Shown: positions 1 through 64,000 of the stretch, one piece after another
Numbering within the stretch: position 1 is the stretch's first letter
Layout: every line of letters starts with the position of its first letter
Assembly: GCF_009797025.1 (NCBI RefSeq)
Contig: NZ_CP047027.1
Location: 3,906,001-3,970,000 of the forward strand
Source: Cellulophaga sp. L1A9
Lineage (GTDB): Bacteria; Bacteroidota; Bacteroidia; Flavobacteriales; Flavobacteriaceae
Direction of reading: 5' to 3'
DNA: 64,000 nt
Notes under the pieces: generated by a model
Told to the model about the DNA's origin: nothing
The model's database searches: none
The model's input: only the letters and a program-made list of their open reading frames with translations
Made by a program: the position numbers and the translations under genes

Positions 1-2
1 TT

Positions 3-86
3 ACAAAATACCGCAAAAAGATTTTTACAAATGTTGTGGCTAAAAACTTAATAGGAAAATTAAACGCAGCAGCGCGTTTAGGGTAA
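3..86 (+). CDS. 3' end of an unidentified gene entering from the left edge
   Basis: The third forward frame is open from the window edge to a TAA at 84-86 and gives 27 residues ending in KLNAAARLG, a basic helical-looking tail. The other two forward frames stop earlier. It converges with the YqgE gene on the opposite strand, which is a normal arrangement. Too little is visible to name the family; it may also be chance open frame. Positions 87-162, between it and the YqgE stop, hold nothing I recognise. Confidence 0.3.
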   Translation, partial: TKYRKKIFTNVVAKNLIGKLNAAARLG

Positions 87-162
87 TTTCAAAGAATAAA
101 GAATAGCATTACGTTCTTCAAATAACCTTGAAGGAAGTACATGCATTAATTATATCGGGTAT

Positions 163-723
163 TTAGTTTAAACTAGGGTTCTCAGGAGTGTTAGACCACA
201 AAAGGTAATCTCCACCCAAAGTTAACATATTTTCCTTCCAGAAGGCTCCAGGGGCTTTCTGAATGATGCTGCTTTCATACTTGTTAGGTAGTATTGCCCA
301 AGATTTTGAAGACAGTTCTTTATCTAACTGTAATGAGGACCATCCGGTATAGCCTAAGAAAAAACGAATATCTTCTTCAGATATCGCATTGGTATTGATA
401 AGACCTACAATACACTCAAAATCTCCGCCCCAATAGATGCCATCAGATATTTCTATACTATTGGCTATCAGTTCTGGTACTTTATGTATAAAATATAAAT
501 TATCCTGCTCTACAGGGCCTCCGTTAAATACTTTAAAGGGCACTTCTATTTCAGTAACCAAATCACTGATAGAGTAATCTAAAGGCTTATTTAAAATAAA
601 TCCTACAGATCCCTCTTCGCCATGTTCGGCGAGTAAAACAACAGATCTACTAAAGGAAACATCACCAGCCAACGCTGGTTCTGCAATTAAGAGCTTACCC
701 TTTTCAGGTTGAAGATGTATCAT
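163..723 (-). CDS. YqgE/AlgH family protein
   Basis: 186 residues, the usual length of the YqgE/AlgH family (DUF179). The N-terminal part carries the family pattern: KGKLLIAEPAL, then FSRSVVLLAEH with the GSVGFILNKPL motif around residues 40-48, and the FNGGPVEQ motif near residue 67. A later GYTGWSS motif near residue 125 and the WAILPN segment also fit. The biochemical role of the family is not established; it is a cytoplasmic single-domain fold. The gene lies downstream of the HU gene on the same strand but is separated from it by a hairpin terminator, so it probably has its own promoter in 724-782; I saw no clear consensus there. Confidence 0.9.
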   Translation of the reverse strand: MIHLQPEKGKLLIAEPALAGDVSFSRSVVLLAEHGEEGSVGFILNKPLDYSISDLVTEIEVPFKVFNGGPVEQDNLYFIHKVPELIANSIEISDGIYWGGDFECIVGLINTNAISEEDIRFFLGYTGWSSLQLDKELSSKSWAILPNKYESSIIQKAPGAFWKENMLTLGGDYLLWSNTPENPSLN

Positions 724-782
724 ATAGTCGTGGTTCGTTGTTCTAATGTAAGATTTTTTTTAGTTTCCTACAAAGTGTAGTA

Positions 783-816
783 TAAAAAAAAAGCACTTCT
801 TAAAAAGAAGTGCTTT
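783..816 (-). terminator. intrinsic terminator of the HU gene
   Basis: A 12-bp perfect stem (790-801 pairing with 805-816, arms AAAGCACTTCTT and its complement) with a 3-nt loop. Read on the minus strand it is followed by a run of T. It sits 22 bp past the HU stop codon. Confidence 0.85.
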
Positions 817-837
817 AATTATAGTACTAAAGTATTT

Positions 838-1110
838 TTAGTTTACTGCTTTCGCTAATTCAGCACCAGCTTTAAACTTAACAACGTTTTTAGCAGCGAT
901 TTTGATAGTTGCTCCAGTTTGAGGATTTCTACCATCTCTTGCTTCTCTTTTAGATACAGACCAAGATCCGAAACCTACTAAAGAAACTCTATCACCTTTT
1001 TTAAGAGAACCTTCAACATTTCCTAAAAAAGACTCTAAAGCTTTCTTTGCAGCTGCTTTCGTGATACCAGCATCTGCTGCCATTGCATCGATTAATTCTG
1101 TTTTGTTCAT
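838..1110 (-). CDS. hup: HU-family DNA-binding protein
   Basis: 90 residues, the canonical length of HU. It starts MNKTELIDAMA, has the alanine-rich helix AAKKALESF, and contains the signature GFGSWSVSKREARDGRNPQTG at about residues 46-66, including the arm proline in RNPQTG that intercalates in DNA. HU is a nucleoid-associated dimer that bends DNA. It is a monocistronic gene with a strong consensus promoter upstream (1152-1181) and a strong terminator downstream. The upstream AAA-recQ-fmt operon runs in the same direction but ends 172 bp earlier. Confidence 0.97.
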   Translation of the reverse strand: MNKTELIDAMAADAGITKAAAKKALESFLGNVEGSLKKGDRVSLVGFGSWSVSKREARDGRNPQTGATIKIAAKNVVKFKAGAELAKAVN

Positions 1111-1151
1111 AATTTTAATAATTAATTGTTGTTAAAATTTCTATACCCTAA

Positions 1152-1181
1152 CAAATTTATAAGTAAAAGTGGTTAACGCAA
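1152..1181 (-). promoter_or_regulatory. consensus Bacteroidota promoter of the HU gene
   Basis: On the minus strand the sequence reads TTG (1179-1181), 19 nt, then TAAATTTG (1152-1159). This matches the flavobacterial vegetative consensus TTG-N17-23-TANNTTTG exactly. The predicted transcript start leaves a leader of about 35-40 nt before the HU ATG at 1110, long enough for translational control. Confidence 0.75.
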
Positions 1182-1282
1182 GTAAAACAAGGGGAAATCA
1201 GTGTTTTTGTTAATAACTCTAACAGTTTGTTGATAAAGTAGGCTATTTTTTACACTTCATCGAGACTAGTGATAGCAAGGGC

Positions 1283-2230
1283 TTAGCCCACATATGCTTT
1301 TTCATTCAATTTTAAGCCATTTAATACCTCATGGGTTTTCATTTTTCTCTTTCCTGGTAACTGTATTTCTAAGAGCTCAATAAAACCACCTGCTACCGCA
1401 ATTTTCATTGTCTTTTTATCAAAAACAATTGATTTAGGTTTTAGATCATGTGCCTCCTTTACTAGTGTGGCATCGTAAATTTTCAGAAATAGTTTGTCAT
1501 CACCATTATATAAGGTAGTCCATGCTGCCGGATACGGACTAAGACCTCTAATGTGGTTGTATATTTTATCAATAGTTGTATCCCAATTAATCTCACAAGT
1601 GTCCTTATGTATTTTATAAGCTACTTTTTCAATAGGAGTAGTGGGTTGTTTTTTAGGACTTACAGTGCCAGCCTCAATTGCTTTCACTGTCTCCACAACT
1701 ACACCAGCGCCCAGGCTCATTAGTTTATCATGCAAACTTCCTGCGTTGTCTTCTGGAGTAATGGCTATTTCAGATTGTAAGAGTATTTCTCCTGTATCGA
1801 TTTTATCATCTATAAAAAAGGTGGTCACTCCTGTTTTTGTTTCACCATTAATAATAGCCCAATTAATAGGCGCTGCACCACGGTAATCGGGTAGGAGAGA
1901 GGCGTGCAGGTTAAATGTACCCAATGCCGGTATTTCCCAGACCACTTTTGGTAACATTCTAAAAGCAACTATAATTTGCAAGTTTGGTTTTAAGCTTTTT
2001 AATTCGTCAAGAAATTCCTCACTCTTTAAATTGGTGGGCTGCATTACCTTTAGGTTATGTTCAATAGCATATTTTTTTACAGCAGATTCGTTTAGTTTTC
2101 TACCACGACCTGCTGGTTTATCTGGAGCAGTAATTACTCCTACTATGTCATATGAATTTTGCACTAAGGTATCTAGTATCCCTACTGCAAAATCTGGGGT
2201 TCCCATAAATACTATTCGTAGTTTACTCAT
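1283..2230 (-). CDS. fmt: methionyl-tRNA formyltransferase
   Basis: 315 residues, the normal length. It formylates Met-tRNAi using 10-formyl-tetrahydrofolate. The N-terminal Rossmann-type domain starts RIVFMGTPDFAV; the catalytic region shows FNLHASLLPDYRGAAPINWAI (about residues 105-125) with the catalytic Asn-His pair and the SLLPxYRG loop; the DTGEI segment follows. The C-terminal domain has the KQPTTP and INWD motifs. The ATG at 2228-2230 overlaps the recQ stop by 4 nt (ATGA), so it is translationally coupled as the last gene of the AAA-recQ-fmt operon. Confidence 0.97.
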   Translation of the reverse strand: MSKLRIVFMGTPDFAVGILDTLVQNSYDIVGVITAPDKPAGRGRKLNESAVKKYAIEHNLKVMQPTNLKSEEFLDELKSLKPNLQIIVAFRMLPKVVWEIPALGTFNLHASLLPDYRGAAPINWAIINGETKTGVTTFFIDDKIDTGEILLQSEIAITPEDNAGSLHDKLMSLGAGVVVETVKAIEAGTVSPKKQPTTPIEKVAYKIHKDTCEINWDTTIDKIYNHIRGLSPYPAAWTTLYNGDDKLFLKIYDATLVKEAHDLKPKSIVFDKKTMKIAVAGGFIELLEIQLPGKRKMKTHEVLNGLKLNEKAYVG

Positions 2231-4128
2231 GCTTTTGCTATTTTGTATTCGTTTTTCACGGTTATTTCTATTATTTCATCCTCTAAAAGTGCTTGTATTG
2301 CACTAAAGATGGCTTCCTCTTTATATAAGACGGTTTTAATAATTTCTCTTGATGTTAAAGGTTTTAGCTGTAATTGCATTAAAATTGCTTCTTTAGTCAA
2401 TGCAATAATTTCTACTGCTATAGGTGGCGTTTTTAAACAAACATCACAACGGCCACAGGCCTTTTTTGTTTCTCCAAAGTAGGCTAGTAGCTGTACGCTT
2501 CTACAAACAGTATCATTCTTTAGGTACTGAAGAACAGCTTCTATGTTTTTAGTTTTCTGGGCGGTTAACAATTCTACTTTTTTGGCAAAAAGATTAATCG
2601 TTCTATCATCTTCCCTTGGTACAAGAAACAATACTTCTATATCATTATGTTGCGCGGTATAGTTTATAATTTCATCTTTTTTTAATTGCTCTAATACTTT
2701 TACAACTTCTTTTTCACTAATGCCTGATTTTTTAGCAATGGCATACGTATTTATCTTCGTGTCGTATTCAAAAATACCGCCATAGGTTCTAAGAATAATT
2801 TGAATCACAGGCGCTATTTTACCATAAGTGTCTATATAATCGAAAATATGATTTTTAGGAGCGATAAATTGGATGCTTGTTTTCTTTGAGAATGATTCTG
2901 ACAATGCTATAACCGAATTTTGGTCCAGAATACGCAAGGCATTATAGGTAAGAAAAGAATTTAAAGCATAGGTAGCGCAAAAAGCATTGAAATTTAATTG
3001 ATAGGTTTCTGTGGTGCTTTCTCCAAAAGAAATCTGAAAATAATTATTTAGTTTATTATAAAGCGTTTTTAAATAAGGAACCGTTGGCAAACCACTTAAA
3101 AATTGTCTTTTTACATGTATTTCATCAGCTTTATTAATGAGCACTGTGGCTGTTGCGGGACTGCCGTTTCTACCACCTCTTCCAGCCTCTTGAAAGTAAT
3201 TTTCTATACTATCTGGAATTTGATAATGGATAACCGTACTAACATCTGGTTTGTCAATCCCCATTCCAAAGGCATTCGTAGCCACCATGATTTGTACCTT
3301 GTCTTTTAACCATAAGGTTAAACGTTCTCCTTTTAGTTCTTTGGAAAGTCCGCCATGATAAAAAGTAGCACTAATCTTTTCGGCCACTAAATAATTTGCT
3401 AATTCATTGGCTAATTTTCTCGTACGCACATAGACAATGCCGCTTTGAGTACTATTGCGCAGTGTTTCTTTCAGCTGGTAATTTTTGTCTTCATCCCACC
3501 TAACATTAAAAGTAATATTATCTCTTGCAAATGAGGTTTTCTTTATTAACGGATTATTTAAGTGTAGATTTTCTACAATATCTTTAGCAACAATAGGTGT
3601 GGCTGTTGCCGTTAATGCAATGATTGGAGCGTCCGGTGCTAAATCTCTGAGTATACTGCACGTAAGATAAGAGGGCCTAAAATCATTTCCCCATTGAGAG
3701 ATACAGTGTGCCTCATCTATGGCAATAAGGTTTACATTCATTTGCTGAATGCGTTCCTTAATTAAATCTTGTTGTAAACGCTCAGGAGAAAGGTATAGGA
3801 ATTTATAATTGCCATAAAGACAATTATCAAGCAGATCTACGACTTCATTTTGAGAGATACCCCCCGTTAAAGCAATTGCCTTTATGTTTTTACTTTTAAG
3901 GGTATCAACTTGATTTTTTATAAGGGCGATTAAAGGCGAAACCACAATGCAAATTCCGTCATTTACCAAAGCAGGAACTTGGAAGCAGAGTGATTTGCCA
4001 CCGCCAGTAGGTAGTAAAGCTAATACATCTTTTTTGTCTAAAATGGAAGAAATAATTTCTTCTTGAGATTCTTTAAACTCAGAAAAACCCCAATACTTTT
4101 TTAAAATGTCTTTTGGGCTTAGCTGCAC
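2227..4128 (-). CDS. recQ: RecQ-family ATP-dependent DNA helicase
   Basis: 633 residues. Helicase core: Walker A LPTGGGKSLCFQ near residue 40, DEAH box near residue 138, motif III ALTATAT, motif V/VI with ATNAFGMGIDKPDV and HYQIPDSIENYFQEAGRGGRNG. The C-terminal zinc-binding Cys cluster is present (AYFGE..CGRCDVC, around residues 540-565). The HRDC domain appears to be absent, replaced by a short helical tail, as in the shorter Bacteroidota RecQ form. The start is GTG (4126-4128), which overlaps the stop of the upstream kinase gene by one base (TAGTG). The stop overlaps fmt. It acts in DNA recombination and repair. Confidence 0.95.
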   Translation of the reverse strand: MQLSPKDILKKYWGFSEFKESQEEIISSILDKKDVLALLPTGGGKSLCFQVPALVNDGICIVVSPLIALIKNQVDTLKSKNIKAIALTGGISQNEVVDLLDNCLYGNYKFLYLSPERLQQDLIKERIQQMNVNLIAIDEAHCISQWGNDFRPSYLTCSILRDLAPDAPIIALTATATPIVAKDIVENLHLNNPLIKKTSFARDNITFNVRWDEDKNYQLKETLRNSTQSGIVYVRTRKLANELANYLVAEKISATFYHGGLSKELKGERLTLWLKDKVQIMVATNAFGMGIDKPDVSTVIHYQIPDSIENYFQEAGRGGRNGSPATATVLINKADEIHVKRQFLSGLPTVPYLKTLYNKLNNYFQISFGESTTETYQLNFNAFCATYALNSFLTYNALRILDQNSVIALSESFSKKTSIQFIAPKNHIFDYIDTYGKIAPVIQIILRTYGGIFEYDTKINTYAIAKKSGISEKEVVKVLEQLKKDEIINYTAQHNDIEVLFLVPREDDRTINLFAKKVELLTAQKTKNIEAVLQYLKNDTVCRSVQLLAYFGETKKACGRCDVCLKTPPIAVEIIALTKEAILMQLQLKPLTSREIIKTVLYKEEAIFSAIQALLEDEIIEITVKNEYKIAKA

Positions 4129-4670
4129 TACTTCAAATTTAATTGGTCTAAAATAAAAGCTATTCGTTTTTCTACGGATACTTTAGGTACTTCAATAACG
4201 TCATAACCAAAGCTCTTGTAGGCTTCTTCTAAAGCATCATGAATCTGCATGGCTTCTTCAAAATTCTCAAAGCGTTCATTGTCTGAAGTGTGTATTTCTT
4301 TCCAAGGAGGAAGTAAAAATATAGCATCATACTGGTGCGCTGCACAGATTTCTGAAAATGTTTTTGGGTATTCCGTGCCAAAACAGTCTAAATACGCAAC
4401 AACATCTGGCAATCCTCTATCAAAAAAAACCAAGGGATCTGTAAGAGATTCGGAGTCTTTAAATTGCGATCGTCTACCTTCTAGTATACGCTGACTAAAC
4501 AATAAAGGATCTGTTAAAAATAACTGTTCTATGCCTTCTTCTCGTGCTTGCAAGGTTATTTCTCTAGAAATTTCATGGAAGCATTTAAACCCAGCTTTTT
4601 CAATTCCGTTTACCACAGAAGTCTTTCCTGTACTTGGTCCGCCTGCAATAACAATTTTCTTTGTGCTCAA
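4128..4670 (-). CDS. AAA-family ATPase / NadR-like P-loop kinase
   Basis: 180 residues, a single P-loop domain. Walker A is GGPSTGKTS at residues 10-18, and FFDRGLPD around residue 83 is a Walker B-like or DR motif as in the AAA_28 / NadR-kinase-like group. Substrate unknown; this family is often annotated only as ATPase. First gene of a three-gene operon with recQ (1-nt overlap) and fmt (4-nt overlap). Upstream, CAAAAGTA at 4690-4697 is a possible -7 box (TACTTTTG on this strand), with no good -33 element at the right distance. Confidence 0.85.
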   Translation of the reverse strand: MSTKKIVIAGGPSTGKTSVVNGIEKAGFKCFHEISREITLQAREEGIEQLFLTDPLLFSQRILEGRRSQFKDSESLTDPLVFFDRGLPDVVAYLDCFGTEYPKTFSEICAAHQYDAIFLLPPWKEIHTSDNERFENFEEAMQIHDALEEAYKSFGYDVIEVPKVSVEKRIAFILDQLNLK

Positions 4671-4838
4671 TACATTTTTTTTAGAAGCACAAAAGTAATG
4701 AAATGATGTAGTATTGCCACATCAGCTAAAAATGTTTCCTCTTAGAGGGGTTTGTACCTATGAATGGTCCTGTTTTTAATTTTTTTCACCAAAGGGCAAT
4801 TGTTAACTCCACAATTTAATTAATCAAAAAAATCAGAT

Positions 4839-4846
4839 TATCTTTG
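4839..4846 (+). promoter_or_regulatory. probable -7 element of the DUF493 gene
   Basis: TATCTTTG matches the TANNTTTG consensus exactly and lies 13 nt before the ATG, giving a very short leader. No TTG is found 17-23 nt upstream, so the -33 half is weak or different. Confidence 0.45.
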
Positions 4847-4859
4847 TAAAAAGACTTTT

Positions 4860-5147
4860 ATGGATTCAAATAAAGAAAAAGAGTTTTACGACACGCTTAA
4901 AGAACGTCTTGAGAAAACAAGTACCTTTCCCACGACTTATTTGTATAAGTTTATAGTACCTACTGCAGGAACGGGAGTAAAAGAAATTGAAAGTGCCTTT
5001 GATGATACAGAGGCTATTGTAATCAACAAATTGTCTAAAAACGGAAAATTTACAAGTGTTTCTATTAGTTTACCTTTAGATTCTGCCGATGCCATTATAG
5101 CTTATTACAAAAAGGTTGCTACTGTTGAAGGTTTAATATCTTTATAA
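4860..5147 (+). CDS. DUF493 family protein
   Basis: 95 residues. The pattern fits the small alpha/beta DUF493 (YbeD-like) fold: FYDTLKERLEK, FPTTYLYKFIVP around residues 19-30, and KFTSVSISLPLDSADAIIAYYKKVATVEGLISL at the C-terminus, ending in the family's short beta strand. Members are proposed regulatory or binding proteins without known enzymatic role. It stands alone and is separated by 87 nt from the DUF4290-murA pair that follows on the same strand; read-through is possible because no terminator is visible. Confidence 0.88.
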   Translation: MDSNKEKEFYDTLKERLEKTSTFPTTYLYKFIVPTAGTGVKEIESAFDDTEAIVINKLSKNGKFTSVSISLPLDSADAIIAYYKKVATVEGLISL

Positions 5148-5234
5148 TCTTAGCATATCTAACAGAATTTTGTTATTTTGCGTGCTTTAAGAGCATACTT
5201 TCCTCTTTATAATTATTAAGAAAAACTTTTCAAT

Positions 5235-5909
5235 TTGAATTTAGCTAATAACGAAGTATTCAATCTAGAGTACAACACGGAGCGTCCACAGCTTATTATT
5301 CCTGAATACGGACGTCATTTCCAGAAAATGGTAGACTATGCTATGAGCATAGAAAATGATGAGGAACGTAATAAAGTTGCACAATCTATTATAAGTGTGA
5401 TGGGTAATTTACAGCCTCATTTTAGAGATGTTCCAGATTTTCAACATAAATTATGGGATCAGCTTTTTATTATGTCTGATTTTAAGTTGAAAGTAGATTC
5501 ACCGTATCCAATTACTACAAAAGAAATGCTTTTGGAACGTCCAGAGCCTTTAGGATATCCTCAAAATTATCCTAAATATCGTTTCTACGGAAACAATATC
5601 AAGCAAATGATTGATGTGGCTATGTCTTGGGAAAAAGGAGACAAGCGCGATGGTCTTGAGTATGCCATTGCCAACCACATGAAAAAATGCTACCTGAACT
5701 GGAATAAAGATACCGTAGAAGATAAGATTATTTTTAAGCATTTACATGAGTTGAGTGACGGTGAGATAGATTTAGCTGTAGAAGGAGAACACCTTACCGA
5801 TAGCGGACAATTCTTAAAAAATAGACCGGCGAAACAAAACTCGAATCGCTCGAATAATAAAAAGAACACAAATAATAGAAATACTAATCGCGGTAAAAAA
5901 CGCTATTAA
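5235..5909 (+). CDS. DUF4290 domain-containing protein
   Basis: 224 residues. Residues 8-180 fit DUF4290, a helical domain characteristic of Bacteroidota (LEYNTERPQLIIPEYGRHFQKMVDYA near the start, then DFKLKVDSPYPIPT-like and YPKYRFYGNNIKQMIDVA). The last 35 residues are a low-complexity tail rich in Asn, Arg and Lys (NRSNNKKNTNNRNTNRGKKRY type), suggesting nucleic-acid contact; this is inference. The start is TTG at 5235; no ATG fits nearby and the family normally begins close to this point. It lies 16 bp upstream of murA, so the two are almost certainly co-transcribed. Confidence 0.87.
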   Translation: MNLANNEVFNLEYNTERPQLIIPEYGRHFQKMVDYAMSIENDEERNKVAQSIISVMGNLQPHFRDVPDFQHKLWDQLFIMSDFKLKVDSPYPITTKEMLLERPEPLGYPQNYPKYRFYGNNIKQMIDVAMSWEKGDKRDGLEYAIANHMKKCYLNWNKDTVEDKIIFKHLHELSDGEIDLAVEGEHLTDSGQFLKNRPAKQNSNRSNNKKNTNNRNTNRGKKRY

Positions 5910-5925
5910 TACTAGTTTACATTAA

Positions 5926-7236
5926 ATGGGAACATTTAAAATAGAAGGCGGTCATCAACTTCATGGTGAAATTACACCGCAAGGTGCAAAAAACGAAGCA
6001 CTACAAATACTATGTGCAGTATTATTAACAGCAGAACCTGTTATTATTCATAATATTCCAGATATTATTGATGTTAATAAACTGATTGCTTTATTAGAAG
6101 ATTTGGGTGTGAAAATCCAAAAAAAAGGAAAAGGATCTTACAGCTTTGTAGCCGATGATGTTAATCTAGATTACTTACAATCAGACCAATTTAAACAAGA
6201 CGGACGTGGATTACGTGGTTCTATCATGTTAGTTGGGCCTTTATTAGCGCGTTTTGGAAAAGGATATATTCCTAAACCAGGAGGAGATAAGATTGGAAGA
6301 AGAAGATTAGATACACATTTTGAAGGTTTTATAAACCTAGGTGCGAAGTTCCGTTATAACAAAGAAGAGCATTTTTACGGTGTAGAAGCTAAAAAACTAA
6401 AAGGTACGTATATGCTTTTAGATGAAGCATCTGTGACGGGTACGGCTAATATTGTTATGGCAGCGGTACTTGCAGAAGGCACCACTACTATTTACAATGC
6501 AGCTTGTGAGCCTTATTTGCAGCAGTTATGTAAAATGCTGAACCGTATGGGAGCTAAAATTAGCGGTGTAGGTTCTAATTTATTAACCATTGAAGGTGTA
6601 GATAGTTTAGGAGGAACACAGCATACCATGCTTCCAGATATGATTGAGATTGGTAGTTGGATAGGTCTTGCGGCGATGACCAGAAGTGAGCTTACAATTA
6701 AAAATGTGAGTTGGGATGATTTAGGGCAAATACCAAGTGTCTTCCGTAAATTAGGAATTACGATTGAACGTAAAGACGATGATATTTACATTCCTGCACA
6801 TACCAATGGATACGAAATACAAAATTATATAGACGGTTCTATTTTAACAATAGCAGATGCCCCTTGGCCTGGATTAACTCCAGATTTATTGAGTATTATT
6901 TTAGTCGTAGCAACCCAAGCAAAAGGTGAAGTTTTAGTGCATCAGAAAATGTTTGAAAGCCGATTATTTTTTGTGGATAAATTGTTAGATATGGGCGCCA
7001 AGGTTATTCTTTGCGATCCGCATAGAGCAACCGTTATAGGACATAATTTTGAGTCTACATTGAAAGCAACGACTATGGTATCTCCAGATATTAGAGCAGG
7101 AGTTTCTTTATTAATTGCAGCATTATCTGCAAAAGGAACATCTACCATTCATAACATAGAACAAATAGATAGAGGTTACGAGAATATAGACGAGCGTTTA
7201 CGTGCTATTGGTGCAAAAATTACGCGAGTGTCTTAA
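5926..7236 (+). CDS. murA: UDP-N-acetylglucosamine 1-carboxyvinyltransferase
   Basis: 436 residues, full length. It transfers enolpyruvate from PEP to UDP-GlcNAc, the first committed step of peptidoglycan synthesis. Visible motifs: the N-terminal GAKNEAL segment (about 20-26) with the catalytic Lys22-Asn23 pair, GPLLARFGKG at 104-113, PGGDKIGRRRLDTH at 118-131, and the C-terminal DIRAGVSLLIAAL and ENIDERLRAIGA. The active-site cysteine found in most MurA proteins (Cys115 in E. coli) is aspartate here, D121 (codon 6286-6288). That variant is known to stay active and to resist fosfomycin in other bacteria. It is followed by a strong terminator. Confidence 0.97.
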   Translation: MGTFKIEGGHQLHGEITPQGAKNEALQILCAVLLTAEPVIIHNIPDIIDVNKLIALLEDLGVKIQKKGKGSYSFVADDVNLDYLQSDQFKQDGRGLRGSIMLVGPLLARFGKGYIPKPGGDKIGRRRLDTHFEGFINLGAKFRYNKEEHFYGVEAKKLKGTYMLLDEASVTGTANIVMAAVLAEGTTTIYNAACEPYLQQLCKMLNRMGAKISGVGSNLLTIEGVDSLGGTQHTMLPDMIEIGSWIGLAAMTRSELTIKNVSWDDLGQIPSVFRKLGITIERKDDDIYIPAHTNGYEIQNYIDGSILTIADAPWPGLTPDLLSIILVVATQAKGEVLVHQKMFESRLFFVDKLLDMGAKVILCDPHRATVIGHNFESTLKATTMVSPDIRAGVSLLIAALSAKGTSTIHNIEQIDRGYENIDERLRAIGAKITRVS

Positions 7237-7260
7237 TAAGTTAAACCCATAAATTATATC

Positions 7261-7292
7261 AAACCGCAACGTGAAAGCTTTGCGGTTTTTTT
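7261..7292 (+). terminator. intrinsic terminator of murA
   Basis: Stem arms AACCGCAA (7262-7269) and TTGCGGTT (7280-7287) around a 10-nt loop, followed by a T tract to 7292. It lies 24 bp after the murA stop and is nearly symmetrical, so it may also stop transcription from the convergent gene. Confidence 0.85.
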
Positions 7293-7303
7293 AGGTCTTG
7301 TTT

Positions 7304-8074
7304 TTACAAACGCTTTCTAATATGATTGAAGATGCCTCTAAGAATAAGGATGAGTATTTGCATCACAATTATCGCTACAAAAGCAACGCCAAATCCTACT
7401 ATAAACATGAGTCCGCTTATCACAATCCATCCAGAAGCTAGAAAAGCTATAAAAATTCCTATGACAGCAAGTATGGCTACCGTGATTGCAAAAGGAGTCA
7501 CCCATTTGTCTTCTGTATTGGTATAATTGGTCGTTTTTAATAAATACCCTTTTTTTCCTAAGCGGTTATCTACTTGAATAAATAAACTGTCGTTAGTTTC
7601 TGCGTCATTGGTCACATAGAATTCGCTTTCTTTGGTGAATACTACAGGAATAACATTGATAATATCTGCATTGTATTCTAGTTGTAGTTGCGCTATTTTT
7701 TTCTCGTCAGAATCATCTATTGTTTTTACCTCAATAGTTTCTACGGTATGTTGTTCTTTGTTAAGGGTGCCTACCTGGTGAAAAAGAGTAGCTATCTTAG
7801 ATGCGTCTTCTGTTTTATATTCGTAGTTAAACCCAGAAGAGATTTCGTCATTCAAGCTAGCAAAACTGCATCGAAAAAATGCATCACTATCTTTTTTTAG
7901 GTACCCAACTTTATCTTTTTCAAGATAAATTTCCATCCAATTCTGTTGGTTTCTTCTTTTTTCACGGTTGAATAAAATAAGTTCATCCGCGACTAATTCT
8001 TTTATAATTCTAGATTTAGATTCATGTTTGGCATAGACCTTTACAGGTTTTAAAATTCGTAGAAATTTATCCAT
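7304..8074 (-). CDS. hypothetical protein with two C-terminal membrane segments
   Basis: 256 residues, family not recognised. The first 65 residues (VKVYAKHESKSRIIKEL... WMEIYLEKDKVGYLKKDS) look like an SH3-like beta barrel of the kind found in bacterial SH3b domains. A middle soluble part follows, and residues about 195-250 contain two strongly hydrophobic stretches (PFAITVAILAVIGIFIAFLASGWIVISGLMFIVGFGVAFVAIIV region) that should span the inner membrane. There is no signal peptide, so the N-terminal domain is probably cytoplasmic. It converges with murA. It marks the left edge of the accessory segment. Confidence 0.75.
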   Translation of the reverse strand: MDKFLRILKPVKVYAKHESKSRIIKELVADELILFNREKRRNQQNWMEIYLEKDKVGYLKKDSDAFFRCSFASLNDEISSGFNYEYKTEDASKIATLFHQVGTLNKEQHTVETIEVKTIDDSDEKKIAQLQLEYNADIINVIPVVFTKESEFYVTNDAETNDSLFIQVDNRLGKKGYLLKTTNYTNTEDKWVTPFAITVAILAVIGIFIAFLASGWIVISGLMFIVGFGVAFVAIIVMQILILILRGIFNHIRKRL

Positions 8075-8227
8075 AATCGCAGGTTAGGTTGGCTTGATTT
8101 AGGAAGCTTACCCAATACTAACGCATGGAGAATAGGTTTAGTTATTTATTGAAACTGATAATTTGGTTTTTTTCGATGAATGGTAATAGGATTTTATAAA
8201 GCGATAGTGAAATAGGTATAAACCCTT

Positions 8228-9934
8228 TTATTTACTTAGCGCCTTTAGAATTCTATCTTCATTAATTACGATATCTCTAAATAATACATGTGGAAATTCT
8301 TTAAACTTTGAAGCTTTAAAGGATTCAAATATTTTAGATAATGTCGTTGCCGTTAATAGAGATAAATTCATTTCGGTGTCCATTTCGCAATCATAAACAA
8401 AATCATCACTAAAATCTGGAGCAACTAATAATATTTTGACAATCCTTAAATCATTTTTTAAGGCTAAATTTTGATAGGATTTTAGCTGTCTTGAAACAGC
8501 ACTAAATTTATTGTAACCCTTTTCTTTTATAGTTTTACATTCAATAATTATAATTTCACTGTTTCCTAGATTTAGAAGAATATCCATCATATCTTTTTGG
8601 GTATTCAATTGGTTTTTAAACTTATCGTCAACATCAAAACCTAGGCCTGCAAATATTACTTTTGTGAGTTCTTCAAATTTTAAACCTAATTCACTTTCTT
8701 TGATTGATATTCCGTTTTCCTTCAATATATTTAGATTCCTAAAGCCAACGTTTTCATAATTTTCAAGATATAAATTTTCAACGTCTTTATAATGATCAAG
8801 AATGTTGAGAATATCATCACCTCTTTGTTTAATTCCATTAATTTTTATAAATTTTGATAAATCCGTTTTACTAATTAAATCTAAAATATCCCTTGGTTTT
8901 ATGTTGTAATCTAATAAGAAATTTGCATTTAAAACGTATTCATCTTGTAATTCGAACTGTTCTTTTAACTCCTTATTAAGTATAGGGAAAGTTTGATTTA
9001 ATTCGGTAAGCATCTTATCAAAGCCATCCAGAGAGATTCCAACTTTTTCATCTCTTTCAACATTATCAAAATGTTGAATTAAGCTATTAATCTTATCATC
9101 TAAAGTACTCCCTTTTAAATTTTGAATATTAAGGCCTTTTTCGCATAATTCATTAAGATTTTTTTTCTTTTCAGTGAGGGTTATTCCTTCTTTGTATATA
9201 TCATTTGAAAGTAAACTTGAAAAAGATATACCTTCCTTAATAATCTCTTCAATTTTTTGAAAATTATTCAATTTTCTATCAATATTGTAATTCTTTGAAA
9301 TTTGATTAACTATTGGTTCTCTTAATAATTTTAGTGTTCGTCTATAAAATTTTTCAGCAATTTCTTTTCCTCTAACGGCTCTTAATAATCTAACCATTTC
9401 ATCAGCAATATAGATTGAGTTTTCTTTTTTTGAAAAGAAAATTACACCTAGATTTTTTAAATCATTGATGACCTCTAAAACATCTAATTTTTTAATTGGT
9501 AAAATTGAATAGTTAATTAATTTTACATCTTCTTGAGATAAACCAAGTTGTTTTGATAAGGTTAGAATTATTGATAATTCGTCTGATGTTATTTTTGCTT
9601 CTCGGTTGTTAGTAATGTCATTATGGTAAGCAGTTGATAAACAGCTTTTATAAATTTTATAATCTCTTTTTCTTGACAGGCTTAATTCGGACTTATCATT
9701 CTCTAATTCTGTATTTAAGTTTTTAATTTTGGTTTTCAATTTTTTAATTTCGGTTTCATATAACCTAGAGAACCAATCTTGTTTCATGATGCAATTTCCA
9801 TCCCTAATAATTATATCAATTAGAATGTCTAATTGGGAGTTTGCTTCTTGGAATTCACATTTTAAGTGTTCCGTAAATTCGAATGAGGTTAAATGAAAAA
9901 TGTTTGACACATTTTGATTGTCAACAGATTTAAG
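8228..9934 (-). pseudogene. 3' part of an IS-interrupted PD-(D/E)XK nuclease-like gene
   Basis: This is the larger piece of a gene cut by the IS element at 9935. An apparent 560-codon frame can start at a GTG at 9908-9910, but the frame continues upstream to the insertion site and, once the IS and one copy of TAAG are removed, runs without a break into the fragment at 11164-11305; the intact protein would have 614 residues. The C-terminal region shows a PD-(D/E)XK signature: EELTKVIFAGLGFDV, D443, then IIIIECK with E457 and K459, and a following SRQLKSYQ helix (numbering from the GTG), like Mrr-type nuclease domains. The N-terminal half is helical with a coiled coil around residues 50-75. A defence or DNA-processing role is inference. 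Translation from the GTG could still make the nuclease domain. The gene is visibly more AT-rich than its neighbours. Confidence 0.8.
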
Positions 9935-9950
9935 TGTAGACTTCCCCTTC

Positions 9951-10733
9951 TTAGGACACCTCTAATTTCGATAAATAATTATTATTTAGCCCAGATTTGA
10001 TGAAGAATTTAAATTCTTCATCAAATCTGGGCATGAATTCTTTAGGTGATATATTACCTAAAGATTTATGCGGGTGATTAAAATTATAGTCTTCTCTCCA
10101 GTTGTCGCTTATTTTTTGAAGTTGATAAATGTCATTGAAATAATAGGCATCTAATATATCCTCCCTAAAGAAACGGTTAAATCGTTCTATATATCCATTT
10201 TGCATTGGCTTTCCCGGTTGGGTATATTTAATTTCTATAAAGTTCTTTTTACACCAGTTCATAAAAGTCTTAGAGATAAACTCCGGGCCATTATCACATC
10301 TTACATATTTGGGTATTCCTATTTCCTCTTTTAGGCATTCAAGAGTTTCTACAACAGCTCTTGCTGGATAAGAAAGTCCTGCGTCTATTGCTAGAGCTTC
10401 CCGATTACAGTCGTCTATAACATTAAACACTCTGAGCTTTCTACCATCAGTAAGGGCATCGCTCATAAAATCCATACTCCAACACTCATTTAATGTTAAA
10501 GGTGTTTCTAAAGGTTGTTTTATACGTTTAACCAAACGTTTTTTATGTTTACGGCGCAGACTGAGTTTCATCTCACGGTACACACGTAACACTCGTTTTC
10601 TGTTCCATTTTAAGCCTTCACGACGGATCTTATAATAATATTCATCAAAACCTCTAGTTGGGTATGATTCCGCTAACGCTGTTAGCTTATCAATAACCTC
10701 ACTATCATCTTTCTTACTTTGGTAATACCACAT
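9951..10733 (-). CDS. IS3-family transposase OrfB (DDE integrase domain)
   Basis: From the first ATG 260 residues are seen, but the open frame extends upstream to about 10857 in the -1 frame of orfA and adds ...SDKRVRVKYLIKRFVIP...GLSRS before MWYYQSKK, so the natural product is the OrfAB fusion made by frameshifting. The catalytic triad is present: D in WSMDFMSD, D in VRCDNGPEFIS, and E in NGYIERFNRFFRE. The helix-turn-helix_21 region RRKHKKRLVKR precedes it. The stop codon lies inside the terminal inverted repeat, typical for compact IS3 elements. Confidence 0.93.
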   Translation of the reverse strand: MWYYQSKKDDSEVIDKLTALAESYPTRGFDEYYYKIRREGLKWNRKRVLRVYREMKLSLRRKHKKRLVKRIKQPLETPLTLNECWSMDFMSDALTDGRKLRVFNVIDDCNREALAIDAGLSYPARAVVETLECLKEEIGIPKYVRCDNGPEFISKTFMNWCKKNFIEIKYTQPGKPMQNGYIERFNRFFREDILDAYYFNDIYQLQKISDNWREDYNFNHPHKSLGNISPKEFMPRFDEEFKFFIKSGLNNNYLSKLEVS

Positions 10734-10828
10734 CGATCTACTCAGTCCTACAATATTACAGGCACGGATGATAGGAATTACAAACCTTTTGATGAGATAC
10801 TTTACACGAACTCTCTTGTCGGAAGGCT

Positions 10829-11095
10829 TTAGAACTTTTTTGACAATACGTCTTTAAGCATCTTATTATCAAGACTCACATCAGCATACATCTGTTTAAG
10901 TTTATTGTTCTCTTCTTCAAGTTCTTTTAAACGTTTAAGCTGCTGTTGTTCCATACCGCCGTACTTCTTTCTCCAATAGTAGAAGGTGCTTTTGTCAATT
11001 CCTAATTCTCTAGATAAATCACCTACGGATCTTCCTTGTTCATTTTCCTTAAGAGCTTTAATAATCTGGCTCTCGCTAAATTTGCTGTTTTTCAT
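10829..11095 (-). CDS. IS3-family transposase OrfA
   Basis: 88 residues. An N-terminal helix-turn-helix (FSESQIIKALKENEQGRSVGDLSRELGIDKSTFYYWRKKYGG) for binding the IS ends is followed by a leucine-zipper-like helix (LKRLKELEEENNKLKQMYADVSLDNKML). The ending LSKKF is encoded across the slippery heptamer A AAA AAG (10835-10841 on this strand), just before the stop, as needed for -1 frameshifting into OrfB. The IS407-group OrfA proteins share the KKYGG and LEEEN..LKQ pattern. Confidence 0.92.
   Translation of the reverse strand: MKNSKFSESQIIKALKENEQGRSVGDLSRELGIDKSTFYYWRKKYGGMEQQQLKRLKELEEENNKLKQMYADVSLDNKMLKDVLSKKF
10835..10841 (-). promoter_or_regulatory. programmed -1 ribosomal frameshift site A AAA AAG
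   Basis: In the orfA frame the codons are TCA AAA AAG TTC TAA; a -1 slip on AAA AAG continues as GTT CTA AAG CCT in the orfB frame. This is the canonical heptamer of IS3-family elements and would give an OrfAB transposase. Confidence 0.85.
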
Positions 11096-11163
11096 TGTGA
11101 CAGTTTGAATTTAAAGTTAGTAAATTCGAATTATAAACTGTCCTATTTTTAGGGAAGCCTACA

Positions 11164-11305
11164 TAAGCCCCTTATCAGAGGAACTTAAAATTTTTTCTAT
11201 TTCTTTCGAATTTTTTGGGTTCTTTGAAATAATATTATCAATTATTTTTATGAACGAGTTTTTTTCAATAGACCCTAATTTATCTAATATTTTCTCTAAT
11301 TTCAT
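11164..11305 (-). pseudogene. 5' fragment of the IS-interrupted nuclease-like gene
   Basis: From ATG 11303-11305 the minus strand encodes 47 residues beginning MKLEKILDKLGSIEKN and reaching SSSDKGL at the insertion point. In the present sequence the frame then enters the IS and stops almost at once (GL-M-stop). Deleting the IS and one TAAG gives GGG CTT AAA TCT GTT GAC, joining it in frame to KSVDNQNVSNIFHL of the 3' part. A second in-frame ATG ten codons earlier overlaps the putative -7 box and is less likely. Confidence 0.85.
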
Positions 11306-11336
11306 TTTTAATATTTTTGTCGCAATGGCATTTCAT

Positions 11337-11382
11337 CAAATTTATTAGGAAAAAATGAATTTATACTGCGGTAAACCGCAGT
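11337..11382 (-). promoter_or_regulatory. promoter -7 box with an 18-bp palindrome at the -33 position
   Basis: TAAATTTG (minus strand, 11337-11344) matches the -7 consensus and lies 32 bp before the ATG of the interrupted gene. Exactly 20 bp further upstream, where a TTG should stand, there is instead the palindrome ACTGCGGTAAACCGCAGT (11365-11382): 8-bp perfect arms and a 2-nt centre, unusually GC-rich for this region. It looks like an operator for a dimeric regulator. The rest of 11383-11510 shows nothing I can name. Confidence 0.5.
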
Positions 11383-11510
11383 GGATATATAAATACTATC
11401 TTATTAACATATTCCTTAACGATTAATGAGCTATTAGTTTGAAATTTATTAGAACTAATCAATGTACTATAAGTGTAATTTGTAATGGTTTATATAAAAA
11501 AATAGTTTAA

Positions 11511-12350
11511 TCAATCAATCAAACGGATAGATATAATCCTTACATCTTCTACCGGTCTGTCAAATGTACCTGTAGGCGTAGCAGCAATGGAGTCTATAAT
11601 TTCCAAACCTTCCACGACTTCTCCGAAGACGGTATAATTCTGATCTAAATGGGGTACGCCACCAAGCGTTTTATAGACTTCGCGTTGTGTCGCCGGAATC
11701 TTATATTTAGTAAAGTTCTCTGTATGTTCTGCCCAAGCAGCTATACTATCTTTAAAAAGGGCATAGTGCGTTTTGTTTCCGTTGTCCATGGCCTGTTGTA
11801 GGGAATCTAAAAGATAGCTGTTTTTATTATCTTTTTTTATTTCATAGGCTGCCAACCAGCCATTAATCCTAGTTTCGGCTATGCTTAAAAGACTATCATT
11901 ATAAATTTTACCTTGAGCAATGTAGAATTGCATGCCGCTAGAGGCACGCTCTGGGTTGTCATCACGAGCAGCAGCTAATACACCCTTCTTATGAAAAAGG
12001 CTAGGTACAAACTCGGCTTTTACACGGTAAGGAACATCGCCTTCCCCTAAGGTGTCTTTTGTTTGTGCATTTTTACTTTCAGGATCACCTGCTTGGATCA
12101 TGAAATTTTGGATGACCCGATGAAAAAGTACACTGTCATACGCTTTATTATTTACTAAATTTATGAAATTATCACGATGCAGCGGAGTCTCATTGTAGAG
12201 TTCAAGGATCATCGTTCCTTTGTTGGTAACCAATGCTATTTTTTGTTTTTTATCAGAAGAAGTGCTTTTTATTTTTTTTTCTGCTTCAGTACAATTTAGT
12301 AGGAAAATGCACAAGAATAGGAGTGGAGACAGTTTTGAAAATATTTTCAT
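11511..12350 (-). CDS. cyclophilin-type peptidyl-prolyl isomerase, lipoprotein
   Basis: I start it at ATG 12348-12350 rather than the longer frame to 12413, because MKIFSKLSPLLFLCIFLLNC is a lipoprotein signal with a lipobox LLNC; the product has 279 residues. The cyclophilin domain is clear: YNETPLHRDNFINLV, FHRVIQNFMIQAGDP, then after an insertion of about 85 residues, QNYTVFGEVVEGLEIIDSIA. The catalytic Arg is in FHRV and the FMIQAGD motif is intact. The insertion between ASSGMQFYIAQG and the last strands is typical for the longer Bacteroidota secreted cyclophilins. Likely anchored to the outer or inner membrane facing the periplasm and helping protein folding. Confidence 0.92.
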   Translation of the reverse strand: MKIFSKLSPLLFLCIFLLNCTEAEKKIKSTSSDKKQKIALVTNKGTMILELYNETPLHRDNFINLVNNKAYDSVLFHRVIQNFMIQAGDPESKNAQTKDTLGEGDVPYRVKAEFVPSLFHKKGVLAAARDDNPERASSGMQFYIAQGKIYNDSLLSIAETRINGWLAAYEIKKDNKNSYLLDSLQQAMDNGNKTHYALFKDSIAAWAEHTENFTKYKIPATQREVYKTLGGVPHLDQNYTVFGEVVEGLEIIDSIAATPTGTFDRPVEDVRIISIRLID

Positions 12351-12502
12351 GGTATATACTTTAAGGTCGGTTGTACCGAATATACTGAAAAATAGGAATG
12401 TAAAAGATGTCACTCCAAAAATTCTAGGATTTTCAAGTTATTTTGGGGAATACAAAAAACGTTCTCTTATGTATTTTAATTATAAAAAAGTGCTTTTTGT
12501 TT

Positions 12503-12923
12503 GAGCTACTAATTAGTTGGCCCGACCGTTGTTTTCTTAGGTAAGGAAGTATTGCTTTTGTACACCAGATTAGCCCTAGGTAATTATTATCGTTTACCCA
12601 TTTAATTTCTTTTTCTTATGCTTGTTCTGTTGTCTTATAGAAACCCGCACCTGCATTGTTTATTAAAATATCTAGGTGACCTTCTTTTTTTAAAGTGAAT
12701 GCTACAGCAACAGTTAACGATTGGTTATTTGTGACGTTTAAAGACAGTATTTCTATGTCTTATCCTTCTGTTAAATGACTTCTTTTAAGGTGTTAAGTTT
12801 TGGTAAATTACGCATCGTGGCATATACTTTATAGCCATTTCTGGTAATAAGACATGTTTCTAATCCTAATCCTAATCCTGTAGAAATTCCTGTTATTCAT
12901 ACGTTTTCTTTATTTCTAGTTTA
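12503..12923 (-). pseudogene. decayed short-chain dehydrogenase/reductase gene
   Basis: Reading the minus strand gives a recognisable SDR in two frames: ITGISTGLGLGLE (cofactor motif), NGYKVYATMRNLPKL, then after a frame change LDILINNAGAGFYKTTEQA, EIKWVNDNNYLGL, CTKAILPYLRKQRSGQLISS. It is broken by TGA at 12897-12899, TAA at 12771-12773 with a frameshift just after, and TAA at 12616-12618, and it lacks the whole second half with the catalytic Tyr-Lys. The cofactor motif contains three copies of a 6-bp unit (TAATCC, 12861-12878), which adds an extra Leu-Gly pair. It lies directly behind the TetR gene, which probably once controlled it. Confidence 0.85.
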
Positions 12924-12959
12924 GACTGAATAATCATTCCAATTTTAGCACTGAATTTG

Positions 12960-13511
12960 TTATGTTTTTATGGCATCCCAAACCATTTGTAGCTGGTTAG
13001 AGTTGGTGCTAGCGTTGGTATTCGCTTGCTTAAAATACCATCTTAAATAAGAAAATACAGAACCACCAATAAATTGTAGAAGTTCATCGGTTTCAATAGG
13101 CTTTATTATACGTTTTTCTTTTCCTTTTTGTAATAAATCAGTAACGGGTAATACAGCTTTATATCCTGCATTTCTACTTCCTATTGTAATAATAGGAGAG
13201 GCTTGTAATTGCTCCATAAAGTTAAAATAGCTGGGATTTTTAATAAAAAAGTCGATTAAAGCAGTATAATACACTTCAAATTGAGTTTTTATGGGCTGCT
13301 CCGTACTTAAGGCAAGAAACGTATTTTCTTCCTTATTTTTTATATCAACGTAAATTTCATTGATTAAAGCATCCTTGTCAGGAAAGTAATTGTAGATCGT
13401 TCCCATTCCTGTACCCGCCTCTTTTGCAATGGCAGAAACAGGGGTATTATGAACTCCCTTTTCTATTAGAAGTTTTAAGGTTGCCTCAATAATTTGTTGT
13501 CTCTTACTCAC
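12960..13511 (-). CDS. TetR/AcrR family transcriptional regulator
   Basis: 183 residues. The N-terminal DNA-binding helix-turn-helix is typical: RQQIIEATLKLLIEKGVHNTPVSAIAKEAGTGMGTIYNYFPDKDALINEIY at residues 4-54. The rest is the helical ligand and dimer domain. The start is GTG at 13509-13511; the downstream residues are needed for the fold and no ATG is closer. Its promoter lies so close that the mRNA would be almost leaderless. It is followed by a degraded SDR gene, so this regulator may have lost its main target and persist as an orphan. Confidence 0.92.
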   Translation of the reverse strand: MSKRQQIIEATLKLLIEKGVHNTPVSAIAKEAGTGMGTIYNYFPDKDALINEIYVDIKNKEENTFLALSTEQPIKTQFEVYYTALIDFFIKNPSYFNFMEQLQASPIITIGSRNAGYKAVLPVTDLLQKGKEKRIIKPIETDELLQFIGGSVFSYLRWYFKQANTNASTNSNQLQMVWDAIKT

Positions 13512-13515
13512 AAAA

Positions 13516-13549
13516 CAAACGTAGGTGTTTTTGGAACAGGTATTCCAAA
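13516..13549 (-). promoter_or_regulatory. tetR promoter with a 20-bp operator palindrome
   Basis: On the minus strand: TTG (13546-13548), 22 nt, TACGTTTG (13516-13523). Between and overlapping the -33 half lies TTTGGAACAGGTATTCCAAA (13530-13549), with perfect 7-bp arms TTTGGAA/TTCCAAA and a 6-nt centre. Size and position are those of a TetR autoregulatory operator. The -7 box ends only 4 nt from the GTG start. Confidence 0.6.
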
Positions 13550-13604
13550 TTATAGCTATAACTATTTTTTTAAATTATTCTGAAAAGCTTTAATAAAAGA
13601 GAAC

Positions 13605-14174
13605 TTATACTACCTGCCGTTCTAGAGCCAAGTAATGTGTAGTTTCTGCGGTATATAAAGGGATAATTTTTATTTCACATTTATATGGAGATTTGTCTTT
13701 GCGGTAGTTGGTAATAATTTCAGTAAACGGTTTATTTGTTTTTAACTTTGTATTGATGTTAGACTTTACTGCTGGAGTGGTTTCTTTGCCTTGCAGGAAG
13801 GCTGGTGTTTGGTTTATTGCGAATTTTTTAGAGTACCCAGTCATATCAGAAAAACCATCGCTCACCCAGACTATTTTCTTTTTTAAATCGGTAATAACAA
13901 GTGCTTCAAATTCTTGATTTTCAAAAAGTGCTGAAATGTCATTTTTCCAATGTAATTTTTTTGCAATTTTTTCAAATTCTCTTACTGCAGTTTCTTTTTT
14001 AGATTGTAAGGATAGGTTGTAGAAGTTATTAATGTGCATATCCCAACTTAGTAGTGGTGCCATAGCTCCTTTTTTTGCCGGTTTTATTCGGGGTGCAACC
14101 TTTTTGTTTTCTTCTTCTGTTAATGATGACAGATAAATATCTAAACACATCATTTGATCCATTTCTTTTTTCAT
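13605..14174 (-). CDS. PAS-domain protein, LOV-like but without the flavin cysteine
   Basis: 189 residues, no signal peptide. Residues about 85-188 form a PAS domain with strong LOV resemblance: ALVITDLKKKIVWVSDGFSDMTGYS, then the FLQGK motif at 126-130, and NYRKDKSPYKCEIKIIPLY. In true LOV photoreceptors the motif is NCRFLQG with a photoactive Cys; here that position is Pro124 (TPAFLQG). So flavin adduct photochemistry is not expected, although ligand binding may remain. Residues 1-80 are helical and unassigned. No output domain is present, so it must act through a partner. Last gene of the VOC-pirin-DUF695-PAS cluster, 33 bp after DUF695. Confidence 0.85.
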   Translation of the reverse strand: MKKEMDQMMCLDIYLSSLTEEENKKVAPRIKPAKKGAMAPLLSWDMHINNFYNLSLQSKKETAVREFEKIAKKLHWKNDISALFENQEFEALVITDLKKKIVWVSDGFSDMTGYSKKFAINQTPAFLQGKETTPAVKSNINTKLKTNKPFTEIITNYRKDKSPYKCEIKIIPLYTAETTHYLALERQVV

Positions 14175-14207
14175 TTTCTTTTTCTTTTTCTGTTTTGATA
14201 TTTTAGG

Positions 14208-15314
14208 CTAAAGATACTTATTATAGGTTTGCCAATATTTATCTTTATATATCTCAAAATCGAAGCTAATTTTTTCTTTATTTTCTTTCTGTATTCGGTC
14301 AAATAATTTAGCTGGTTTTCTAAAATCATAACAAGAGAAATAAATTTCTCTCGTAGCATTTGCCGTTTCTCTGCCGATATTGATATAGCCGTCAGAATCT
14401 TTTAATTCTAACATGATAGCATCTTCTAGCGTATTTAATAAATCATACATTTTATCATTAGGCATTCCATTATGGCTGTCTCCATCAAACTTAAAAATAG
14501 CAATGGCTACCCATGGATGGGAAGCCTTGGCATTCCACTCTAAAATATCAGTATTTATGGTGGCTATAATAGGGAGTCCATTTTTTAAGGTGCCATTAAA
14601 GCTTGAGTAGTTATCTTTTAGGGTATTGTGACGTATACCTTCATATTTTTCAATAAATTCTTTTTCTCGCCATATTAAAAAATCTTTTAATTTTTCTAAT
14701 GGGATAATTTCTTTTTCAGCGTCTTTTGTATTCTTAAAATTTATATGATCTATTGTGGTTACGCAATTTAACTCTCCTAAATAATTATCTAAAAGTAGGT
14801 AAGCGCCATGCGAAATTTCCGATTCATTTTCATTAGTATATTCCTGATGGAGGATGGTAATTTCTATTTGATCTGGCATTTCAGGATTTTCGTCTGCATA
14901 GAAACTCATGGTCTCTTCACTAAATGTATACCCATTCATTTTAATTCCAAAAGTACTAGAGGTACTGGGTTGCTTTAATGCCGTAATTTTCCATTTTTCA
15001 ATAACTGGTGCTGCTGCGACGAGGTCTTCTACAAACGGAATATTTCTTAAATTTCCGTCGGCTGTTAAAATTAATTCCGCCGTATTATCATCAGTCATGC
15101 CCGTTAAATACCAGAAAGTATTTTCTTTTACTTCATTTAATTTTGGACCTAAAACATCAAAAAAATTCTTTTCAATAGCATCACCTTTTTTAATTGCCTT
15201 ATAAAATTCTTTTTCGTGCCTTTGAAACCATGTCCAAAATTCTTGGTATGTACCTTCTGCTGTTTCTGAAGTAACGGCTTCCTTTTTATGAAATAAAGAT
15301 TTTAAAAAACTCAT
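14208..15314 (-). CDS. DUF695 domain-containing protein
   Basis: 368 residues, soluble, no signal peptide. The N-terminal half (FWTWFQRHEKEFYKAIKKGD... FDVLGPKLNEV) and the KWKITALKQP segment resemble proteins annotated with DUF695. The C-terminal half carries the usual DUF695 pattern: PNDKMYDLLNTLEDAIM, then DGYINIGRETANATREIYFSCYDF at about 312-335. Function unknown. It starts 3 bp after the pirin stop and lies 33 bp before the PAS gene, so all four genes from VOC to PAS are probably one transcript. Confidence 0.8.
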   Translation of the reverse strand: MSFLKSLFHKKEAVTSETAEGTYQEFWTWFQRHEKEFYKAIKKGDAIEKNFFDVLGPKLNEVKENTFWYLTGMTDDNTAELILTADGNLRNIPFVEDLVAAAPVIEKWKITALKQPSTSSTFGIKMNGYTFSEETMSFYADENPEMPDQIEITILHQEYTNENESEISHGAYLLLDNYLGELNCVTTIDHINFKNTKDAEKEIIPLEKLKDFLIWREKEFIEKYEGIRHNTLKDNYSSFNGTLKNGLPIIATINTDILEWNAKASHPWVAIAIFKFDGDSHNGMPNDKMYDLLNTLEDAIMLELKDSDGYINIGRETANATREIYFSCYDFRKPAKLFDRIQKENKEKISFDFEIYKDKYWQTYNKYL

Positions 15315-15317
15315 AAA

Positions 15318-16313
15318 CTATTTTTCTATAATACTTCCATCCGGATATTTAGCAAATCTACCTTTGGTTTTGTCATGAACATTAGCCGCATCTGGCCAAG
15401 GCCATCCACCAAATTGCGTTCGTTGGTATTCTTCCATGGCTTGTTGGATTTCTTCGTCAGAATTCATAACAAAAGGGCCATATTTAGCAACGGGTTCATC
15501 AATAGGTTTTCCTTGTAACATAAGAAAATGTGCATTTTTTCCGCGTACTAGTATTTCAAGTGATTCTAAAGCATCAATACTAATCCCATGATTAGGAGTA
15601 ATTGTTCGCCCTTCAATTTCTATTGTGTCACCCTCATAAAAATACAAAATTCTAGATACATCGCTTTTTGCCTTTGGTAAAGTATAGGTACTGCCTGCAT
15701 CTACATGAATATTCCAAATAGCAACGTCATTAGCTATAGCTGCAGCCCAAGAATTTGGTGCAGGAGCTAAAGCTTCTTGAGTATTATAGTTTCCTGCAAT
15801 TACTTTTACAGTACTCGTTTCTGTTCTAACTATGGGTAGTTCTTCATGCCAGAGCATCGAAAAATGAGGTGCTACAAACTTGTTTTTTTGCGGTAAATTA
15901 AGCCAGATTTGAAACATTTCTAGCGGATTTTCTTTGCCTGTATTGAGTAGCGGAAACATTTCTGAATGTTGTACGCCACTACCTGCTGTCATCCATTGTA
16001 CATCTCCCATCCCAAAACGACCCGCAGTTCCTAAAGAATCAGAATGGTCACAAAACCCCTTGTTCACAATAGTTATAGTTTCAAAACCACGGTGTGGATG
16101 TGCAGGAAAACCAGGAACCGTTTTTCCATGATACATGCGCCAACCATCTTTTAGTGTAAAATCATTTCCTAAGGTTCTGCCTTCTAAAGATGCTTTAGGC
16201 CCCATTTGGGCGTTGCCTTCAGGATAATGATCTGCATGATATACACAGAATAAAAAAGGATCTTCCGTTTGCCAAGGGAAGCCTAGCGGGAAAACAGATT
16301 TTATTTTAGCCAT
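15318..16313 (-). CDS. pirin family protein
   Basis: I take the ATG at 16311-16313 (MAKIKSVFPLGFPW), 331 residues; the longer frame to 16349 would run into the VOC gene. Two-domain cupin typical of pirins. The metal-binding motif is intact: HPHRGFETITIV around residue 70, and GVQHSEMFP around residue 118, giving the three His plus one Glu. The C-terminal domain (FLMLQGKPIDEPVAKYGPFVMNS) is also typical. Pirins are iron proteins, some with quercetinase activity, others redox-sensing co-regulators. It begins 5 bp after the VOC stop and ends 3 bp before the DUF695 start. Confidence 0.93.
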   Translation of the reverse strand: MAKIKSVFPLGFPWQTEDPFLFCVYHADHYPEGNAQMGPKASLEGRTLGNDFTLKDGWRMYHGKTVPGFPAHPHRGFETITIVNKGFCDHSDSLGTAGRFGMGDVQWMTAGSGVQHSEMFPLLNTGKENPLEMFQIWLNLPQKNKFVAPHFSMLWHEELPIVRTETSTVKVIAGNYNTQEALAPAPNSWAAAIANDVAIWNIHVDAGSTYTLPKAKSDVSRILYFYEGDTIEIEGRTITPNHGISIDALESLEILVRGKNAHFLMLQGKPIDEPVAKYGPFVMNSDEEIQQAMEEYQRTQFGGWPWPDAANVHDKTKGRFAKYPDGSIIEK

Positions 16314-16318
16314 GATAC

Positions 16319-16762
16319 TTAATGTTTTGCATCGTTTATTTCTATCCAATAACCTTCTGGATCTGTTATGTAGATCTGTTGAACGCCATCTGCACGTAAA
16401 GTAATTGCACTTTTAGTACCTGGCCAATCCTCATAAGAAATCTTATTTTCTTCTAAGTTTTTTATAAATGCGTCTAGCTTTGATGTGGATAGGCATATGT
16501 GACTAGACTTGTGTTTTTTCATAACTACATCTTCCTTATAAATTAAATGCAATTGTGTATTTCCTTGAATAGAAAACCATCGGAAACCAGGATCTTTGGT
16601 AGGATGATCAATCTCTTTAAGGCCGATAACTTTTTGATAGAAGTCTCCCGTAGTTTTTAAATCCGTTACAATTAATGTTGTATGATCAATTGTGAAGTCA
16701 AATTTCTGAGCGTTGCTTATGGTAACAACAAACAATACCACGAAGAAGAATAGTTTTTTCAT
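16319..16762 (-). CDS. secreted VOC-family (glyoxalase-fold) protein
   Basis: From ATG 16760-16762 the protein has 147 residues and starts with a clear signal peptide, MKKLFFFVVLFVVTISNAQ; the longer frame to 16792 would spoil it. The rest is one vicinal-oxygen-chelate module pair: FTIDHTTLIVTDLKTTGDFYQKVIGLKEI (His as first metal ligand), LHLIYKE, HICLSTSKLDAFIKNLEENKI and QIYITDPEGYWIEIND (Glu ligand). Related proteins include glyoxalase I and dioxygenases; substrate unknown. A periplasmic location is unusual for the superfamily but common in Flavobacteriaceae. First gene of the four-gene operon with pirin. Confidence 0.88.
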   Translation of the reverse strand: MKKLFFFVVLFVVTISNAQKFDFTIDHTTLIVTDLKTTGDFYQKVIGLKEIDHPTKDPGFRWFSIQGNTQLHLIYKEDVVMKKHKSSHICLSTSKLDAFIKNLEENKISYEDWPGTKSAITLRADGVQQIYITDPEGYWIEINDAKH

Positions 16763-16917
16763 TAAAAGAATTTTGACACCTAAGTTACCCAAAAAATATA
16801 TAATTAAGGCTACGGGTGTTACAATCCTTAATGTAATGGATTATTTTTATTAAGTTAACCTAGCGTTCATATTGGAGTAATGGTGTATTCTTATCATTGT
16901 AGGTTTAAACAACTAAA

Positions 16918-19900
16918 ATGAATCGTTTTTTTTGCTTCCTTTTTTTACTTTTCTCTTTTACAAAGCTTTTAGCGCAACAAATAAAATTTGAAAATTTTAC
17001 TACAGATGATGGCCTTTCTAATAACTCTGTAATTGATGTTGAGAATGACGAAAATGGTGGTCTTTGGATTGCTACCCTTGATGGGTTGAATTATTTTGAT
17101 GGACATACTATCACATACTACAAACATGGGATTAATGAAGAAGGGACCATACCAGGAAACTATATCATAAACCTTGAAAAAGATAAGTATGGTACCCTTT
17201 GGTTGATAACTAAAGAAGGGCATGTAAGTAGGTACATAGGGAATTCTACTTTTGAAAATTTTAAATTTAATATAGCACCACAACAAATAAAACTAGCTGT
17301 AGATGGTACTTTATTCGTTTTTGTAGCTAAAACAGCCTACAAATTTGAAAACGGAAAATTTGTTGTAGCTGCATATACGCCTCCGGAGAAGGAGAATTAC
17401 GAGAACTTAAAACAAATACTGCTAAATGAGTACCCAGGCTTAATTATAAATGATATTTTAAAAGACAATGTTGGTAATATATGGTTTGCAACGCGTAGAG
17501 ACGGACTTTTTATTCTTCCCAATGATATAAATAATATTGATAATAAAAGAATAGACCATTATACATATGATGTGTATACTCCCTATAGTTTTAATAGCAA
17601 CGAAATAGAAAAATTGCATCAAGATCTTTTTGGTAATGTATGGCTTGCGCAAAAAGATGGAGGTTTGAGTATGGCATATACGGGGTCAGAGAAGATTAAT
17701 TCCGTAATTCCGCATCCAGTAAATTATCCACATTTGCCTAATGAAACCATTCGCGCGATCACAAAAGATTATACCTCTAATATATGGCTGGGGTATTATA
17801 CCAAGGGAATTTATTATTATGACAATACAACAAAATGCTACCTAAAGTTTAAAGTAAAAGAAGCTACGCAAAATAGTGATTGGGAACGGATACGTAATTT
17901 ATATACCGCTAGTGACGGTAGTATTTGGGTGGGTACCTATGCTGGAATATTGCGTATAAAGGGTGATGGCTATACCACTTATGATGCGGATCTAATTCCC
18001 GAACTCCCTAATAACCGCAGTTATTCCATGTTTGAAGATACAGAAAAGCAATTATGGATAGCTTGTTGGGGTGGTTTGGCAAAATTCAATGTACAAAAAA
18101 ACCTATTTGAAAAGTTTAAAGGCCAGAAACAATTTGATGCGTTTAATATTAGAAGCGTCACTAAAAATGGTGCTGAAATTAGTATTGGTACAGAAGAAAA
18201 TGGAGTGTTGTTTTTTAACACCACAACAGGAACAGTAGAAAATATTACCAAAGATGATGGTATTCTTGGAAACAGTATATATGCTATTTATAAAGATGAA
18301 TTAACTCCAAACTATTGGATTGCTTCGCTAGGCGGAATTAGTGTTTACAACAAGGCTACTAAAGCAATTAAAAATATTACCGAAGAAGATGGACTGCCGA
18401 GTCATATGGTGTACGGACTCCTAAAAAATAAAGAACAGATTTGGGCAAGCACTACTAAAGGAATTGCAGTAATAGACACCAATAGCTTTGAAGTAAAGGC
18501 TTTTAACCCAAAGGAAGGTTGGCAAGCTCCAGAATTCTCAGAAGGTGCTTATTATCAAGATAACAAAGGGCTTATGTTCTTTGGAGGGGTTAACGGATTA
18601 AATTATTTTAACCCGAATACGATATTAAATAGAACGGTGGCCGCAAAGATCAAGGTTGTAGTAGATGGTGATGAAAATTATAAAAAAAATATGGAAAGGA
18701 AGTTTAGGGATAATAGCTTAGAAATTAATATTATTCCCATTAAATTCCCTAATACGAGCGATGCTGAAATTTACTATAAACTTTCAGGAAAAGATGAGAG
18801 TTGGAATTTAGTATCAAGAGACCATACCATAAAGTATGCTAACCTTTCTTCAGGAGAGTATACTTTTCACGTAAAAGAAGGCAGTGATGAAAAAGTGGAG
18901 ACGCTTTCCTTTAACTTAAAAATTAAGAAAGCTTTTTATGAAACAATATATTTCTATGTACTTCTCCTTTTTATACTATTGATTAGCGCCTTTTTAATTA
19001 TTTATTTTAAGAGTAAAACAGCATTGGCGCAGCAGAAAAAACTAGAAAATCAAATAAGTGCTAGAACACAGGTTATAGAAAATCAAAAGAAAGATTTAAT
19101 AGCCATAAACACCTTACTTGATGATAAGAATAAAGAGATTGTACTTCAGAAAGAAAAGTTACTTACCGTTCATAACAATTTAAAAAATGAAGCTTTTGAG
19201 ATAGAAAAGTTTAAAACTTTTGTTTTGTCTGAGTTTCAAAATCCTATTTCTAAAATTATAACATTATCTAATGCGTTAAAAGGGAATACTAATATTCAGC
19301 ATGATTTGCTGAGGGAAGCAGGGAAATTGGTAAACTTAGTATCAGAATGGAACTACCTAGATCATGTAAAAGATATTGGAAGTACTAAAACCACAGCGGT
19401 TAATCTCGCCGATCTTTTAAGAGGTAGTATAGAAAAACTCAAAAATAATTTACAAACGAATAAAGTTAATCTTAATACCGAATTTGATAGTTCTTTGTGT
19501 TGGGTTGCAGTAGATGTATTGCGCTTGCGCTTACTATTGCAGTACTTGTTTAATGACATGGCAAAGTATGCTGATACTTCAAGTACAATTAACATCATTG
19601 TTAGAACTAGAAATAGTCTCTTAGAAATTTGTATACATTCCAATAGTAGTGTATTAAGTAATAATTGGTATAGTATTTCACATTATAGTCCTTATTTTAA
19701 GGCTGTTAAGATTATTTTAAATGATTTAAAAGGTACTTTTAAAGAAGATGTTAACGATGAGTTTTCCCTTGCCCTTCAAATTCCAGTTGAAAGTATTGAT
19801 ACTGATAAAAAACAAATAGAGAATGTTACGTGGAAGTATTTAGACCAACAAAAAGAAGTACAACCTGGTAAAAAGCTTCTTTTGGTGTTTGGTGATGCTA

Positions 19901-20634
19901 AAAATTTTAGTGTAGCAAACCAAATTCTAGAAAATGTAAACTATCAACTTTTCTTTGAAAATAATGTGGATAATTTTGTTTCTGCAGTACATCAGATGAC
20001 CATAGATGCTATTGTATTTTACCAAGCTACATTTTCAAAAGAATTAGTGCACTACTTAAAAGGGCTAGTAAATAACCCTTCTAGAAAGAGAGAGATACCT
20101 ATGGTGTATATTTCGGAAGATATTAATTACGAATTGCAAGAACAGTCTGTAGAATTTGGCATTGATGTAGTTATACAATTACCGGCTAGTGAACGGTTTA
20201 TTATAAAGAAAATAGCTAGTTTAATAGGGAAGCAAGAAGAATCTACAACACATAAATTACAGCAAGAGATCTTTCAGATTCTTTCGGACGATGCCGATTT
20301 AGATTCTCCGAATGATAAGCTACTCAAAAACAGTTTAACCATTATCAAAAAGGAACTTTCTAACGCTTCTTTTAATGTAGAAATGTTAGTAGAGCAGTTG
20401 GGTATATCACGAGTAAAATGCTACCGAATCTTTAAAGAATTACTAGGGCAATCTCCATCTGATGTTATTACTTCTTTGCGATTACAAAAGGCAGAAGCAT
20501 TACTGAAAACTAAAAAATTTAATGTATCTGAAATTAGCTTTGAATGTGGATATAACGATCCCAAATATTTTGGCCGTTCTTTTAAAAAGTATTATGGCGT
20601 GAGTCCCAAAGAATTTAAAGAACAATTAGTATAA
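16918..20634 (+). CDS. one-piece sensor regulator (HTCS-like) with degenerate kinase and receiver, AraC output
   Basis: 1238 residues. Signal peptide at 1-20; periplasmic two-component-regulator propeller repeats over about 25-590 (many copies of the type DxxGxLWxxTxxG); Y_Y_Y domain at about 590-670; one membrane span near 676-698 (FYVLLLFILLISAFLIIYF); coiled coil; histidine-kinase-like part at about 760-960; receiver-like part at about 985-1100; AraC-type helix-turn-helix at 1130-1238 (two HTH motifs, ending FGRSFKKYYGVSPKEFKEQLV). The expected phosphotransfer residues are missing: the H-box reads VLSEFQNPI with Ser771 in place of His, the ATP-binding glycine boxes are not visible, and the receiver Asp is Tyr1035. 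It lies 178 bp upstream of susC and should be its activator. The ligand is probably a product of the phosphoesterases; this is inference. Confidence 0.9.
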   Translation: MNRFFCFLFLLFSFTKLLAQQIKFENFTTDDGLSNNSVIDVENDENGGLWIATLDGLNYFDGHTITYYKHGINEEGTIPGNYIINLEKDKYGTLWLITKEGHVSRYIGNSTFENFKFNIAPQQIKLAVDGTLFVFVAKTAYKFENGKFVVAAYTPPEKENYENLKQILLNEYPGLIINDILKDNVGNIWFATRRDGLFILPNDINNIDNKRIDHYTYDVYTPYSFNSNEIEKLHQDLFGNVWLAQKDGGLSMAYTGSEKINSVIPHPVNYPHLPNETIRAITKDYTSNIWLGYYTKGIYYYDNTTKCYLKFKVKEATQNSDWERIRNLYTASDGSIWVGTYAGILRIKGDGYTTYDADLIPELPNNRSYSMFEDTEKQLWIACWGGLAKFNVQKNLFEKFKGQKQFDAFNIRSVTKNGAEISIGTEENGVLFFNTTTGTVENITKDDGILGNSIYAIYKDELTPNYWIASLGGISVYNKATKAIKNITEEDGLPSHMVYGLLKNKEQIWASTTKGIAVIDTNSFEVKAFNPKEGWQAPEFSEGAYYQDNKGLMFFGGVNGLNYFNPNTILNRTVAAKIKVVVDGDENYKKNMERKFRDNSLEINIIPIKFPNTSDAEIYYKLSGKDESWNLVSRDHTIKYANLSSGEYTFHVKEGSDEKVETLSFNLKIKKAFYETIYFYVLLLFILLISAFLIIYFKSKTALAQQKKLENQISARTQVIENQKKDLIAINTLLDDKNKEIVLQKEKLLTVHNNLKNEAFEIEKFKTFVLSEFQNPISKIITLSNALKGNTNIQHDLLREAGKLVNLVSEWNYLDHVKDIGSTKTTAVNLADLLRGSIEKLKNNLQTNKVNLNTEFDSSLCWVAVDVLRLRLLLQYLFNDMAKYADTSSTINIIVRTRNSLLEICIHSNSSVLSNNWYSISHYSPYFKAVKIILNDLKGTFKEDVNDEFSLALQIPVESIDTDKKQIENVTWKYLDQQKEVQPGKKLLLVFGDAKNFSVANQILENVNYQLFFENNVDNFVSAVHQMTIDAIVFYQATFSKELVHYLKGLVNNPSRKREIPMVYISEDINYELQEQSVEFGIDVVIQLPASERFIIKKIASLIGKQEESTTHKLQQEIFQILSDDADLDSPNDKLLKNSLTIIKKELSNASFNVEMLVEQLGISRVKCYRIFKELLGQSPSDVITSLRLQKAEALLKTKKFNVSEISFECGYNDPKYFGRSFKKYYGVSPKEFKEQLV

Positions 20635-20779
20635 CGTATTGTATTGTCAAGATTATGGCAATGTTAGCAAATTGTTAGTGAAACAAAAGTGCGCTTATTT
20701 CTTGTTTTTAACCCCCTAATTTGAATGTTTTATCCTCCTTTTCGAAACAATAGTACCCCCTCAAGGGCATCGCTTAAAA

Positions 20780-20787
20780 TACATTTG
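20780..20787 (+). promoter_or_regulatory. -7 element of the susC operon
   Basis: TACATTTG matches TANNTTTG and stands 25 nt before the susC ATG. No TTG occurs 17-23 nt upstream; this lack of a -33 element is what one expects at a promoter needing an activator, here probably the AraC-type regulator encoded just upstream. The intergenic stretch 20635-20779 is free of other recognisable signals except short C- and G-tracts around 20710-20770. Confidence 0.5.
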
Positions 20788-20811
20788 ACACAAACCAAAA
20801 TAGATATTTAA

Positions 20812-23800
20812 ATGAAAAAAATGTACTTATTGTTGTTGCTCGCATTTGGAGTAATTAGTATGACCAATGCGCAAATCTCCGTAAAGGGAAATGTTGTTTC
20901 AAGCTTAGATGGTATGCCGGCTCCGGGCGTTTCTGTCACTGTAAAGGACCAGAAAATTAGTGGAACGGCAACTGATTTTGATGGTAATTTTTAGTATTAA
21001 TTTACAAGAAGAAAACGGAATATTAGTATTTTCTTCTATCGGCTACGCTACTAAGGAAGTAGCTTATAGTGGGAGTCAAATGCTAACTGTTTCTTTAGAT
21101 GAGGAAACAAGTGCGCTAGAAGAAGTAGTGTTAATTGGCTATGGTTCTTCTAAGAAAGGAGATTTAACATCCGCAATTTCTACTGTAAGTAATGTAGAAA
21201 GTATTGCTTCTAGGCCAGTAGCTAGTTTAACGGATTTCTTACAGGGTAATGTTGCAGGGGTTACCGTACTGCAACAGGGTGGTGATCCATCACAAAGTGG
21301 AAGTATAGTAATAAGAGGCTTGGGCTCTTTCGCTAGTGAACAACCCTTAACGGTTGTAGATGGTGTTCCATATTACGGTCCGGCGATTAATCCTAATGAT
21401 ATTGCTTCGGTATCTATTCTAAAAGATGCGGCTGCAGCAGCAATTTATGGCGCACAAGCAGCATCAGGAGTCATCGTAATTCAGACTAAAAAAGGAAAAA
21501 TTGGGAAGCCAAGAATCGCTGTAGATTTTTATAGTGGAATTCAAGAAGCTACAAATTTACCGACACCTTTAACAGCGCAAGAACAATCGGCAACTTACAA
21601 TCTAGCAGCAGATAATGGAGGTTCTCCAAGACAATCTGCTCACGATGCATTACAAAATCCTTACGGACAGGTAAATCGTACGAATTGGATAGATGCAATT
21701 TTTAGACCAGCCAAAATAGTAAACACCAACATTAACTTAAGTGGCGCTACGGAGAAAATGAATTATTTAACTTCTTTTGGATATACTAAGAGAGAAGGTT
21801 TGCTTGAAGGGACCAGTTCAGAGCGTTTTAATTTTAGAGTGAAATCAGACATGGATTTATCTGATAAAATAAATATTGGAGAAAATGTATATTTCTCTAG
21901 AACAGAAGCGTTAGGTACAAATACAGACAACCCATATTCTGGTACCATTATCAATGCAATTTATATGCCTTCATCGGCACCTATCTATTATGAGGATGGT
22001 AGTTTTGCAGGAGTTGCTCCAGAGAATCTTTCGCAATTTGCAGGGGCTTATGGAGATGTTTATAATCCTTTAGCTTTATTGATACGTCCAACAGTGACAG
22101 CACCAACCAATTTTATTAATGCCAATGTGTATGCCAAATATAAAATAGTAAACGGTTTATCTTTTAAAACCAGTTATGCGTATAGCTATACACAATCAGA
22201 CTCTAAAAGGTTTCAGCCTAGTGTTCCTGAATTGGGCAGGTCTAATCCAAATAACTACCTAAATCAGAATACATCCACTACAAACCGTTGGGTATGGGAC
22301 AATCAAATAGCCTACAAACAATCTTTTGGAAATCATAACCTTGATATTACAGCCATTTATTCTGCCCAGCATACAGATTATGAGTCTTTAGCTGTACAAG
22401 GGGAAGGGTTTAGCAATGAAGAACCGTTTAATCAATACCTATCAAATGCGTCTGTTATTCGTAATCCTGGAACTGGAGTTTATGAAGATGCACTTACTTC
22501 TGCTATTGGTAGAGTAATGTATAATTTTAAAAATAGATACTTTATCTCAGGAGCTATCCGTAGAGACAGAACTTCGCGTTTAGCGGTAAACAACCAAGTA
22601 GATAATTTTCCTTCAGCTACTTTAGGTTGGCGTTTGAGTGATGAGTCTTTCTTCAATGTTCCAGCGGTAAATGATTTAAAGTTTAGAGCTTCTTGGGGGC
22701 AAATAGGGAATATTAATTCTGTAGGATATTATTCTTTTGATGTACCCTTAAATAGTACAACGGTTATTTTAGGAGAAAACGCAGCCCAAGATTATAAAGG
22801 GGCTTATGTAGGGAAGCAATCTAATCCTAATTTAAACTGGGAAATTTCTGAGTCTATAGATTTAGGTATGGATGCATCTTTGTTTAATAACAGCTTGAGC
22901 TTAACTTTTGATTACTTCCAAAAAACCACAAAAGGAATGATTTTACCGGGTTTAGAAGATTTGAATCAAGGAACTAGTGCTGCAGATGTAAATGGTGGAG
23001 AAGTACAAAATTCAGGGTATGAAATTGCAGCAAGCTATTCCGATGCTCTTGGCGATGTAAACTTTACGATAAATGCAAATGCTAGCATCTTAGACAATGA
23101 GTTGATAAACTTAGAGGGCTATAATAAAAGCGGAATCAATTTTATTGCACATGATGATGATGTTCGTCAAGTATTAAGACCATTCCGTTCCGAAGTAGGA
23201 AGATCATTATATTCCATGTATTTAGTTCCACAATTGGGAATATTTCAAAATCAAGCAGAGATTGATGCACATACAAAAGAGGGCACTTTGATTCAGCCAA
23301 ATGCGGTACCCGGAGATTTCAAATTTGCAGACAGTAATGATGATGGCAAGATAGACGATGAGGATAAAGTTTTTTATGATAGCTATCAACCAGATGTTAC
23401 GTATAATTTTGGTTTAAACTTAAACTACAAAAATTTTGATATTAATATGCTCTTCCAAGGTGTTGCTGGTGTAGATGTATTCAATGGATATAAGTTTACC
23501 ACCTACAATGCTTCGTTAACAGGGTATAATTTAGACAATCGTGTCTTAGGAGCTTGGTCTCCATCAAACACAGATTCTGATATACCAAGAATTTCTACAA
23601 AAGATGACAATAAGAATTTTGGAACAACGTCTAGTTACTATTTAGAAGATGCTTCTTATTTGAGAATGAAAAACATCACGCTAGGGTACACTTTAGACGC
23701 TAGTATAATGAATACAATAGCAAAAGGTTCTTCTTTACGCATCTACTTATCCGCAGAAAACATTTTTACAATTACGAAGTATTCAGGATTAGATCCAGAA

Positions 23801-23878
23801 GTAGGAGGTAAGGGATTAGATGTTGCCAAATATCCTCTTTCTAGAACAATCACTGCTGGTTTATCACTATCTCTTTAA
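20812..23878 (+). pseudogene. susC: SusC/RagA-type TonB-dependent outer-membrane transporter, frameshifted
   Basis: The first 60 codons (20812-20994) give a signal peptide (MKKMYLLLLLAFGVISMTNAQ) and the start of the carboxypeptidase-D-like domain, VKGNVVSSLDGMPAPGVSVTVKDQKISGTATDFDGNF, then TAG. Removing one T from the run of five at 20988-20992 gives DGNFSINLQEENGILVFSSIGY, and the rest follows in frame to 23878: TonB-type motif, plug domain with VDGVPYYGP and NDIASVSILKDAAAAAIYGAQAASGVIVIQTKKG, and a full 22-strand barrel ending TAGLSLSL. Corrected length is 1020 residues, normal for SusC. The rest of the gene shows no decay. Either a recent +1 insertion, a sequencing error, or, less likely, a +1 programmed shift at TTT TAG. 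The partner SusD gene follows 16 bp later. Confidence 0.88.
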
Positions 23879-23894
23879 TAAAAAAACGACAAAA

Positions 23895-25487
23895 ATGAAA
23901 AATAGATTTAAAGAATTATTCATATTTACGATAGCTATTGCAGGTCTTGGTTTAGCTAATTCTTGTTCTGAAGATTTCACAGAAGTTTCTCCTTTAGGAA
24001 GTACTTCATATGCAAATTTCTGGAAGACAGAGCAAGATGCACAAGAAGCAGTAAATAGTATGTACGATTACATGAGCGACCAAGAAATGTTTTCAAGAGG
24101 GTTCTTTTGGTACATCAATGCATCCGACGATATGGTTACCGGGCGCATAAAAGCAGCTGCAGACAATATTAAAGATTTTAATATTACGGGAGGAGAAGGG
24201 AGTTATACTTCTACATGCTATCCAAACAGTTATAAGGTAATTAGAAGAGCTAATGATGTGATTTTAAATGTTCCAAATATGGAAATTAGCGAGACTTTAA
24301 AAAATCAGTATTTGGGGGAAGCTTATTTTATGCGTGCGTTTAGTTATTTCTGGGTAGCACATACGTATGGGGATAACGGACCTAATGGGGGTGTTCCAAT
24401 CGTTACAGAACTTAATATGAATGATGATGCAGGTAGCTATACAAGACCTGCAAGTGTAATAGAAAACTACCAACAGATAGAAGATGATTTAAAAATGGCA
24501 GTAGATCTTTTACCTGTTTTTACTTCCTATAGTGCAGATGATTATGGTCGACCTCATAAAGATGCAGCGCTAGCTTACATAGCTAAAACCAATTTATACT
24601 GGGCACAATATGATAACAGTAGGTATGCAGAGGTCGTTAAATTTGCAGATGCTGTGGCTAATTCAGGTTCAGGGAGAGCTTTAATAGATACAGATCATCC
24701 AGAAAAGGATTTCCGCGAACTGCATAGTCATTTGAACAATTGGGGGAGCGAATATATTTGGTCTGTAGATTCAGGCGTAGATGGAGGTAGCATCTTAACG
24801 GGTGTTATGCTAGAAAACAAAGGTTGGGGAAAGTACAATGGTTGGGGGTATTATACGCCTTCCGAAGGATTGTATAATGAATTTGAAGATGATGATGTTA
24901 GAAGAGGGGTTACTATTTTAAATTTTGGAGACGATTTTACCTATTTCGGAGAGGAAAAGAGATATCAATCAGAAAATTCAAATTCAGGTTTTCAATTTAA
25001 TAAATACATGTATGAGTTTCAATTTGAAAATCCTGTTGGGACTTATTTAAATACAAACGGTGATAATCCATCTACCGTTTATAATGTGCCACTGATGCGC
25101 TATGCTGAGGTTTTATTAATGAAGGCTGAAGCACTTATTGCAGATGGTAAGAATGGAGATGTGCCTTTAAATTTGGTACGAGAAAGAGCAGGTTTGGCTC
25201 CAAAAAGTAATGCTACATTGGAAGATCTGAAGCATGAACGCCGTGTGGAGTTAGCAGGTGAATTTGCGAATAGACATTTTGACTTAGTACGTTGGGGAGA
25301 CGCAGAAGAAGCTTATAGTAAGCCTATTTATGGAAGAATTTATTCGGATAGATCTAATCCAGATTCTCCGTATACATCGGAAGTGATATGGCCGGCAAGA
25401 AATTTTGACCCTTCTTATATGCAGGTATGGCCAATTCCTGCTACGGTAATTCAATCTTCAGGAATAGCTCCAAATCAAGGTTGGTAA
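23895..25487 (+). CDS. susD: SusD/RagB-family outer-membrane lipoprotein
   Basis: Start at ATG 23895 (MKNRFKELFIF), 530 residues; the longer frame to 23820 lies inside susC. Lipoprotein signal with Cys in ANSCSEDF. SusD pattern: FWKTEQDAQEAVNSMYDYMSD (about 40-60), LKNQYLGEAYFMRAFSYFWVAHTYGD with the TPR-type helices, VPLMRYAEVLLMKAEAL, LNLVRERAGL, LKHERRVELAGEFANRHFDLVRWGDAEEAY and a C-terminal VWPIPATVIQSS. SusD caps the SusC barrel on the cell surface and binds the substrate. Substrates are usually glycans, but the neighbours here are phosphoesterases. A hairpin follows the gene. Confidence 0.94.
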   Translation: MKNRFKELFIFTIAIAGLGLANSCSEDFTEVSPLGSTSYANFWKTEQDAQEAVNSMYDYMSDQEMFSRGFFWYINASDDMVTGRIKAAADNIKDFNITGGEGSYTSTCYPNSYKVIRRANDVILNVPNMEISETLKNQYLGEAYFMRAFSYFWVAHTYGDNGPNGGVPIVTELNMNDDAGSYTRPASVIENYQQIEDDLKMAVDLLPVFTSYSADDYGRPHKDAALAYIAKTNLYWAQYDNSRYAEVVKFADAVANSGSGRALIDTDHPEKDFRELHSHLNNWGSEYIWSVDSGVDGGSILTGVMLENKGWGKYNGWGYYTPSEGLYNEFEDDDVRRGVTILNFGDDFTYFGEEKRYQSENSNSGFQFNKYMYEFQFENPVGTYLNTNGDNPSTVYNVPLMRYAEVLLMKAEALIADGKNGDVPLNLVRERAGLAPKSNATLEDLKHERRVELAGEFANRHFDLVRWGDAEEAYSKPIYGRIYSDRSNPDSPYTSEVIWPARNFDPSYMQVWPIPATVIQSSGIAPNQGW

Positions 25488-25515
25488 AAGCAACACTTTT
25501 TATATATTTTAATTT

Positions 25516-25548
25516 GAAAAGGTGCATACTCACTGGTTGCACCTTTTC
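25516..25548 (+). terminator. hairpin terminator or attenuator between susD and the phosphatase genes
   Basis: An 11-bp perfect stem (GAAAAGGTGCA at 25516-25526 with its complement at 25538-25548) and an 11-nt loop, followed by TTAATTTTT. It lies between susD and the phosphodiesterase-phosphatase gene 17 bp further on, where it would lower but perhaps not abolish read-through; such hairpins after susD are common and set the excess of SusCD over enzymes. Confidence 0.75.
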
Positions 25549-25564
25549 TTAATTTTTAGATTTT

Positions 25565-27361
25565 ATGTTTTTATTAAAAAGAATCGTTTGGATCGTTGTT
25601 TTCTTTATAACAATAGCTTCCTACGGACAAGAAAAAAATGCTGTTTTAATTCATTCTCATAATGACTACGAACAAAGTGTACCTTTTTGGACTGCCTTTT
25701 CAAATGGATTAAATAGTATAGAGGTTGATGTTTATTTAAACGATAAATCTTTAAACGTAGCACACACAGAAGCAGAAATAGATGCTGAACGTACTCTTGA
25801 AAAATTATATTTAGAACCTTTAAATACAGCTATCGAAAATAAAATTGGTACAGTACAGCAACTGATGTTGATGATAGATGTAAAGTCTGATGCAGTAGCA
25901 ACTTTGGATGCAATTATTGAGAGTTTAAAAAAGTATCCCAAAATAATAGAACATCCTGAGGTGAAGATTGTTATTTCTGGAAATAGGCCAGAAGCTGAAA
26001 ACTATAGAAACTATCCGGAATTTTTATTTTTTGATCATCAAAAAATCACACATAATTTAAGTGATGAGAATTGGAAAAAAGTAGCTATGGTAAGTACAAG
26101 TTTTAAGCAGTATTCTCACTGGAATGGTAAAGGAAGGCTTACCCATGAAGATTTAGAAAAGGTAACAAATGTGGTAGCGCAAGCAAAGAGTTTAGGAAAG
26201 ACTTTTAGGTTTTGGGCAACACCAGATTCAAAAACGGCATGGCGCACCTTTGTAGATCTAGGGGTAGATGTGATCAATACCGATGCTATTTATGAGTGTT
26301 CTAAATATGTTCGCAGTCTAGATTCTCGGATTCATAAAGCTACTATTTTTTCAGAGGTTTATAGTCCAAATTTCAAATCAGACAATAGAGATAAGCCTAT
26401 AAAAAATATTATTTTGATGATTGGTGATGGCACGGGTTTATCACAAATTTCAGCGGCTGCTTTAGCGAATAAAGGGGAACTTACCTTAACACAATTAAAA
26501 AGTATGGGCTTTGTGAAAACGCAAGCTGCTGATGATTTTACGACGGACTCTGCAGCAGGTGCTACTGCTATGGCCACGGGAGAAAAAACAAACAATAGAG
26601 CAATAGGTACAGATAGTAAGGGTAAACCAATCCCTAATATCATAGAAATTCTTTCTAAAAAAGGATATAAAACGGGAATAATTACTACTGATGAAATTAC
26701 AGGTGCTACTCCGTCTTCTTTTTATGCCCACCAAATAGATAGGTCAGAGACCTTGGCTATTGCAAAAGACCTAATTTCTAGTCCATTAAACTTTTTCGCT
26801 GGTGGTGGAAAATCTACTTTCAATACGTTACCAATAGCTTCAAATTTTTCTATAATTAATCAATTGAATGAGTTAAGTAATCAGAAAGTGGCAAAAGTTG
26901 GCTTTTTTCTCTCGGAAAATGGAGTGCCTTCAATGAGCAACGGAAGAGGGAATCTACTCGCAGAAACAACCAAAGAAGGAATTTCTTTTTTATCAAAAGA
27001 TGACACCCCATTTTTCTTACTAGTAGAAGGAGCTCAAATAGATAGTTTTGGCCATTATAATGATATTGTAGGACTCATTTCTGAAGCAATTGATTTTGAT
27101 ACCGCTATTACGGAAGCTATAAAGTTTGCAGATCGTGATGGAGAAACCTTAGTGGTAATTACAGCAGACCATGAAACATCTGGGTTGAGTTTACTTGACG
27201 GAGATATGAATACCAATAAAATTGAAGCTGATTTTGCATCACATGATCATACCGGAGTTATGGTTCCCATTTTTGCTTATGGTCCAGGTTCAGGAAAATT
27301 CCAAGGAGTCTATGAGAATACCGCATTGTTTTCAAAAATTATTAATGCCTTAAATAAATAA
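25565..27361 (+). CDS. secreted GDPD/PI-PLC-like phosphodiesterase fused to alkaline phosphatase
   Basis: 598 residues, signal peptide about 1-21 (ending SYGQ). Residues about 25-265 form a TIM-barrel phosphodiesterase of the GDPD/PI-PLC superfamily: LIHSHNDYEQ (His30, His32), SIEVDVYL (Glu53, Asp55), NVAHTEAE (His67), MLMIDVKSD, and FRFWATPDSKTAWRTFVDLGVDVINTD. Residues about 275-598 are a PhoA-type alkaline phosphatase: LMIGDGTGLSQISAA, TTDSAAGATAMATGE with the nucleophile Ser329, EGAQIDSFGHYND, ITADHETSG and ASHDHTG, so all metal ligands are visible. The two activities fit a sequence: split a phosphodiester, then remove phosphate from the monoester. It should act in the periplasm or at the surface. 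It is followed 10 bp later by another phosphoesterase gene. Confidence 0.93.
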   Translation: MFLLKRIVWIVVFFITIASYGQEKNAVLIHSHNDYEQSVPFWTAFSNGLNSIEVDVYLNDKSLNVAHTEAEIDAERTLEKLYLEPLNTAIENKIGTVQQLMLMIDVKSDAVATLDAIIESLKKYPKIIEHPEVKIVISGNRPEAENYRNYPEFLFFDHQKITHNLSDENWKKVAMVSTSFKQYSHWNGKGRLTHEDLEKVTNVVAQAKSLGKTFRFWATPDSKTAWRTFVDLGVDVINTDAIYECSKYVRSLDSRIHKATIFSEVYSPNFKSDNRDKPIKNIILMIGDGTGLSQISAAALANKGELTLTQLKSMGFVKTQAADDFTTDSAAGATAMATGEKTNNRAIGTDSKGKPIPNIIEILSKKGYKTGIITTDEITGATPSSFYAHQIDRSETLAIAKDLISSPLNFFAGGGKSTFNTLPIASNFSIINQLNELSNQKVAKVGFFLSENGVPSMSNGRGNLLAETTKEGISFLSKDDTPFFLLVEGAQIDSFGHYNDIVGLISEAIDFDTAITEAIKFADRDGETLVVITADHETSGLSLLDGDMNTNKIEADFASHDHTGVMVPIFAYGPGSGKFQGVYENTALFSKIINALNK

Positions 27362-27371
27362 AAGAATTGTC

Positions 27372-28862
27372 ATGAAAAAACGATTAATACCATTATTTTT
27401 TCTTCTAGTTATGTATTCTTTCGGTCAGAAAATAAGTGGAACTGTTTTTTTAGACGAGAATAAGAATGGGACTTTTAATGGAACTGAAAAAGGACTTCCC
27501 AATATTTTGATAAGTAACGGAAAAGATATTGTTGTTTCTGATTTTAATGGAGCGTATACTATTAACGCTATTCCAGGTAATTTAGTGTTTGTAATAAAAC
27601 CGTCAGGCTATATTTCAGAACTAAATGAATTGAATATTGTACAGTCGTATTTTCATCCTTTAAAAGAGAACATTAAGGATTATGACTTTGCATTATATGC
27701 GCATACAGAGAATAAAAAAACCAAAGTAGCACTTTTAGGAGATGTACAAGTAGATGTTATAGATGATGTGCACCATGTTGGAAAATTGGTAACAGAAGAA
27801 TTGGTTTATAATAGACCAGATTTTATAATGCCGTTAGGAGATTTATCTTTTGATAACCTTGAAATATTTGATCCACTAGCGGCTGTTTTAGGTTTAGTCG
27901 GTTGTCCTGTTTTTTATGTAATTGGCAACCATGATTTGAATTTTGAAGCCACAACTTTGAGTGATAGAGATGCTAGTTTTGAAGCTAAATTTGGGCCTTC
28001 ATATTATGCTTTTGAATATGGAGATAATTTATTTTTGGTTTTAAATAATATCAGCCCTTTACCTGAAGGGAAGTACAAAGCACAAATCGATAGTGATCAG
28101 TTAGAATTTATAAAAAACCTTATCGCTTTAAAGAATGATAAGTACAAAGCAATCAATATTGCTATGCATATTCCTTTTGATGAAGTTAGTAATAAGGATG
28201 CTTTACTAAAGCTACTGCGTCCTTTTGATGATGTTTTTATTACTGCGGGTCATACACATACCCAATATCATAATTATTATAACAGAGCATTACAGAAAAC
28301 TGCAATACATGAATTGGTTTGTGGAGCAGTTTGTGGTTCGTGGTGGCAAGGATCACATGATTTGAGAGGTATCCCATTTTCTATTATGCATGATGGTACG
28401 CCTAAAGGGTATTGGTTTATGAATGTGGAAGGAAATAAACGTGAACTTCAATATAAAGTTTCAGGAGCACCCGCAACCAAGCAAATAAATATATGGGTGC
28501 CTGAAGTTAATGAGTGGGATAAATCATTAAATGAATTGAACGAGCCTTTTGTCTATGCTAATGTTTTTGCGGCAGATGAAAATACTGAAGTAGAAATTAA
28601 TTTTGGGGATAACCAATGGTTGTCAATGGATAAACATGAAGGAGTTGCACCAGAATTAAAACGATTGTACAAACTCCAAGTTTTAGGCCGTTATAAAGGT
28701 CAGCCTATTAGTGCATTTCCAGAGACAGTTAAAAATAGTAAACATTTGTGGCGTATGGCTATTCCAGAAAACATGAAGGAAGGTGCTCATTTAATACAAG
28801 TAAGAGCAACGAATTCTAATTTGCTATTAAATGTACGGGAGAGTAGCGTATTATGGAGGTAA
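27372..28862 (+). CDS. secreted calcineurin-like phosphoesterase with MetallophosN and MetallophosC domains
   Basis: 496 residues; signal peptide MKKRLIPLFFLLVMYSFGQ. Residues 20-95 form a beta-sandwich MetallophosN domain (GTVFLDENKNGTFNGTEKGLPNILISNGKDIVVSDFNGAYTI). Residues about 115-310 are the catalytic domain: LLGDVQVD, PLGDLSFD, VIGNHDLNFE, IAMHIPF and AGHTHTQYH, the complete set of metal-binding motifs of the calcineurin-type family. Residues about 340-496 are the MetallophosC domain (GTPKGYWFMNVEG... SSVLWR). Proteins of this architecture hydrolyse phosphomonoesters or diesters; the exact substrate is not predictable. Last gene of the SusCD phosphoester locus, translated 10 bp after the fusion enzyme. 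Confidence 0.92.
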   Translation: MKKRLIPLFFLLVMYSFGQKISGTVFLDENKNGTFNGTEKGLPNILISNGKDIVVSDFNGAYTINAIPGNLVFVIKPSGYISELNELNIVQSYFHPLKENIKDYDFALYAHTENKKTKVALLGDVQVDVIDDVHHVGKLVTEELVYNRPDFIMPLGDLSFDNLEIFDPLAAVLGLVGCPVFYVIGNHDLNFEATTLSDRDASFEAKFGPSYYAFEYGDNLFLVLNNISPLPEGKYKAQIDSDQLEFIKNLIALKNDKYKAINIAMHIPFDEVSNKDALLKLLRPFDDVFITAGHTHTQYHNYYNRALQKTAIHELVCGAVCGSWWQGSHDLRGIPFSIMHDGTPKGYWFMNVEGNKRELQYKVSGAPATKQINIWVPEVNEWDKSLNELNEPFVYANVFAADENTEVEINFGDNQWLSMDKHEGVAPELKRLYKLQVLGRYKGQPISAFPETVKNSKHLWRMAIPENMKEGAHLIQVRATNSNLLLNVRESSVLWR

Positions 28863-28908
28863 TGTTGTCGCTTTTTAGATCCCTAATTATTTTTTTAAAT
28901 GGGAATTT

Positions 28909-29319
28909 TTAAATTAAGTCCATTTCTAAAATAATAAAATCAATGCCTGCTTCCGTATAGGTCTTGTCGGTTTCTCTTAATCCAAATTTTTTGTAATAAC
29001 GGGTCTTATTAGCTCTTGCATTGCACCACAATTTTTTAGCTTTTTTTTGCTTTGCATAAGCAATTATAAAATCTAGAAGTTTAGAAGCATGGCCTTTGCC
29101 TTGCTCAGATTCTAGTGTAGCCAGTTTGCGAAATTGGGCTATACTATCTTCAAAAAATAACGAAACTACCGTCACATTTTTTCCATCATGCACTACAGCA
29201 AAGTGCTTTCCTTCTTGGTCTTTTGGTAATTTTATATAGTCAAAAGGATGGTTAGGATACATGACCTCATGCCGAAGTGGATACGTTTCTTCTGCGGTAA
29301 TTTCTTTTATTTCAATCAT
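28909..29319 (-). CDS. GNAT-family N-acetyltransferase
   Basis: 136 residues, one compact GNAT domain. Motif A is LATLESEQGKGHASKLLDFIIAYAKQ (about residues 66-92) with the Q/RxxGxG/A acetyl-CoA loop as QGKGHA; motif B follows as KLWCNARANKTRYYKKFGLRETDK. Acceptor unknown. The start is 1 bp after the stop of the TIM-barrel gene upstream, so the two are translationally coupled. It converges with the phosphoester locus; 28863-28908 holds no clear terminator. Confidence 0.9.
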   Translation of the reverse strand: MIEIKEITAEETYPLRHEVMYPNHPFDYIKLPKDQEGKHFAVVHDGKNVTVVSLFFEDSIAQFRKLATLESEQGKGHASKLLDFIIAYAKQKKAKKLWCNARANKTRYYKKFGLRETDKTYTEAGIDFIILEMDLI

Positions 29320-29320
29320 C

Positions 29321-29980
29321 TTATTCGTCTCTATATCGGGTCATAATTTCTTTGAATAATTCTCCCGTAGAAGGCGGGGTGTAAGATATAGCATTCGCAC
29401 CTGCTTCTATAGCTTCGAGGATGGTGTCTTCTGATTTTCCTCCAGTAGCTAAAATAGCAACATCCGGATTAATATCTTTTATTCTCTTAATGATATCTGT
29501 AGTCTTGCCAGCCCCAGAAACGTTGAATATATCTACGCCTGCTTTAATTCTCCCACGAATATCATCTTTATCAGATACGATAGTTATCGTCACAGGAATA
29601 TCTATTTTTTCTTTTAACTCTGCAATTAAACTATTGGGAGTGGGTTTGTTGAGCACAACTCCCATTGCACCTTGAAATTCTGCATGTATGGCTAACTCCA
29701 AGGAACGAATTCCTGTGGTGAGTCCGCCACCAACACCACAGAAAATAGGCTTATCTGCTGCTAAAATAAGAGCATTAGAAATTACAGGTTGGGGTGTAAA
29801 TGGGTACACCGCTATGATTGCATTTGCATTGGTATTTCTGATAATTGCCACGTCTGTACTAAATAAGAACGATTTTAACACCTGGCCAAAAACACTAATT
29901 CCTGAGCATTGATCGATAATTTCTGGTACTGTTACGATGTTTCTTCTAAGGCGACTGCCAAACGATGGGATTTTATCCAT
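29321..29980 (-). CDS. TIM-barrel fold protein of unknown function
   Basis: 219 residues, no signal. The alternation of strands and helices, and the C-terminal phosphate-binding pattern DVAILATGGKSEDTILEAIEAGANAISYTPP, identify a beta/alpha barrel of the ribulose-phosphate-binding type. Other visible strands: AIIAVYPFTPQP, PIFCGVGGGLTTG, GAMGVVLNKPTP, VTITIVSDKDD and GVDIFNVSGAG. Conserved flavobacterial proteins of this kind are annotated only as hydrolase or barrel protein, so I do not give an activity. Coupled to the GNAT gene downstream. Confidence 0.78.
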   Translation of the reverse strand: MDKIPSFGSRLRRNIVTVPEIIDQCSGISVFGQVLKSFLFSTDVAIIRNTNANAIIAVYPFTPQPVISNALILAADKPIFCGVGGGLTTGIRSLELAIHAEFQGAMGVVLNKPTPNSLIAELKEKIDIPVTITIVSDKDDIRGRIKAGVDIFNVSGAGKTTDIIKRIKDINPDVAILATGGKSEDTILEAIEAGANAISYTPPSTGELFKEIMTRYRDE

Positions 29981-30071
29981 AAGATTTATGAATCTTTTTA
30001 ATCAAGAATTCAAGACTAAAGATATGGTAATTTGCAATTGGCTATTTAATTTTAACATCAGGACGATAAAA

Positions 30072-31382
30072 TTAAGATAGCGCCTCTTTATAGGTTTTTA
30101 AACAACGTTCTCTTGCCATCTTATGATCCACCATTTTCTCAGGATAAGTAAGCTCCTGTAAATCCGTTACCCATTTGTTAATATATTCTTTTTGCTTATC
30201 AAATTTATCAATCTGTGTCATGGGATTAAAAATCCGGAAGTAGGGAGCAGCATCAACACCACTACCTGCAGCCCATTGCCAGTTACCCACATTGGCACTC
30301 AAATCAAAATCTAAAAGCTTTTCTGCAAAATAAGCTTCTCCCCAACGCCAATCTATTAACAAGTGTTTGCATAAAAAACTAGCGACCAGCATACGCACTC
30401 TATTATGCATATACCCAGTTGTATTGAGTTCGCGCATGCCTGCATCTACTAGTGCATAACCTGTTTCTCCTTTTTTCCATTTTTCAAACTCTGCTTCATT
30501 ATTACGCCATTCAATTCGGTCATATTTTGGCCTGAAGGCGTTTTTTGTAGTGTGTGGAAAATGCCACAATATTTGCATAAAAAAGTCGCGCCAAATAAGC
30601 TCACTCCAAAATACTTCATTTTTTTCAGAGATAGCGCGTTTGGTTATTTCACGAATAGAAACGGTACCAAAGCGCAAATGCGGTCCTAAGTGCGACGTGC
30701 CATTTTCAATAGCCGGGTAATTACGGGTATCCTCATAATTCTGAATAACTTTGGCACTTGCAGTATAGTTAGGAACTTTTATTTTGGAGGTTTCAAACCC
30801 CATATCAGACAAACTCAAATTTGGGAGTCTACTGTGCGCAATAAAATTTTTAAAATATTTTTTAGTGTTATAGGTTTGCAAATCTTTGGTTGCATTAAAA
30901 ATAGACTTCCATTTGTTTTTGTATGGCGTATAGACTACATAAGGATCTCCATCGTCTTTTAAAACATCGCCCTTTTCAAAAATTACTTGATCTTTATAGG
31001 AATGAAATTCAACTTTATTTTCTTTTAAATAGTCCTGAATTTTTGCGTCTCTTTCCGTAGCATAAGGTTCATAATCATGGTTGGTATATACGGCCTGTAC
31101 TTCATAATCTTTTATAAGACTTTTAAAAATCTCTTGTGGTGTTCCATGATAGATAGCCAAAGAACTTTCAACCTCTTCTTGGAGCGTATTTCTCATGCTT
31201 TCCAATTGCTCAAAAATAAAACTCACACGGGCATCATCTTTAGGTAAATTTTCAAGAATCTCTTTGTCAAATATAAAAATGGGCAGTACAGGGTATTCAC
31301 CTTGAAGCGCATGGTATAGTCCTATGTTATCTTCTAATCGTAAATCTCTTCTAAACCAAAATATGGAAACTTTTTTACTCAT
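30072..31382 (-). CDS. phrB: deoxyribodipyrimidine photolyase (cryptochrome/photolyase family)
   Basis: 436 residues, slightly short for class I photolyases (about 470) but complete. The N-terminal antenna domain starts VSIFWFRRDLRLEDNIGLYHAL. The FAD domain shows SHLGPHLRFGTVSIRE, FWSELIWRDFFMQILWHFP, TGYALVDAGMRELNTTGYMHNRVRMLVASFLCKHLLIDWRWGEAYF and NVGNWQWAAGSGVDAAPYFRIFNP, including the Asn-Trp residues that contact the pyrimidine dimer in photolyases. It repairs UV cyclobutane dimers with blue light. Third gene of the SRPBCC-SDR-photolyase operon, 20 bp after the SDR stop. Confidence 0.95.
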   Translation of the reverse strand: MSKKVSIFWFRRDLRLEDNIGLYHALQGEYPVLPIFIFDKEILENLPKDDARVSFIFEQLESMRNTLQEEVESSLAIYHGTPQEIFKSLIKDYEVQAVYTNHDYEPYATERDAKIQDYLKENKVEFHSYKDQVIFEKGDVLKDDGDPYVVYTPYKNKWKSIFNATKDLQTYNTKKYFKNFIAHSRLPNLSLSDMGFETSKIKVPNYTASAKVIQNYEDTRNYPAIENGTSHLGPHLRFGTVSIREITKRAISEKNEVFWSELIWRDFFMQILWHFPHTTKNAFRPKYDRIEWRNNEAEFEKWKKGETGYALVDAGMRELNTTGYMHNRVRMLVASFLCKHLLIDWRWGEAYFAEKLLDFDLSANVGNWQWAAGSGVDAAPYFRIFNPMTQIDKFDKQKEYINKWVTDLQELTYPEKMVDHKMARERCLKTYKEALS

Positions 31383-31402
31383 TTAACTATTTTAAAGTAG
31401 GG

Positions 31403-32095
31403 TTAATTAATGTTAAGGGTAGACATACCACCATCAACGCCCACAACCTGTCCGGTCATCCAAGTGCTGTCATCACTCAATAAAAATACGGAAATAGCAG
31501 CAATATCTTCTGGTTTTCCAACACGTTTTAATGGATGCCTCTCTGACATCATTTCAATTTTCTTATCGTTGCTCAATAAGCGTTTTGCTAATGGAGTGTC
31601 TACTAGCGATGGGGCAATAACATTCACTCTTATTTTTGGAGCATATTCTGCAGCCATAGATTTAGCAAAACCTTCAATTGCTCCTTTGGAAGCAGCTACA
31701 CTCGTATGAAAAGGCATGCCTGTACCTACGGCTACCGTACTGAAAAAGACCATACTAGAATTTTCTGCCATCTTAGAGATAATCGATTTCACAACTTTTA
31801 CCATACTGAAAAAATTGAGTTCCATGTCCTCATGGAAAGTATCAAGACTCATCATTTTAAATGGTTTTAAATTAATGCTTCCTGGGCAATAGACAAATCC
31901 GTCTAAAGTCTCAGGAAGGAGGGAAGTATCTAATTCATCAGTCAATGCATCAAAAGGAATATGAGTTACAGAAAGTCCTGCTAATTCTTCTTTAGTTCTA
32001 GAGGCAACAAAAACCGTGTGGTTCTCTTGTACTCTTTTTGCTATAGCCAACCCGATACCATGGGAGCCTCCTATAAGTAGTATATTTTTTTTCAT
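31403..32095 (-). CDS. atypical SDR-family protein of the photolyase operon
   Basis: 230 residues. The cofactor motif is GGSHGIGLAIAK at residues 9-20. The rest follows the SDR fold: FVYCPGSINLKPF replaces the NNAG region, Ser119 lies in FFSTVAVGTG, and IRVNVIAPSLVDTPLAKRLL and VVGVDGGMSTL close the fold. The catalytic YxxxK reads V133-A-A-S-K137: the tyrosine is missing while the lysine is kept. So normal hydride-transfer chemistry is doubtful. It starts 3 bp after the SRPBCC gene and precedes the photolyase, a conserved arrangement that suggests a role in the light or oxidative stress response. Confidence 0.9.
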   Translation of the reverse strand: MKKNILLIGGSHGIGLAIAKRVQENHTVFVASRTKEELAGLSVTHIPFDALTDELDTSLLPETLDGFVYCPGSINLKPFKMMSLDTFHEDMELNFFSMVKVVKSIISKMAENSSMVFFSTVAVGTGMPFHTSVAASKGAIEGFAKSMAAEYAPKIRVNVIAPSLVDTPLAKRLLSNDKKIEMMSERHPLKRVGKPEDIAAISVFLLSDDSTWMTGQVVGVDGGMSTLNIN

Positions 32096-32098
32096 CTT

Positions 32099-32596
32099 TT
32101 AAATCTTTTTTAATTCAAGAAGGCTTGGTTTCCCATCTACCTTTCCGAAGAGTTCTATTAGTTTATCTTCTCGATATTTAAAAATTTTTGTCAATTGATT
32201 TTTTATAAATAGGCGGTGTACCAGCTGCCCTAAAAGGCCAAACGGAATTTTATAATCGATTATATCTTCCATCTCTACCCCATTTTCTGTCGGATTGATA
32301 AAGTGTTTATGATGCCAAAGGGCATAAGGACCAAAACGTTGCTCATCTACAAAGTACCTGCCTTGGTCTACATGGGTTATTTCTGTAACCCAGCGCGTTT
32401 TAATCCCTGCAATTGGTGATACATTGTATTGGATGATCTGACCAGCAAACATTTCTTTATCGGCTCCTGATAGGATCTCAAAACCCATGGCGTCTGGAGT
32501 GATCACTTTTAAATTGGCAGGATCTGATAAAAAATGCCAAGCTTTCTCCTTAGATATTGGCAGTATTTGTTTTGAATGTAATCTATAAAGTCGCAT
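32099..32596 (-). CDS. SRPBCC-family (START-like) protein
   Basis: 165 residues. Hydrophobic-pocket fold of the polyketide-cyclase/START type: RLHSKQILPISKEKAWHFLSDPANLKVITPDAMGFEI at the N-terminus, GQIIQYNVSPIAGIKTRWVTEITH, FVDEQRFGPYALWHHKHFINP and VEMEDIIDYKIPFGLLGQLVHRLFIKNQL towards the end. Ligand unknown. It heads the operon with the SDR and photolyase genes. A pair of repeats just upstream (32611-32638) overlaps its likely promoter. Confidence 0.88.
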   Translation of the reverse strand: MRLYRLHSKQILPISKEKAWHFLSDPANLKVITPDAMGFEILSGADKEMFAGQIIQYNVSPIAGIKTRWVTEITHVDQGRYFVDEQRFGPYALWHHKHFINPTENGVEMEDIIDYKIPFGLLGQLVHRLFIKNQLTKIFKYREDKLIELFGKVDGKPSLLELKKI

Positions 32597-32610
32597 TAAC
32601 TTAAAATTTT

Positions 32611-32638
32611 GTTTAAAGTTAGTGATTAAAGTTTAAAC
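32611..32638 (-). promoter_or_regulatory. repeat pair at the promoter of the SRPBCC-SDR-photolyase operon
   Basis: GTTTAAA occurs at 32611-32617 and again at 32631-32637, exactly 20 bp apart; the second copy continues to give TTTAAAC (32632-32638), which is also the inverted partner of the first. On the minus strand TAACTTTA (32614-32621, one mismatch to TANNTTTG) lies 16 nt after a TTG (32638-32640). The layout suggests regulator binding at the promoter. Confidence 0.4.
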
Positions 32639-32694
32639 AAAAATCGAATTCTTGAATAATTTTGTAGAATTCTTATTTAAGGATTTGTTAACAA

Positions 32695-32722
32695 TTGATG
32701 GATTCCTTTATTAGTAGCTTTG
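32695..32722 (+). promoter_or_regulatory. consensus promoter of the DUF2911 gene
   Basis: TTG (32695-32697), 17 nt, TAGCTTTG (32715-32722): an exact match to the flavobacterial TTG-N17-23-TANNTTTG consensus, with a leader of about 18 nt before the ATG at 32746. Confidence 0.72.
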
Positions 32723-32745
32723 TTAAAATTAAATAACTAATTATC

Positions 32746-33591
32746 ATGAAAAGAACACTATTTTTATTTTTGGCAATTTGTTCAAGTTTTGCTATAAACG
32801 CACAAATAGCAACACCGCAACCTAGTCCAGCTGCAAAAGTGATGCAAGTTGTAGGCTTAACAGATGTCACTTTAGATTATTCTCGTCCAGCAATGCGCGG
32901 AAGAACAGTATTTGGAAATTTAGTACCCTTTGACAAAATGTGGAGAACAGGTGCTAACAAAAACTCAATTGTAACTTTTAGCAATGACGTTAAGGTTGGG
33001 GGTAAAGCGCTCAAAGCAGGTTCATATGCTATTTTTACTATTCCAGGAGAAGCAGTTTGGGAAGTTAATTTCTATACGGATACTGAAAATTGGGGAACAC
33101 CACAAAGTTGGGACGCTAGTAAAGTTGCTGCAGTAATAAAGGTAGATCCTAGCAAAATAACAGAAAAAGTAGAATCGTTTACAATGGCTATTACAGCTAT
33201 TACTGGGGATGGTGCAAATCTAGAAATTACTTGGGAAAATACTAAAGTAGCTATTCCTTTTACAGTACCTACAGATGCTGCGGTATCATCTGCTATTGAT
33301 AAAGTCTTAGCAGGACCAAGTGCTGATGACTATTATGCTGCTGCGGTTTATTATTTAGAAGCAGATAAAGATATAGCTAAAGCTAAAACATGGATGGATA
33401 AAGCAATGGCTATGACAGAAAAACCAGCTTTTTATCAACTAAGAAAACAATCTTTAATCTATGCAAAAGCTGGAGATAAGAAAGGTGCAATTGATTTAGC
33501 TAAAAAATCATTAGCAGCATCAGAGGCAGCTGGTAATGCAGATTACGTGAAAATGAATAAAGACTCCTTAAAAGAATGGGGAGCAAAATAA
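32746..33591 (+). CDS. secreted DUF2911 domain-containing protein
   Basis: 281 residues; signal peptide MKRTLFLFLAICSSFAINAQ. Residues 25-165 are DUF2911: ASPAAKVMQVVGLTDVTLDYSRPAMRGRTVFGNLVPFDKMWRTGANKNSIVTFSNDVKVGGKALKAGSYAIFTIPG type pattern (positions about 28-105). The C-terminal third (about 185-281) is helical and TPR-like (YYLEADKDIAKAKTWMDKAMAM, KKGAIDLAKKSLAASEAAGN). Role unknown; the family is abundant in secreted Bacteroidota proteomes. It has a strong consensus promoter and a strong terminator, so it is a well-expressed single gene. Confidence 0.92.
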   Translation: MKRTLFLFLAICSSFAINAQIATPQPSPAAKVMQVVGLTDVTLDYSRPAMRGRTVFGNLVPFDKMWRTGANKNSIVTFSNDVKVGGKALKAGSYAIFTIPGEAVWEVNFYTDTENWGTPQSWDASKVAAVIKVDPSKITEKVESFTMAITAITGDGANLEITWENTKVAIPFTVPTDAAVSSAIDKVLAGPSADDYYAAAVYYLEADKDIAKAKTWMDKAMAMTEKPAFYQLRKQSLIYAKAGDKKGAIDLAKKSLAASEAAGNADYVKMNKDSLKEWGAK

Positions 33592-33611
33592 TACTTGCGC
33601 ACTAAAAAACT

Positions 33612-33646
33612 AAAAAAGCTTCATAACTCGTTATGAAGCTTTTTTT
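33612..33646 (+). terminator. bidirectional terminator between the DUF2911 and symporter genes
   Basis: Perfect 15-bp stem (33612-33626 with 33631-33645) around the loop CTCG, with A and T tracts on both sides. It ends the DUF2911 transcript and, on the other strand, its edge touches the stop codon of the symporter gene (33646-33648), so it works for both convergent genes. Confidence 0.9.
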
Positions 33647-35385
33647 TATGCTTCTATGGATGGTGTTTTGATAATATTATCAAACAATTGTAAGAAAATT
33701 GAAATACCCATGACCAGAGTACAGCCAATTAAATTTAAAAGAAGGTAACTTATTTTTTCTTCTCCTTCTGGCATGATGTAAATGAAGAAGTAGTACGTGG
33801 CGATAACTAAAAATTGTGTAATTATAGCACCAATAAAAACGGCATTTCCTTTGACAAATTTTATAAAAAAAGCAAGTAAGAAAATACCAAGTACATTGCC
33901 ATAAAAGATAGAACCTATAATATTAACCAACTGGATTAAATTATCAAATAAATTAGAGACACATGCGATACAAATGGCTATGACTCCCCATAAGAGCGTA
34001 AACCACTTAGATACCTTAACATAATATTCTTGAGGTTTTTCGCCATTTTTTTCCGTATGTCTTTTAAAGATATCTAAAGCGGTAATAGTTCCTAAAGCAT
34101 TTAGTTCTGATGCTGTAGAAGACATAGCTGCCGATAAAATAACCGCAAGAAGTAAGCCTATAAGTCCCTTTGGCAAATAGTTCAAGATAAAATGGATAAA
34201 GACATAATCTTTGTCATTGGTTTCTATAGTAGGGTCTGCTTCGCTAATTACTTCACGCGCAGCGGATCTATTCTTTTTATCTTTCTCATTTACCGAAATG
34301 ATGTGCTGCTTAGCTTCCATAGTAGCATCATACTCTTTTATGTCTAAAGCGGCTGAAAATTCATCTTGCGCAATTTTTTTCTCAATTGCCAATTCATCAT
34401 GTGCTTGTTCAAGCAACTTATAATCGTCTGCAAATTTAGAATTGTATACAGCAGAAGTTGCTGCGGGATTAAAATTTAATGGAGAAGGGTTGTATTGATA
34501 AAAAACAAAAACCAAAACTCCTAGTAGTAGAATAAAGAACTGCATAGGAATTTTAAGAATCCCGTTGAAAATAAGGCCAAGCTGACTTTCTCTTACAGAT
34601 TTTCCTGAAAGATAGCGCTGTACCTGACTCTGATCTGTTCCAAAGTAGGCTAAGAACAAGAAAAAACCACCCGTTATCCCATTCCAAAAAGTATATCTTT
34701 TAGAAGTATCAAAACTAAAATCTAAAATATCTAACTTTCCACTTGCTCCTGCGACTTTCAAAGCCTTACTAAAGGTAATATCTTCGGGTAAGTAGCCTAA
34801 AATATAAAAGAAGGCTACAAACATTCCCAGCATTATAATAAACATTTGCTGTTTTTGCGTAACGTTTACGGCTTTGGTACCCCCAGAAACGGTATAAATA
34901 GTTACAATGGTACCAATAATAATATTTAAGGTGAGTAAATCCCAGCCCAGAACGGCTGATAAGATTATAGAAGGCGCATAGATGGTAATCCCAGCAGCCA
35001 AACCTCTTTGAATTAAAAATAATAAGGCAGCAAGTGTTCTTGTTTTAACATCAAAACGATTCTCTAAAAACTCGTAAGCAGTATATACTTTAAGGCGATG
35101 GTAGAGGGGAACGAAAACAATACAGATGATAATCATGGCTAGCGGTAAGCCAAAATAAAACTGAACAAATCCCATTCCGTCATGGAATGCTTGACCAGGT
35201 GTAGATAAAAAGGTAATTGCACTGGCCTGTGTAGCCATTACAGACAAGCCCACAGTAGCCCAGTTGGCTTCCTTGCCTCCTAGAACGTAATCCTTAACAT
35301 TCTTACTCCCTTTTGTTTTCCAAACTCCATAACCTACAATAAAAGTTAAGGTTCCTATTAAAATACTCCAATCAATCGCTTCCAT
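33646..35385 (-). CDS. sodium/solute symporter (SSS family)
   Basis: 579 residues, about 13 membrane segments. The N-terminus WSILIGTLTFIVGYGVWKTKGSKNVKDYVLGGKEANWATVGLSVMATQASAITFLSTPG is characteristic of the solute:sodium symporter family, as are the GLAAGITIYAPS and FFLFLAYFGTDQSQVQRYLSGKS segments. Between membrane segments there is a long charged loop of about 80 residues (FADDYKLLEQAHDELAIEKKIAQDEF... VISEADPT, about 300-385). In related flavobacterial proteins the transported compound is thought to be a sugar or acid; unproven. It starts 1 bp after the stop of the 33-residue membrane protein and is in one operon with the PIG-L deacetylase. Confidence 0.93.
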   Translation of the reverse strand: MEAIDWSILIGTLTFIVGYGVWKTKGSKNVKDYVLGGKEANWATVGLSVMATQASAITFLSTPGQAFHDGMGFVQFYFGLPLAMIIICIVFVPLYHRLKVYTAYEFLENRFDVKTRTLAALLFLIQRGLAAGITIYAPSIILSAVLGWDLLTLNIIIGTIVTIYTVSGGTKAVNVTQKQQMFIIMLGMFVAFFYILGYLPEDITFSKALKVAGASGKLDILDFSFDTSKRYTFWNGITGGFFLFLAYFGTDQSQVQRYLSGKSVRESQLGLIFNGILKIPMQFFILLLGVLVFVFYQYNPSPLNFNPAATSAVYNSKFADDYKLLEQAHDELAIEKKIAQDEFSAALDIKEYDATMEAKQHIISVNEKDKKNRSAAREVISEADPTIETNDKDYVFIHFILNYLPKGLIGLLLAVILSAAMSSTASELNALGTITALDIFKRHTEKNGEKPQEYYVKVSKWFTLLWGVIAICIACVSNLFDNLIQLVNIIGSIFYGNVLGIFLLAFFIKFVKGNAVFIGAIITQFLVIATYYFFIYIMPEGEEKISYLLLNLIGCTLVMGISIFLQLFDNIIKTPSIEA

Positions 35386-35386
35386 A

Positions 35387-35488
35387 TTACCTATTTCCTG
35401 TCATGATGAAGTAAAATATTATGATGTAAATAATATTCAATATTAACACTACAGAATATTCATTTTTCCAAGTAAATTTATTTTCCAT
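35387..35488 (-). CDS. 33-residue single-span membrane microprotein
   Basis: Start ATG 35486-35488, stop TAA 35387-35389. The product begins MENKFTWKNEYSVVLILN and continues with a hydrophobic stretch rich in Ile and Tyr (IIYIIIFYFIM), ending TGNR: one membrane span with a short polar N-terminus. It is fitted exactly between the deacetylase stop (5 bp upstream) and the symporter start (1 bp downstream), with no room to be anything else, and has good start-stop spacing for coupled translation. A role as small accessory subunit of the symporter is inference. Easily missed by gene finders because of its size. Confidence 0.75.
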   Translation of the reverse strand: MENKFTWKNEYSVVLILNIIYIIIFYFIMTGNR

Positions 35489-35493
35489 AGTAC

Positions 35494-38025
35494 TTAATCT
35501 TTTAATCTTTTATCTGAACTAATCTTAGATTTTCCAACAGATAACATATTAGCAAATAATTTATAAGCACCTGTTACTCCAGCAGGTAATTCTCTGAAGA
35601 AACTGAGTCCCGTATAAATATAAGTTCCTTTTCCATAAGTAGCGATAAGTAGACTCCCTTTTTTTTCAGTTTCCCCTTCATCTTTCATTCCTAAAATTGG
35701 AGTAAACTCTTTACTCCAAGCATTAGGGAAGTACAATCCTCTTTCTTGAATCCAACCCTTAAAATCGTCATCTGTGATCTTATTAGGGAAATTTAATAAA
35801 GAATTCTTTTTCGCTAGAATAGTTATATCAGCATTTTCATCCGTAACACGGTCACTAGATAGTGTTAGATCAAAAGGAGCAATGTTTTCAAATGGGATAT
35901 TCCTTCTGCCGGCCGTATTGTATTGCACAATCATGGTGCCACCATTCTTCACGTAGTCTAAAAGATTTTTTTGTTTGAATTTTAGTTCAGGTAGCACGTT
36001 ATAGGCTCTAATTCCCATAACAATAGCATCGTATTTTTTTAAAGATGCATCTGAAATACTTAAGGGATCTATCTCATGTACCGTATATCCTATTTGTTCT
36101 AAACTTTCAGGAACTTTATCTCCAGCACCTACTATATATCCAATATTCTGACCTATTTTTTTTATATCCAAACGCACCACCTTTGTCTCTGCAGGCATCA
36201 ATACTGTTTGTTCTGGAATATGATCATAGTTTATGGTAATCAATTCTTTAGAAATTTCCTGTCCATCAATTTTTACGAGCGGCGAAATATAACTTTCATT
36301 TTGAGTGGAAGGCGGGGTTACGTTAAAAATAAGCGTCTGCTCGTCATTTTTTTTCGCAATACTAAAGGCTAATGATGGACTACTAACAATCCATTCTTTA
36401 GCATGTTGCAGGATAACCTCTCCGTTTGAATTGTCTTTATGTGCCTTTACCACGACAGCTATTTGTTTTGGTTTGCCATCAGCAAAAATTAGCACCTTTT
36501 CTTTTATAGCTACAGTGGCTGCAGGAATCACTTCAAAAGGTTGGTATAACTCTCCTTTATCGGGTTTAGAATACCTGTAAACTACTGGTTTTTTAATAGT
36601 AATGATTTCTCCTTCAATATTTAAAGTAAAATAAACATGGAAAGGTCTAGGGGTTTCTGGCTTACCAATTAACTCTTGCTCCTTTATCGTATACGTTCCA
36701 AGTGTCCCTTTTTCATTTAACCAATAAGGATTGGTATAGTTTTCTGATGCAGGGATATTTAAAACTAGCGTATTTTTATATTCAATATTATTTTTTAGAG
36801 GTGTACCATCAATAATCACTTCATCAGGGTTTAGCTCTATAGCTTGTAATTGCATGTTAACACTACTTCTGTTGATCGCTTCTATTGAAATATCAATGCT
36901 TTCGCCTGGTACAGCAGCAGCAGCAGTTGCAGAAGCTTCTAGATACAGACCTGTGATTGCTTCTATGATAGCTAACAATTCTTTTTCTTTATCTTCTTTC
37001 CAGTCTTTATCCTTGCTGTTTTGAAGTAATTTATATGCTTTAATTAGTTCAGGAAGGTGGGTAGCAGGATTTTTAAAATCGAAATTTTCTTCTACCTTAT
37101 AAAGAATATCACCAATAGCTTTACCGCCATCAATACGCGTCCATGTGGTATTAATTCCATCAAAAATATTGCTTTTATCTTTAGGTAAATCTCCTTTTAA
37201 AAGCTCAATGTATTCAGTTTCAGAACCTCTTGAAGTAAGTCTGCCAAAACCTTGACATAGATGCTGACTTCTGGCCATATCTGCTATCTCGTTATTGGAA
37301 AGCCCTAAATTAGGATAGTATACACCAGTATCTACATTTAATAAATTTGTTTTGTCAGCGGCATCAAATTTCTCTTGACTTCCATAAAACCACCAAGAAG
37401 TATTGAAAAATAAACGTTTAGGCTGCCAAGTACTTGTTTTTGAAAGCTGATCAGGATAACTAGCACTATTTCCAGCCAAATCAAAAGCTTCAAAACTTAA
37501 CATTGCAGAAGAAGTATGGTGTCCATGTGTCGTCCCTGGAGACCTATGATCAAATCGGTTTACAATTACATCGGGTTTAAAGTTTCTAATCACCCAAACA
37601 ACGTCACTCAGAACAAGATCTTTATCCCATATTTTAAGAGTTTCCTTAGGATGCTTAGAATATCCAAAATCTTTGGCTCTTGTAAAAAATTGATTTCCAC
37701 CATCAACATTTCTAGCGGCCAATAGCTCTTGTGTGCGTAGTACACCTAATAATTCTGATAATTCAGTGCCAATTAAATTTTGTCCACCATCACCTCTTGT
37801 TAGTGATAAATAAGCTGTTTTAGCTTTTAGATTATTAGATAGGTAAGAAATTAATCGCGTGTTTTCATCATCAGGATGAGCGGCAATATATAATGCCTTT
37901 CCTAAGAAGTTTAATTTTTCAAGAGAATGATAAATATCTGACGATGAACTTTTCTTTGGAGCTTGTGCAAATGTGAAATTTGATAATAGAAGGACTAATG
38001 CAAACAACGTGGTTATTTTGCGCAT
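35494..38025 (-). CDS. secreted PIG-L family deacetylase, large form
   Basis: I use ATG 38023-38025 (MRKITTLFALVLLLSNFTFAQ, a signal peptide), 843 residues. The N-terminal 270 residues form the PIG-L (LmbE-like) de-N-acetylase domain: ALYIAAHPDDENTRLISYLSN with the zinc-binding HPDDE, SLTRGDGGQNLIG, LLAARNVDGG, and the metal His in PGTTHGHHTSSAM. The middle is beta-rich; the C-terminal 230 residues are a Rossmann-like module of the GATase/DUF4350 type (IGYIVGAGDKVPESLEQIGYTVHEIDP, YDAIVMGIRAYNV, NGGTMIVQYN, GTYIYTGLSFFRELPAG). It probably deacetylates N-acetylated sugars outside the inner membrane. First gene of the operon with the microprotein and symporter, suggesting that the symporter takes up the product. 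Confidence 0.92.
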   Translation of the reverse strand: MRKITTLFALVLLLSNFTFAQAPKKSSSSDIYHSLEKLNFLGKALYIAAHPDDENTRLISYLSNNLKAKTAYLSLTRGDGGQNLIGTELSELLGVLRTQELLAARNVDGGNQFFTRAKDFGYSKHPKETLKIWDKDLVLSDVVWVIRNFKPDVIVNRFDHRSPGTTHGHHTSSAMLSFEAFDLAGNSASYPDQLSKTSTWQPKRLFFNTSWWFYGSQEKFDAADKTNLLNVDTGVYYPNLGLSNNEIADMARSQHLCQGFGRLTSRGSETEYIELLKGDLPKDKSNIFDGINTTWTRIDGGKAIGDILYKVEENFDFKNPATHLPELIKAYKLLQNSKDKDWKEDKEKELLAIIEAITGLYLEASATAAAAVPGESIDISIEAINRSSVNMQLQAIELNPDEVIIDGTPLKNNIEYKNTLVLNIPASENYTNPYWLNEKGTLGTYTIKEQELIGKPETPRPFHVYFTLNIEGEIITIKKPVVYRYSKPDKGELYQPFEVIPAATVAIKEKVLIFADGKPKQIAVVVKAHKDNSNGEVILQHAKEWIVSSPSLAFSIAKKNDEQTLIFNVTPPSTQNESYISPLVKIDGQEISKELITINYDHIPEQTVLMPAETKVVRLDIKKIGQNIGYIVGAGDKVPESLEQIGYTVHEIDPLSISDASLKKYDAIVMGIRAYNVLPELKFKQKNLLDYVKNGGTMIVQYNTAGRRNIPFENIAPFDLTLSSDRVTDENADITILAKKNSLLNFPNKITDDDFKGWIQERGLYFPNAWSKEFTPILGMKDEGETEKKGSLLIATYGKGTYIYTGLSFFRELPAGVTGAYKLFANMLSVGKSKISSDKRLKD

Positions 38026-38053
38026 ATATAATTTTTTGAATTTAGTTGGCACT

Positions 38054-38085
38054 CAAATATAGAAATATTAACTGCTAGAGTGCAA
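38054..38085 (-). promoter_or_regulatory. consensus promoter of the PIG-L-symporter operon
   Basis: Minus strand: TTG (38083-38085), 21 nt, TATATTTG (38054-38061), an exact consensus match. The leader to the ATG at 38025 is about 23 nt, which also supports that start over the upstream one. Confidence 0.68.
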
Positions 38086-38112
38086 TTTTTAAAATATCTT
38101 TAACAGGCTTAC

Positions 38113-38664
38113 TTACAATTCCTGTGAATCTTCATTATAGGTTTGTACTAAAGAGATTCCTTTTTGAAGTACTAAACTATTTGGGTACGTTAGAATTTCT
38201 CCATTACTTCTTCTTAAATGCATATGGAACGCACGAATATCTTCAATTACAAAAGTTTCATCCCAATTATTAATTACCTCATGTATTTCTTTATCGAATA
38301 TTCTGATGGTATTTCCTATTTTAAAGGGATATGAGAAGAAGATAATTACACCTGCAGTTATATTACTTAAAATAGACCATTGTGCAAATAATGCGACGCC
38401 AATAACCGCAAAAATAGAGGCTAATAAGGCTCCGAGATCCTTAAAGTTTACACTCCATATTAAGGTTAGAACAGCTCCAGATATGATGGTTAAAGCAATA
38501 GAAATGTATTTTATAATAAGGTTCGTTCTAACTTTGTTGAAATCGCCAAGTTTAGCAACCTTTTTTACGGTTTTAGTAAATATAAATTTTAAGACAATAA
38601 CTACAACAAATGTAATCAGTGATCTTAGTAATTCTTCCTGATGATTAACAAAAAAACGCGTCAT
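38113..38664 (-). CDS. small mechanosensitive ion channel (MscS family)
   Basis: 183 residues, the short MscS form. Two or three hydrophobic helices come first (ELLRSLITFVVVIVLKFIF, LIIKYISIALTIISGAVLTLIW), then the pore helix and beta domain: LGALLASIFAVIGVALFAQWSILSNITAGVIIFFSYPFKIGNTIRI, the MscS hallmark. The C-terminal part (HLRRSNGEILTYPNSLVLQKGI) fits the vestibule domain. It protects against hypo-osmotic shock. Last of a five-gene operon: DUF2520-kdsC-maf-lipoprotein-mscS, 3 bp after the preceding gene. Confidence 0.93.
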   Translation of the reverse strand: MTRFFVNHQEELLRSLITFVVVIVLKFIFTKTVKKVAKLGDFNKVRTNLIIKYISIALTIISGAVLTLIWSVNFKDLGALLASIFAVIGVALFAQWSILSNITAGVIIFFSYPFKIGNTIRIFDKEIHEVINNWDETFVIEDIRAFHMHLRRSNGEILTYPNSLVLQKGISLVQTYNEDSQEL

Positions 38665-38667
38665 AAA

Positions 38668-39618
38668 TTATAAACCTAAACTATCGCGCAAAAATAAGTC
38701 ACTATTCTTATTTTGTTGCCAATATGGTGTTATAATTGATTTATTTTTAACAGCGGTAGTTGTTAATGATTTTGCATGATCTCCATGGCCACTCTTATAC
38801 GTTTCAGACCATCCTTCTATAGTGTGAGGGAAAGCCTTTGTATAGTCAATTTTTAAGCTGCGTTCTAATGTAGGGAACACTAAGGTATAGGTGTTAATAG
38901 AATCATTTTTAGCTTCTAAGCTCAGATTTGCAGTATATTCTTTTAATTCTTTATGCGTTTGTCTTATGTATTCTAATGAAGGAATTACCTCAAAAGTACC
39001 GACAGGTAAATTACTAGGATTTATTCTAATTTTGTTCCAAATTTCATTTTCAAGAATTGTTTTTTCTAAACTAAATTCCTGATCGGCTTCACTTTCAAAA
39101 TAAGAATGAGAAACTACATCAAATTTTTCTCTGTTGTTTAATTGTGCATAAATATGTCCACACCATTCTTGAGCAGAAAAAGATAATTTTACAGCATGCG
39201 CATCATCATGTACAGGATAAAAACTACTTGTCATTAATGAATACGGGTAGATTCCTGTAATATAGTTTTTAACGCTGTTGAGTTTTAAAACAGGAATATT
39301 AGTTGGGTTAGTACCATCTGCTTTTACTTGTTTGTCGGCAAGAAAAGGTTCTGTAACATAAATTAAAACAGCACTTCCTCCTCTCATTTCACCATATCGA
39401 GCTTGGTCTAAGGTGTAGGAAGTAATTTCGGCATTCCCTGAATACCAATACTTCTTAAATTCTGGAGATACGTTTTTCTTTTCTTGTGTATTCGTTTTTT
39501 CGTTTACAGTAATCTGCTCAGGCTTTTCTTTTTTTTCACTTTGAGCACAAGACTCTAAACTAAAAACACCTAGCGCGATTATAATTATTAAGAACTCAAA
39601 TTTCATCCACTTCTTCAT
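38668..39618 (-). CDS. conserved lipoprotein of the maf operon
   Basis: ATG 39616-39618 (MKKWMKFEFLII) is preferred over the TTG at 39627; 316 residues. Signal with Cys in LESCAQ, so a lipoprotein. The mature part has EFKKYWYSGNAEITSYTLDQARYGEMRGGSAVLIYVTEPF and QEWCGHIYAQLN, which recur in Bacteroidota proteins often labelled septum formation inhibitor Maf. It has no Maf signature; that label appears to have spread from the neighbouring gene. Function unknown. It lies 30-40 bp after maf and 3 bp before mscS. Confidence 0.82.
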   Translation of the reverse strand: MKKWMKFEFLIIIIALGVFSLESCAQSEKKEKPEQITVNEKTNTQEKKNVSPEFKKYWYSGNAEITSYTLDQARYGEMRGGSAVLIYVTEPFLADKQVKADGTNPTNIPVLKLNSVKNYITGIYPYSLMTSSFYPVHDDAHAVKLSFSAQEWCGHIYAQLNNREKFDVVSHSYFESEADQEFSLEKTILENEIWNKIRINPSNLPVGTFEVIPSLEYIRQTHKELKEYTANLSLEAKNDSINTYTLVFPTLERSLKIDYTKAFPHTIEGWSETYKSGHGDHAKSLTTTAVKNKSIITPYWQQNKNSDLFLRDSLGL

Positions 39619-39657
39619 AACGTTCAATTTTTTTGTATTAAAAATAAAGTAATTAGC

Positions 39658-40245
39658 TTAGTTTACCATGCTCATTAACATTTTATGAACTAAATGTGTA
39701 GGTAAACCAACAACATTGGCATGAGAACCTTTAATTTCTTCTATTCCAATAAGGCCTATCCATTCTTGAATACCATAGGCACCAGCTTTATCAAAAGGTT
39801 TGTAGGTGTTTATATAATACCAGATTTCTTCGTCGCTTAACTCTTTAAACCTTACAAGGGTTGTGCTATTTAATACCTCTTGTTTCGTAGCAGTAGTAAA
39901 GCAAACAGAAGTAATTACTTCATGCCAATCATTAGACATTTTTCGCAACATTTGGTATGCTTCATCAGCATTTTCTGGTTTCGCTAAAGATTCATTTTTA
40001 TACCATACTACGGTGTCAGAAGTAATAACCACATCATTTTCATTCAGGGTTTCTTTAAATTTTGAGGCCTTTAATACTGCTAAATAGTCAGGAATTTCAC
40101 TTCCTTTTAAATGCTCAGGATATACTTCCTCTACAGGTCTAACATCAATAGCGACAGAAAGATCCAATTCTTCGAAGAATTTTTTTCTACGTGGAGATCC
40201 GGAAGCTAAAATAATATTCAGTGTATTTAATTTTTCGTTCCACAT
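39658..40245 (-). CDS. maf: Maf-like nucleotide pyrophosphatase
   Basis: 195 residues. The Maf signature ILASGSPRRKKFFEEL is at residues 12-27, the substrate-binding and catalytic residues are in VITSDTVVWYKN (Asp and Thr, about 68-79), and the late motif FDKAGAYGIQEWIGLIGIEEIKGSHANVVGLPTHLV with the Gln is complete. Maf proteins hydrolyse dTTP, UTP or modified nucleotides to the monophosphate and help to keep the pool clean. It lies 3 bp after the KdsC-like gene. Confidence 0.95.
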   Translation of the reverse strand: MWNEKLNTLNIILASGSPRRKKFFEELDLSVAIDVRPVEEVYPEHLKGSEIPDYLAVLKASKFKETLNENDVVITSDTVVWYKNESLAKPENADEAYQMLRKMSNDWHEVITSVCFTTATKQEVLNSTTLVRFKELSDEEIWYYINTYKPFDKAGAYGIQEWIGLIGIEEIKGSHANVVGLPTHLVHKMLMSMVN

Positions 40246-40248
40246 ACT

Positions 40249-40776
40249 TTAGGCGTTATAAGCATCAAAATTTTCATACCAGTCACCACGTACTTTTAAA
40301 ACTTGCTCAATAACATCGCGTACGCAACCATTTCCACCAGATTTATGCGAAATGTAACTACAAATCGCTTTTACTTCAGGAATAGCATCTTGCGGGCACG
40401 TCGCTAAGCCTACTTTTTTCATTGGAGGAATATCGGGTAGGTCATCACCCATATATAAAACATGTTCGGGTAAAATATTGTTGTTATTTAAATATTCATT
40501 GAGAAATTCTATTTTTTGATGGGCTCCTAAATGAATATCCTTAACTCCTAAAGAGATCATACGTTGACGAACACCTTCATTTGTACCTCCAGAAATAATA
40601 CAGACGTTGTACCCTTTATTCAAAGCAGTTTTTAGTGCGTATCCATCTTTTACATTCATAGTTCTAAGCATTTCGCCATCGGTAGTAATGAGTAATTTGC
40701 CATCTGTAAAAACACCGTCAACATCAAAAACAAATGTGGTAATGTTCTGTAGATACTCTTTATAACTTTTTTCCAT
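40249..40776 (-). CDS. kdsC: HAD-family phosphatase, KdsC-like
   Basis: 175 residues, the size of 3-deoxy-D-manno-octulosonate-8-phosphate phosphatase. HAD motif I is FVFDVDGVFTDGKLL (nucleophile Asp near 17 and the second Asp), motif II is IISGGTNEG, and motif III/IV is ILPEHVLYMGDDLPDIPPMKKVGLATCPQDA. The FTDG after motif I is the mark of the C0-type KdsC group. It probably takes part in Kdo (lipopolysaccharide) synthesis, but could be another sugar-acid phosphatase. It overlaps the DUF2520 gene by 17 nt and lies 3 bp before maf. Confidence 0.9.
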   Translation of the reverse strand: MEKSYKEYLQNITTFVFDVDGVFTDGKLLITTDGEMLRTMNVKDGYALKTALNKGYNVCIISGGTNEGVRQRMISLGVKDIHLGAHQKIEFLNEYLNNNNILPEHVLYMGDDLPDIPPMKKVGLATCPQDAIPEVKAICSYISHKSGGNGCVRDVIEQVLKVRGDWYENFDAYNA

Positions 40777-41524
40777 ATTTTTCCTGAATTGATTCGCTTA
40801 ATAATTTATAAATCTGTTTTTTGTTCTTGCCCTTTAATTGATCTAGATGACGTTGCATGGTAGCAACATCATTTCGTCTTGCAGGACCTGTTTGTGCATC
40901 TTTGGGTTCTAAAGTCGCAATTTTATCTGATGTTTCTTTAATTAATGGGCGTAAAATTTCAAACGGTACATCATGTTCGTCACAAATTTCATTACCTATA
41001 GTGTACATGTAGTTCGTAAAATTATTTACGAAAACAGCTGCTACATGTAAATGACTTCTTTGCTCCGTAGAAATGTCATACACCTTATCTGAGATTGTTT
41101 CTGCCAGAAAAGAAAGTGATTTTAAATGACCTTCATTTTTTGCTTCTATACATACTGGAATAGTTCTAAAATCTACTTGTTTTCCCTTAGAAAAACTTTG
41201 TAATGGATAAAATACGCCAGTATTTTTACAGGCATTTAATGCCTTTAAAGGTACGCTGCCAGAAGTATGGACAACCAATCCATTTACATGTTTTAATTTA
41301 GTAGAAACCTCAGGAATAGCATCATCGCTTACCGCAATAATATATACATCAGCTTGTTTAATCGTATCGTTGAAAAGGCAAGTATCAGTTTTCTGACTAA
41401 AATAGTTCAAAGATTCACTCCGTCTTCCTACGACCTGTAATACGTTAAGCATGTCATATTGCAAAAAAGTATCAAATAGATGGGTTGCAATATTTCCAGT
41501 ACCAATAAGCACAATTGAAATCAT
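40760..41524 (-). CDS. Rossmann-like / DUF2520 oxidoreductase-like protein
   Basis: I start it at ATG 41522-41524 (MISIVLIGTGNIATHLFDTF); the TTG two codons earlier is less likely. 254 residues. An NAD(P)-binding Rossmann domain (GTGNIA at 8-13, ADVYIIAVSDDAIPEV, GLVVHTSGSVPL) is followed by the helical DUF2520 domain (HLHVAAVFVNNFTNYMYTIGNEI... ATLEPKDAQTGPARRND VATMQRHL pattern), as in ketopantoate-reductase-like proteins. Activity unknown. First gene of the operon with kdsC, maf, a lipoprotein and mscS. TACTTTTG directly upstream (41528-41535) may be a -7 box, which would make a nearly leaderless mRNA. Confidence 0.87.
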   Translation of the reverse strand: MISIVLIGTGNIATHLFDTFLQYDMLNVLQVVGRRSESLNYFSQKTDTCLFNDTIKQADVYIIAVSDDAIPEVSTKLKHVNGLVVHTSGSVPLKALNACKNTGVFYPLQSFSKGKQVDFRTIPVCIEAKNEGHLKSLSFLAETISDKVYDISTEQRSHLHVAAVFVNNFTNYMYTIGNEICDEHDVPFEILRPLIKETSDKIATLEPKDAQTGPARRNDVATMQRHLDQLKGKNKKQIYKLLSESIQEKYGKKL

Positions 41525-41716
41525 ACCCAAAAGTACTAATTTTCAGAAAATAGCTTTATATATTACCTACTACTTCTCTTTTTTTTAAATTTAAACCTTA
41601 CAGCGTATTGATGCTGAATCCTTTCTAAGAGAATTGTTAAATAAATTATAAGAAATAATTAACATCTTAAAACTGTTTTTACCCGAGTTAGGTTTTAATT
41701 TAGTAGTAAAAGGGCT

Positions 41717-41724
41717 TACTTTTG
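41717..41724 (+). promoter_or_regulatory. probable -7 element of the ccsBA gene
   Basis: TACTTTTG matches TANNTTTG and lies 28 nt before the ATG at 41753. The -33 region has no exact TTG at the right spacing. Confidence 0.4.
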
Positions 41725-41752
41725 TAGACCAAATTCAATTGGTTTATTATCC

Positions 41753-44700
41753 ATGAAAGCACTCCTTCAGAAGTTTTTTTTCTCCACAAGATTAATGTCC
41801 GTTTTATTTATTGTTTTTGCCATCTCAATGGGTATCGGAACGTTTATAGAAAGTTGGTATAGTACAGATACAGCTCGGATTTATATTTACAACACCACAT
41901 GGTTTGAAGCTATTATGGTGTTTTTTGTTATAAATTTTTCAGGGAATGTCTTTAGATATCGCTTATTAAGAATAGAAAAATGGCCTGTGTTATTGCTTCA
42001 TATGTCTTGGATTTTAATTATCATAGGTGCTTTTGTTACAAGATATATCAGTTTTGAAGGTATGATGCCCATACGTGAGGGGCAAACGGAAAAAGTATTC
42101 TATTCTGATAAAACGTTTTTGAGTGCCAATATTGATGGTGATATTGATGGAGAACGTTTGCGTAAACCTCTTGAAGACGATATTATTGTTACTCCAGAAG
42201 GTATTAAGTCTAGCTTGCCTTGGAAAATGGATTTTAACGGTCAGCCTTTTAAAATATCATTTGTGGAGTTTATACAAGGTGCAGAGGAAGGCTTAATCCC
42301 TGACGAAAATGGAAATGAATATTTAAAAATTGTTGAAGCTGGTGATGGCGAACGTCATGATCATTATCTTGAAAGTGGAGAGGTTTCAAGCATTCATAAT
42401 GTATTGTTTGCTTTAAATAAACCAACAGAAGGTGCTATAAATATTATGTATGCCAATGGAGCGTATCAAATTAAATCTCCTTTTGAAGGCGATTATATGC
42501 GTATGGCAGATCAGTTTAAAGGAACACTTTTAAAAGATAGCATACAACCTTTAGTATTACGCTCTTTATACAATACGGCTGGCATGCAGTTTGTAATTCC
42601 TGATTCAATTATGAAAGGATCTTATGGTATTGTTAAAGTTCCAGAAGCAGAGGTAAATGAAAAAACCAGAGATGCTATGGTTGTAGAAATTGAAACCAAA
42701 GGGGAGAAAGTACAACAAACCTTATTGGGTGGTAAAGGTTCTGCAGAATATTCGGAGAAAGTTAGCATTGGTGGACTAGATTTTTCATTGCGTTATGGGT
42801 CTAAGGTGTATGAATTGCCCTTCGGAATTAAATTAAATGATTTTATAGCAGATAAATATCCAGGAACAGAAAGAGGATTTTCTTCTTTTATGAGTAAAGT
42901 AACCATTGAAGATGAACGTCCGTTTGATTATGATATTTATATGAATCACGTTTTAGATCATCAAGGCTATCGTTTTTTTCAAGCAAATTTTGATCCAGAT
43001 GAAAAAGGAACTGGACTTTCTGTGAACCATGATTTTTGGGGCACATGGATTACCTATATTGGCTACTTCCTCCTGTATACAGGTTTAATGGGAATTATGT
43101 TTTTTGGGGATACGCGCTTTAAATATTTAACAGCTTCTTTGAAAAAATTGAATGCTAAAAAAATAGTATCCACAGTAGTATTATTTTTAGGGTTAAGTTT
43201 TGGCATGTCTGCACAAACAGAGCATTCGGCAGATGATGGTCATGATCATGCGGCAGCGCCTACAACACAGCAGATGGATTCTATGATGCAAGGAACTATT
43301 GTATCTAAAGAACACGCAGAACATTTTGGTAAATTGGTAATTCAAGATGAAGGTGGGCGAATGAAGCCTATTAATACGTATTCTTCAGAATTATTGAGAA
43401 AACTAAGTTTTAAAGATAAATTCAATGATTTAAATTCAGATCAGGTCTTGCTCTCTATGATGCTGAATCCTGCAATTTGGTATAATACGGAATTTATCGC
43501 GTTGGATAAAAAGGGGGTAAATGACAGCATTCGTAAAATAATTGGTGTTCCCAATGATCAACGTTATGTAAAAGCAACTGATTTTTTCGATACAAAAGGG
43601 CAAACAAAATTTGAACCTTTTTTAGATGATGCATTTAATACCACAAATCCGAATAAATTTCAATCGGATATAAAAGATACCTATTTGCGTTTGGGCTTAT
43701 TGAACCGGGCGTTAGGAGGAGATATTATCAAGGTTTTTCCACTGCTAGATGACGAAAATAACAAATGGATTTCTGCGGTAGAATACCGCTCAGGTAAATA
43801 TCAAGTAAGTGATTCTTTGTATGGCAACTTCATCAGTAATGCCTTGCCGTTTTACTTAATGACGCTAAAGACCGCAGTAGCTACAAATGATTACACACAG
43901 GCAGATAAACTACTTCAGGCTTTTAAACAAAATCAGAAAAATCATGGAGCAGCAGTATTGCCATCAGAAAATAAAATAAATGCAGAGGTTTTTTATAACA
44001 AGGCAGATATTTTTAATAAACTATACAAATACTATGCTTTAGCGGGTATTGTAATGTTCTTTATCTTAATCTTTCAGATTTTTAAAGATAGAAAAGCGCT
44101 AAGAGTAGGGGTTGCAACTTTTAAAGTAATTATATGGCTCTTATTTGTTCTACATACAGCGGGACTTATCATGCGTTGGTATATTTCTGGCCATGCGCCT
44201 TGGAGTGATGCTTACGAAAGTATTTTGTATGTAGCATGGGCAACCATGGGAATTGGTTTGGCGTTCAGTAGCCGTAGTAATTTGACTATTGCCTCTACAG
44301 CCTTTGTTACTTCAATGTTATTATGGATAGCGCATGGGAATTGGATAGATCCTGCTGTAGCAAATTTACAACCAGTACTAGATAGTTATTGGTTAATGAT
44401 ACACGTGGCGGTTATCGTTGGAAGTTACGGACCTTTAACAGTAGGGATGATTCTTGGTGTGGTTAGTTTAGTTTTAATACTAATGACCAACGAAAAGAAC
44501 AAAACGCGAATGGAGTATAACCTCAAAGAAATAACTATTGTTAATGAACTAGCCTTGACTGCAGGATTCGTTATGCTTACTATAGGAAACTTTTTAGGAG
44601 GACAATGGGCCAATGAAAGTTGGGGAAGATATTGGGGTTGGGATCCTAAAGAAACATGGGCATTAATTTCTATCATGGTTTATGCTTTTGTCTTACACAT

Positions 44701-44935
44701 GCGTCTTGTTCCGGGTCTTAGAGGTCGGTGGACGTTTAATTTTGCCAGTGTTGTTGCCTTTGGTAGTATTATGATGACCTATTTTGGTGTAAACTTTTAT
44801 TTGGCAGGCCTACATAGTTATGCCAGTGGAGCCCAGGTGATTACGCCAACGTTTGTCTATTATACCGTTGCGGGAGTTTTTATTCTAGGCGGATTAAGTT
44901 TTTGGAAATATAAAAAGTACTATTCTAAAAAATAA
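41753..44935 (+). CDS. ccsBA: fused cytochrome c biogenesis protein CcsB-CcsA (ResB-ResC)
   Basis: 1060 residues. The N-terminal ResB/CcsB part (about 1-460) has membrane segments near 15-35, 50-65, 75-95 and 425-450, with a large periplasmic domain between. A second soluble part (about 480-760) separates it from the CcsA part with eight predicted spans. The haem-handling WWD motif is intact: NESWGRYWGWDPKETWALISIM (about 955-975), and conserved His residues lie in LHTAGLIMRWYISGHAPWSDAYES, MIHVAVIVGSYGP and LAGLHSYASG. System II cytochrome c synthase moves haem across the inner membrane and attaches it to apocytochromes. The fusion is usual in Bacteroidota. It stands alone between a divergent operon and a trans-sulfuration gene. 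Confidence 0.95.
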   Translation: MKALLQKFFFSTRLMSVLFIVFAISMGIGTFIESWYSTDTARIYIYNTTWFEAIMVFFVINFSGNVFRYRLLRIEKWPVLLLHMSWILIIIGAFVTRYISFEGMMPIREGQTEKVFYSDKTFLSANIDGDIDGERLRKPLEDDIIVTPEGIKSSLPWKMDFNGQPFKISFVEFIQGAEEGLIPDENGNEYLKIVEAGDGERHDHYLESGEVSSIHNVLFALNKPTEGAINIMYANGAYQIKSPFEGDYMRMADQFKGTLLKDSIQPLVLRSLYNTAGMQFVIPDSIMKGSYGIVKVPEAEVNEKTRDAMVVEIETKGEKVQQTLLGGKGSAEYSEKVSIGGLDFSLRYGSKVYELPFGIKLNDFIADKYPGTERGFSSFMSKVTIEDERPFDYDIYMNHVLDHQGYRFFQANFDPDEKGTGLSVNHDFWGTWITYIGYFLLYTGLMGIMFFGDTRFKYLTASLKKLNAKKIVSTVVLFLGLSFGMSAQTEHSADDGHDHAAAPTTQQMDSMMQGTIVSKEHAEHFGKLVIQDEGGRMKPINTYSSELLRKLSFKDKFNDLNSDQVLLSMMLNPAIWYNTEFIALDKKGVNDSIRKIIGVPNDQRYVKATDFFDTKGQTKFEPFLDDAFNTTNPNKFQSDIKDTYLRLGLLNRALGGDIIKVFPLLDDENNKWISAVEYRSGKYQVSDSLYGNFISNALPFYLMTLKTAVATNDYTQADKLLQAFKQNQKNHGAAVLPSENKINAEVFYNKADIFNKLYKYYALAGIVMFFILIFQIFKDRKALRVGVATFKVIIWLLFVLHTAGLIMRWYISGHAPWSDAYESILYVAWATMGIGLAFSSRSNLTIASTAFVTSMLLWIAHGNWIDPAVANLQPVLDSYWLMIHVAVIVGSYGPLTVGMILGVVSLVLILMTNEKNKTRMEYNLKEITIVNELALTAGFVMLTIGNFLGGQWANESWGRYWGWDPKETWALISIMVYAFVLHMRLVPGLRGRWTFNFASVVAFGSIMMTYFGVNFYLAGLHSYASGAQVITPTFVYYTVAGVFILGGLSFWKYKKYYSKK

Positions 44936-44987
44936 AAAAACGAGCTAATTTAGTGCCAACTAATTAACATACGATACTACAGGAATT

Positions 44988-46139
44988 ATGGAAAATAAAA
45001 AAGCAGGATTCAATACCATTTGTACACATTTCGGAGAATTAAAAGACGAAAAATATAAAGGAGCTGTTTCTCCACTGTATATGAGTACTTCTTATGCCTT
45101 TGATGATGTTGAAGTAAAAAGGTACCCACGTTATTTTAATACTCCAAATCAGGTAGCGCTATCAGAAAAAGTAGCGGCTTTAGAACACGCCGAAGCTGCC
45201 ATGATATTTGGTAGTGGTATGGCTGCCGTAAGTACGGCTTTATTGGCTTTTCTAAGAGCAGGTGATCATGTTGTTCTTCAAAAAACACTGTATGGCGGAA
45301 CGTATAATCTGGTTACAGAAGAGTTTGAGAAGTTCGGAATCTCTTATTCCTTTACAGACGGTTTAAAACCAGAAGATTTTACGGCTAAAATAAAGGAAAA
45401 TACAAAGGTTATTTATATAGAAACTCCATCAAACCCACTCTTAACCATCACCGATTTAAAGGCGATTAGCGAAATTGCTAAAAAAAATGGTTTGGTTTCT
45501 ATGATCGACAATACATTTGCGAGTCCCGTGAATCAAAACCCAATAGATTTTGGAATAGATGTCGTGATTCATAGTGCCACTAAGTACATGGGTGGGCATT
45601 CAGACATATTAGCAGGGGCAGTGGCCTCTACGAAAGAATATATGGAACGTATATTTCATTTAGCGAAAAATTTTGGAGGTAGTTTAAGTGATTATACGGT
45701 TTGGTTGTTAGAACGAAGTATTAAAACAATGGGCATACGTGTGCGAGCACAGAATGAAAATGCTCAGAAAATGGCGGAATTTTTATATCAAAATAAAAAT
45801 ATTCAAGCGGTTTATTATCCAGGATTACCCAGCCACCCAGACCATGAATTGGCAAAATCTCAAATGCGTGGCTTTGGTGGGATGCTTTCTTTTGAACTTA
45901 ATGAAGCAATAGATTCATATACCTTTCAGCAAGCATTAAAGCTTATTAAATCATCTATGAGCTTAGCGGGAGTAGAAAGCACCATGCTATCACCTTCAAA
46001 AACATCTCATGGTTTATTGAGTCCGGAAGAAAGAGAAAACCAAGGAATAGCAGATGGTTTAATTCGGTTTTCATTAGGTATTGAAGATATTGAAGATTTA
46101 ATTGAAGATATTGAACAAGCAATTGCTGTTGCTAAGTAA
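44988..46139 (+). CDS. trans-sulfuration PLP enzyme (cystathionine gamma-synthase/lyase type)
   Basis: 383 residues, the Cys/Met metabolism PLP family. The PLP lysine is in HSATKYMGGHSD (about 202-213); GSGMAAVSTAL, YGGTYNL and DNTFASPVNQNP also match. The C-terminal SLAGVESTMLSPSKTSHGLLSPEERENQGIADGLIRFSLGIEDIEDLI is complete. Position Gly in LYGGT, instead of Cys, argues against a typical methionine gamma-lyase and for cystathionine gamma-synthase or -lyase; sequence alone does not decide. It is followed by bshB1, in the same direction 44 bp later, so cysteine supply and bacillithiol synthesis may be linked; this is inference. Confidence 0.92.
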   Translation: MENKKAGFNTICTHFGELKDEKYKGAVSPLYMSTSYAFDDVEVKRYPRYFNTPNQVALSEKVAALEHAEAAMIFGSGMAAVSTALLAFLRAGDHVVLQKTLYGGTYNLVTEEFEKFGISYSFTDGLKPEDFTAKIKENTKVIYIETPSNPLLTITDLKAISEIAKKNGLVSMIDNTFASPVNQNPIDFGIDVVIHSATKYMGGHSDILAGAVASTKEYMERIFHLAKNFGGSLSDYTVWLLERSIKTMGIRVRAQNENAQKMAEFLYQNKNIQAVYYPGLPSHPDHELAKSQMRGFGGMLSFELNEAIDSYTFQQALKLIKSSMSLAGVESTMLSPSKTSHGLLSPEERENQGIADGLIRFSLGIEDIEDLIEDIEQAIAVAK

Positions 46140-46183
46140 GTAATTGGTCGTGTTGTGCGACAAATGAATCATAAATGAGAAGT

Positions 46184-46906
46184 ATGAAATTAGATATATT
46201 GGCTTTTGGTGCACACCCTGATGATGTAGAGTTAGGTGCAGGAGCAACAATTGCTAAAGAAATTTCCAATGGTAAGAAAGTTGGAATTGTAGATTTAACT
46301 AGGGGCGAGTTAGGAACTCGTGGTAGTGCAGAAATTAGAGACAAAGAAGCAAATGCTGCTGCTAAAATTTTAGGGGTAACGGTTCGTGAGAATTTAGAAT
46401 TTGCAGATGGATTTTTTACCAACGATAGAGAGCATCAATTAGCGGTAATAAAAATGATACGGAAATACCGACCAGAAATAGTGCTTTGTAATGCTATCGA
46501 TGATCGTCATATAGATCATGGTAAAGGCAGTAAATTGGTTAGTGATGCTTGTTTTTTGAGCGGATTGATTAAAATTGATACAAAGTTTGATGGTGATGAC
46601 GTTTGGCAAGATGCATGGCGACCAAAAATAGTGTACCATTACATTCAATGGAAAAATTTAAATCCAGATCTTTTAGTAGATGTTTCTGGGTTTATAGAGA
46701 AGAAGACGGAAGCAATTTTTGCGTATGGTTCTCAGTTCTACGATCCAAAAAGTAATGAACCAGAGACACCAATAAGTAGTAAGAATTTTACGGACAGCGT
46801 AAATTACAGAGCTAGAGATTTAGGAAGGTTAATAGGAGTAGAGTATGCGGAGGGTTTTACAACAGAACGTTTTCCTGCGGTAGCACAATTAAGTGATCTT
46901 ATTTAA
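46184..46906 (+). CDS. bshB1: bacillithiol biosynthesis deacetylase BshB1
   Basis: ATG 46184 (MKLDILAFGAHPDDVELGAG) is preferred over 46175; 240 residues. The HPDD zinc motif is at residues 10-13, and VDLTRGELGTRGSAEIRDKEANAAAKILG is the family mark. The second metal part is VLCNAIDDRHIDHGKGSKLVSDA. It deacetylates GlcNAc-malate, the second step of bacillithiol synthesis, in the cytoplasm. No bshA or bshC is in the window. It is followed by a strong terminator. This is the small cytoplasmic LmbE type, distinct from the 843-residue secreted PIG-L protein at 35494. Confidence 0.94.
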   Translation: MKLDILAFGAHPDDVELGAGATIAKEISNGKKVGIVDLTRGELGTRGSAEIRDKEANAAAKILGVTVRENLEFADGFFTNDREHQLAVIKMIRKYRPEIVLCNAIDDRHIDHGKGSKLVSDACFLSGLIKIDTKFDGDDVWQDAWRPKIVYHYIQWKNLNPDLLVDVSGFIEKKTEAIFAYGSQFYDPKSNEPETPISSKNFTDSVNYRARDLGRLIGVEYAEGFTTERFPAVAQLSDLI

Positions 46907-46926
46907 AGACTTCAAATATCAAATAA

Positions 46927-46954
46927 AAAACAGCGGCCTAGAGCCGCTGTTTTT
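46927..46954 (+). terminator. bidirectional terminator after bshB1
   Basis: AAAACAGCGGC (46927-46937) and its complement GCCGCTGTTTT (46943-46953) enclose the loop CTAGA. A and T tracts on both sides allow it to end both bshB1 and the convergent gene at 46959. Confidence 0.92.
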
Positions 46955-46958
46955 GTTA

Positions 46959-47696
46959 TTATATAAATTTACTATTCCAAATAGCAGGTGTAAAGTTTTT
47001 CCCCTTTGAAAAACCATAAAAGATAGTAATAGCCATAATTGTTTTGAACATAAAAAAACAAAGGATCCAAAATTGAGCATTAGATGCAGATTTAGAAAAA
47101 AGTCCAGAAGGTACCAATAAGGTCATGCAATAACTTAGTGCCATAATGACCAGCAGTAAATTGATGATATTCTTAAAAGGGAGCATTAGTAATTTTCTAT
47201 AGGCACTCATATCATTGCCCCATTGGTGTATTAAATAATAATAGTTATTACCTATAGAAGCAAATAATAAAGGGTCGTCCTTATCTTCCAATTTAAATAA
47301 TTTAGACGGTGCAATTATTTTAAAATTTTTAAGCGTGGTCTTATGCTCTTGCTCTAGTTTATTTATTTTTAAAAAGGCTTCTTTAGGGATTTCTCCTTTG
47401 AAATAGGAACTATCTAAAAAGCGAAGTCTGTAGTCAATACATATTTTTTTTATTTGATCAATATGATATATTTTATCCGTTTCTAAAAGATCAATAATAA
47501 AGTGATTGTAATTTCCCTGATTTTTTTTAATGGTTTTCTCTCTGATTCTAGTGCTTGTTTTATGCTCTTCTTCTAGAATGTGGTAAAATTGATCAATCAA
47601 AGTATTAGAGGAGCTTGAATGCTTCACTTTCTCTTTTTTGAGTTGATCTTCAAGGTTTATCTTTTTCAATAGCATCTGAATATTTTTTGAGATCAT
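46959..47696 (-). CDS. hypothetical protein with two membrane segments
   Basis: 245 residues, not recognised. Residues 1-130 are charged and helical with a likely coiled coil (LLKKINLEDQLKKEKVKHSSSSNTLIDQFYHILEEEHKTSTRIREKTIKKN). A middle part contains YFKGEIPKEAFLKINKLEQEHKTTL and IIAPSKLFKLEDKDDPLLFASIGNNYYYLIHQWGND. Two hydrophobic segments follow at about 178-197 (NIINLLLVIMALSYCMTLLV) and 208-228 (FWILCFFMFKTIMAITIFYGF). No signal peptide: an inner-membrane protein with a large cytoplasmic domain. Upstream, TAAATTTG (47699-47706) lies 2 bp before the ATG and could be a -7 box giving a leaderless mRNA, but no -33 element is present. Confidence 0.75.
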   Translation of the reverse strand: MISKNIQMLLKKINLEDQLKKEKVKHSSSSNTLIDQFYHILEEEHKTSTRIREKTIKKNQGNYNHFIIDLLETDKIYHIDQIKKICIDYRLRFLDSSYFKGEIPKEAFLKINKLEQEHKTTLKNFKIIAPSKLFKLEDKDDPLLFASIGNNYYYLIHQWGNDMSAYRKLLMLPFKNIINLLLVIMALSYCMTLLVPSGLFSKSASNAQFWILCFFMFKTIMAITIFYGFSKGKNFTPAIWNSKFI

Positions 47697-47834
47697 ATCA
47701 AATTTACAAAATTGTTGGATTAGATATATTGAGGATTTTCACTAAACACATGTTAAATAAATGTTAATTTCTATGAAATGCATCTTATTGCCCATGAACT
47801 ACCCAATAATAGGTGTATCTTGTCATTATTATTT

Positions 47835-47856
47835 GGTATTTCAACGATGAAATACC
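47835..47856. repeat. 8-bp inverted repeat upstream of the fasciclin gene
   Basis: GGTATTTC (47835-47842) and GAAATACC (47849-47856) around AACGAT, 49 bp before the fasciclin ATG. It could be an operator or a leader hairpin; no T tract follows directly, so a terminator is less likely. Confidence 0.4.
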
Positions 47857-47904
47857 ATCCCAAATTTTTTTAAATTGATTAAGTTTTAATACCTACTTTG
47901 AATT

Positions 47905-48456
47905 ATGAAGCTACTAAAATCCCCTCTTTTAGTGCTGTTAACGCTTACTATGCTTAGTGTTAATGCGCAGAAAAAAAATGGCAATATTAAAATGGATCCT
48001 GAAAAATCTATTTTAAAGAATGCCGAAAACTCCGGAAATCACGAACTTCTTATTGCAGCAGTACATGTATCAGAATTAGATGCTTTATTGGATGGTGAAG
48101 CTCAATTTACTGTTTTTGCGCCTAGTGATATTAATTTTGATTCTTCAACTAAAGCTAGAATTGTAGATTTAGTTCGTACGAAGAATAAGAAAGAAATTCA
48201 ATCGATTTTAGGGTACCATATTATTGCAGGCAAACTTTCGGCTTCAAAAATATTAAAGGCACTTTGTAGTGGAGAAGGGAGCGCTCGTTTTACTACGCTT
48301 ACAGGAGATACGCTTACGGCAACAATGAAGGGTATTGATATTATATTGACGGATAAATTTGGAAATCAATCTGTGATTACTAAAGCCGATGCAAATCAAT
48401 GTAATGGTGTTATCCATGTAATAGATAGTGTAAGTCATCTTGCAAGTAAAGCTTAA
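47905..48456 (+). CDS. secreted fasciclin-domain protein
   Basis: 183 residues; signal peptide MKLLKSPLLVLLTLTMLSVNAQ. One FAS1 domain occupies about 32-180: LLIAAVHVSELDALLDGEAQFTVFAPSDINF (H1 motif TVFAPSD), ILGYHIIAGKLSASKI (H2 region, YHIIAG), TLTGDTLTATMKGIDIILTDKFGNQSVITKADANQCNGVIHVIDSV. FAS1 domains mediate adhesion or protein binding outside the cell. A stand-alone gene with a perfect 15-bp inverted repeat over its stop codon. Confidence 0.93.
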   Translation: MKLLKSPLLVLLTLTMLSVNAQKKNGNIKMDPEKSILKNAENSGNHELLIAAVHVSELDALLDGEAQFTVFAPSDINFDSSTKARIVDLVRTKNKKEIQSILGYHIIAGKLSASKILKALCSGEGSARFTTLTGDTLTATMKGIDIILTDKFGNQSVITKADANQCNGVIHVIDSVSHLASKA

Positions 48457-48474
48457 GTATAAGCTTTACTTGCA
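48441..48474 (+). terminator. perfect hairpin at the end of the fasciclin gene
   Basis: A 15-bp perfect inverted repeat (48441-48455 with 48460-48474) with loop AGTA; the left arm contains the last codons and the TAA stop of the fasciclin gene. It lacks a T tract on the plus strand, so termination may be inefficient or factor-aided; it also lies 20 bp after the convergent pheT stop. Confidence 0.6.
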
Positions 48475-48493
48475 GTACCACTTTATAAGCATC

Positions 48494-50920
48494 TTAGCGC
48501 AATTCAGCACCAAGTTTAGATTCAAAATTATGTTTGAATTTTGACATAATCTTTTCGATCTGTTTATCTGTCAAGGTTGCTTTCTCAGATTTAAGCGTGA
48601 AGCTTACGGCATAAGACTTTTTACCTTTTGGTAATTTAGATCCTGTGTACACATCAAAAAGACTTACTTCTTTTAATAAGGTTTTTTCAGTTTCAAAGGC
48701 AATGTTATGAATGTCTTTAAAATAAACTTCATTGTCAATAAGCAATGCAAAATCTCTTTTCACTTCTGGGAATTTTGAAATTTCTTGATACGCTATCTTT
48801 TGATCGCGAATAAGAGTTAAAATTTCATCCCATTTAAAATCAGCATAAAGTATTTCATTCTTTAAATCAAAACTCTTTAGAATTGATTTCTGAACCGTTC
48901 CTAAATTTACAACGTCTATTTTACCAGATTTTATGGCTATTGCTTCAGAAAATTCTTCGCTTTTAGAAATCACAGTAGATAGATTTTTTAAACCTAGACG
49001 CTCTAAGATACTTTCCACATTTGATTTTAAGGTAAAGAAACTTGTCTTGGCTGCTGGTGCAATCCATGAGTCTTCATTTTTGTTGCCTGTTAGGAAAAGA
49101 ACTAAATGTTTATTTTCTTGCTGCTTCCCATTATAGTTATGGTAGCTTTTTCCAAATTCAAAGAACTTTAAATTTTGTCTTTTTCTATTGCTGTTGTATA
49201 ATATAGCTTCCAATCCTGAAAACAATAACGTTCTTCTCATAATAGAGAGATCATTACTTAAGGGATTTATAATGTTAACAGTATGTTCTTCGTTTAACTT
49301 TTCAACCTCTTTATTATAAATAGGAGAAGTTAGGCTGTTGGTCATTATTTCATTAAACCCCTTCGCTGCTAAAAAGTCGCCTATAATAGATTGAATTTTG
49401 TAATCTTCAAAAGGACTTGTCGTAGCTATCGAAGCGTTTAGTTTTTCTTTGAAATTGATATTATTATACCCGTAGACTCTTAAAATTTCTTCAATAACAT
49501 CTACCTCCCTGCGAACATCAACTCTATAGAATGGAATAGTTAAACCTAATCCTGTTTCCGTAACATTATTTAACTTGATGTCTAAAGAAGCTAATATAGA
49601 TTTTATAATATCCTGAGGGATTTCTTGTCCTATTAAGCGATTGATTTTTTTATACGTCAAGAAAACTTGGTAATCATTCTGTTTGTTTGGGTATAAGTCA
49701 ATAATATCAGAGGTGATATCACCACCGGCAATTTGTTGAATTAATATTGCAGCTCTTTTTAAACAATATTCAACACTATTAATATCAATACCTCTTTCAA
49801 AACGGAACGATGCATCGGTGTTGAAACCATGTCTTTTTGATGTTTTACGTACAGAAATAGGGTCAAAATAGGCGCTTTCTAGAAAAATTGAGGTAGTATC
49901 ATTTGTAACCCCTGAATTTAATCCTCCATATACACCAGCTATGCAAAGTGGTTTTTCTGCATCGCAAATCATTAAATCATCCTCATGTAATTCTATTTCT
50001 ACCCCATCTAAAGTTTTAAATTTAGTACCAGTAGCTAAAGTTTTTACATTAATTTTATTATCCTTTATTTTATTAGCATCAAATGCATGTAAAGGCTGTC
50101 CTAATTCATGAAGTACGTAATTAGTAACATCTACGATATTGTTAATAGGGCTTAAACCAATTGCCTTTAATCTATTCTTTAACCAGTTTGGAGATTCTTG
50201 AACCGTAAGATTGTTTATCGTTACACCAGCATATCTTGGCGCAAGTTTATTATCATCAACGGAAACATCAATTTTTAAAGATCTATTGGTAATATGAAAA
50301 TTACTTACAGAAGGTGTAATGAGTTCTAATTGAAGATCTTTTTGTTTTAGACCCGCTTTTAGATCTCTAGCGACACCTAAATGACTCATAGCATCTGCTC
50401 TGTTGGGCGTTAAGCCAATTTCAAATATGGTGTCATTTTCTACTTCAAAAATAGCAGCACAAGGTGTTCCTGGTTTTAGATCATCACTCAGTACCATAAT
50501 ACCATCGTGACTTTCCCCAACACCAATTTCATCTTCAGCGCAAATCATTCCGTGGCTTTCTTCACCTCGAATTTTACCTTTTTTAATAATCCACTCTTCA
50601 CCTTCTTTCGTGTAGAGTTTTGTACCAATAGTTGCAACAGGTACTTTTTGTCCTTGCGCAACATTAGCAGCACCACATACTATTTGAATTGGGTTTCCTG
50701 TCCCAATATCAACCGTGGTTATTTTTAGTTTATCAGCGTTTGAATGTTTCTCGCAAGACAAAACATGACCTACAACGATGCCTTTTAAGCCTCCCTTTGT
50801 CGATTCAAATGCTTCAATTCCTTCTACCTCTAAGCCAAGATCTGTTAATAATTCCGCAGTTTGCTCAGCTTCCCAGCTAATCTGTAAAAATTGTTTTAGC
50901 CAGTTGTAAGATATTTTCAT
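48494..50920 (-). CDS. pheT: phenylalanyl-tRNA synthetase beta subunit
   Basis: 808 residues, full length. Order of domains: N-terminal MKISYNWLKQFLQI, the tRNA-binding OB domain at 40-150 (GIVVGHVLSCEKHSNADKLKITTVDIG, IVCGAANVAQGQKVPVA), B3/B4 editing domain (LTPNRADAMSHLGVARDLKA and later LHAFDANKI, about 215-390), B5 (about 405-475), the catalytic-like core (FNEIMTNSL, NPLSNDLSIMRRTLL) and the C-terminal FDX-ACB domain (SKFPEVKRDFALLIDNEV, about 715-808). It charges tRNA-Phe together with PheS. pheS is not in the window, so the two genes are separated, as usual in Flavobacteriaceae. Confidence 0.97.
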   Translation of the reverse strand: MKISYNWLKQFLQISWEAEQTAELLTDLGLEVEGIEAFESTKGGLKGIVVGHVLSCEKHSNADKLKITTVDIGTGNPIQIVCGAANVAQGQKVPVATIGTKLYTKEGEEWIIKKGKIRGEESHGMICAEDEIGVGESHDGIMVLSDDLKPGTPCAAIFEVENDTIFEIGLTPNRADAMSHLGVARDLKAGLKQKDLQLELITPSVSNFHITNRSLKIDVSVDDNKLAPRYAGVTINNLTVQESPNWLKNRLKAIGLSPINNIVDVTNYVLHELGQPLHAFDANKIKDNKINVKTLATGTKFKTLDGVEIELHEDDLMICDAEKPLCIAGVYGGLNSGVTNDTTSIFLESAYFDPISVRKTSKRHGFNTDASFRFERGIDINSVEYCLKRAAILIQQIAGGDITSDIIDLYPNKQNDYQVFLTYKKINRLIGQEIPQDIIKSILASLDIKLNNVTETGLGLTIPFYRVDVRREVDVIEEILRVYGYNNINFKEKLNASIATTSPFEDYKIQSIIGDFLAAKGFNEIMTNSLTSPIYNKEVEKLNEEHTVNIINPLSNDLSIMRRTLLFSGLEAILYNSNRKRQNLKFFEFGKSYHNYNGKQQENKHLVLFLTGNKNEDSWIAPAAKTSFFTLKSNVESILERLGLKNLSTVISKSEEFSEAIAIKSGKIDVVNLGTVQKSILKSFDLKNEILYADFKWDEILTLIRDQKIAYQEISKFPEVKRDFALLIDNEVYFKDIHNIAFETEKTLLKEVSLFDVYTGSKLPKGKKSYAVSFTLKSEKATLTDKQIEKIMSKFKHNFESKLGAELR

Positions 50921-51197
50921 TTAATAATATTTTCAATTCCGAGTTTTAAATATAGTGTAGTGTTCTAATTTTTAGAACCATACGCCTCTATTCAAGTATC
51001 CTCATCGGATAATTAGTTTTGGTTTCTGATTTTGTTCTTGTAAACCTTGCTATTATTAGTTTATAATAATTTGCAGCTAACAGCCAACAAATATAAAACA
51101 ATGTGTCAAGACATTCAATAGCTATTTAATTGAATTGATTTTTATTTTTAATTGTAACAAATTAATTGTTAATTCGGCTTCGGAAAAAGAAGGAATT

Positions 51198-52427
51198 ATG
51201 AGGAAGTTGGGATTTGTTGTGGTATTTTTTGTTTTGTTTTTTTCATGTAAAGAAAAGAAAGAGCATCAAGAGATGCCAAAAGAGGGGATGTGGGTGGTAG
51301 AATTACAAGTTATGGATCATCAACAATTACCTTTTAATTTGAGTTTAAATAAAGAAGCGAATTCTACGTATTCTGCAGATGTTTATAATGGGGATGAAGT
51401 AATTCATACCAATGAAATTAGTATTGTAGGGGATACCATCAGTATTAAATTTCCTGTTTTTGAAGGGTATTTAAAAGGTACTTTTGATGAAACGACCATT
51501 AAAGGAGATTTTATTCAAGAGAGTTTAGATAGAGTAGTGCCTTTTACGGCTACCTATGGAAAAACCAATAGATTTGAGCTTAAAAGTGATGCTGAGACTT
51601 CTGTTTCTGGAATCTGGGAAACAATATTTAGCCCCAATACAGAAGAGGCTTATATAGGGAAGGGCATCTTTGTTCAAAATAACAATAGTGTTCACGGTAC
51701 TTTTAGAACCACTACGGGTGATTATAGGTATTTAGAGGGAGTATTAGATGGAGATTCATTAAAGCTGTCCGCTTTTGATGGAGCACATGCCTTCTTGTTT
51801 AATGCTAAAGTAAGTGATAGTTCGCTAAATGGAACCTTCTATTCTGGAAACCATTTTAAGGAGCCATTCACCGCAATTAGAAATGAAGTGTTTGAATTGC
51901 CTGATGAAGATTCTCTTACGTATTTAAAAGAGGGGTATACTAAGTTCGATTTTTCTTTTCCGGATGAAAACGGAAATATCGTTTCATTATCTGATGAGAA
52001 GTTCAACAATAAAGCTGTTGTGGTACAAATAATGGGGACATGGTGTCCTAATTGTTTAGATGAAACCAAATTTTTAGTAGACTTTATAGAGAATAATAAA
52101 GACTTAGAGTTAGAAGTTGTTGCGTTATCTTTTGAATATGCGAAAACAGAGGAAGATGCTTTTAAAGCCATTAACCGTTTAATAGCGCGAGTAGGAGTTA
52201 CTTACCCCGTTCTTTTGGCACAATATGGAACTGCAGATAAGGAGGAGGCGCAGAAGAAACTACCAATGTTGAGCCATGTACTATCATACCCCACTACACT
52301 ATTTATAGATAAACAAGGTGTAGTGTGTAAAATAAAAACGGGATTTAATGGTCCTGCTACAGGAGAGAAATTTACTGAATTTAAAAAAGAGTTTAAAACT
52401 TTGGTAACAAATTTGTCTAATGAATAA
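51198..52427 (+). CDS. lipoprotein with C-terminal TlpA-like thioredoxin domain
   Basis: ATG 51198 (MRKLGFVVVFFVLFFSC) gives a lipoprotein signal with Cys17 and is preceded by the purine-rich GAAGGAATT; the frame to 51135 is too long. 409 residues. Residues 30-250 are beta-rich, with three similar repeats (SGIWETIFSPNTEEAYIGKGIF type), as in other flavobacterial redoxins. Residues about 260-400 form a thioredoxin fold: FDFSFPDENGNIVSLSDEKFNNKAVVVQIMGTWCPNCLDETKFL, with the active CPNC at about 305-308, and later SYPTTLFIDKQGVV with the cis-Pro. It is probably a periplasmic or outer-membrane thiol oxidoreductase; the closest functions are in cytochrome c maturation or oxidative stress. Confidence 0.9.
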   Translation: MRKLGFVVVFFVLFFSCKEKKEHQEMPKEGMWVVELQVMDHQQLPFNLSLNKEANSTYSADVYNGDEVIHTNEISIVGDTISIKFPVFEGYLKGTFDETTIKGDFIQESLDRVVPFTATYGKTNRFELKSDAETSVSGIWETIFSPNTEEAYIGKGIFVQNNNSVHGTFRTTTGDYRYLEGVLDGDSLKLSAFDGAHAFLFNAKVSDSSLNGTFYSGNHFKEPFTAIRNEVFELPDEDSLTYLKEGYTKFDFSFPDENGNIVSLSDEKFNNKAVVVQIMGTWCPNCLDETKFLVDFIENNKDLELEVVALSFEYAKTEEDAFKAINRLIARVGVTYPVLLAQYGTADKEEAQKKLPMLSHVLSYPTTLFIDKQGVVCKIKTGFNGPATGEKFTEFKKEFKTLVTNLSNE

Positions 52428-52433
52428 AATCGA

Positions 52434-52462
52434 AAAAGCCTCTCAAATATTGAAAGGCTTTT
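52434..52462 (+). terminator. terminator of the TlpA-like gene
   Basis: AAAAGCCT (52434-52441) and AGGCTTTT (52455-52462), with further TCAA/TTGA pairing inside. It ends in a T run and is symmetrical, so it may also serve the convergent leuB. Confidence 0.8.
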
Positions 52463-52485
52463 AACGGACTAATTCTGGGTATAAT

Positions 52486-53604
52486 TTAAATAATAGTGGA
52501 TTTACCCAATCCAATATTCTCATAATTCATAGTAAGACTGTCATCAGTGTCAACAATATTATTCGCAATAAAATCGCCAACATCATTGGTGCCATGTTTG
52601 CTTTTAGAATTTATATCGGGAGTGACTATTTTTTTCTTTAATGATTTGTTTACGGCAGATACAACCGCTCTAGATTCTTCTTCTAATCCAAAATGTTGAA
52701 GTAACATTGCTGCAGAAAGTATGGCTGCAATTGGGTTGGCAATATCTTTGCCAGCTGCTTGCGGATAAGAGCCATGAATAGGCTCAAACATAGCAATACC
52801 ATCTCCTATTGATGCAGAAGGTAGTAGTCCAATAGAACCACCAATAACACTGGCTTGATCAGAAATAATATCTCCAAAAAGGTTAGGTGCTAAAATAACA
52901 TCAAACCTGCTTGGGTTTAGTATCATTTGCATAATGGCATTGTGTAAATAAATACACTCTAATTCTACTTCAGGGTAGCTCTCACTAATGCGTTTTACTA
53001 CTCTACGCCAAAGTCTAGAAGTCTCTAAAACATTAGACTTGTCTATTAATGTAATCTTTTTACTTCTCTTTTTTGCTGCTTTAAATGCCAAATGAGTAAT
53101 TCTACTAATCTGACTTTCAGTATAGGAAGCAATGTCAGTAGCCGTTGCTCCATCTTCACTTAATGAATGCGCTCCACTGTAAATTCCACCAGTTAATTCA
53201 CGGTAAATTACAAAGTTCGTTCCCTTTAAAACCTCTTCTTTTAAAGGAGATTTTTTTAATAGCGTAGGAAATACCGCCACGGGTCTAATATTAGTAAATA
53301 CACCCAATGCTTTACGTAATTCAAAAAGTCCATTTTCTGGTCTTATTTTAGCATCAGGGTTATTGTCGTATTCTGGTAATCCAATGGCGCCAAAAAGAAC
53401 GGCATCAGAATTTAGACATAGTTTTATAGTATTTTCAGGGAGTGCTTTTTTTGTTTCAAGTATTGCAGCTCCCCCAATAAGCTCGGTAGTAAATGTAAAT
53501 TGATGGCCAAATGTTTCTTCAACCGCTTGCAAGCATTTTACAGCTTGAGCGATTACTTCTGGTCCGATACCATCTCCAGGTAAAAGTGCAATATTAATAT
53601 TCAT
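52486..53604 (-). CDS. leuB: 3-isopropylmalate dehydrogenase
   Basis: 372 residues, normal length. It oxidises 3-isopropylmalate to 2-oxoisocaproate precursor in leucine synthesis with NAD. The N-terminus LLPGDGIGPEVI, the substrate loop RPENGLFELRKALGVFTNIRPVAVF with its Arg residues, FVIYRELTGGIYSG, and the signature NLFGDIISDQASVIGGSIGLLPSAS with the metal-binding Asp pair are present, as is EPIHGSYPQAAGKDIANPIAAILSAAMLL. The start codon overlaps the leuA stop by one base (TAATG), so the two are coupled. It converges with the TlpA-like gene. Confidence 0.97.
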   Translation of the reverse strand: MNINIALLPGDGIGPEVIAQAVKCLQAVEETFGHQFTFTTELIGGAAILETKKALPENTIKLCLNSDAVLFGAIGLPEYDNNPDAKIRPENGLFELRKALGVFTNIRPVAVFPTLLKKSPLKEEVLKGTNFVIYRELTGGIYSGAHSLSEDGATATDIASYTESQISRITHLAFKAAKKRSKKITLIDKSNVLETSRLWRRVVKRISESYPEVELECIYLHNAIMQMILNPSRFDVILAPNLFGDIISDQASVIGGSIGLLPSASIGDGIAMFEPIHGSYPQAAGKDIANPIAAILSAAMLLQHFGLEEESRAVVSAVNKSLKKKIVTPDINSKSKHGTNDVGDFIANNIVDTDDSLTMNYENIGLGKSTII

Positions 53605-54776
53605 TAGGCAACGCTTTCAATATTAATATTACTTGTTTCAATAATTTGATGAATATCTTCATCAACTATTTCTTTTTTCTTATCGGCATAAACTAAAAAC
53701 TCTTGATAGACTACGTCTAACTGTGTTTTCGTTAGTTCATAACCAACAATTTTAGCTCTATACGCTAAGGCTGCTCTACCACTTCTTGCAGTTAATACAA
53801 TTGATGATTCATCAACGCCAACATCTAAAGGGTCTATGATTTCGTAAGTTTCTCTATTTTTGATAACTCCGTCTTGGTGTATTCCAGAACTATGAGCAAA
53901 TGCATTAGCACCAACAATTGCTTTATTAGGTTGCACAATCATTCCCATTTTCTGAGAAACCATACGGCTTGTGTCATTTAATAATTTACTGTTAATATTG
54001 GTGTCTAAGCCTAAAGTTGGGTGTTGTCTTAAAATCATGACAACTTCTTCTAATGCTGTATTACCAGCACGCTCTCCAATTCCATTTATAGTGCACTCTA
54101 TTTGGCGTGCACCATTTATTACTCCTGCAATAGAATTAGCAGTCGCTAAGCCTAAATCATTATGGCAGTGGCAAGAAATTATAGCCCTATCAATACCATT
54201 TACATTTTCATACAAATACTTTATTTTTGCTCCATATTCATCAGGCAAACAATAGCCTGTAGTATCTGGGATATTAACCACGGTAGCACCTGCCTTAATG
54301 ACTGCTTCACAGACTCGAGCTAGGAATTCGTTATCTGTTCTACCAGCATCTTCAGCATAAAATTCTACATCTTCTACAAAAGATTTAGCGTATGAAACGG
54401 CTTCAATTGCACGTTCTATAATAGCCTCTTTATTAGAATTGAATTTAAATTTTATATGAGATGCAGAGGTACCTATTCCAGTATGTATTCTTGGATGTTT
54501 TGCAAATTTTAATGCTTCAGCAGCAACTTCTATATCTTTTTTTACAGCCCTTGTTAATCCGCAAACTGTTGCATTTTTAACAAGTTTTGCGATTTCTTGA
54601 ACTGATTTAAAATCACCGGGACTAGAAACAGGAAAGCCTGCTTCAATAACATCTACGCCAAGAAGCTCCAAACGTTCAGCTATCACCAATTTTTGTGTGG
54701 TGTCTAATTTACATCCAGGAACTTGTTCTCCGTCTCTTAGTGTTGTATCAAATATTTGTACTATATCTTTGCTCAT
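53604..54776 (-). CDS. leuA: 2-isopropylmalate synthase without regulatory domain
   Basis: 390 residues. Catalytic TIM barrel: [14 protein letters not shown] (residues 9-22), [61 protein letters not shown] with the metal-binding HxH-type His, and [16 protein letters not shown]. It ends after the linker subdomains ([20 protein letters not shown], about 290-310), without the roughly 130-residue C-terminal leucine-binding domain of standard LeuA. So feedback inhibition by leucine through that domain is not possible. Bacteroidota have this short form; homocitrate- or citramalate-type activity cannot be wholly excluded, but the leuB partner supports isopropylmalate. leuC and leuD are not adjacent: the upstream neighbour is divergent. 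Confidence 0.93.
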
Positions 54777-54922
54777 TATATTTGCGTAGTTTTACTAGTC
54801 TATACGAATATAGATGTACTCTTATTAATTATATCTGTAGTAAAAATTCATTTACAACGTTTAGATAGTTTTTACGATACTCAAGTATTGGGTAATCAGG
54901 TAGTTAAATAATATTTTTTACG

Positions 54923-56467
54923 ATGACAAATGCCAATAAAGATTCTTTATTTGTTCTTATAAAATCACTTTCTAAGTCAGAAAAGCGACAGTTTAAATTA
55001 TATGTAGGTCGATTGGGGGTAAATACCGATGCGAAATTTTTAGCATTATTTAATTTGTTAGATAAGGTAAGGGAATATGATGAAAAAGTTATATTAGAAA
55101 CAGGAATTGTAAAAAAGGCGCAGCTTTCTAATTTAAAAGCACATTTGTATAAGCAAATTTTAATTAGCCTTCGTCTAAATCCTGTCAATCAAAACATTCG
55201 TGTTCATATCCGTGAACAATTAGATTTTGCTACTATTCTTTATCAGAAGGGCTTGTACAAACAGAGCCTTAAAATATTAGATAAAGCGAAGACTACGGCT
55301 ATTGATAATGAAGAAAAAAATATAGCTTATGAAATTGTTGAGCTAGAAAAAATTATAGAAACTCAATACATTACACGAAGTATTCCAGATCGTGCAGATG
55401 AACTAGCGATACAAGCTAAAGAACTTTCTGCTCAAAATGTAATGACCAGTAAGCTTTCTAATTTATCCTTACAATTATATGGGCAAATGCTTAAAATGGG
55501 CTATGTACGTAGTGATGAAGATTATCAATTTGTAAAGAATTATTTTCAAAGTCATTTGCCAAAATATAAAATTGATGCATTAGGTTTCAGGGAAAAATTA
55601 TGGTTATATAAAGCACATTTATGGTATAGTTTTTTAATACAAGATTTTTTATCATGCTATAAATATTCCAGTAAATGGTCCGACTTATTTTACGAACATA
55701 AGGAGATGATTTATTTAAATCCTGTGTTTTATTTAAAAGGGAGTAATTATTTATTAGAATCACTTTTCTATGTGCGGTATAGTTCCCAGTTTAAAGAGGT
55801 CTTAGAGAAATTAGAGGTTACAATAAATGAAAAAGATTTTCCTCATAATGATAATGTAACTTCATTGGCTTTTTTATACATTAATAGTAATAAATTAAAC
55901 TTACATTTCTTAGAAGGTACTTTTGATAAAGGCGTGTATCTAGTAAAAATTATTGAATATGGTATAATCAAACATAAAGATCGTATTGATATGCATCATA
56001 TTATGTTATTCTATTACAAGATTGCTTGTTTGTATTTTGGAATGGGAGATAACAAAACCTGTATTTCTTATTTAAAGAAAATCATAAACAATAAAAATCT
56101 TAAAATGCGGGAGGACTTAATGTGCTTTGCACGGGTTTTAAGTTTGGTGGCACATTATGAAGCAGGAATGGATTATCATTTAGAAGTACAACTTAAAAGT
56201 ACCTACAAGTTTTTATTAAAAATGAACGATTTACATGCCGTTCAAAAAGAGATGATCAAATTTTTACGTGGTTTAGGCGATATTTATCCGAATGAATTAC
56301 GCAATGAATTTCAGAAATTATACGATTCGCTTAAGAAGTATGAAGATCATCCCTATGAAAAAAGAGCTTTTTTATATTTAGATATACTGTCTTGGTTAGA
56401 AAGTCATTTAGAAAATAAACCAGTAGCACAAATTATAAAAGAAAAGGCAGCGACCTTAATTAGATAG
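54923..56467 (+). CDS. helical-repeat (TPR-like) protein conserved in Bacteroidota
   Basis: 514 residues, no signal peptide or membrane segment. Almost wholly alpha-helical, with repeated Leu/Tyr/Lys-rich helices (KSLKILDKAKTTAIDNEEKNIAYEIVELEKI, ISYLKKIINNKNLKMREDLMCFARVLSLVAHYEAGM), suggesting tandem TPR-like hairpins over 100-500. The N-terminus (SLFVLIKSLSKSEKRQFKLYVGR) is a distinct conserved motif seen in other flavobacterial proteins. Function unknown; a scaffold is likely. It is divergent from leuA, with 146 bp between; it lies 10 bp upstream of the EamA transporter gene and probably shares its mRNA. Confidence 0.8.
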   Translation: MTNANKDSLFVLIKSLSKSEKRQFKLYVGRLGVNTDAKFLALFNLLDKVREYDEKVILETGIVKKAQLSNLKAHLYKQILISLRLNPVNQNIRVHIREQLDFATILYQKGLYKQSLKILDKAKTTAIDNEEKNIAYEIVELEKIIETQYITRSIPDRADELAIQAKELSAQNVMTSKLSNLSLQLYGQMLKMGYVRSDEDYQFVKNYFQSHLPKYKIDALGFREKLWLYKAHLWYSFLIQDFLSCYKYSSKWSDLFYEHKEMIYLNPVFYLKGSNYLLESLFYVRYSSQFKEVLEKLEVTINEKDFPHNDNVTSLAFLYINSNKLNLHFLEGTFDKGVYLVKIIEYGIIKHKDRIDMHHIMLFYYKIACLYFGMGDNKTCISYLKKIINNKNLKMREDLMCFARVLSLVAHYEAGMDYHLEVQLKSTYKFLLKMNDLHAVQKEMIKFLRGLGDIYPNELRNEFQKLYDSLKKYEDHPYEKRAFLYLDILSWLESHLENKPVAQIIKEKAATLIR

Positions 56468-56477
56468 CATATTTCTT

Positions 56478-57347
56478 TTGAAGAATTCAAATCATCTTAG
56501 TCACTTATTAGAAATCAACCTGGCAATGCTCTTTGTTAGTACTTCAGGTACTTTAGGAAGGTATGTAGATTTGCCAGTACCGGTTACTATAGGGATTAGG
56601 GCAGTTATAGCGGTACTTTTATTATTGGTATATTGTAAATGGAAGAAAATATCCTTACGAATAGATAAAAAACATCTATTCCCTGTGTTAACAAGCGGAT
56701 TATTATTTGGCTTACATTGGATTACTTACTTCTATGCGCTTCGTTTGTCTAATGTTGCCATCGGTATGATTTCCTTATTTACATATCCTATTTTAACGGC
56801 TTTTTTAGAACCTATATTACTAAAAACGAAATTTCAAAAAATACATTTGTTTTTAGCTTTATTGGTTTTAGTTGGAATATATTTTCTAGTGCCAAGTTTT
56901 GACATGGCCAATGATTACACGCTCGCTGTTTGTATTGGGGTGCTGTCGGCATTGTTTTATTCCTTAAGAAACTTATTGTTAAAAGCTAAAGCTGCGACCT
57001 ATAATGGCTCCATGCTAATGTGTTACCAATTAATTGTAATAGGCGTTCTCTTGGCTCCTTTTTATTTTACGGTAGATTTTGCTGTTGTGCTGGGTGAATG
57101 GAAGGGACTCGTTGCATTGGCATTGCTGACTACCGCTATAGGGCACACCCTATTTTTAAATAGTTTTAAAAATTTTTCTATTACAACAGTAAGTATATTA
57201 AGTAGTGTGCAACCCATTTACGGAATTATAATGGGCGCAATTTTACTCCATGAATTTCCTGAAACAAATACACTGATAGGAGGCTTCTTAATTCTAAGTT
57301 CTGTAGTGATTGAAAGTATACGTTCTTCAAAAAGAACTAAAATCTAG
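56478..57347 (+). CDS. DMT-superfamily transporter (EamA)
   Basis: 289 residues with ten predicted membrane helices in two EamA repeats (about 8-135 and 145-285). Motifs: SGTLGRYVDLPVPVTIGIRAVIAVLLLL in the first repeat, GLHWITYFYALRLSNVAIGMISLFTYPILTAFLEP, and VSILSSVQPIYGIIMGAILLHEFPETNTLIGGFLILSSVVI in the second. Likely exports or imports a small metabolite; the substrate is not predictable. The start is TTG (56478) 10 bp after the helical-repeat gene; no ATG fits the first helix better. Confidence 0.92.
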   Translation: MKNSNHLSHLLEINLAMLFVSTSGTLGRYVDLPVPVTIGIRAVIAVLLLLVYCKWKKISLRIDKKHLFPVLTSGLLFGLHWITYFYALRLSNVAIGMISLFTYPILTAFLEPILLKTKFQKIHLFLALLVLVGIYFLVPSFDMANDYTLAVCIGVLSALFYSLRNLLLKAKAATYNGSMLMCYQLIVIGVLLAPFYFTVDFAVVLGEWKGLVALALLTTAIGHTLFLNSFKNFSITTVSILSSVQPIYGIIMGAILLHEFPETNTLIGGFLILSSVVIESIRSSKRTKI

Positions 57348-57658
57348 CCCTCCAAATAATTACCTATGCCGTTTTTATTTCTTTTATAATTCTGTTAATT
57401 CCCTTAGAATAAGGAGTACTTTCATTTAAAGAACATTTTTTAATTACATTAGATTTAATCCTTTAGCTCCAGTCTTATATTTAGTTTATCATATTTCATT
57501 AAAGGATTTGTATTTTCTAAGATAGTTCTTCTCTTAAAAGACGATTCACTGAAAAGATGTAGGGTTTCACTGATTGGTCAACTTAATAAGCGAATAGCAA
57601 TTTAAGTCTGTCTATTTTTATAAAGGTAAACTTTGAGTGCTCACCTAAAAAATACAAG
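57348..57658. other. intergenic region without recognised gene
   Basis: About 310 bp between the EamA gene and the YHYH lipoprotein. All frames on both strands have frequent stops, and I see no tRNA-like clover leaf, hairpin terminator with T tract, or exact TTG-N-TANNTTTG promoter. TAAACTTTG near 57627-57635 is off the -7 consensus by one spacing. It presumably holds the promoter of the YHYH gene. Confidence 0.6.
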
Positions 57659-57664
57659 TTGATT

Positions 57665-58699
57665 ATGTTAAAAAAAATGTTTGTAATTCCGATAGTATGC
57701 GCAAGTTTTATTTTTTCATGTAGTACAGATAATTCTTCAGATTCAACGACCGATGCTATTACTGATGATGATTCTGATACTAGTGATACAACGGAATATA
57801 TTATTCAAGAATCATTATTAAATTCGGCTTCATTAATATCTTTTGATATAGTTTCTTCACAACTAGAAGATGGTACTACGGCCGATTGTTATCAATTGGT
57901 TTTTTCAAGTAACCCTGATAATGTTGAAAAAGGACCTTTTTGCCCAGAAACAGATGAAGATATAGCCGGAATGAGCTTTTATGATGGAGAAACTAATCCT
58001 GGATTGCGAGTATGGGAAAAGGCACTATTAGACGATATAGAAAATGACGGTTATGATATTGTAGATGATGATGGTACAGTACATGTTGATGATTTTAGTG
58101 GATCGACTAGTAATGACCCGGACACCTATTCTTATTGTTTAGATGGTCAAGATGATGATAGCTTAGAGATTACTTTTTTAATTCCTGTGACTCCCGTATT
58201 AGCAGATGAAGTAAATGAAATTGAAGAAATAGAATTAGTAGGTCTTTCTGTTGATGGTATTCCTATTAATGGTAACCCACCATCTGCCATTAACGGTCCT
58301 GCAATGTTCAATAATGGAAGTACAGCAACGGTTACTGTGGTAAATATTCCATCACTCGATCCCTGTGGCGGTCATAATGACCCATCTGGTTACTACCACT
58401 GGCATATGATTCCTGAGGTGGTAAATCAAGTCTTAGAAGCTAATAGTATTGATCAGATTGCGTGTACAAATATTACGCAAACAACAGATAAAGTACTTTC
58501 TGGTTTTGCTAAAGATGGGTATCCTATTTATGCTTATGCCACAGAACCAGACGGATTAGATGAATGTGGTGGAATAGAAGCAGTTACAGATGAATACCCT
58601 GACGGAATCTATCATTATGTAGCAAGTACCACTTCAGCCCCAAATGTGCCTAAATGTTTAGTAGGTGTAGCCGCCAGAAATGCTTATGTAGTTAATTAA
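57665..58699 (+). CDS. YHYH-domain lipoprotein
   Basis: ATG 57665 (MLKKMFVIPIVCASFIFSC), 344 residues; lipobox FSC at residue 19. An acidic Ser/Asp/Thr linker follows (STDNSSDSTTDAITDDDSD). The YHYH domain comes in the C-terminal half: VGLSVDGIPINGNPPSAINGPAMFNNG, DPCGGHNDPSGYYHWHMIP (about 235-253), SGFAKDGYPIYAYATEPDGLDECGG and DGIYHYVAST. The family shares HxDxxxYYHWH and YHYH histidines that could bind metal; role unknown. Followed after 6 bp by a membrane-anchored partner gene, so they form an operon. Confidence 0.9.
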   Translation: MLKKMFVIPIVCASFIFSCSTDNSSDSTTDAITDDDSDTSDTTEYIIQESLLNSASLISFDIVSSQLEDGTTADCYQLVFSSNPDNVEKGPFCPETDEDIAGMSFYDGETNPGLRVWEKALLDDIENDGYDIVDDDGTVHVDDFSGSTSNDPDTYSYCLDGQDDDSLEITFLIPVTPVLADEVNEIEEIELVGLSVDGIPINGNPPSAINGPAMFNNGSTATVTVVNIPSLDPCGGHNDPSGYYHWHMIPEVVNQVLEANSIDQIACTNITQTTDKVLSGFAKDGYPIYAYATEPDGLDECGGIEAVTDEYPDGIYHYVASTTSAPNVPKCLVGVAARNAYVVN

Positions 58700-58705
58700 T
58701 ATCTT

Positions 58706-59302
58706 ATGCAAAAAATACTGTTAGGGTTGCTGCTTTTAATCAGCCCTCTTTTTCTCTTAGCGCATAACCCTTTATCGGCAATGTACCGCCTAGAAACTAA
58801 AAACGATGGTGGTGTATTACATGTTTTTTTAACTCAAGCAGCAGTAAATAAAGCTTTAGTAGCTATTCATGGAACCGATGTTATGAACACTGTCTCAGAG
58901 AAAGAATTTAAAGAACTAATTGTAAGTTATATAAAAGAAAATTTTAAGCTTGCTATAAATAATGTTGATATTCAGTTAAAAAAAGGAGGCATAAGATATG
59001 GCAGTCACGAAACAGATTTAACTTTTATCACTTCTGAAATACCTACGGTAATTAACAATGTTGCACTAGAAATAACGTCATTTAAAAATAATGAATACCA
59101 TCAGACTATTTTTTACCTCAGAAAAAATGATGGCACCAATGAAAAGATTATTTTAAATAGTAAAAATAATTTTAAAACTAAAATTGATTTCGAAAAAAAA
59201 GAAGACTATTCTTATTTTGTAATAAGTTCAATAATTGCAGTAGCAGCTATAGGATTAGTAATGATTGGCTTTAAATTTAGGAAGAAGAAACTGTCTCACT
59301 AA
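58706..59302 (+). CDS. hypothetical secreted protein with C-terminal membrane anchor
   Basis: 198 residues. Signal peptide MQKILLGLLLLISPLFLLAH at the start; one hydrophobic helix at about 173-190 (FVISSIIAVAAIGLVMIGF) followed by KFRKKKLSH, a positive stop-transfer. The domain between (about 25-165) is beta-rich, begins HNPLSAMYRLETKNDGGVLHVFLTQAAVNKAL, and faces the periplasm. I do not recognise the family. The tight coupling to the YHYH lipoprotein (6 bp) suggests a joint function at the membrane. Confidence 0.75.
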   Translation: MQKILLGLLLLISPLFLLAHNPLSAMYRLETKNDGGVLHVFLTQAAVNKALVAIHGTDVMNTVSEKEFKELIVSYIKENFKLAINNVDIQLKKGGIRYGSHETDLTFITSEIPTVINNVALEITSFKNNEYHQTIFYLRKNDGTNEKIILNSKNNFKTKIDFEKKEDYSYFVISSIIAVAAIGLVMIGFKFRKKKLSH

Positions 59303-59495
59303 TCAAGGTTTTTAAACACAAATAAAGCTAAGGCAGCTGTGTAAAAGTTAACTTTAGTGAATTAATAGTCTTACGTTTTTTTGTCCTGTAAATACGATCT
59401 GTTTAGTCATAGTGATCTAAAGACAAAAAAGGATATAGGTAATAGCTAAAACAATTGTTTGAAGTGATGATGTGGACTAGTATGTTCTCAAAAAA

Positions 59496-60194
59496 TTACA
59501 AACAAGCATTCCAAATAGCCTCATTAGGTGGTTCCGCAAGTATCGTTATAGGTTCTTTCTTAACAGGATGAATAAATGATAGCTTTCGCGCATGTAAGTG
59601 AATGCTCCCGTCCTTATTACTGCGGTCTGCACCATACTTTAAATCGCCCTTAATTACACAGCCAACAGCGGTTAATTGTGCCCGAATTTGATGATGTCTT
59701 CCCGTATGCAAGTCAATTTCTAAAAGAAAATAGTTGTCAAGCTTCTTCGCTACGGTATAACTTAGTATGGCCTTTTTGCTTTCAGGAACTTCTTTGGTAT
59801 TTGCGTATGATTTGTTCTGTTTGGTATTGCGTTTTAACCAATGGGTAAGTACGTCGTTTTGCTTAGGCGGCTGATTCTTTACCACAGCCCAATACGTTTT
59901 TTTTGCGTCTTTTTCTGCAAACAATTTATTTAATCTAGGCAGTGCTTTTGATGTTTTAGCAAAAACAACAATACCTGAAGTGGGTCTGTCTAGACGATGA
60001 GCAACACCTAAATACACATTACCTGGTTTATTATATTTTATTTTGATGTACTCCTTTACAACATCGCTCAAAGGGGCATCACCAGTTTTATCGCCTTGAA
60101 CAATATCGCCTGGGCGTTTGTTTATGGCGATTAAATGATTGTCCTCATAGAGGACTAGAAGGTTTTTGGCTGTTGAAAGTATTTTGTTATCCAC
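59496..60194 (-). CDS. RluA-family pseudouridine synthase
   Basis: 232 residues, catalytic domain only, no S4 domain. Motifs: VLYEDNHLIAINKRPGDIVQGD, then GVAHRLDRPTSGIVVFAKTSKALPRLNKLF with the catalytic Asp in HRLDRPTSG (about 67-75), LEIDLHTGRHHQIRAQLTAVG, and IHLHARKLSFIHP. It modifies uridine in rRNA or tRNA; lack of S4 suits the tRNA or small RluA-like types. The start is GTG (60192-60194), overlapping the lspA stop by one base (TAGTG), the same junction type as at recQ. Confidence 0.93.
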   Translation of the reverse strand: MDNKILSTAKNLLVLYEDNHLIAINKRPGDIVQGDKTGDAPLSDVVKEYIKIKYNKPGNVYLGVAHRLDRPTSGIVVFAKTSKALPRLNKLFAEKDAKKTYWAVVKNQPPKQNDVLTHWLKRNTKQNKSYANTKEVPESKKAILSYTVAKKLDNYFLLEIDLHTGRHHQIRAQLTAVGCVIKGDLKYGADRSNKDGSIHLHARKLSFIHPVKKEPITILAEPPNEAIWNACL

Positions 60195-60673
60195 TAAAAT
60201 TCAAGGTTTTTATGACGTATGCTTAAAATAAATATAAGAATAACTCCTATAGTGACCGATACATCGGCCATATTAAATATTCCAGTTTTAAAGATGCCTA
60301 ATTTTAAGATGAAAAAATCGGTGACACTACCAAAAGCAATCCGATCCATTAAATTACCAATTCCACCACCAATTACAAAAGAAAAAGCAAGGATCAACCA
60401 CTTGTTTAAATGTGTTTTTCTTAAAATATTTATTAGTATAATTCCTAACACAAGGACAGGTAAAACTTGAAGTAAAATAATTTTTAAAATAGGAGGGAAG
60501 CTTTGACCAAAACCTAGCATGGCTCCAGTATTTTCTACGTTCGTAAGAATAAAATTATCTTGAATTAAACGAATATATTCATTCTGGTCTACAGAATTAC
60601 GCACCATTTTTTTACTGATTTGATCGCAACCAATATTTAAAAGAACGAGAATAAGAATGGCTATTTTTTTCAA
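60194..60673 (-). CDS. lspA: lipoprotein signal peptidase
   Basis: 159 residues, four predicted membrane segments. The signature is present: ENTGAMLGFG (about 50-59), GGGIGNLMDRIAFGSVTDFF with the first catalytic Asp (about 115), and FNMADVSVTIGV with the second (about 137). It cleaves signal peptides of prolipoproteins after lipid attachment; the window contains at least five lipoprotein genes that depend on it. Followed by the RluA-type gene with a 1-nt overlap. Confidence 0.96.
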   Translation of the reverse strand: MKKIAILILVLLNIGCDQISKKMVRNSVDQNEYIRLIQDNFILTNVENTGAMLGFGQSFPPILKIILLQVLPVLVLGIILINILRKTHLNKWLILAFSFVIGGGIGNLMDRIAFGSVTDFFILKLGIFKTGIFNMADVSVTIGVILIFILSIRHKNLEF

Positions 60674-60832
60674 AAAATAAAATGGATTAGGAGCTATTAA
60701 AAGTATAAGTTGTTTCGGTTTTTTGATGCCTTAAATTTAAATGTGGCGTTCAATTTTTGGGTAGCGATGCTATGAAAAGATTGAATTCATTTCTTTTTCA
60801 AAATAAAAGACTCAAATAGCTAATACACTAAA

Positions 60833-61651
60833 TTAATATTGTTCATCATCACTAGGGAAATCTCTACTTTTTACATCAGAGACGTAATCTGAAATAGCTT
60901 TTCCCATTTCTTCATATAAGTTCATGTACCTACGTAAAAATCTAGGGTTAAATTCTTGGGTAAGTCCAACAAGATCATGAACTACTAAAACTTGACCGTC
61001 AACACCGTTACCAGCACCAATACCTATAACAGGAATAGTTACAAGCTCAGCAACCTCTTTAGCCAACGTAGCTGGAATTTTCTCTAGAACTATAGCAAAA
61101 CATCCTGCCTTTTCAAGCATTAAAGCATCTTCTTTTAATTTTTTAGCTTCTTCCTCTTCTTTAGCACGTACCGTATAGGTGCCAAATTTATATATAGATT
61201 GTGGCGTTAACCCTAAATGCCCCATTACAGGGATCCCTGCATTTAGTATTCTTTTTACAGATTCTTTAATTTCTAAACCACCCTCAAGTTTTACGGCATG
61301 GCCACCGCTTTCTTTCATGATTCTAATAGCAGAACGCAAGGCTTCTTTAGGATCGCTCTGGTAGCTCCCAAATGGTAAATCTACTACAACCAAAGCTCTG
61401 TTTACAGCTCTAATCACAGATGATGCATGATAGATCATTTGATCTAAGGTAATTGGCAAGGTTGTTTCGTGACCCGCCATCACATTACTTGCTGAGTCTC
61501 CAACAAGGATAACATCAACATTTGCAGCATCAACAATTTTGGCCATAGAATAATCATAGGCTGTTAACATTGAAATTTTTTCACCGTTCTTTTTCATCTC
61601 TACAAGAGATTTCACAGTCACTCTTTTGTATTCTTTTTTTGCAACAGACAT
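60833..61651 (-). CDS. panB: 3-methyl-2-oxobutanoate hydroxymethyltransferase
   Basis: ATG 61649-61651 ([16 protein letters not shown]) gives 272 residues, the usual size; the frame to 61792 would add 47 residues that do not belong. TIM barrel with the signature [50 protein letters not shown] (about 21-70), [11 protein letters not shown], and [26 protein letters not shown]. Metal Asp in GDSAS and DLPFGSY, catalytic Glu in VLEKIP. First step of pantothenate (coenzyme A) synthesis. Confidence 0.96.
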
Positions 61652-61844
61652 TAGTTCTTTTATTTGGTGGGTTAAAAGTAAGGAAATTGATTCGTTTATA
61701 GGAGCTTGTTGTATTTCTGTTTCAAATTTTTCTTTAAAAAATAAACCAACTTCTAAGTGTTGCGCAAAATTGATGTAGATTAAAATCGGCACAATTATTG
61801 GTGATCCTATTCAAATTAGTATAACCACCACAAATTATAGAAAA

Positions 61845-62408
61845 ATGAAAAAGTTTTTAGCGTGTACAATTTTATTCGTGTGTAGTTTACATGGGTTTTC
61901 TCAGGCAGCAAGTGTGGAAGCATCTACCTATGGGATACAAACAGGTTTTTTAGGGGTTTGGGTGCATAATGAATCAAAATTATCGAACACAATTGCTTTA
62001 AGATCAGAAGTAGGATTTGATTCAGGAATCTGGGGAGGCGATTATTATGATCGTACAGGTTTTTTAGTAACGCCTGTACTTACTTTAGAGCCTAGGCTCT
62101 ATTATAATTTAAATAAGAGAGTAGGGAAATCACGAAGGATAGATGGAAATAGTGGAAATTTTATAAGTCTTAAAACATCATATCACCCGGATTGGTTTGT
62201 TATTTCTAATTATGATAATATTCGTATAATCAGTGATATTTCGATTGTTCCCACTTGGGGGATTCGAAGAAATATTGGAAATCATTTCACCTATGAAGTT
62301 GGTGTAGGTATTGGGTACCAATATACCTTTGCAAAACAAGCCGGGTATCTTGAGGATGAAAGCGATGCTGCGGTAAATTTACAGATACGTATGGGGTATA
62401 GGTTTTAA
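61845..62408 (+). CDS. outer-membrane beta-barrel-like protein
   Basis: 187 residues; signal peptide MKKFLACTILFVCSLHGFSQA. The mature part alternates hydrophobic and polar residues in about eight strands (YGIQTGFLGVWVHNE, IALRSEVGFDSGIW, LTLEPRLYYNLNKR, FTYEVGVGIGYQYTFAK), with strand ends in aromatic residues, and ends MGYRF, a terminal Phe typical for outer-membrane insertion. Family not named; like small flavobacterial surface barrels. Divergent from panB with a 193-bp gap from its true start. Confidence 0.78.
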   Translation: MKKFLACTILFVCSLHGFSQAASVEASTYGIQTGFLGVWVHNESKLSNTIALRSEVGFDSGIWGGDYYDRTGFLVTPVLTLEPRLYYNLNKRVGKSRRIDGNSGNFISLKTSYHPDWFVISNYDNIRIISDISIVPTWGIRRNIGNHFTYEVGVGIGYQYTFAKQAGYLEDESDAAVNLQIRMGYRF

Positions 62409-62455
62409 CAATATAACGTCTCTTGATCAAAGAGACTTCATATATAGTTGTTAGA

Positions 62456-62953
62456 TTAAAGGTAGCTTTTTAACCGAATCGGAATCCAAATTTCTTCTTC
62501 GGATTCGGAGTTAGGGTCGGTATTGCTGTATTTTGCTCCAAGTAACTCAAAATGTTCTCGATCATCAATTTCATATTCCGAATTTGGAAGCCATTCTAAA
62601 AAAATAGCATCGAAAGTTTTTCTGAATTCCATGGCAGTGCCTACATGTTTAAAAACAGCATACAATCCGCCTTTGAGTGTATAGGTTTCCAATGAATTAG
62701 GAACCAGATCAAAATGGGTGACTTCTATAGCGGCCCATTTTAGATATAGCGCATTAGGGTCAAAATCCTGATAGTTAAAAACCTTAGGGTATTTTTGCAA
62801 ACTAAATAAGTCTGAACCTTTAGTGTTTAAAATCAATTTCTTATGTGGCATGAAACTCCCCCAAAGTGCAGCAGTGCTATCATTGTTAAATGACATAGTT
62901 CGTTGTTTTCCTACCAATTTTTTATCTAGAAGGGTTTCAATGCGATATTCCAT
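62456..62953 (-). CDS. GyrI-like effector-binding domain protein
   Basis: 165 residues, soluble. The pattern IETLLDKKLVGKQRTMSFNNDSTAALWGSFMPHKKLI, KWAAIEVTHFDLVPNSLETYTLKGGLYAVFKHVGTAMEFRKTFDAIFLEWLPNSEYEIDDREHFELLG and EIWIPI at the C-terminus is the GyrI-like small-molecule-binding fold (AraC effector-binding domain), without a DNA-binding part. The EIDDREHFE motif is characteristic. Ligand unknown. It lies 9 bp downstream of the DUF3050 gene and is probably co-transcribed. Confidence 0.87.
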   Translation of the reverse strand: MEYRIETLLDKKLVGKQRTMSFNNDSTAALWGSFMPHKKLILNTKGSDLFSLQKYPKVFNYQDFDPNALYLKWAAIEVTHFDLVPNSLETYTLKGGLYAVFKHVGTAMEFRKTFDAIFLEWLPNSEYEIDDREHFELLGAKYSNTDPNSESEEEIWIPIRLKSYL

Positions 62954-62962
62954 TTTAGACTC

Positions 62963-63748
62963 TTAATTTACGGATACTTCTTTTTGTTTCAGAATTAATT
63001 GATTAATGCCATCCCAAAGTTCAATGCGTTTCTGTAGCGCTTCTTTAGCAACTACTAATGTTTCATCCCATTTGGTAGTAGTATCACCGCACAATTCTGA
63101 AATCATTTTTAAGGAAAGCGGACCGTGTTCGTCGCCATCTAATTCTATATGGCGCTCTAAGTAGTATCTTAATTTATTATACTCGGTATTTTCTTTATCA
63201 GCTTGTTTTAAGATCTCGAAGAACATATCTGGAATTACATCTTCTCGGCCAAAAGTAAAGGCAGAAGCAACGACATGTGTTTTTTTAGTGTTGATACAAT
63301 CAAAAGAAAAGGAAACAAAATCTGAAACGGATGAGTCAATGCGTAGTAGGGCTAATGCTTCTTCAATAGGAGTACCGGCTTCGATAGTTTTTATAAAGGA
63401 CTTGATGGTGGTTGTACTTGCGCCAATTTGATTCATGGCCTCTAAGTACATTTCAAAATGGCTTTTAGGTTCTCCTACTTCGTTGATGTCACTTTCTTCG
63501 CCATGTACAATCTCGTTGATAAAGCGCGCTAAAGTGGCGTTTTTTCTGGGAATCCATGGTGTAGTGGTCGTAGTTAAATCAATTTGTAATGCTTTTAATA
63601 GTGACATAAAGTCCCAAACAGCAAAAACATGATTTTCCATAAAGATCTTAACATCATTTAAGTTTTTAAGATTCTTGTAAAGCGCATGAGATTTTAGCTG
63701 TTCTCTTAAACCTGAAAGTTCACGTTCAATATATTCCAATCTATCCAT
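62963..63748 (-). CDS. DUF3050 domain-containing protein
   Basis: 261 residues, whole length covered by DUF3050: [80 protein letters not shown] (about 88-120), [18 protein letters not shown] and [29 protein letters not shown] (about 190-218). The spaced His and Glu residues in a helical bundle resemble haem-oxygenase-like di-metal proteins, so it may bind two metals; that is inference. No signal peptide. Confidence 0.93.
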
Positions 63749-63851
63749 TCTTCAGCATTTTTAATGCGAAGTAACAAGAAAATGTTTTAAAATTATTTAA
63801 AATAAAATTAAAAATTTTATGCAAGTATTTATTTTTTCCATGAAAGTTAAT

Positions 63852-63892
63852 CACAAAAAAAATCTCTGAAGAATTATTCTCTCAGAGATTTT
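63852..63892 (-). terminator. terminator of the lysine-rich small gene
   Basis: AAAATCTCTGA (63859-63869) and its complement (63882-63892) enclose a 12-nt loop; on the minus strand the stem is followed by a run of eight T (63853-63860). It lies 10 bp after the stop of the 31-residue gene. Confidence 0.82.
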
Positions 63893-63901
63893 ATGGTGCT
63901 A

Positions 63902-63997
63902 TTACTTTTTCTTAGCTCTTTTTTCTTCTTTTTTTTCTTTAGCCGTTTTTAGGGGCTCCTTTTTTACATTCTTCTTCGCATCTTTACTTTTTGCCAT
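63902..63997 (-). CDS. 31-residue lysine-rich small protein
   Basis: ATG 63995-63997, stop TAA 63902-63904. The product starts MAKSKDAKKNVKKEP and ends AKEKKEEKRAKKK: more than 45 percent Lys, no aromatic residue. An own terminator follows directly, which supports it as a real gene. Such short Lys/Glu-rich proteins occur in many Flavobacteriaceae; nucleic-acid or ribosome association is inference. Confidence 0.65.
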   Translation of the reverse strand: MAKSKDAKKNVKKEPLKTAKEKKEEKRAKKK

Positions 63998-64000
63998 GTT

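Follow-up and report, generated by a model that had tools for sequence, protein, structure and literature searches.

The window analysed here is a stretch of 64,000 nt from Cellulophaga sp. L1A9, and positions 16918..28862 of its + strand hold five genes, all of which are confirmed. Open reading frames and Pfam families agree with the initial annotation, in which these five genes lay on one strand in this interval. The regulator gene (16918..20634, +) encodes a protein with a Reg_prop/Y_Y_Y sensor, kinase and receiver regions that are degenerate, and an AraC DNA-binding domain, and is HTCS-derived according to Pfam, HHalign, and residue counts. It is followed by susC, whose main frame (20945..23878, +) is that of a SusC/RagA TonB-dependent transporter by its family matches (TIGR04056, 3.2e-234), and by susD (23895..25487, +), which is assigned by Pfam (PF07980 and PF14322) and by its tree and has a lipobox-like LANSC in its translation. 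The fourth gene (25565..27361, +) joins a GDPD/PI-PLC-like domain (modelled over residues 1-262) to a PhoA-type alkaline phosphatase (about 277-598), with Pfam matches to GDPD_2 at 1.9e-8 and to Alk_phosphatase at 4.4e-60. The fifth (27372..28862, +) encodes a calcineurin-type phosphoesterase with a signal-peptide-like start and the Pfam series MetallophosN-Metallophos-MetallophosC, the last at 1.1e-35. These families bear out the phosphodiesterase-alkaline phosphatase fusion and the calcineurin-type enzyme described earlier. The short gaps also described are found generally, except for the 177 bp before susC, which contain a repeat site (20651..20692, +) and the promoter-like TACATTTG (20780..20787, +). 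The latter resembles the Bacteroidota -7 element, which we take to be TAnnTTTG. Glycoside hydrolase, lyase, and sulfatase families are absent from the ten further window proteins scanned, out of 50 such ORFs of at least 100 aa, and the statement that none lies nearby holds to that extent. The carbohydrate-active enzyme that marks a polysaccharide utilisation locus was found by Pfam neither in the unit nor in these ten ORFs.

In the second domain of the fusion, D288, S329, R393, E488, D493, H497, D535, H536, and H562 are invariant in 38 of 38 sequences, and these nine residues presumably correspond to those of E. coli PhoA. By this conservation, the Ser nucleophile and metal ligands of PhoA are present. 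Seven conserved residues of the first domain are also invariant (38/38), and H32, E53, D55, and H67 occur in all 38; we take these four to be catalytic His and acidic metal ligands of a GDPD-like domain. Compared with the PDB by sequence, the first domain gives a weak GDPD match alone (E 0.13), and its model (pLDDT 91.1) has solved GDPDs as best matches (2pz0, E 3.4e-7, TM about 0.55). Model and residues together conform to a GDPD/PI-PLC-like TIM-barrel carrying a catalytic His pair and acidic metal ligands. The calcineurin protein has no PDB match by sequence, and SusD matches 22 SusD-type sequences, the best of which is named merely 'SusD homolog'.

Reg_prop, Y_Y_Y, and HTH_18 are matched by Pfam in all 21 HTCS orthologues, the window regulator included, and the propeller sensor, Y_Y_Y, and AraC domain of an HTCS are thus present in one chain. 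HisKA and HATPase_c, which also belong to an HTCS, are matched in none of the 21, and Response_reg is matched in one, at 0.0014. The His column holds Ser in 19 orthologues and Ala in 2, the N-box Asn column holds Asp or Glu in 21/21, and the ATP lid is missing from the alignments. The receiver Asp column, in the register given by HHalign, holds Gln in 13 (among them the window regulator), Asn in 6, and Asp in 2. All three of the other HTCSs tested from the same genome have HisKA, HATPase_c, and Response_reg, and the kinase region of the window regulator is homologous to such intact HTCSs (HHalign prob 97.2, E 4e-11). For the kinase-receiver region, an AlphaFold model built from four sequences is weak (pLDDT 72.4) and carries no weight here. 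The one-piece sensor/AraC regulator of the initial annotation therefore stands as to propeller sensor and AraC domain, but its kinase and receiver parts are degenerate. Judged by its sequence, the regulator is derived from a sugar sensor and is without the usual phosphate-relay parts.

The repeat site before susC has 11-bp repeats of the ATTA-N6-TGTTA-N6-TGTTA type, and its conservation indicates that it is probably the operator of the regulator. Searched genome-wide, a longer pattern has 1 exact match, 0 matches at one mismatch, and 2 at two mismatches, with 17 at up to three mismatches compared with 21 for its reversed control. The three-repeat pattern has 1 match compared with 3 for its reversed control, so that this count alone is uninformative and the argument rests on conservation. 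Among 97 other loci, site scores above 20 bits occur only at the HTCS loci L024, L059, and L122. The Cyclobacteriaceae loci L132 and L133, where the HTCS is present, have no site scoring over 12 bits. In Bacteroides, the sites of HTCSs are direct repeats with a spacing of about 21 bp, according to the available part of PMC3878776. A Pho box was considered for the 11-bp repeats and set aside as a regulon box, each pattern having a single exact match genome-wide, at this locus; no Bacteroidota Pho-box consensus is given in the available part of PMC3547664.

The HTCS, susC, susD, and fusion genes are contiguous in 20 of 42 loci of relatives, and the calcineurin gene comes next in 6 of the 42. Because each genome contributed few first-look candidates for scoring, no more than 2 to 5 in the searches of the family, absence from these searches is not proof; within them, the HTCS was found in 13 of 299 family genomes, each with the full fusion (13/13), and calcineurin orthologues above 50% identity in 4 of 299, each directly 3' of the fusion (4/4). 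Of 18 genomes from the genus, 11 have the HTCS, and these are also the 11 that have the full fusion. No SusCD lies within six genes at 23 of the 71 named full-fusion loci, and no plasmid record covers 80% of the fusion. The SusD tree places the window protein within a 15-row HTCS-linked clade (100/99). It is 25-29% identical to the three other SusDs of its own genome that were compared, and these lie outside a 36-row group, on long branches with the fork drawn open (87/99).

The gene content suggests that the locus probably serves to take up organic phosphate compounds and strip their phosphate. This substrate class, named in the initial annotation, is supported by the PUSII order and Pfam signature, by the low-phosphate induction of PUSII in the available part of PMC8115612, and by further phosphoesterases at related loci (PhoX at L158 and an additional GDPD at L133). 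We consider it likely that the unit is a marine (Cellulophaga) version of PUSII, importing and dephosphorylating an organophosphate under an HTCS-derived one-piece regulator. SusD and SusC would capture an organic phosphodiester, or else a phosphorylated conjugate, at the surface and take it in. Once in the periplasm, the diester would be split by the GDPD-like domain and phosphate freed by the fused alkaline phosphatase, while the calcineurin enzyme may cut a further phosphoester. The regulator propeller would sense the ligand and the AraC domain would bind the 11/22-bp repeat site at 20651-20692, with the signal presumably passing between them without a classical His-Asp relay. Observations that run against this proposal include GH92 at the SusCD loci L116 and L117, the weak GDPD match of the first fusion domain by sequence, the 2 of 21 regulator orthologues still having Asp in the receiver column, the 23/71 full-fusion loci without nearby SusCD, the siteless L132 and L133, and the broken frame of susC. 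A more specific reading is put forward tentatively, as a possibility: a marine Bacteroidota HTCS lineage may have lost the His-Asp relay, may signal conformationally from propeller to AraC domain, and may be dedicated to one organophosphate SusCD operon, replacing the ECF sigma/FecR of soil relatives and responding to substrate and not to phosphate shortage. Control by substrate through this regulator, with no Pho-type control, was first suggested and may hold, but the published PUSII is induced by low Pi, and the regulator here, though HTCS-derived, lacks phosphorelay residues.

Two related SusCD loci bear on the nature of the ligand. L116, whose SusD (58%) forms the sister branch of the HTCS clade (98/93), has GH92, alkaline phosphatase, and calcineurin enzymes, and the more distant L117 (SusD 48-50%) has GH92, alkaline phosphatase, EEP phosphatase, and an MGH1/GH63-like enzyme. 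The presence of GH92 beside phosphatases may point to a phosphorylated glycoconjugate. The ligand would then be a phosphorylated glycan or glycolipid head group (e.g. mannosyl phosphate or an inositol-phosphate glycan) that the phosphoesterases only trim, its sugar being used by enzymes elsewhere. This is unlikely, as the constant partner in the 20 contiguous HTCS loci is the diesterase-phosphatase fusion, and glycoside hydrolases are absent from the ten other window proteins and from the 25 of 59 families shown for 35 of the 64 ORFs neighbouring HTCS loci. The initial wording 'rather than glycans' is weakened by L116 and L117. Orthologous loci with the phosphoesterases absent or replaced by carbohydrate enzymes had been named as evidence that would tell against it, and these two loci go part of the way, with GH92 lying beside phosphatases. 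An organophosphate importer could also be an ordinary member of the Pho regulon, switched on by PhoB at phosphate shortage, with the HTCS as an accessory. PhoB-type sites consist of 11-bp spaced repeats, and the repeats before susC look similar. The low-Pi induction of F. johnsoniae PUSII, in the available part of PMC8115612, also fits such control. It is nevertheless improbable, because the longer pattern, with its single exact match and its 17 looser matches to 21 for the control, is unlike a regulon box, and the sites above 20 bits among the 97 other loci are confined to three HTCS loci.

The susC of the initial annotation is present as a gene, but its frame is broken as deposited. A one-base frameshift near 20.99 kb separates an N-terminal piece of 60 codons (20812..20994, +) from the remainder (20945..23878), which lies in a different frame. 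Compared with three relatives, the break amounts to a difference of one base, and it would fit a locus that is dead in strain L1A9. This is quite doubtful, since the remaining four genes keep open frames and the block from susC to the calcineurin gene is mostly 90-99% identical to two congeners. A second HTCS gene of the same genome is likewise split over two ORFs, which suggests assembly indels.

The proposed organophosphate import unit is comparable to PUSII of Flavobacterium johnsoniae, a cluster whose induction by phosphate depletion was reported in 2020 and which its authors contrast with CAZyme loci. It comprises Fjoh_3252 (FecR), 3251 (PusC2), 3250 (PusD2), and 3249 (PhoA1 with pf00245 and pf13653), for which the first transcriptome values that Table 1 lists, taken as log2 fold changes, are 9.88, 9.03, 8.94, and 7.40, respectively (PMC8115612, available part). 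The window likewise has susC and susD beside a PhoA with the extra GDPD_2 domain (pf13653), in identical order, a likeness that rests on gene order and the Pfam signature of F. johnsoniae congeners and not on F. johnsoniae sequences. The Flavobacterium tructae locus L155 has the PUSII order and Pfam set, and its SusC, SusD, and fusion are 41, 44, and 42% identical to those of the window, so that the window SusD is nearer to this PUSII-type protein than to the three own-genome SusDs compared. In contrast, PUSII-type Flavobacterium loci have a FecR regulator, and PusC2 has pf16344 (FecR_C) in the same part of that source, whereas in the window the regulator is HTCS-derived and a calcineurin gene is present. 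As the core shares the PUSII gene order and Pfam signature, the concept is already known, and the novel element is the regulator, an HTCS with degenerate kinase and receiver at a PUSII-type core. Among the literature matches listed, no description of an HTCS at an organophosphate SusCD locus was found.

Type-B GDPD-PhoA loci have the same fusion beside a different SusCD pair, with a SusC about 30% identical to that of the window and a SusD distant in the tree; a purple acid phosphatase lies near in L079. Only L024 and L059/L121 among them have a window-type HTCS. Ten of their 99 listed neighbours were scanned and include aldehyde dehydrogenase, peptidase C26, glycosyltransferase, GH1, a metalloenzyme, and metallophosphatases, with two of the ten lacking a family: the L073 neighbour has none in either library, and the L082 neighbour none in NCBIfam, the one library applied to it. 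Glycerol-phosphate or inositol catabolism, considered as a theme for these neighbours, is not clearly apparent in the ten.

The HTCSs of Bacteroides polysaccharide loci, in the available parts of PMC11253607 and PMC3878776, resemble the window regulator in their Reg_prop and Y_Y_Y sensor, kinase-like and receiver-like regions, AraC domain, and direct-repeat site upstream of susC. Unlike these, the window-type orthologues lack the canonical His and N-box Asn (21/21), the receiver Asp (19/21), and the ATP lid. BT4236, with Gln in place of His, is one reported precedent. A degenerate yet conserved HTCS offers a natural case of a fused sensor possibly working without phosphotransfer. The published soil phosphate-scavenging system would extend to marine Flavobacteriaceae and Cyclobacteriaceae, as one import-and-dephosphorylate core with two unrelated control modules. 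The two modules allow a direct test of whether such compounds are taken for phosphorus, under low-Pi control, or for carbon and head groups, under substrate control.

The locus at 16918–28862 comprises five genes on one strand, as the initial annotation had placed them; all five were found, and only the susC frame needs correction. The regulator (16918–20634) contains a Reg_prop propeller, a Y_Y_Y domain, and an AraC DNA-binding domain. SusC matches TIGR04056 (3.2e-234), SusD matches PF07980 and PF14322, the 598-residue fusion enzyme (25565–27361) has a GDPD-like domain and a PhoA-type alkaline phosphatase, and the last gene encodes a MetallophosN–Metallophos–MetallophosC protein. The susC frame is broken near 20.99 kb (20812–21010), the first 60 codons lying in a different frame, and the break is a one-base difference from three relatives. 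In this genome a second hybrid two-component system (HTCS) gene, L111, is likewise in two ORFs, so an assembly error in susC is possible; the two split genes together suggest assembly indels. The window also has an ORF with an integrase core domain (rve; 9951–10733), likely a transposase, and a sodium:solute symporter that adjoins a PIG-L family protein of 852 residues (33646–38052).

The kinase and receiver region of the regulator is degenerate. HisKA and HATPase_c are without a Pfam match in all 21 regulator orthologues, and Response_reg is matched in one (E 0.0014); three other HTCSs tested in the genome, one of them split over two ORFs, match all three domains with E-values of 1e-12 or lower. 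The region can still be aligned with these three by HHalign (349 columns, prob 97.2, E 4e-11), and it is therefore degenerate rather than unrelated. In the HHalign register, the phospho-accepting His column holds Ser (19/21) or Ala (2/21), the N-box Asn column Asp (19/21) or Glu (2/21), and the receiver Asp column Gln (13), Asn (6), or Asp (2). The GxG ATP lid is absent from the regulator in alignments to the HTCSs of its own genome. The Cyclobacteriaceae HTCSs L132 and L133 (31 and 36% identity) also have no match to HisKA, HATPase_c, or Response_reg. One reported precedent is BT4236, which has Gln for His and is taken to suggest a mechanism independent of phosphorylation (PMC11253607).

The relatives share a motif near GATTA-N6-TGTTA-N6-TGTTA-NTG-NAAC in the gap between regulator and susC. 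The matrix comprises 17 of 22 regions, the window included, so that the window score of 56.6 bits is not independent; the best of five shuffled 64-kb sequences reaches 3.3. Among 97 other loci scanned, five exceed 12 bits. Three of these, all outside the matrix, are L024 (39.9; an HTCS with swapped SusCD), L059 (46.2; a second copy of the site, before an inserted SusCD), and L122 (46.2; from the same genome as L026, also unused for the matrix). The others, L149 (18.3) and L131 (12.1), are Cyclobacteriaceae loci with related SusCD and no HTCS detected. L132 and L133, both with an HTCS, have no site above 12 bits, which speaks against generality of the motif; cropping had put the L058 region out of register. 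Across the window genome the three-repeat pattern has one match (reversed control, three); the longer pattern matches exactly once, has no site with one mismatch and two with two mismatches, and reaches 17 in total up to three mismatches, where its control reaches 21. The genome thus gives no indication of a family of such sites, and the weight rests on conservation of the motif, which we read as a candidate operator for the regulator and not a shared Pho box. HTCS sites in the literature are direct repeats with a spacing of ~21 bp (PMC3878776).

The fusion enzymes look active from their residues. Seven residues in the first domain (H32, N33, E53, D55, H67, D105, K107) and nine in the phosphatase domain (D288, S329, R393, E488, D493, H497, D535, H536, H562) do not vary across 38/38 aligned sequences, and presumably have catalytic roles. 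The first-domain model (pLDDT 91.1) has glycerophosphodiester phosphodiesterases as its best structural matches (2pz0, E 3.4e-7) and also matches phospholipase D enzymes; the best GDPD hit of a sequence-only search is weak (E 0.13). With TM-scores of only ~0.55, the match indicates fold and not substrate.

Among all 42 other full-length fusion loci (10 from the genus, 32 from the family sample), HTCS, susC, susD, and fusion are contiguous in 20, with the calcineurin gene next in 6 of those. The five-gene order, which the initial annotation proposed to seek in other Flavobacteriaceae, thus recurs in 6/42, and beyond the family in Echinicola L133. An HTCS orthologue (E ≤ 1e-80) is found in 13/299 family genomes, with the full fusion near it in 13/13; in G244 the two are separated by a second SusCD and a phosphatase gene. 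In the genus, both occur in the identical 11/18 genomes. Four of the 299 genomes hold a calcineurin orthologue of >50% identity, immediately 3' of the fusion in all four, and the remaining matches listed have ≤36% identity. The full fusion is commoner than the HTCS (33/299). It is present in 71 of the 80 named loci listed; SusCD is adjacent in 39/71, within six genes in 48/71, and not found within six genes in 23/71.

Natural swaps occur. In L024 (genome G014) a type-B SusCD, a different pair beside the same fusion, follows the HTCS and its site, and L059/L121 (G244) has an inserted second SusCD with a second site. Within the window, 500-bp bins at ~21500–29000 are 91–99% identical to congener G010 and 87–99% to G002, against only 69–86% for the HTCS and upstream bins (13500–20500). 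This mosaic suggests that the cassette from susC to the calcineurin gene was exchanged while its regulator was not.

The initial annotation dedicated the unit to phosphate esters rather than glycans. SusD relatives are also found beyond the HTCS set, and they speak against this reading. L116 (SusD 58%) has SusC, a FecR gene, GH92, an alkaline phosphatase, and a calcineurin enzyme; L117 (SusD 48–50%) has GH92, MFS, an EEP phosphatase, an alkaline phosphatase, and an MGH1/GH63-like enzyme. L118 and L119 (SusD 43%), whose neighbours were scanned in part, have an MFS transporter, and L119 also DUF5916. Phosphatases thus persist at the nearest relatives, yet GH92, a mannosidase family, accompanies them at L116 and L117, and a mannose-bearing ligand is therefore possible. 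The observation stands with susC corrected, while its interpretation is supported in part.

The closest known system is PUSII of Flavobacterium johnsoniae. Phosphate depletion is reported to induce four gene clusters of this species, PUSII among them, whose genes are the FecR-like Fjoh_3252, PusC2, PusD2, and PhoA1, the last with pf13653; in Table 1 of that study, the first transcriptome values (9.88, 9.03, 8.94, 7.40) are read as log2 fold changes (PMC8115612). Flavobacterium tructae L155, which stands in for F. johnsoniae itself, has the PUSII order, an ECF sigma factor ahead, and an equal Pfam set, with FecR_C in SusC; identity to the window proteins is 41% for SusC, 44% for SusD, and 42% for the fusion. 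The SusD tree (44 rows) places the window inside a 15-row HTCS-linked clade (100/99) and Flavobacterium PUSII-type SusDs within a broader group of 36 rows (87/99, drawn open); three other SusDs included from the window's genome fall outside it, but on long branches. No description of an HTCS-type regulator for organophosphate SusCD loci was found in the literature searched. A SusCD unit for organic phosphate is thus an idea published before, and the window locus is a variant of it; what seems new here is an HTCS-derived regulator on the known transporter–enzyme core.
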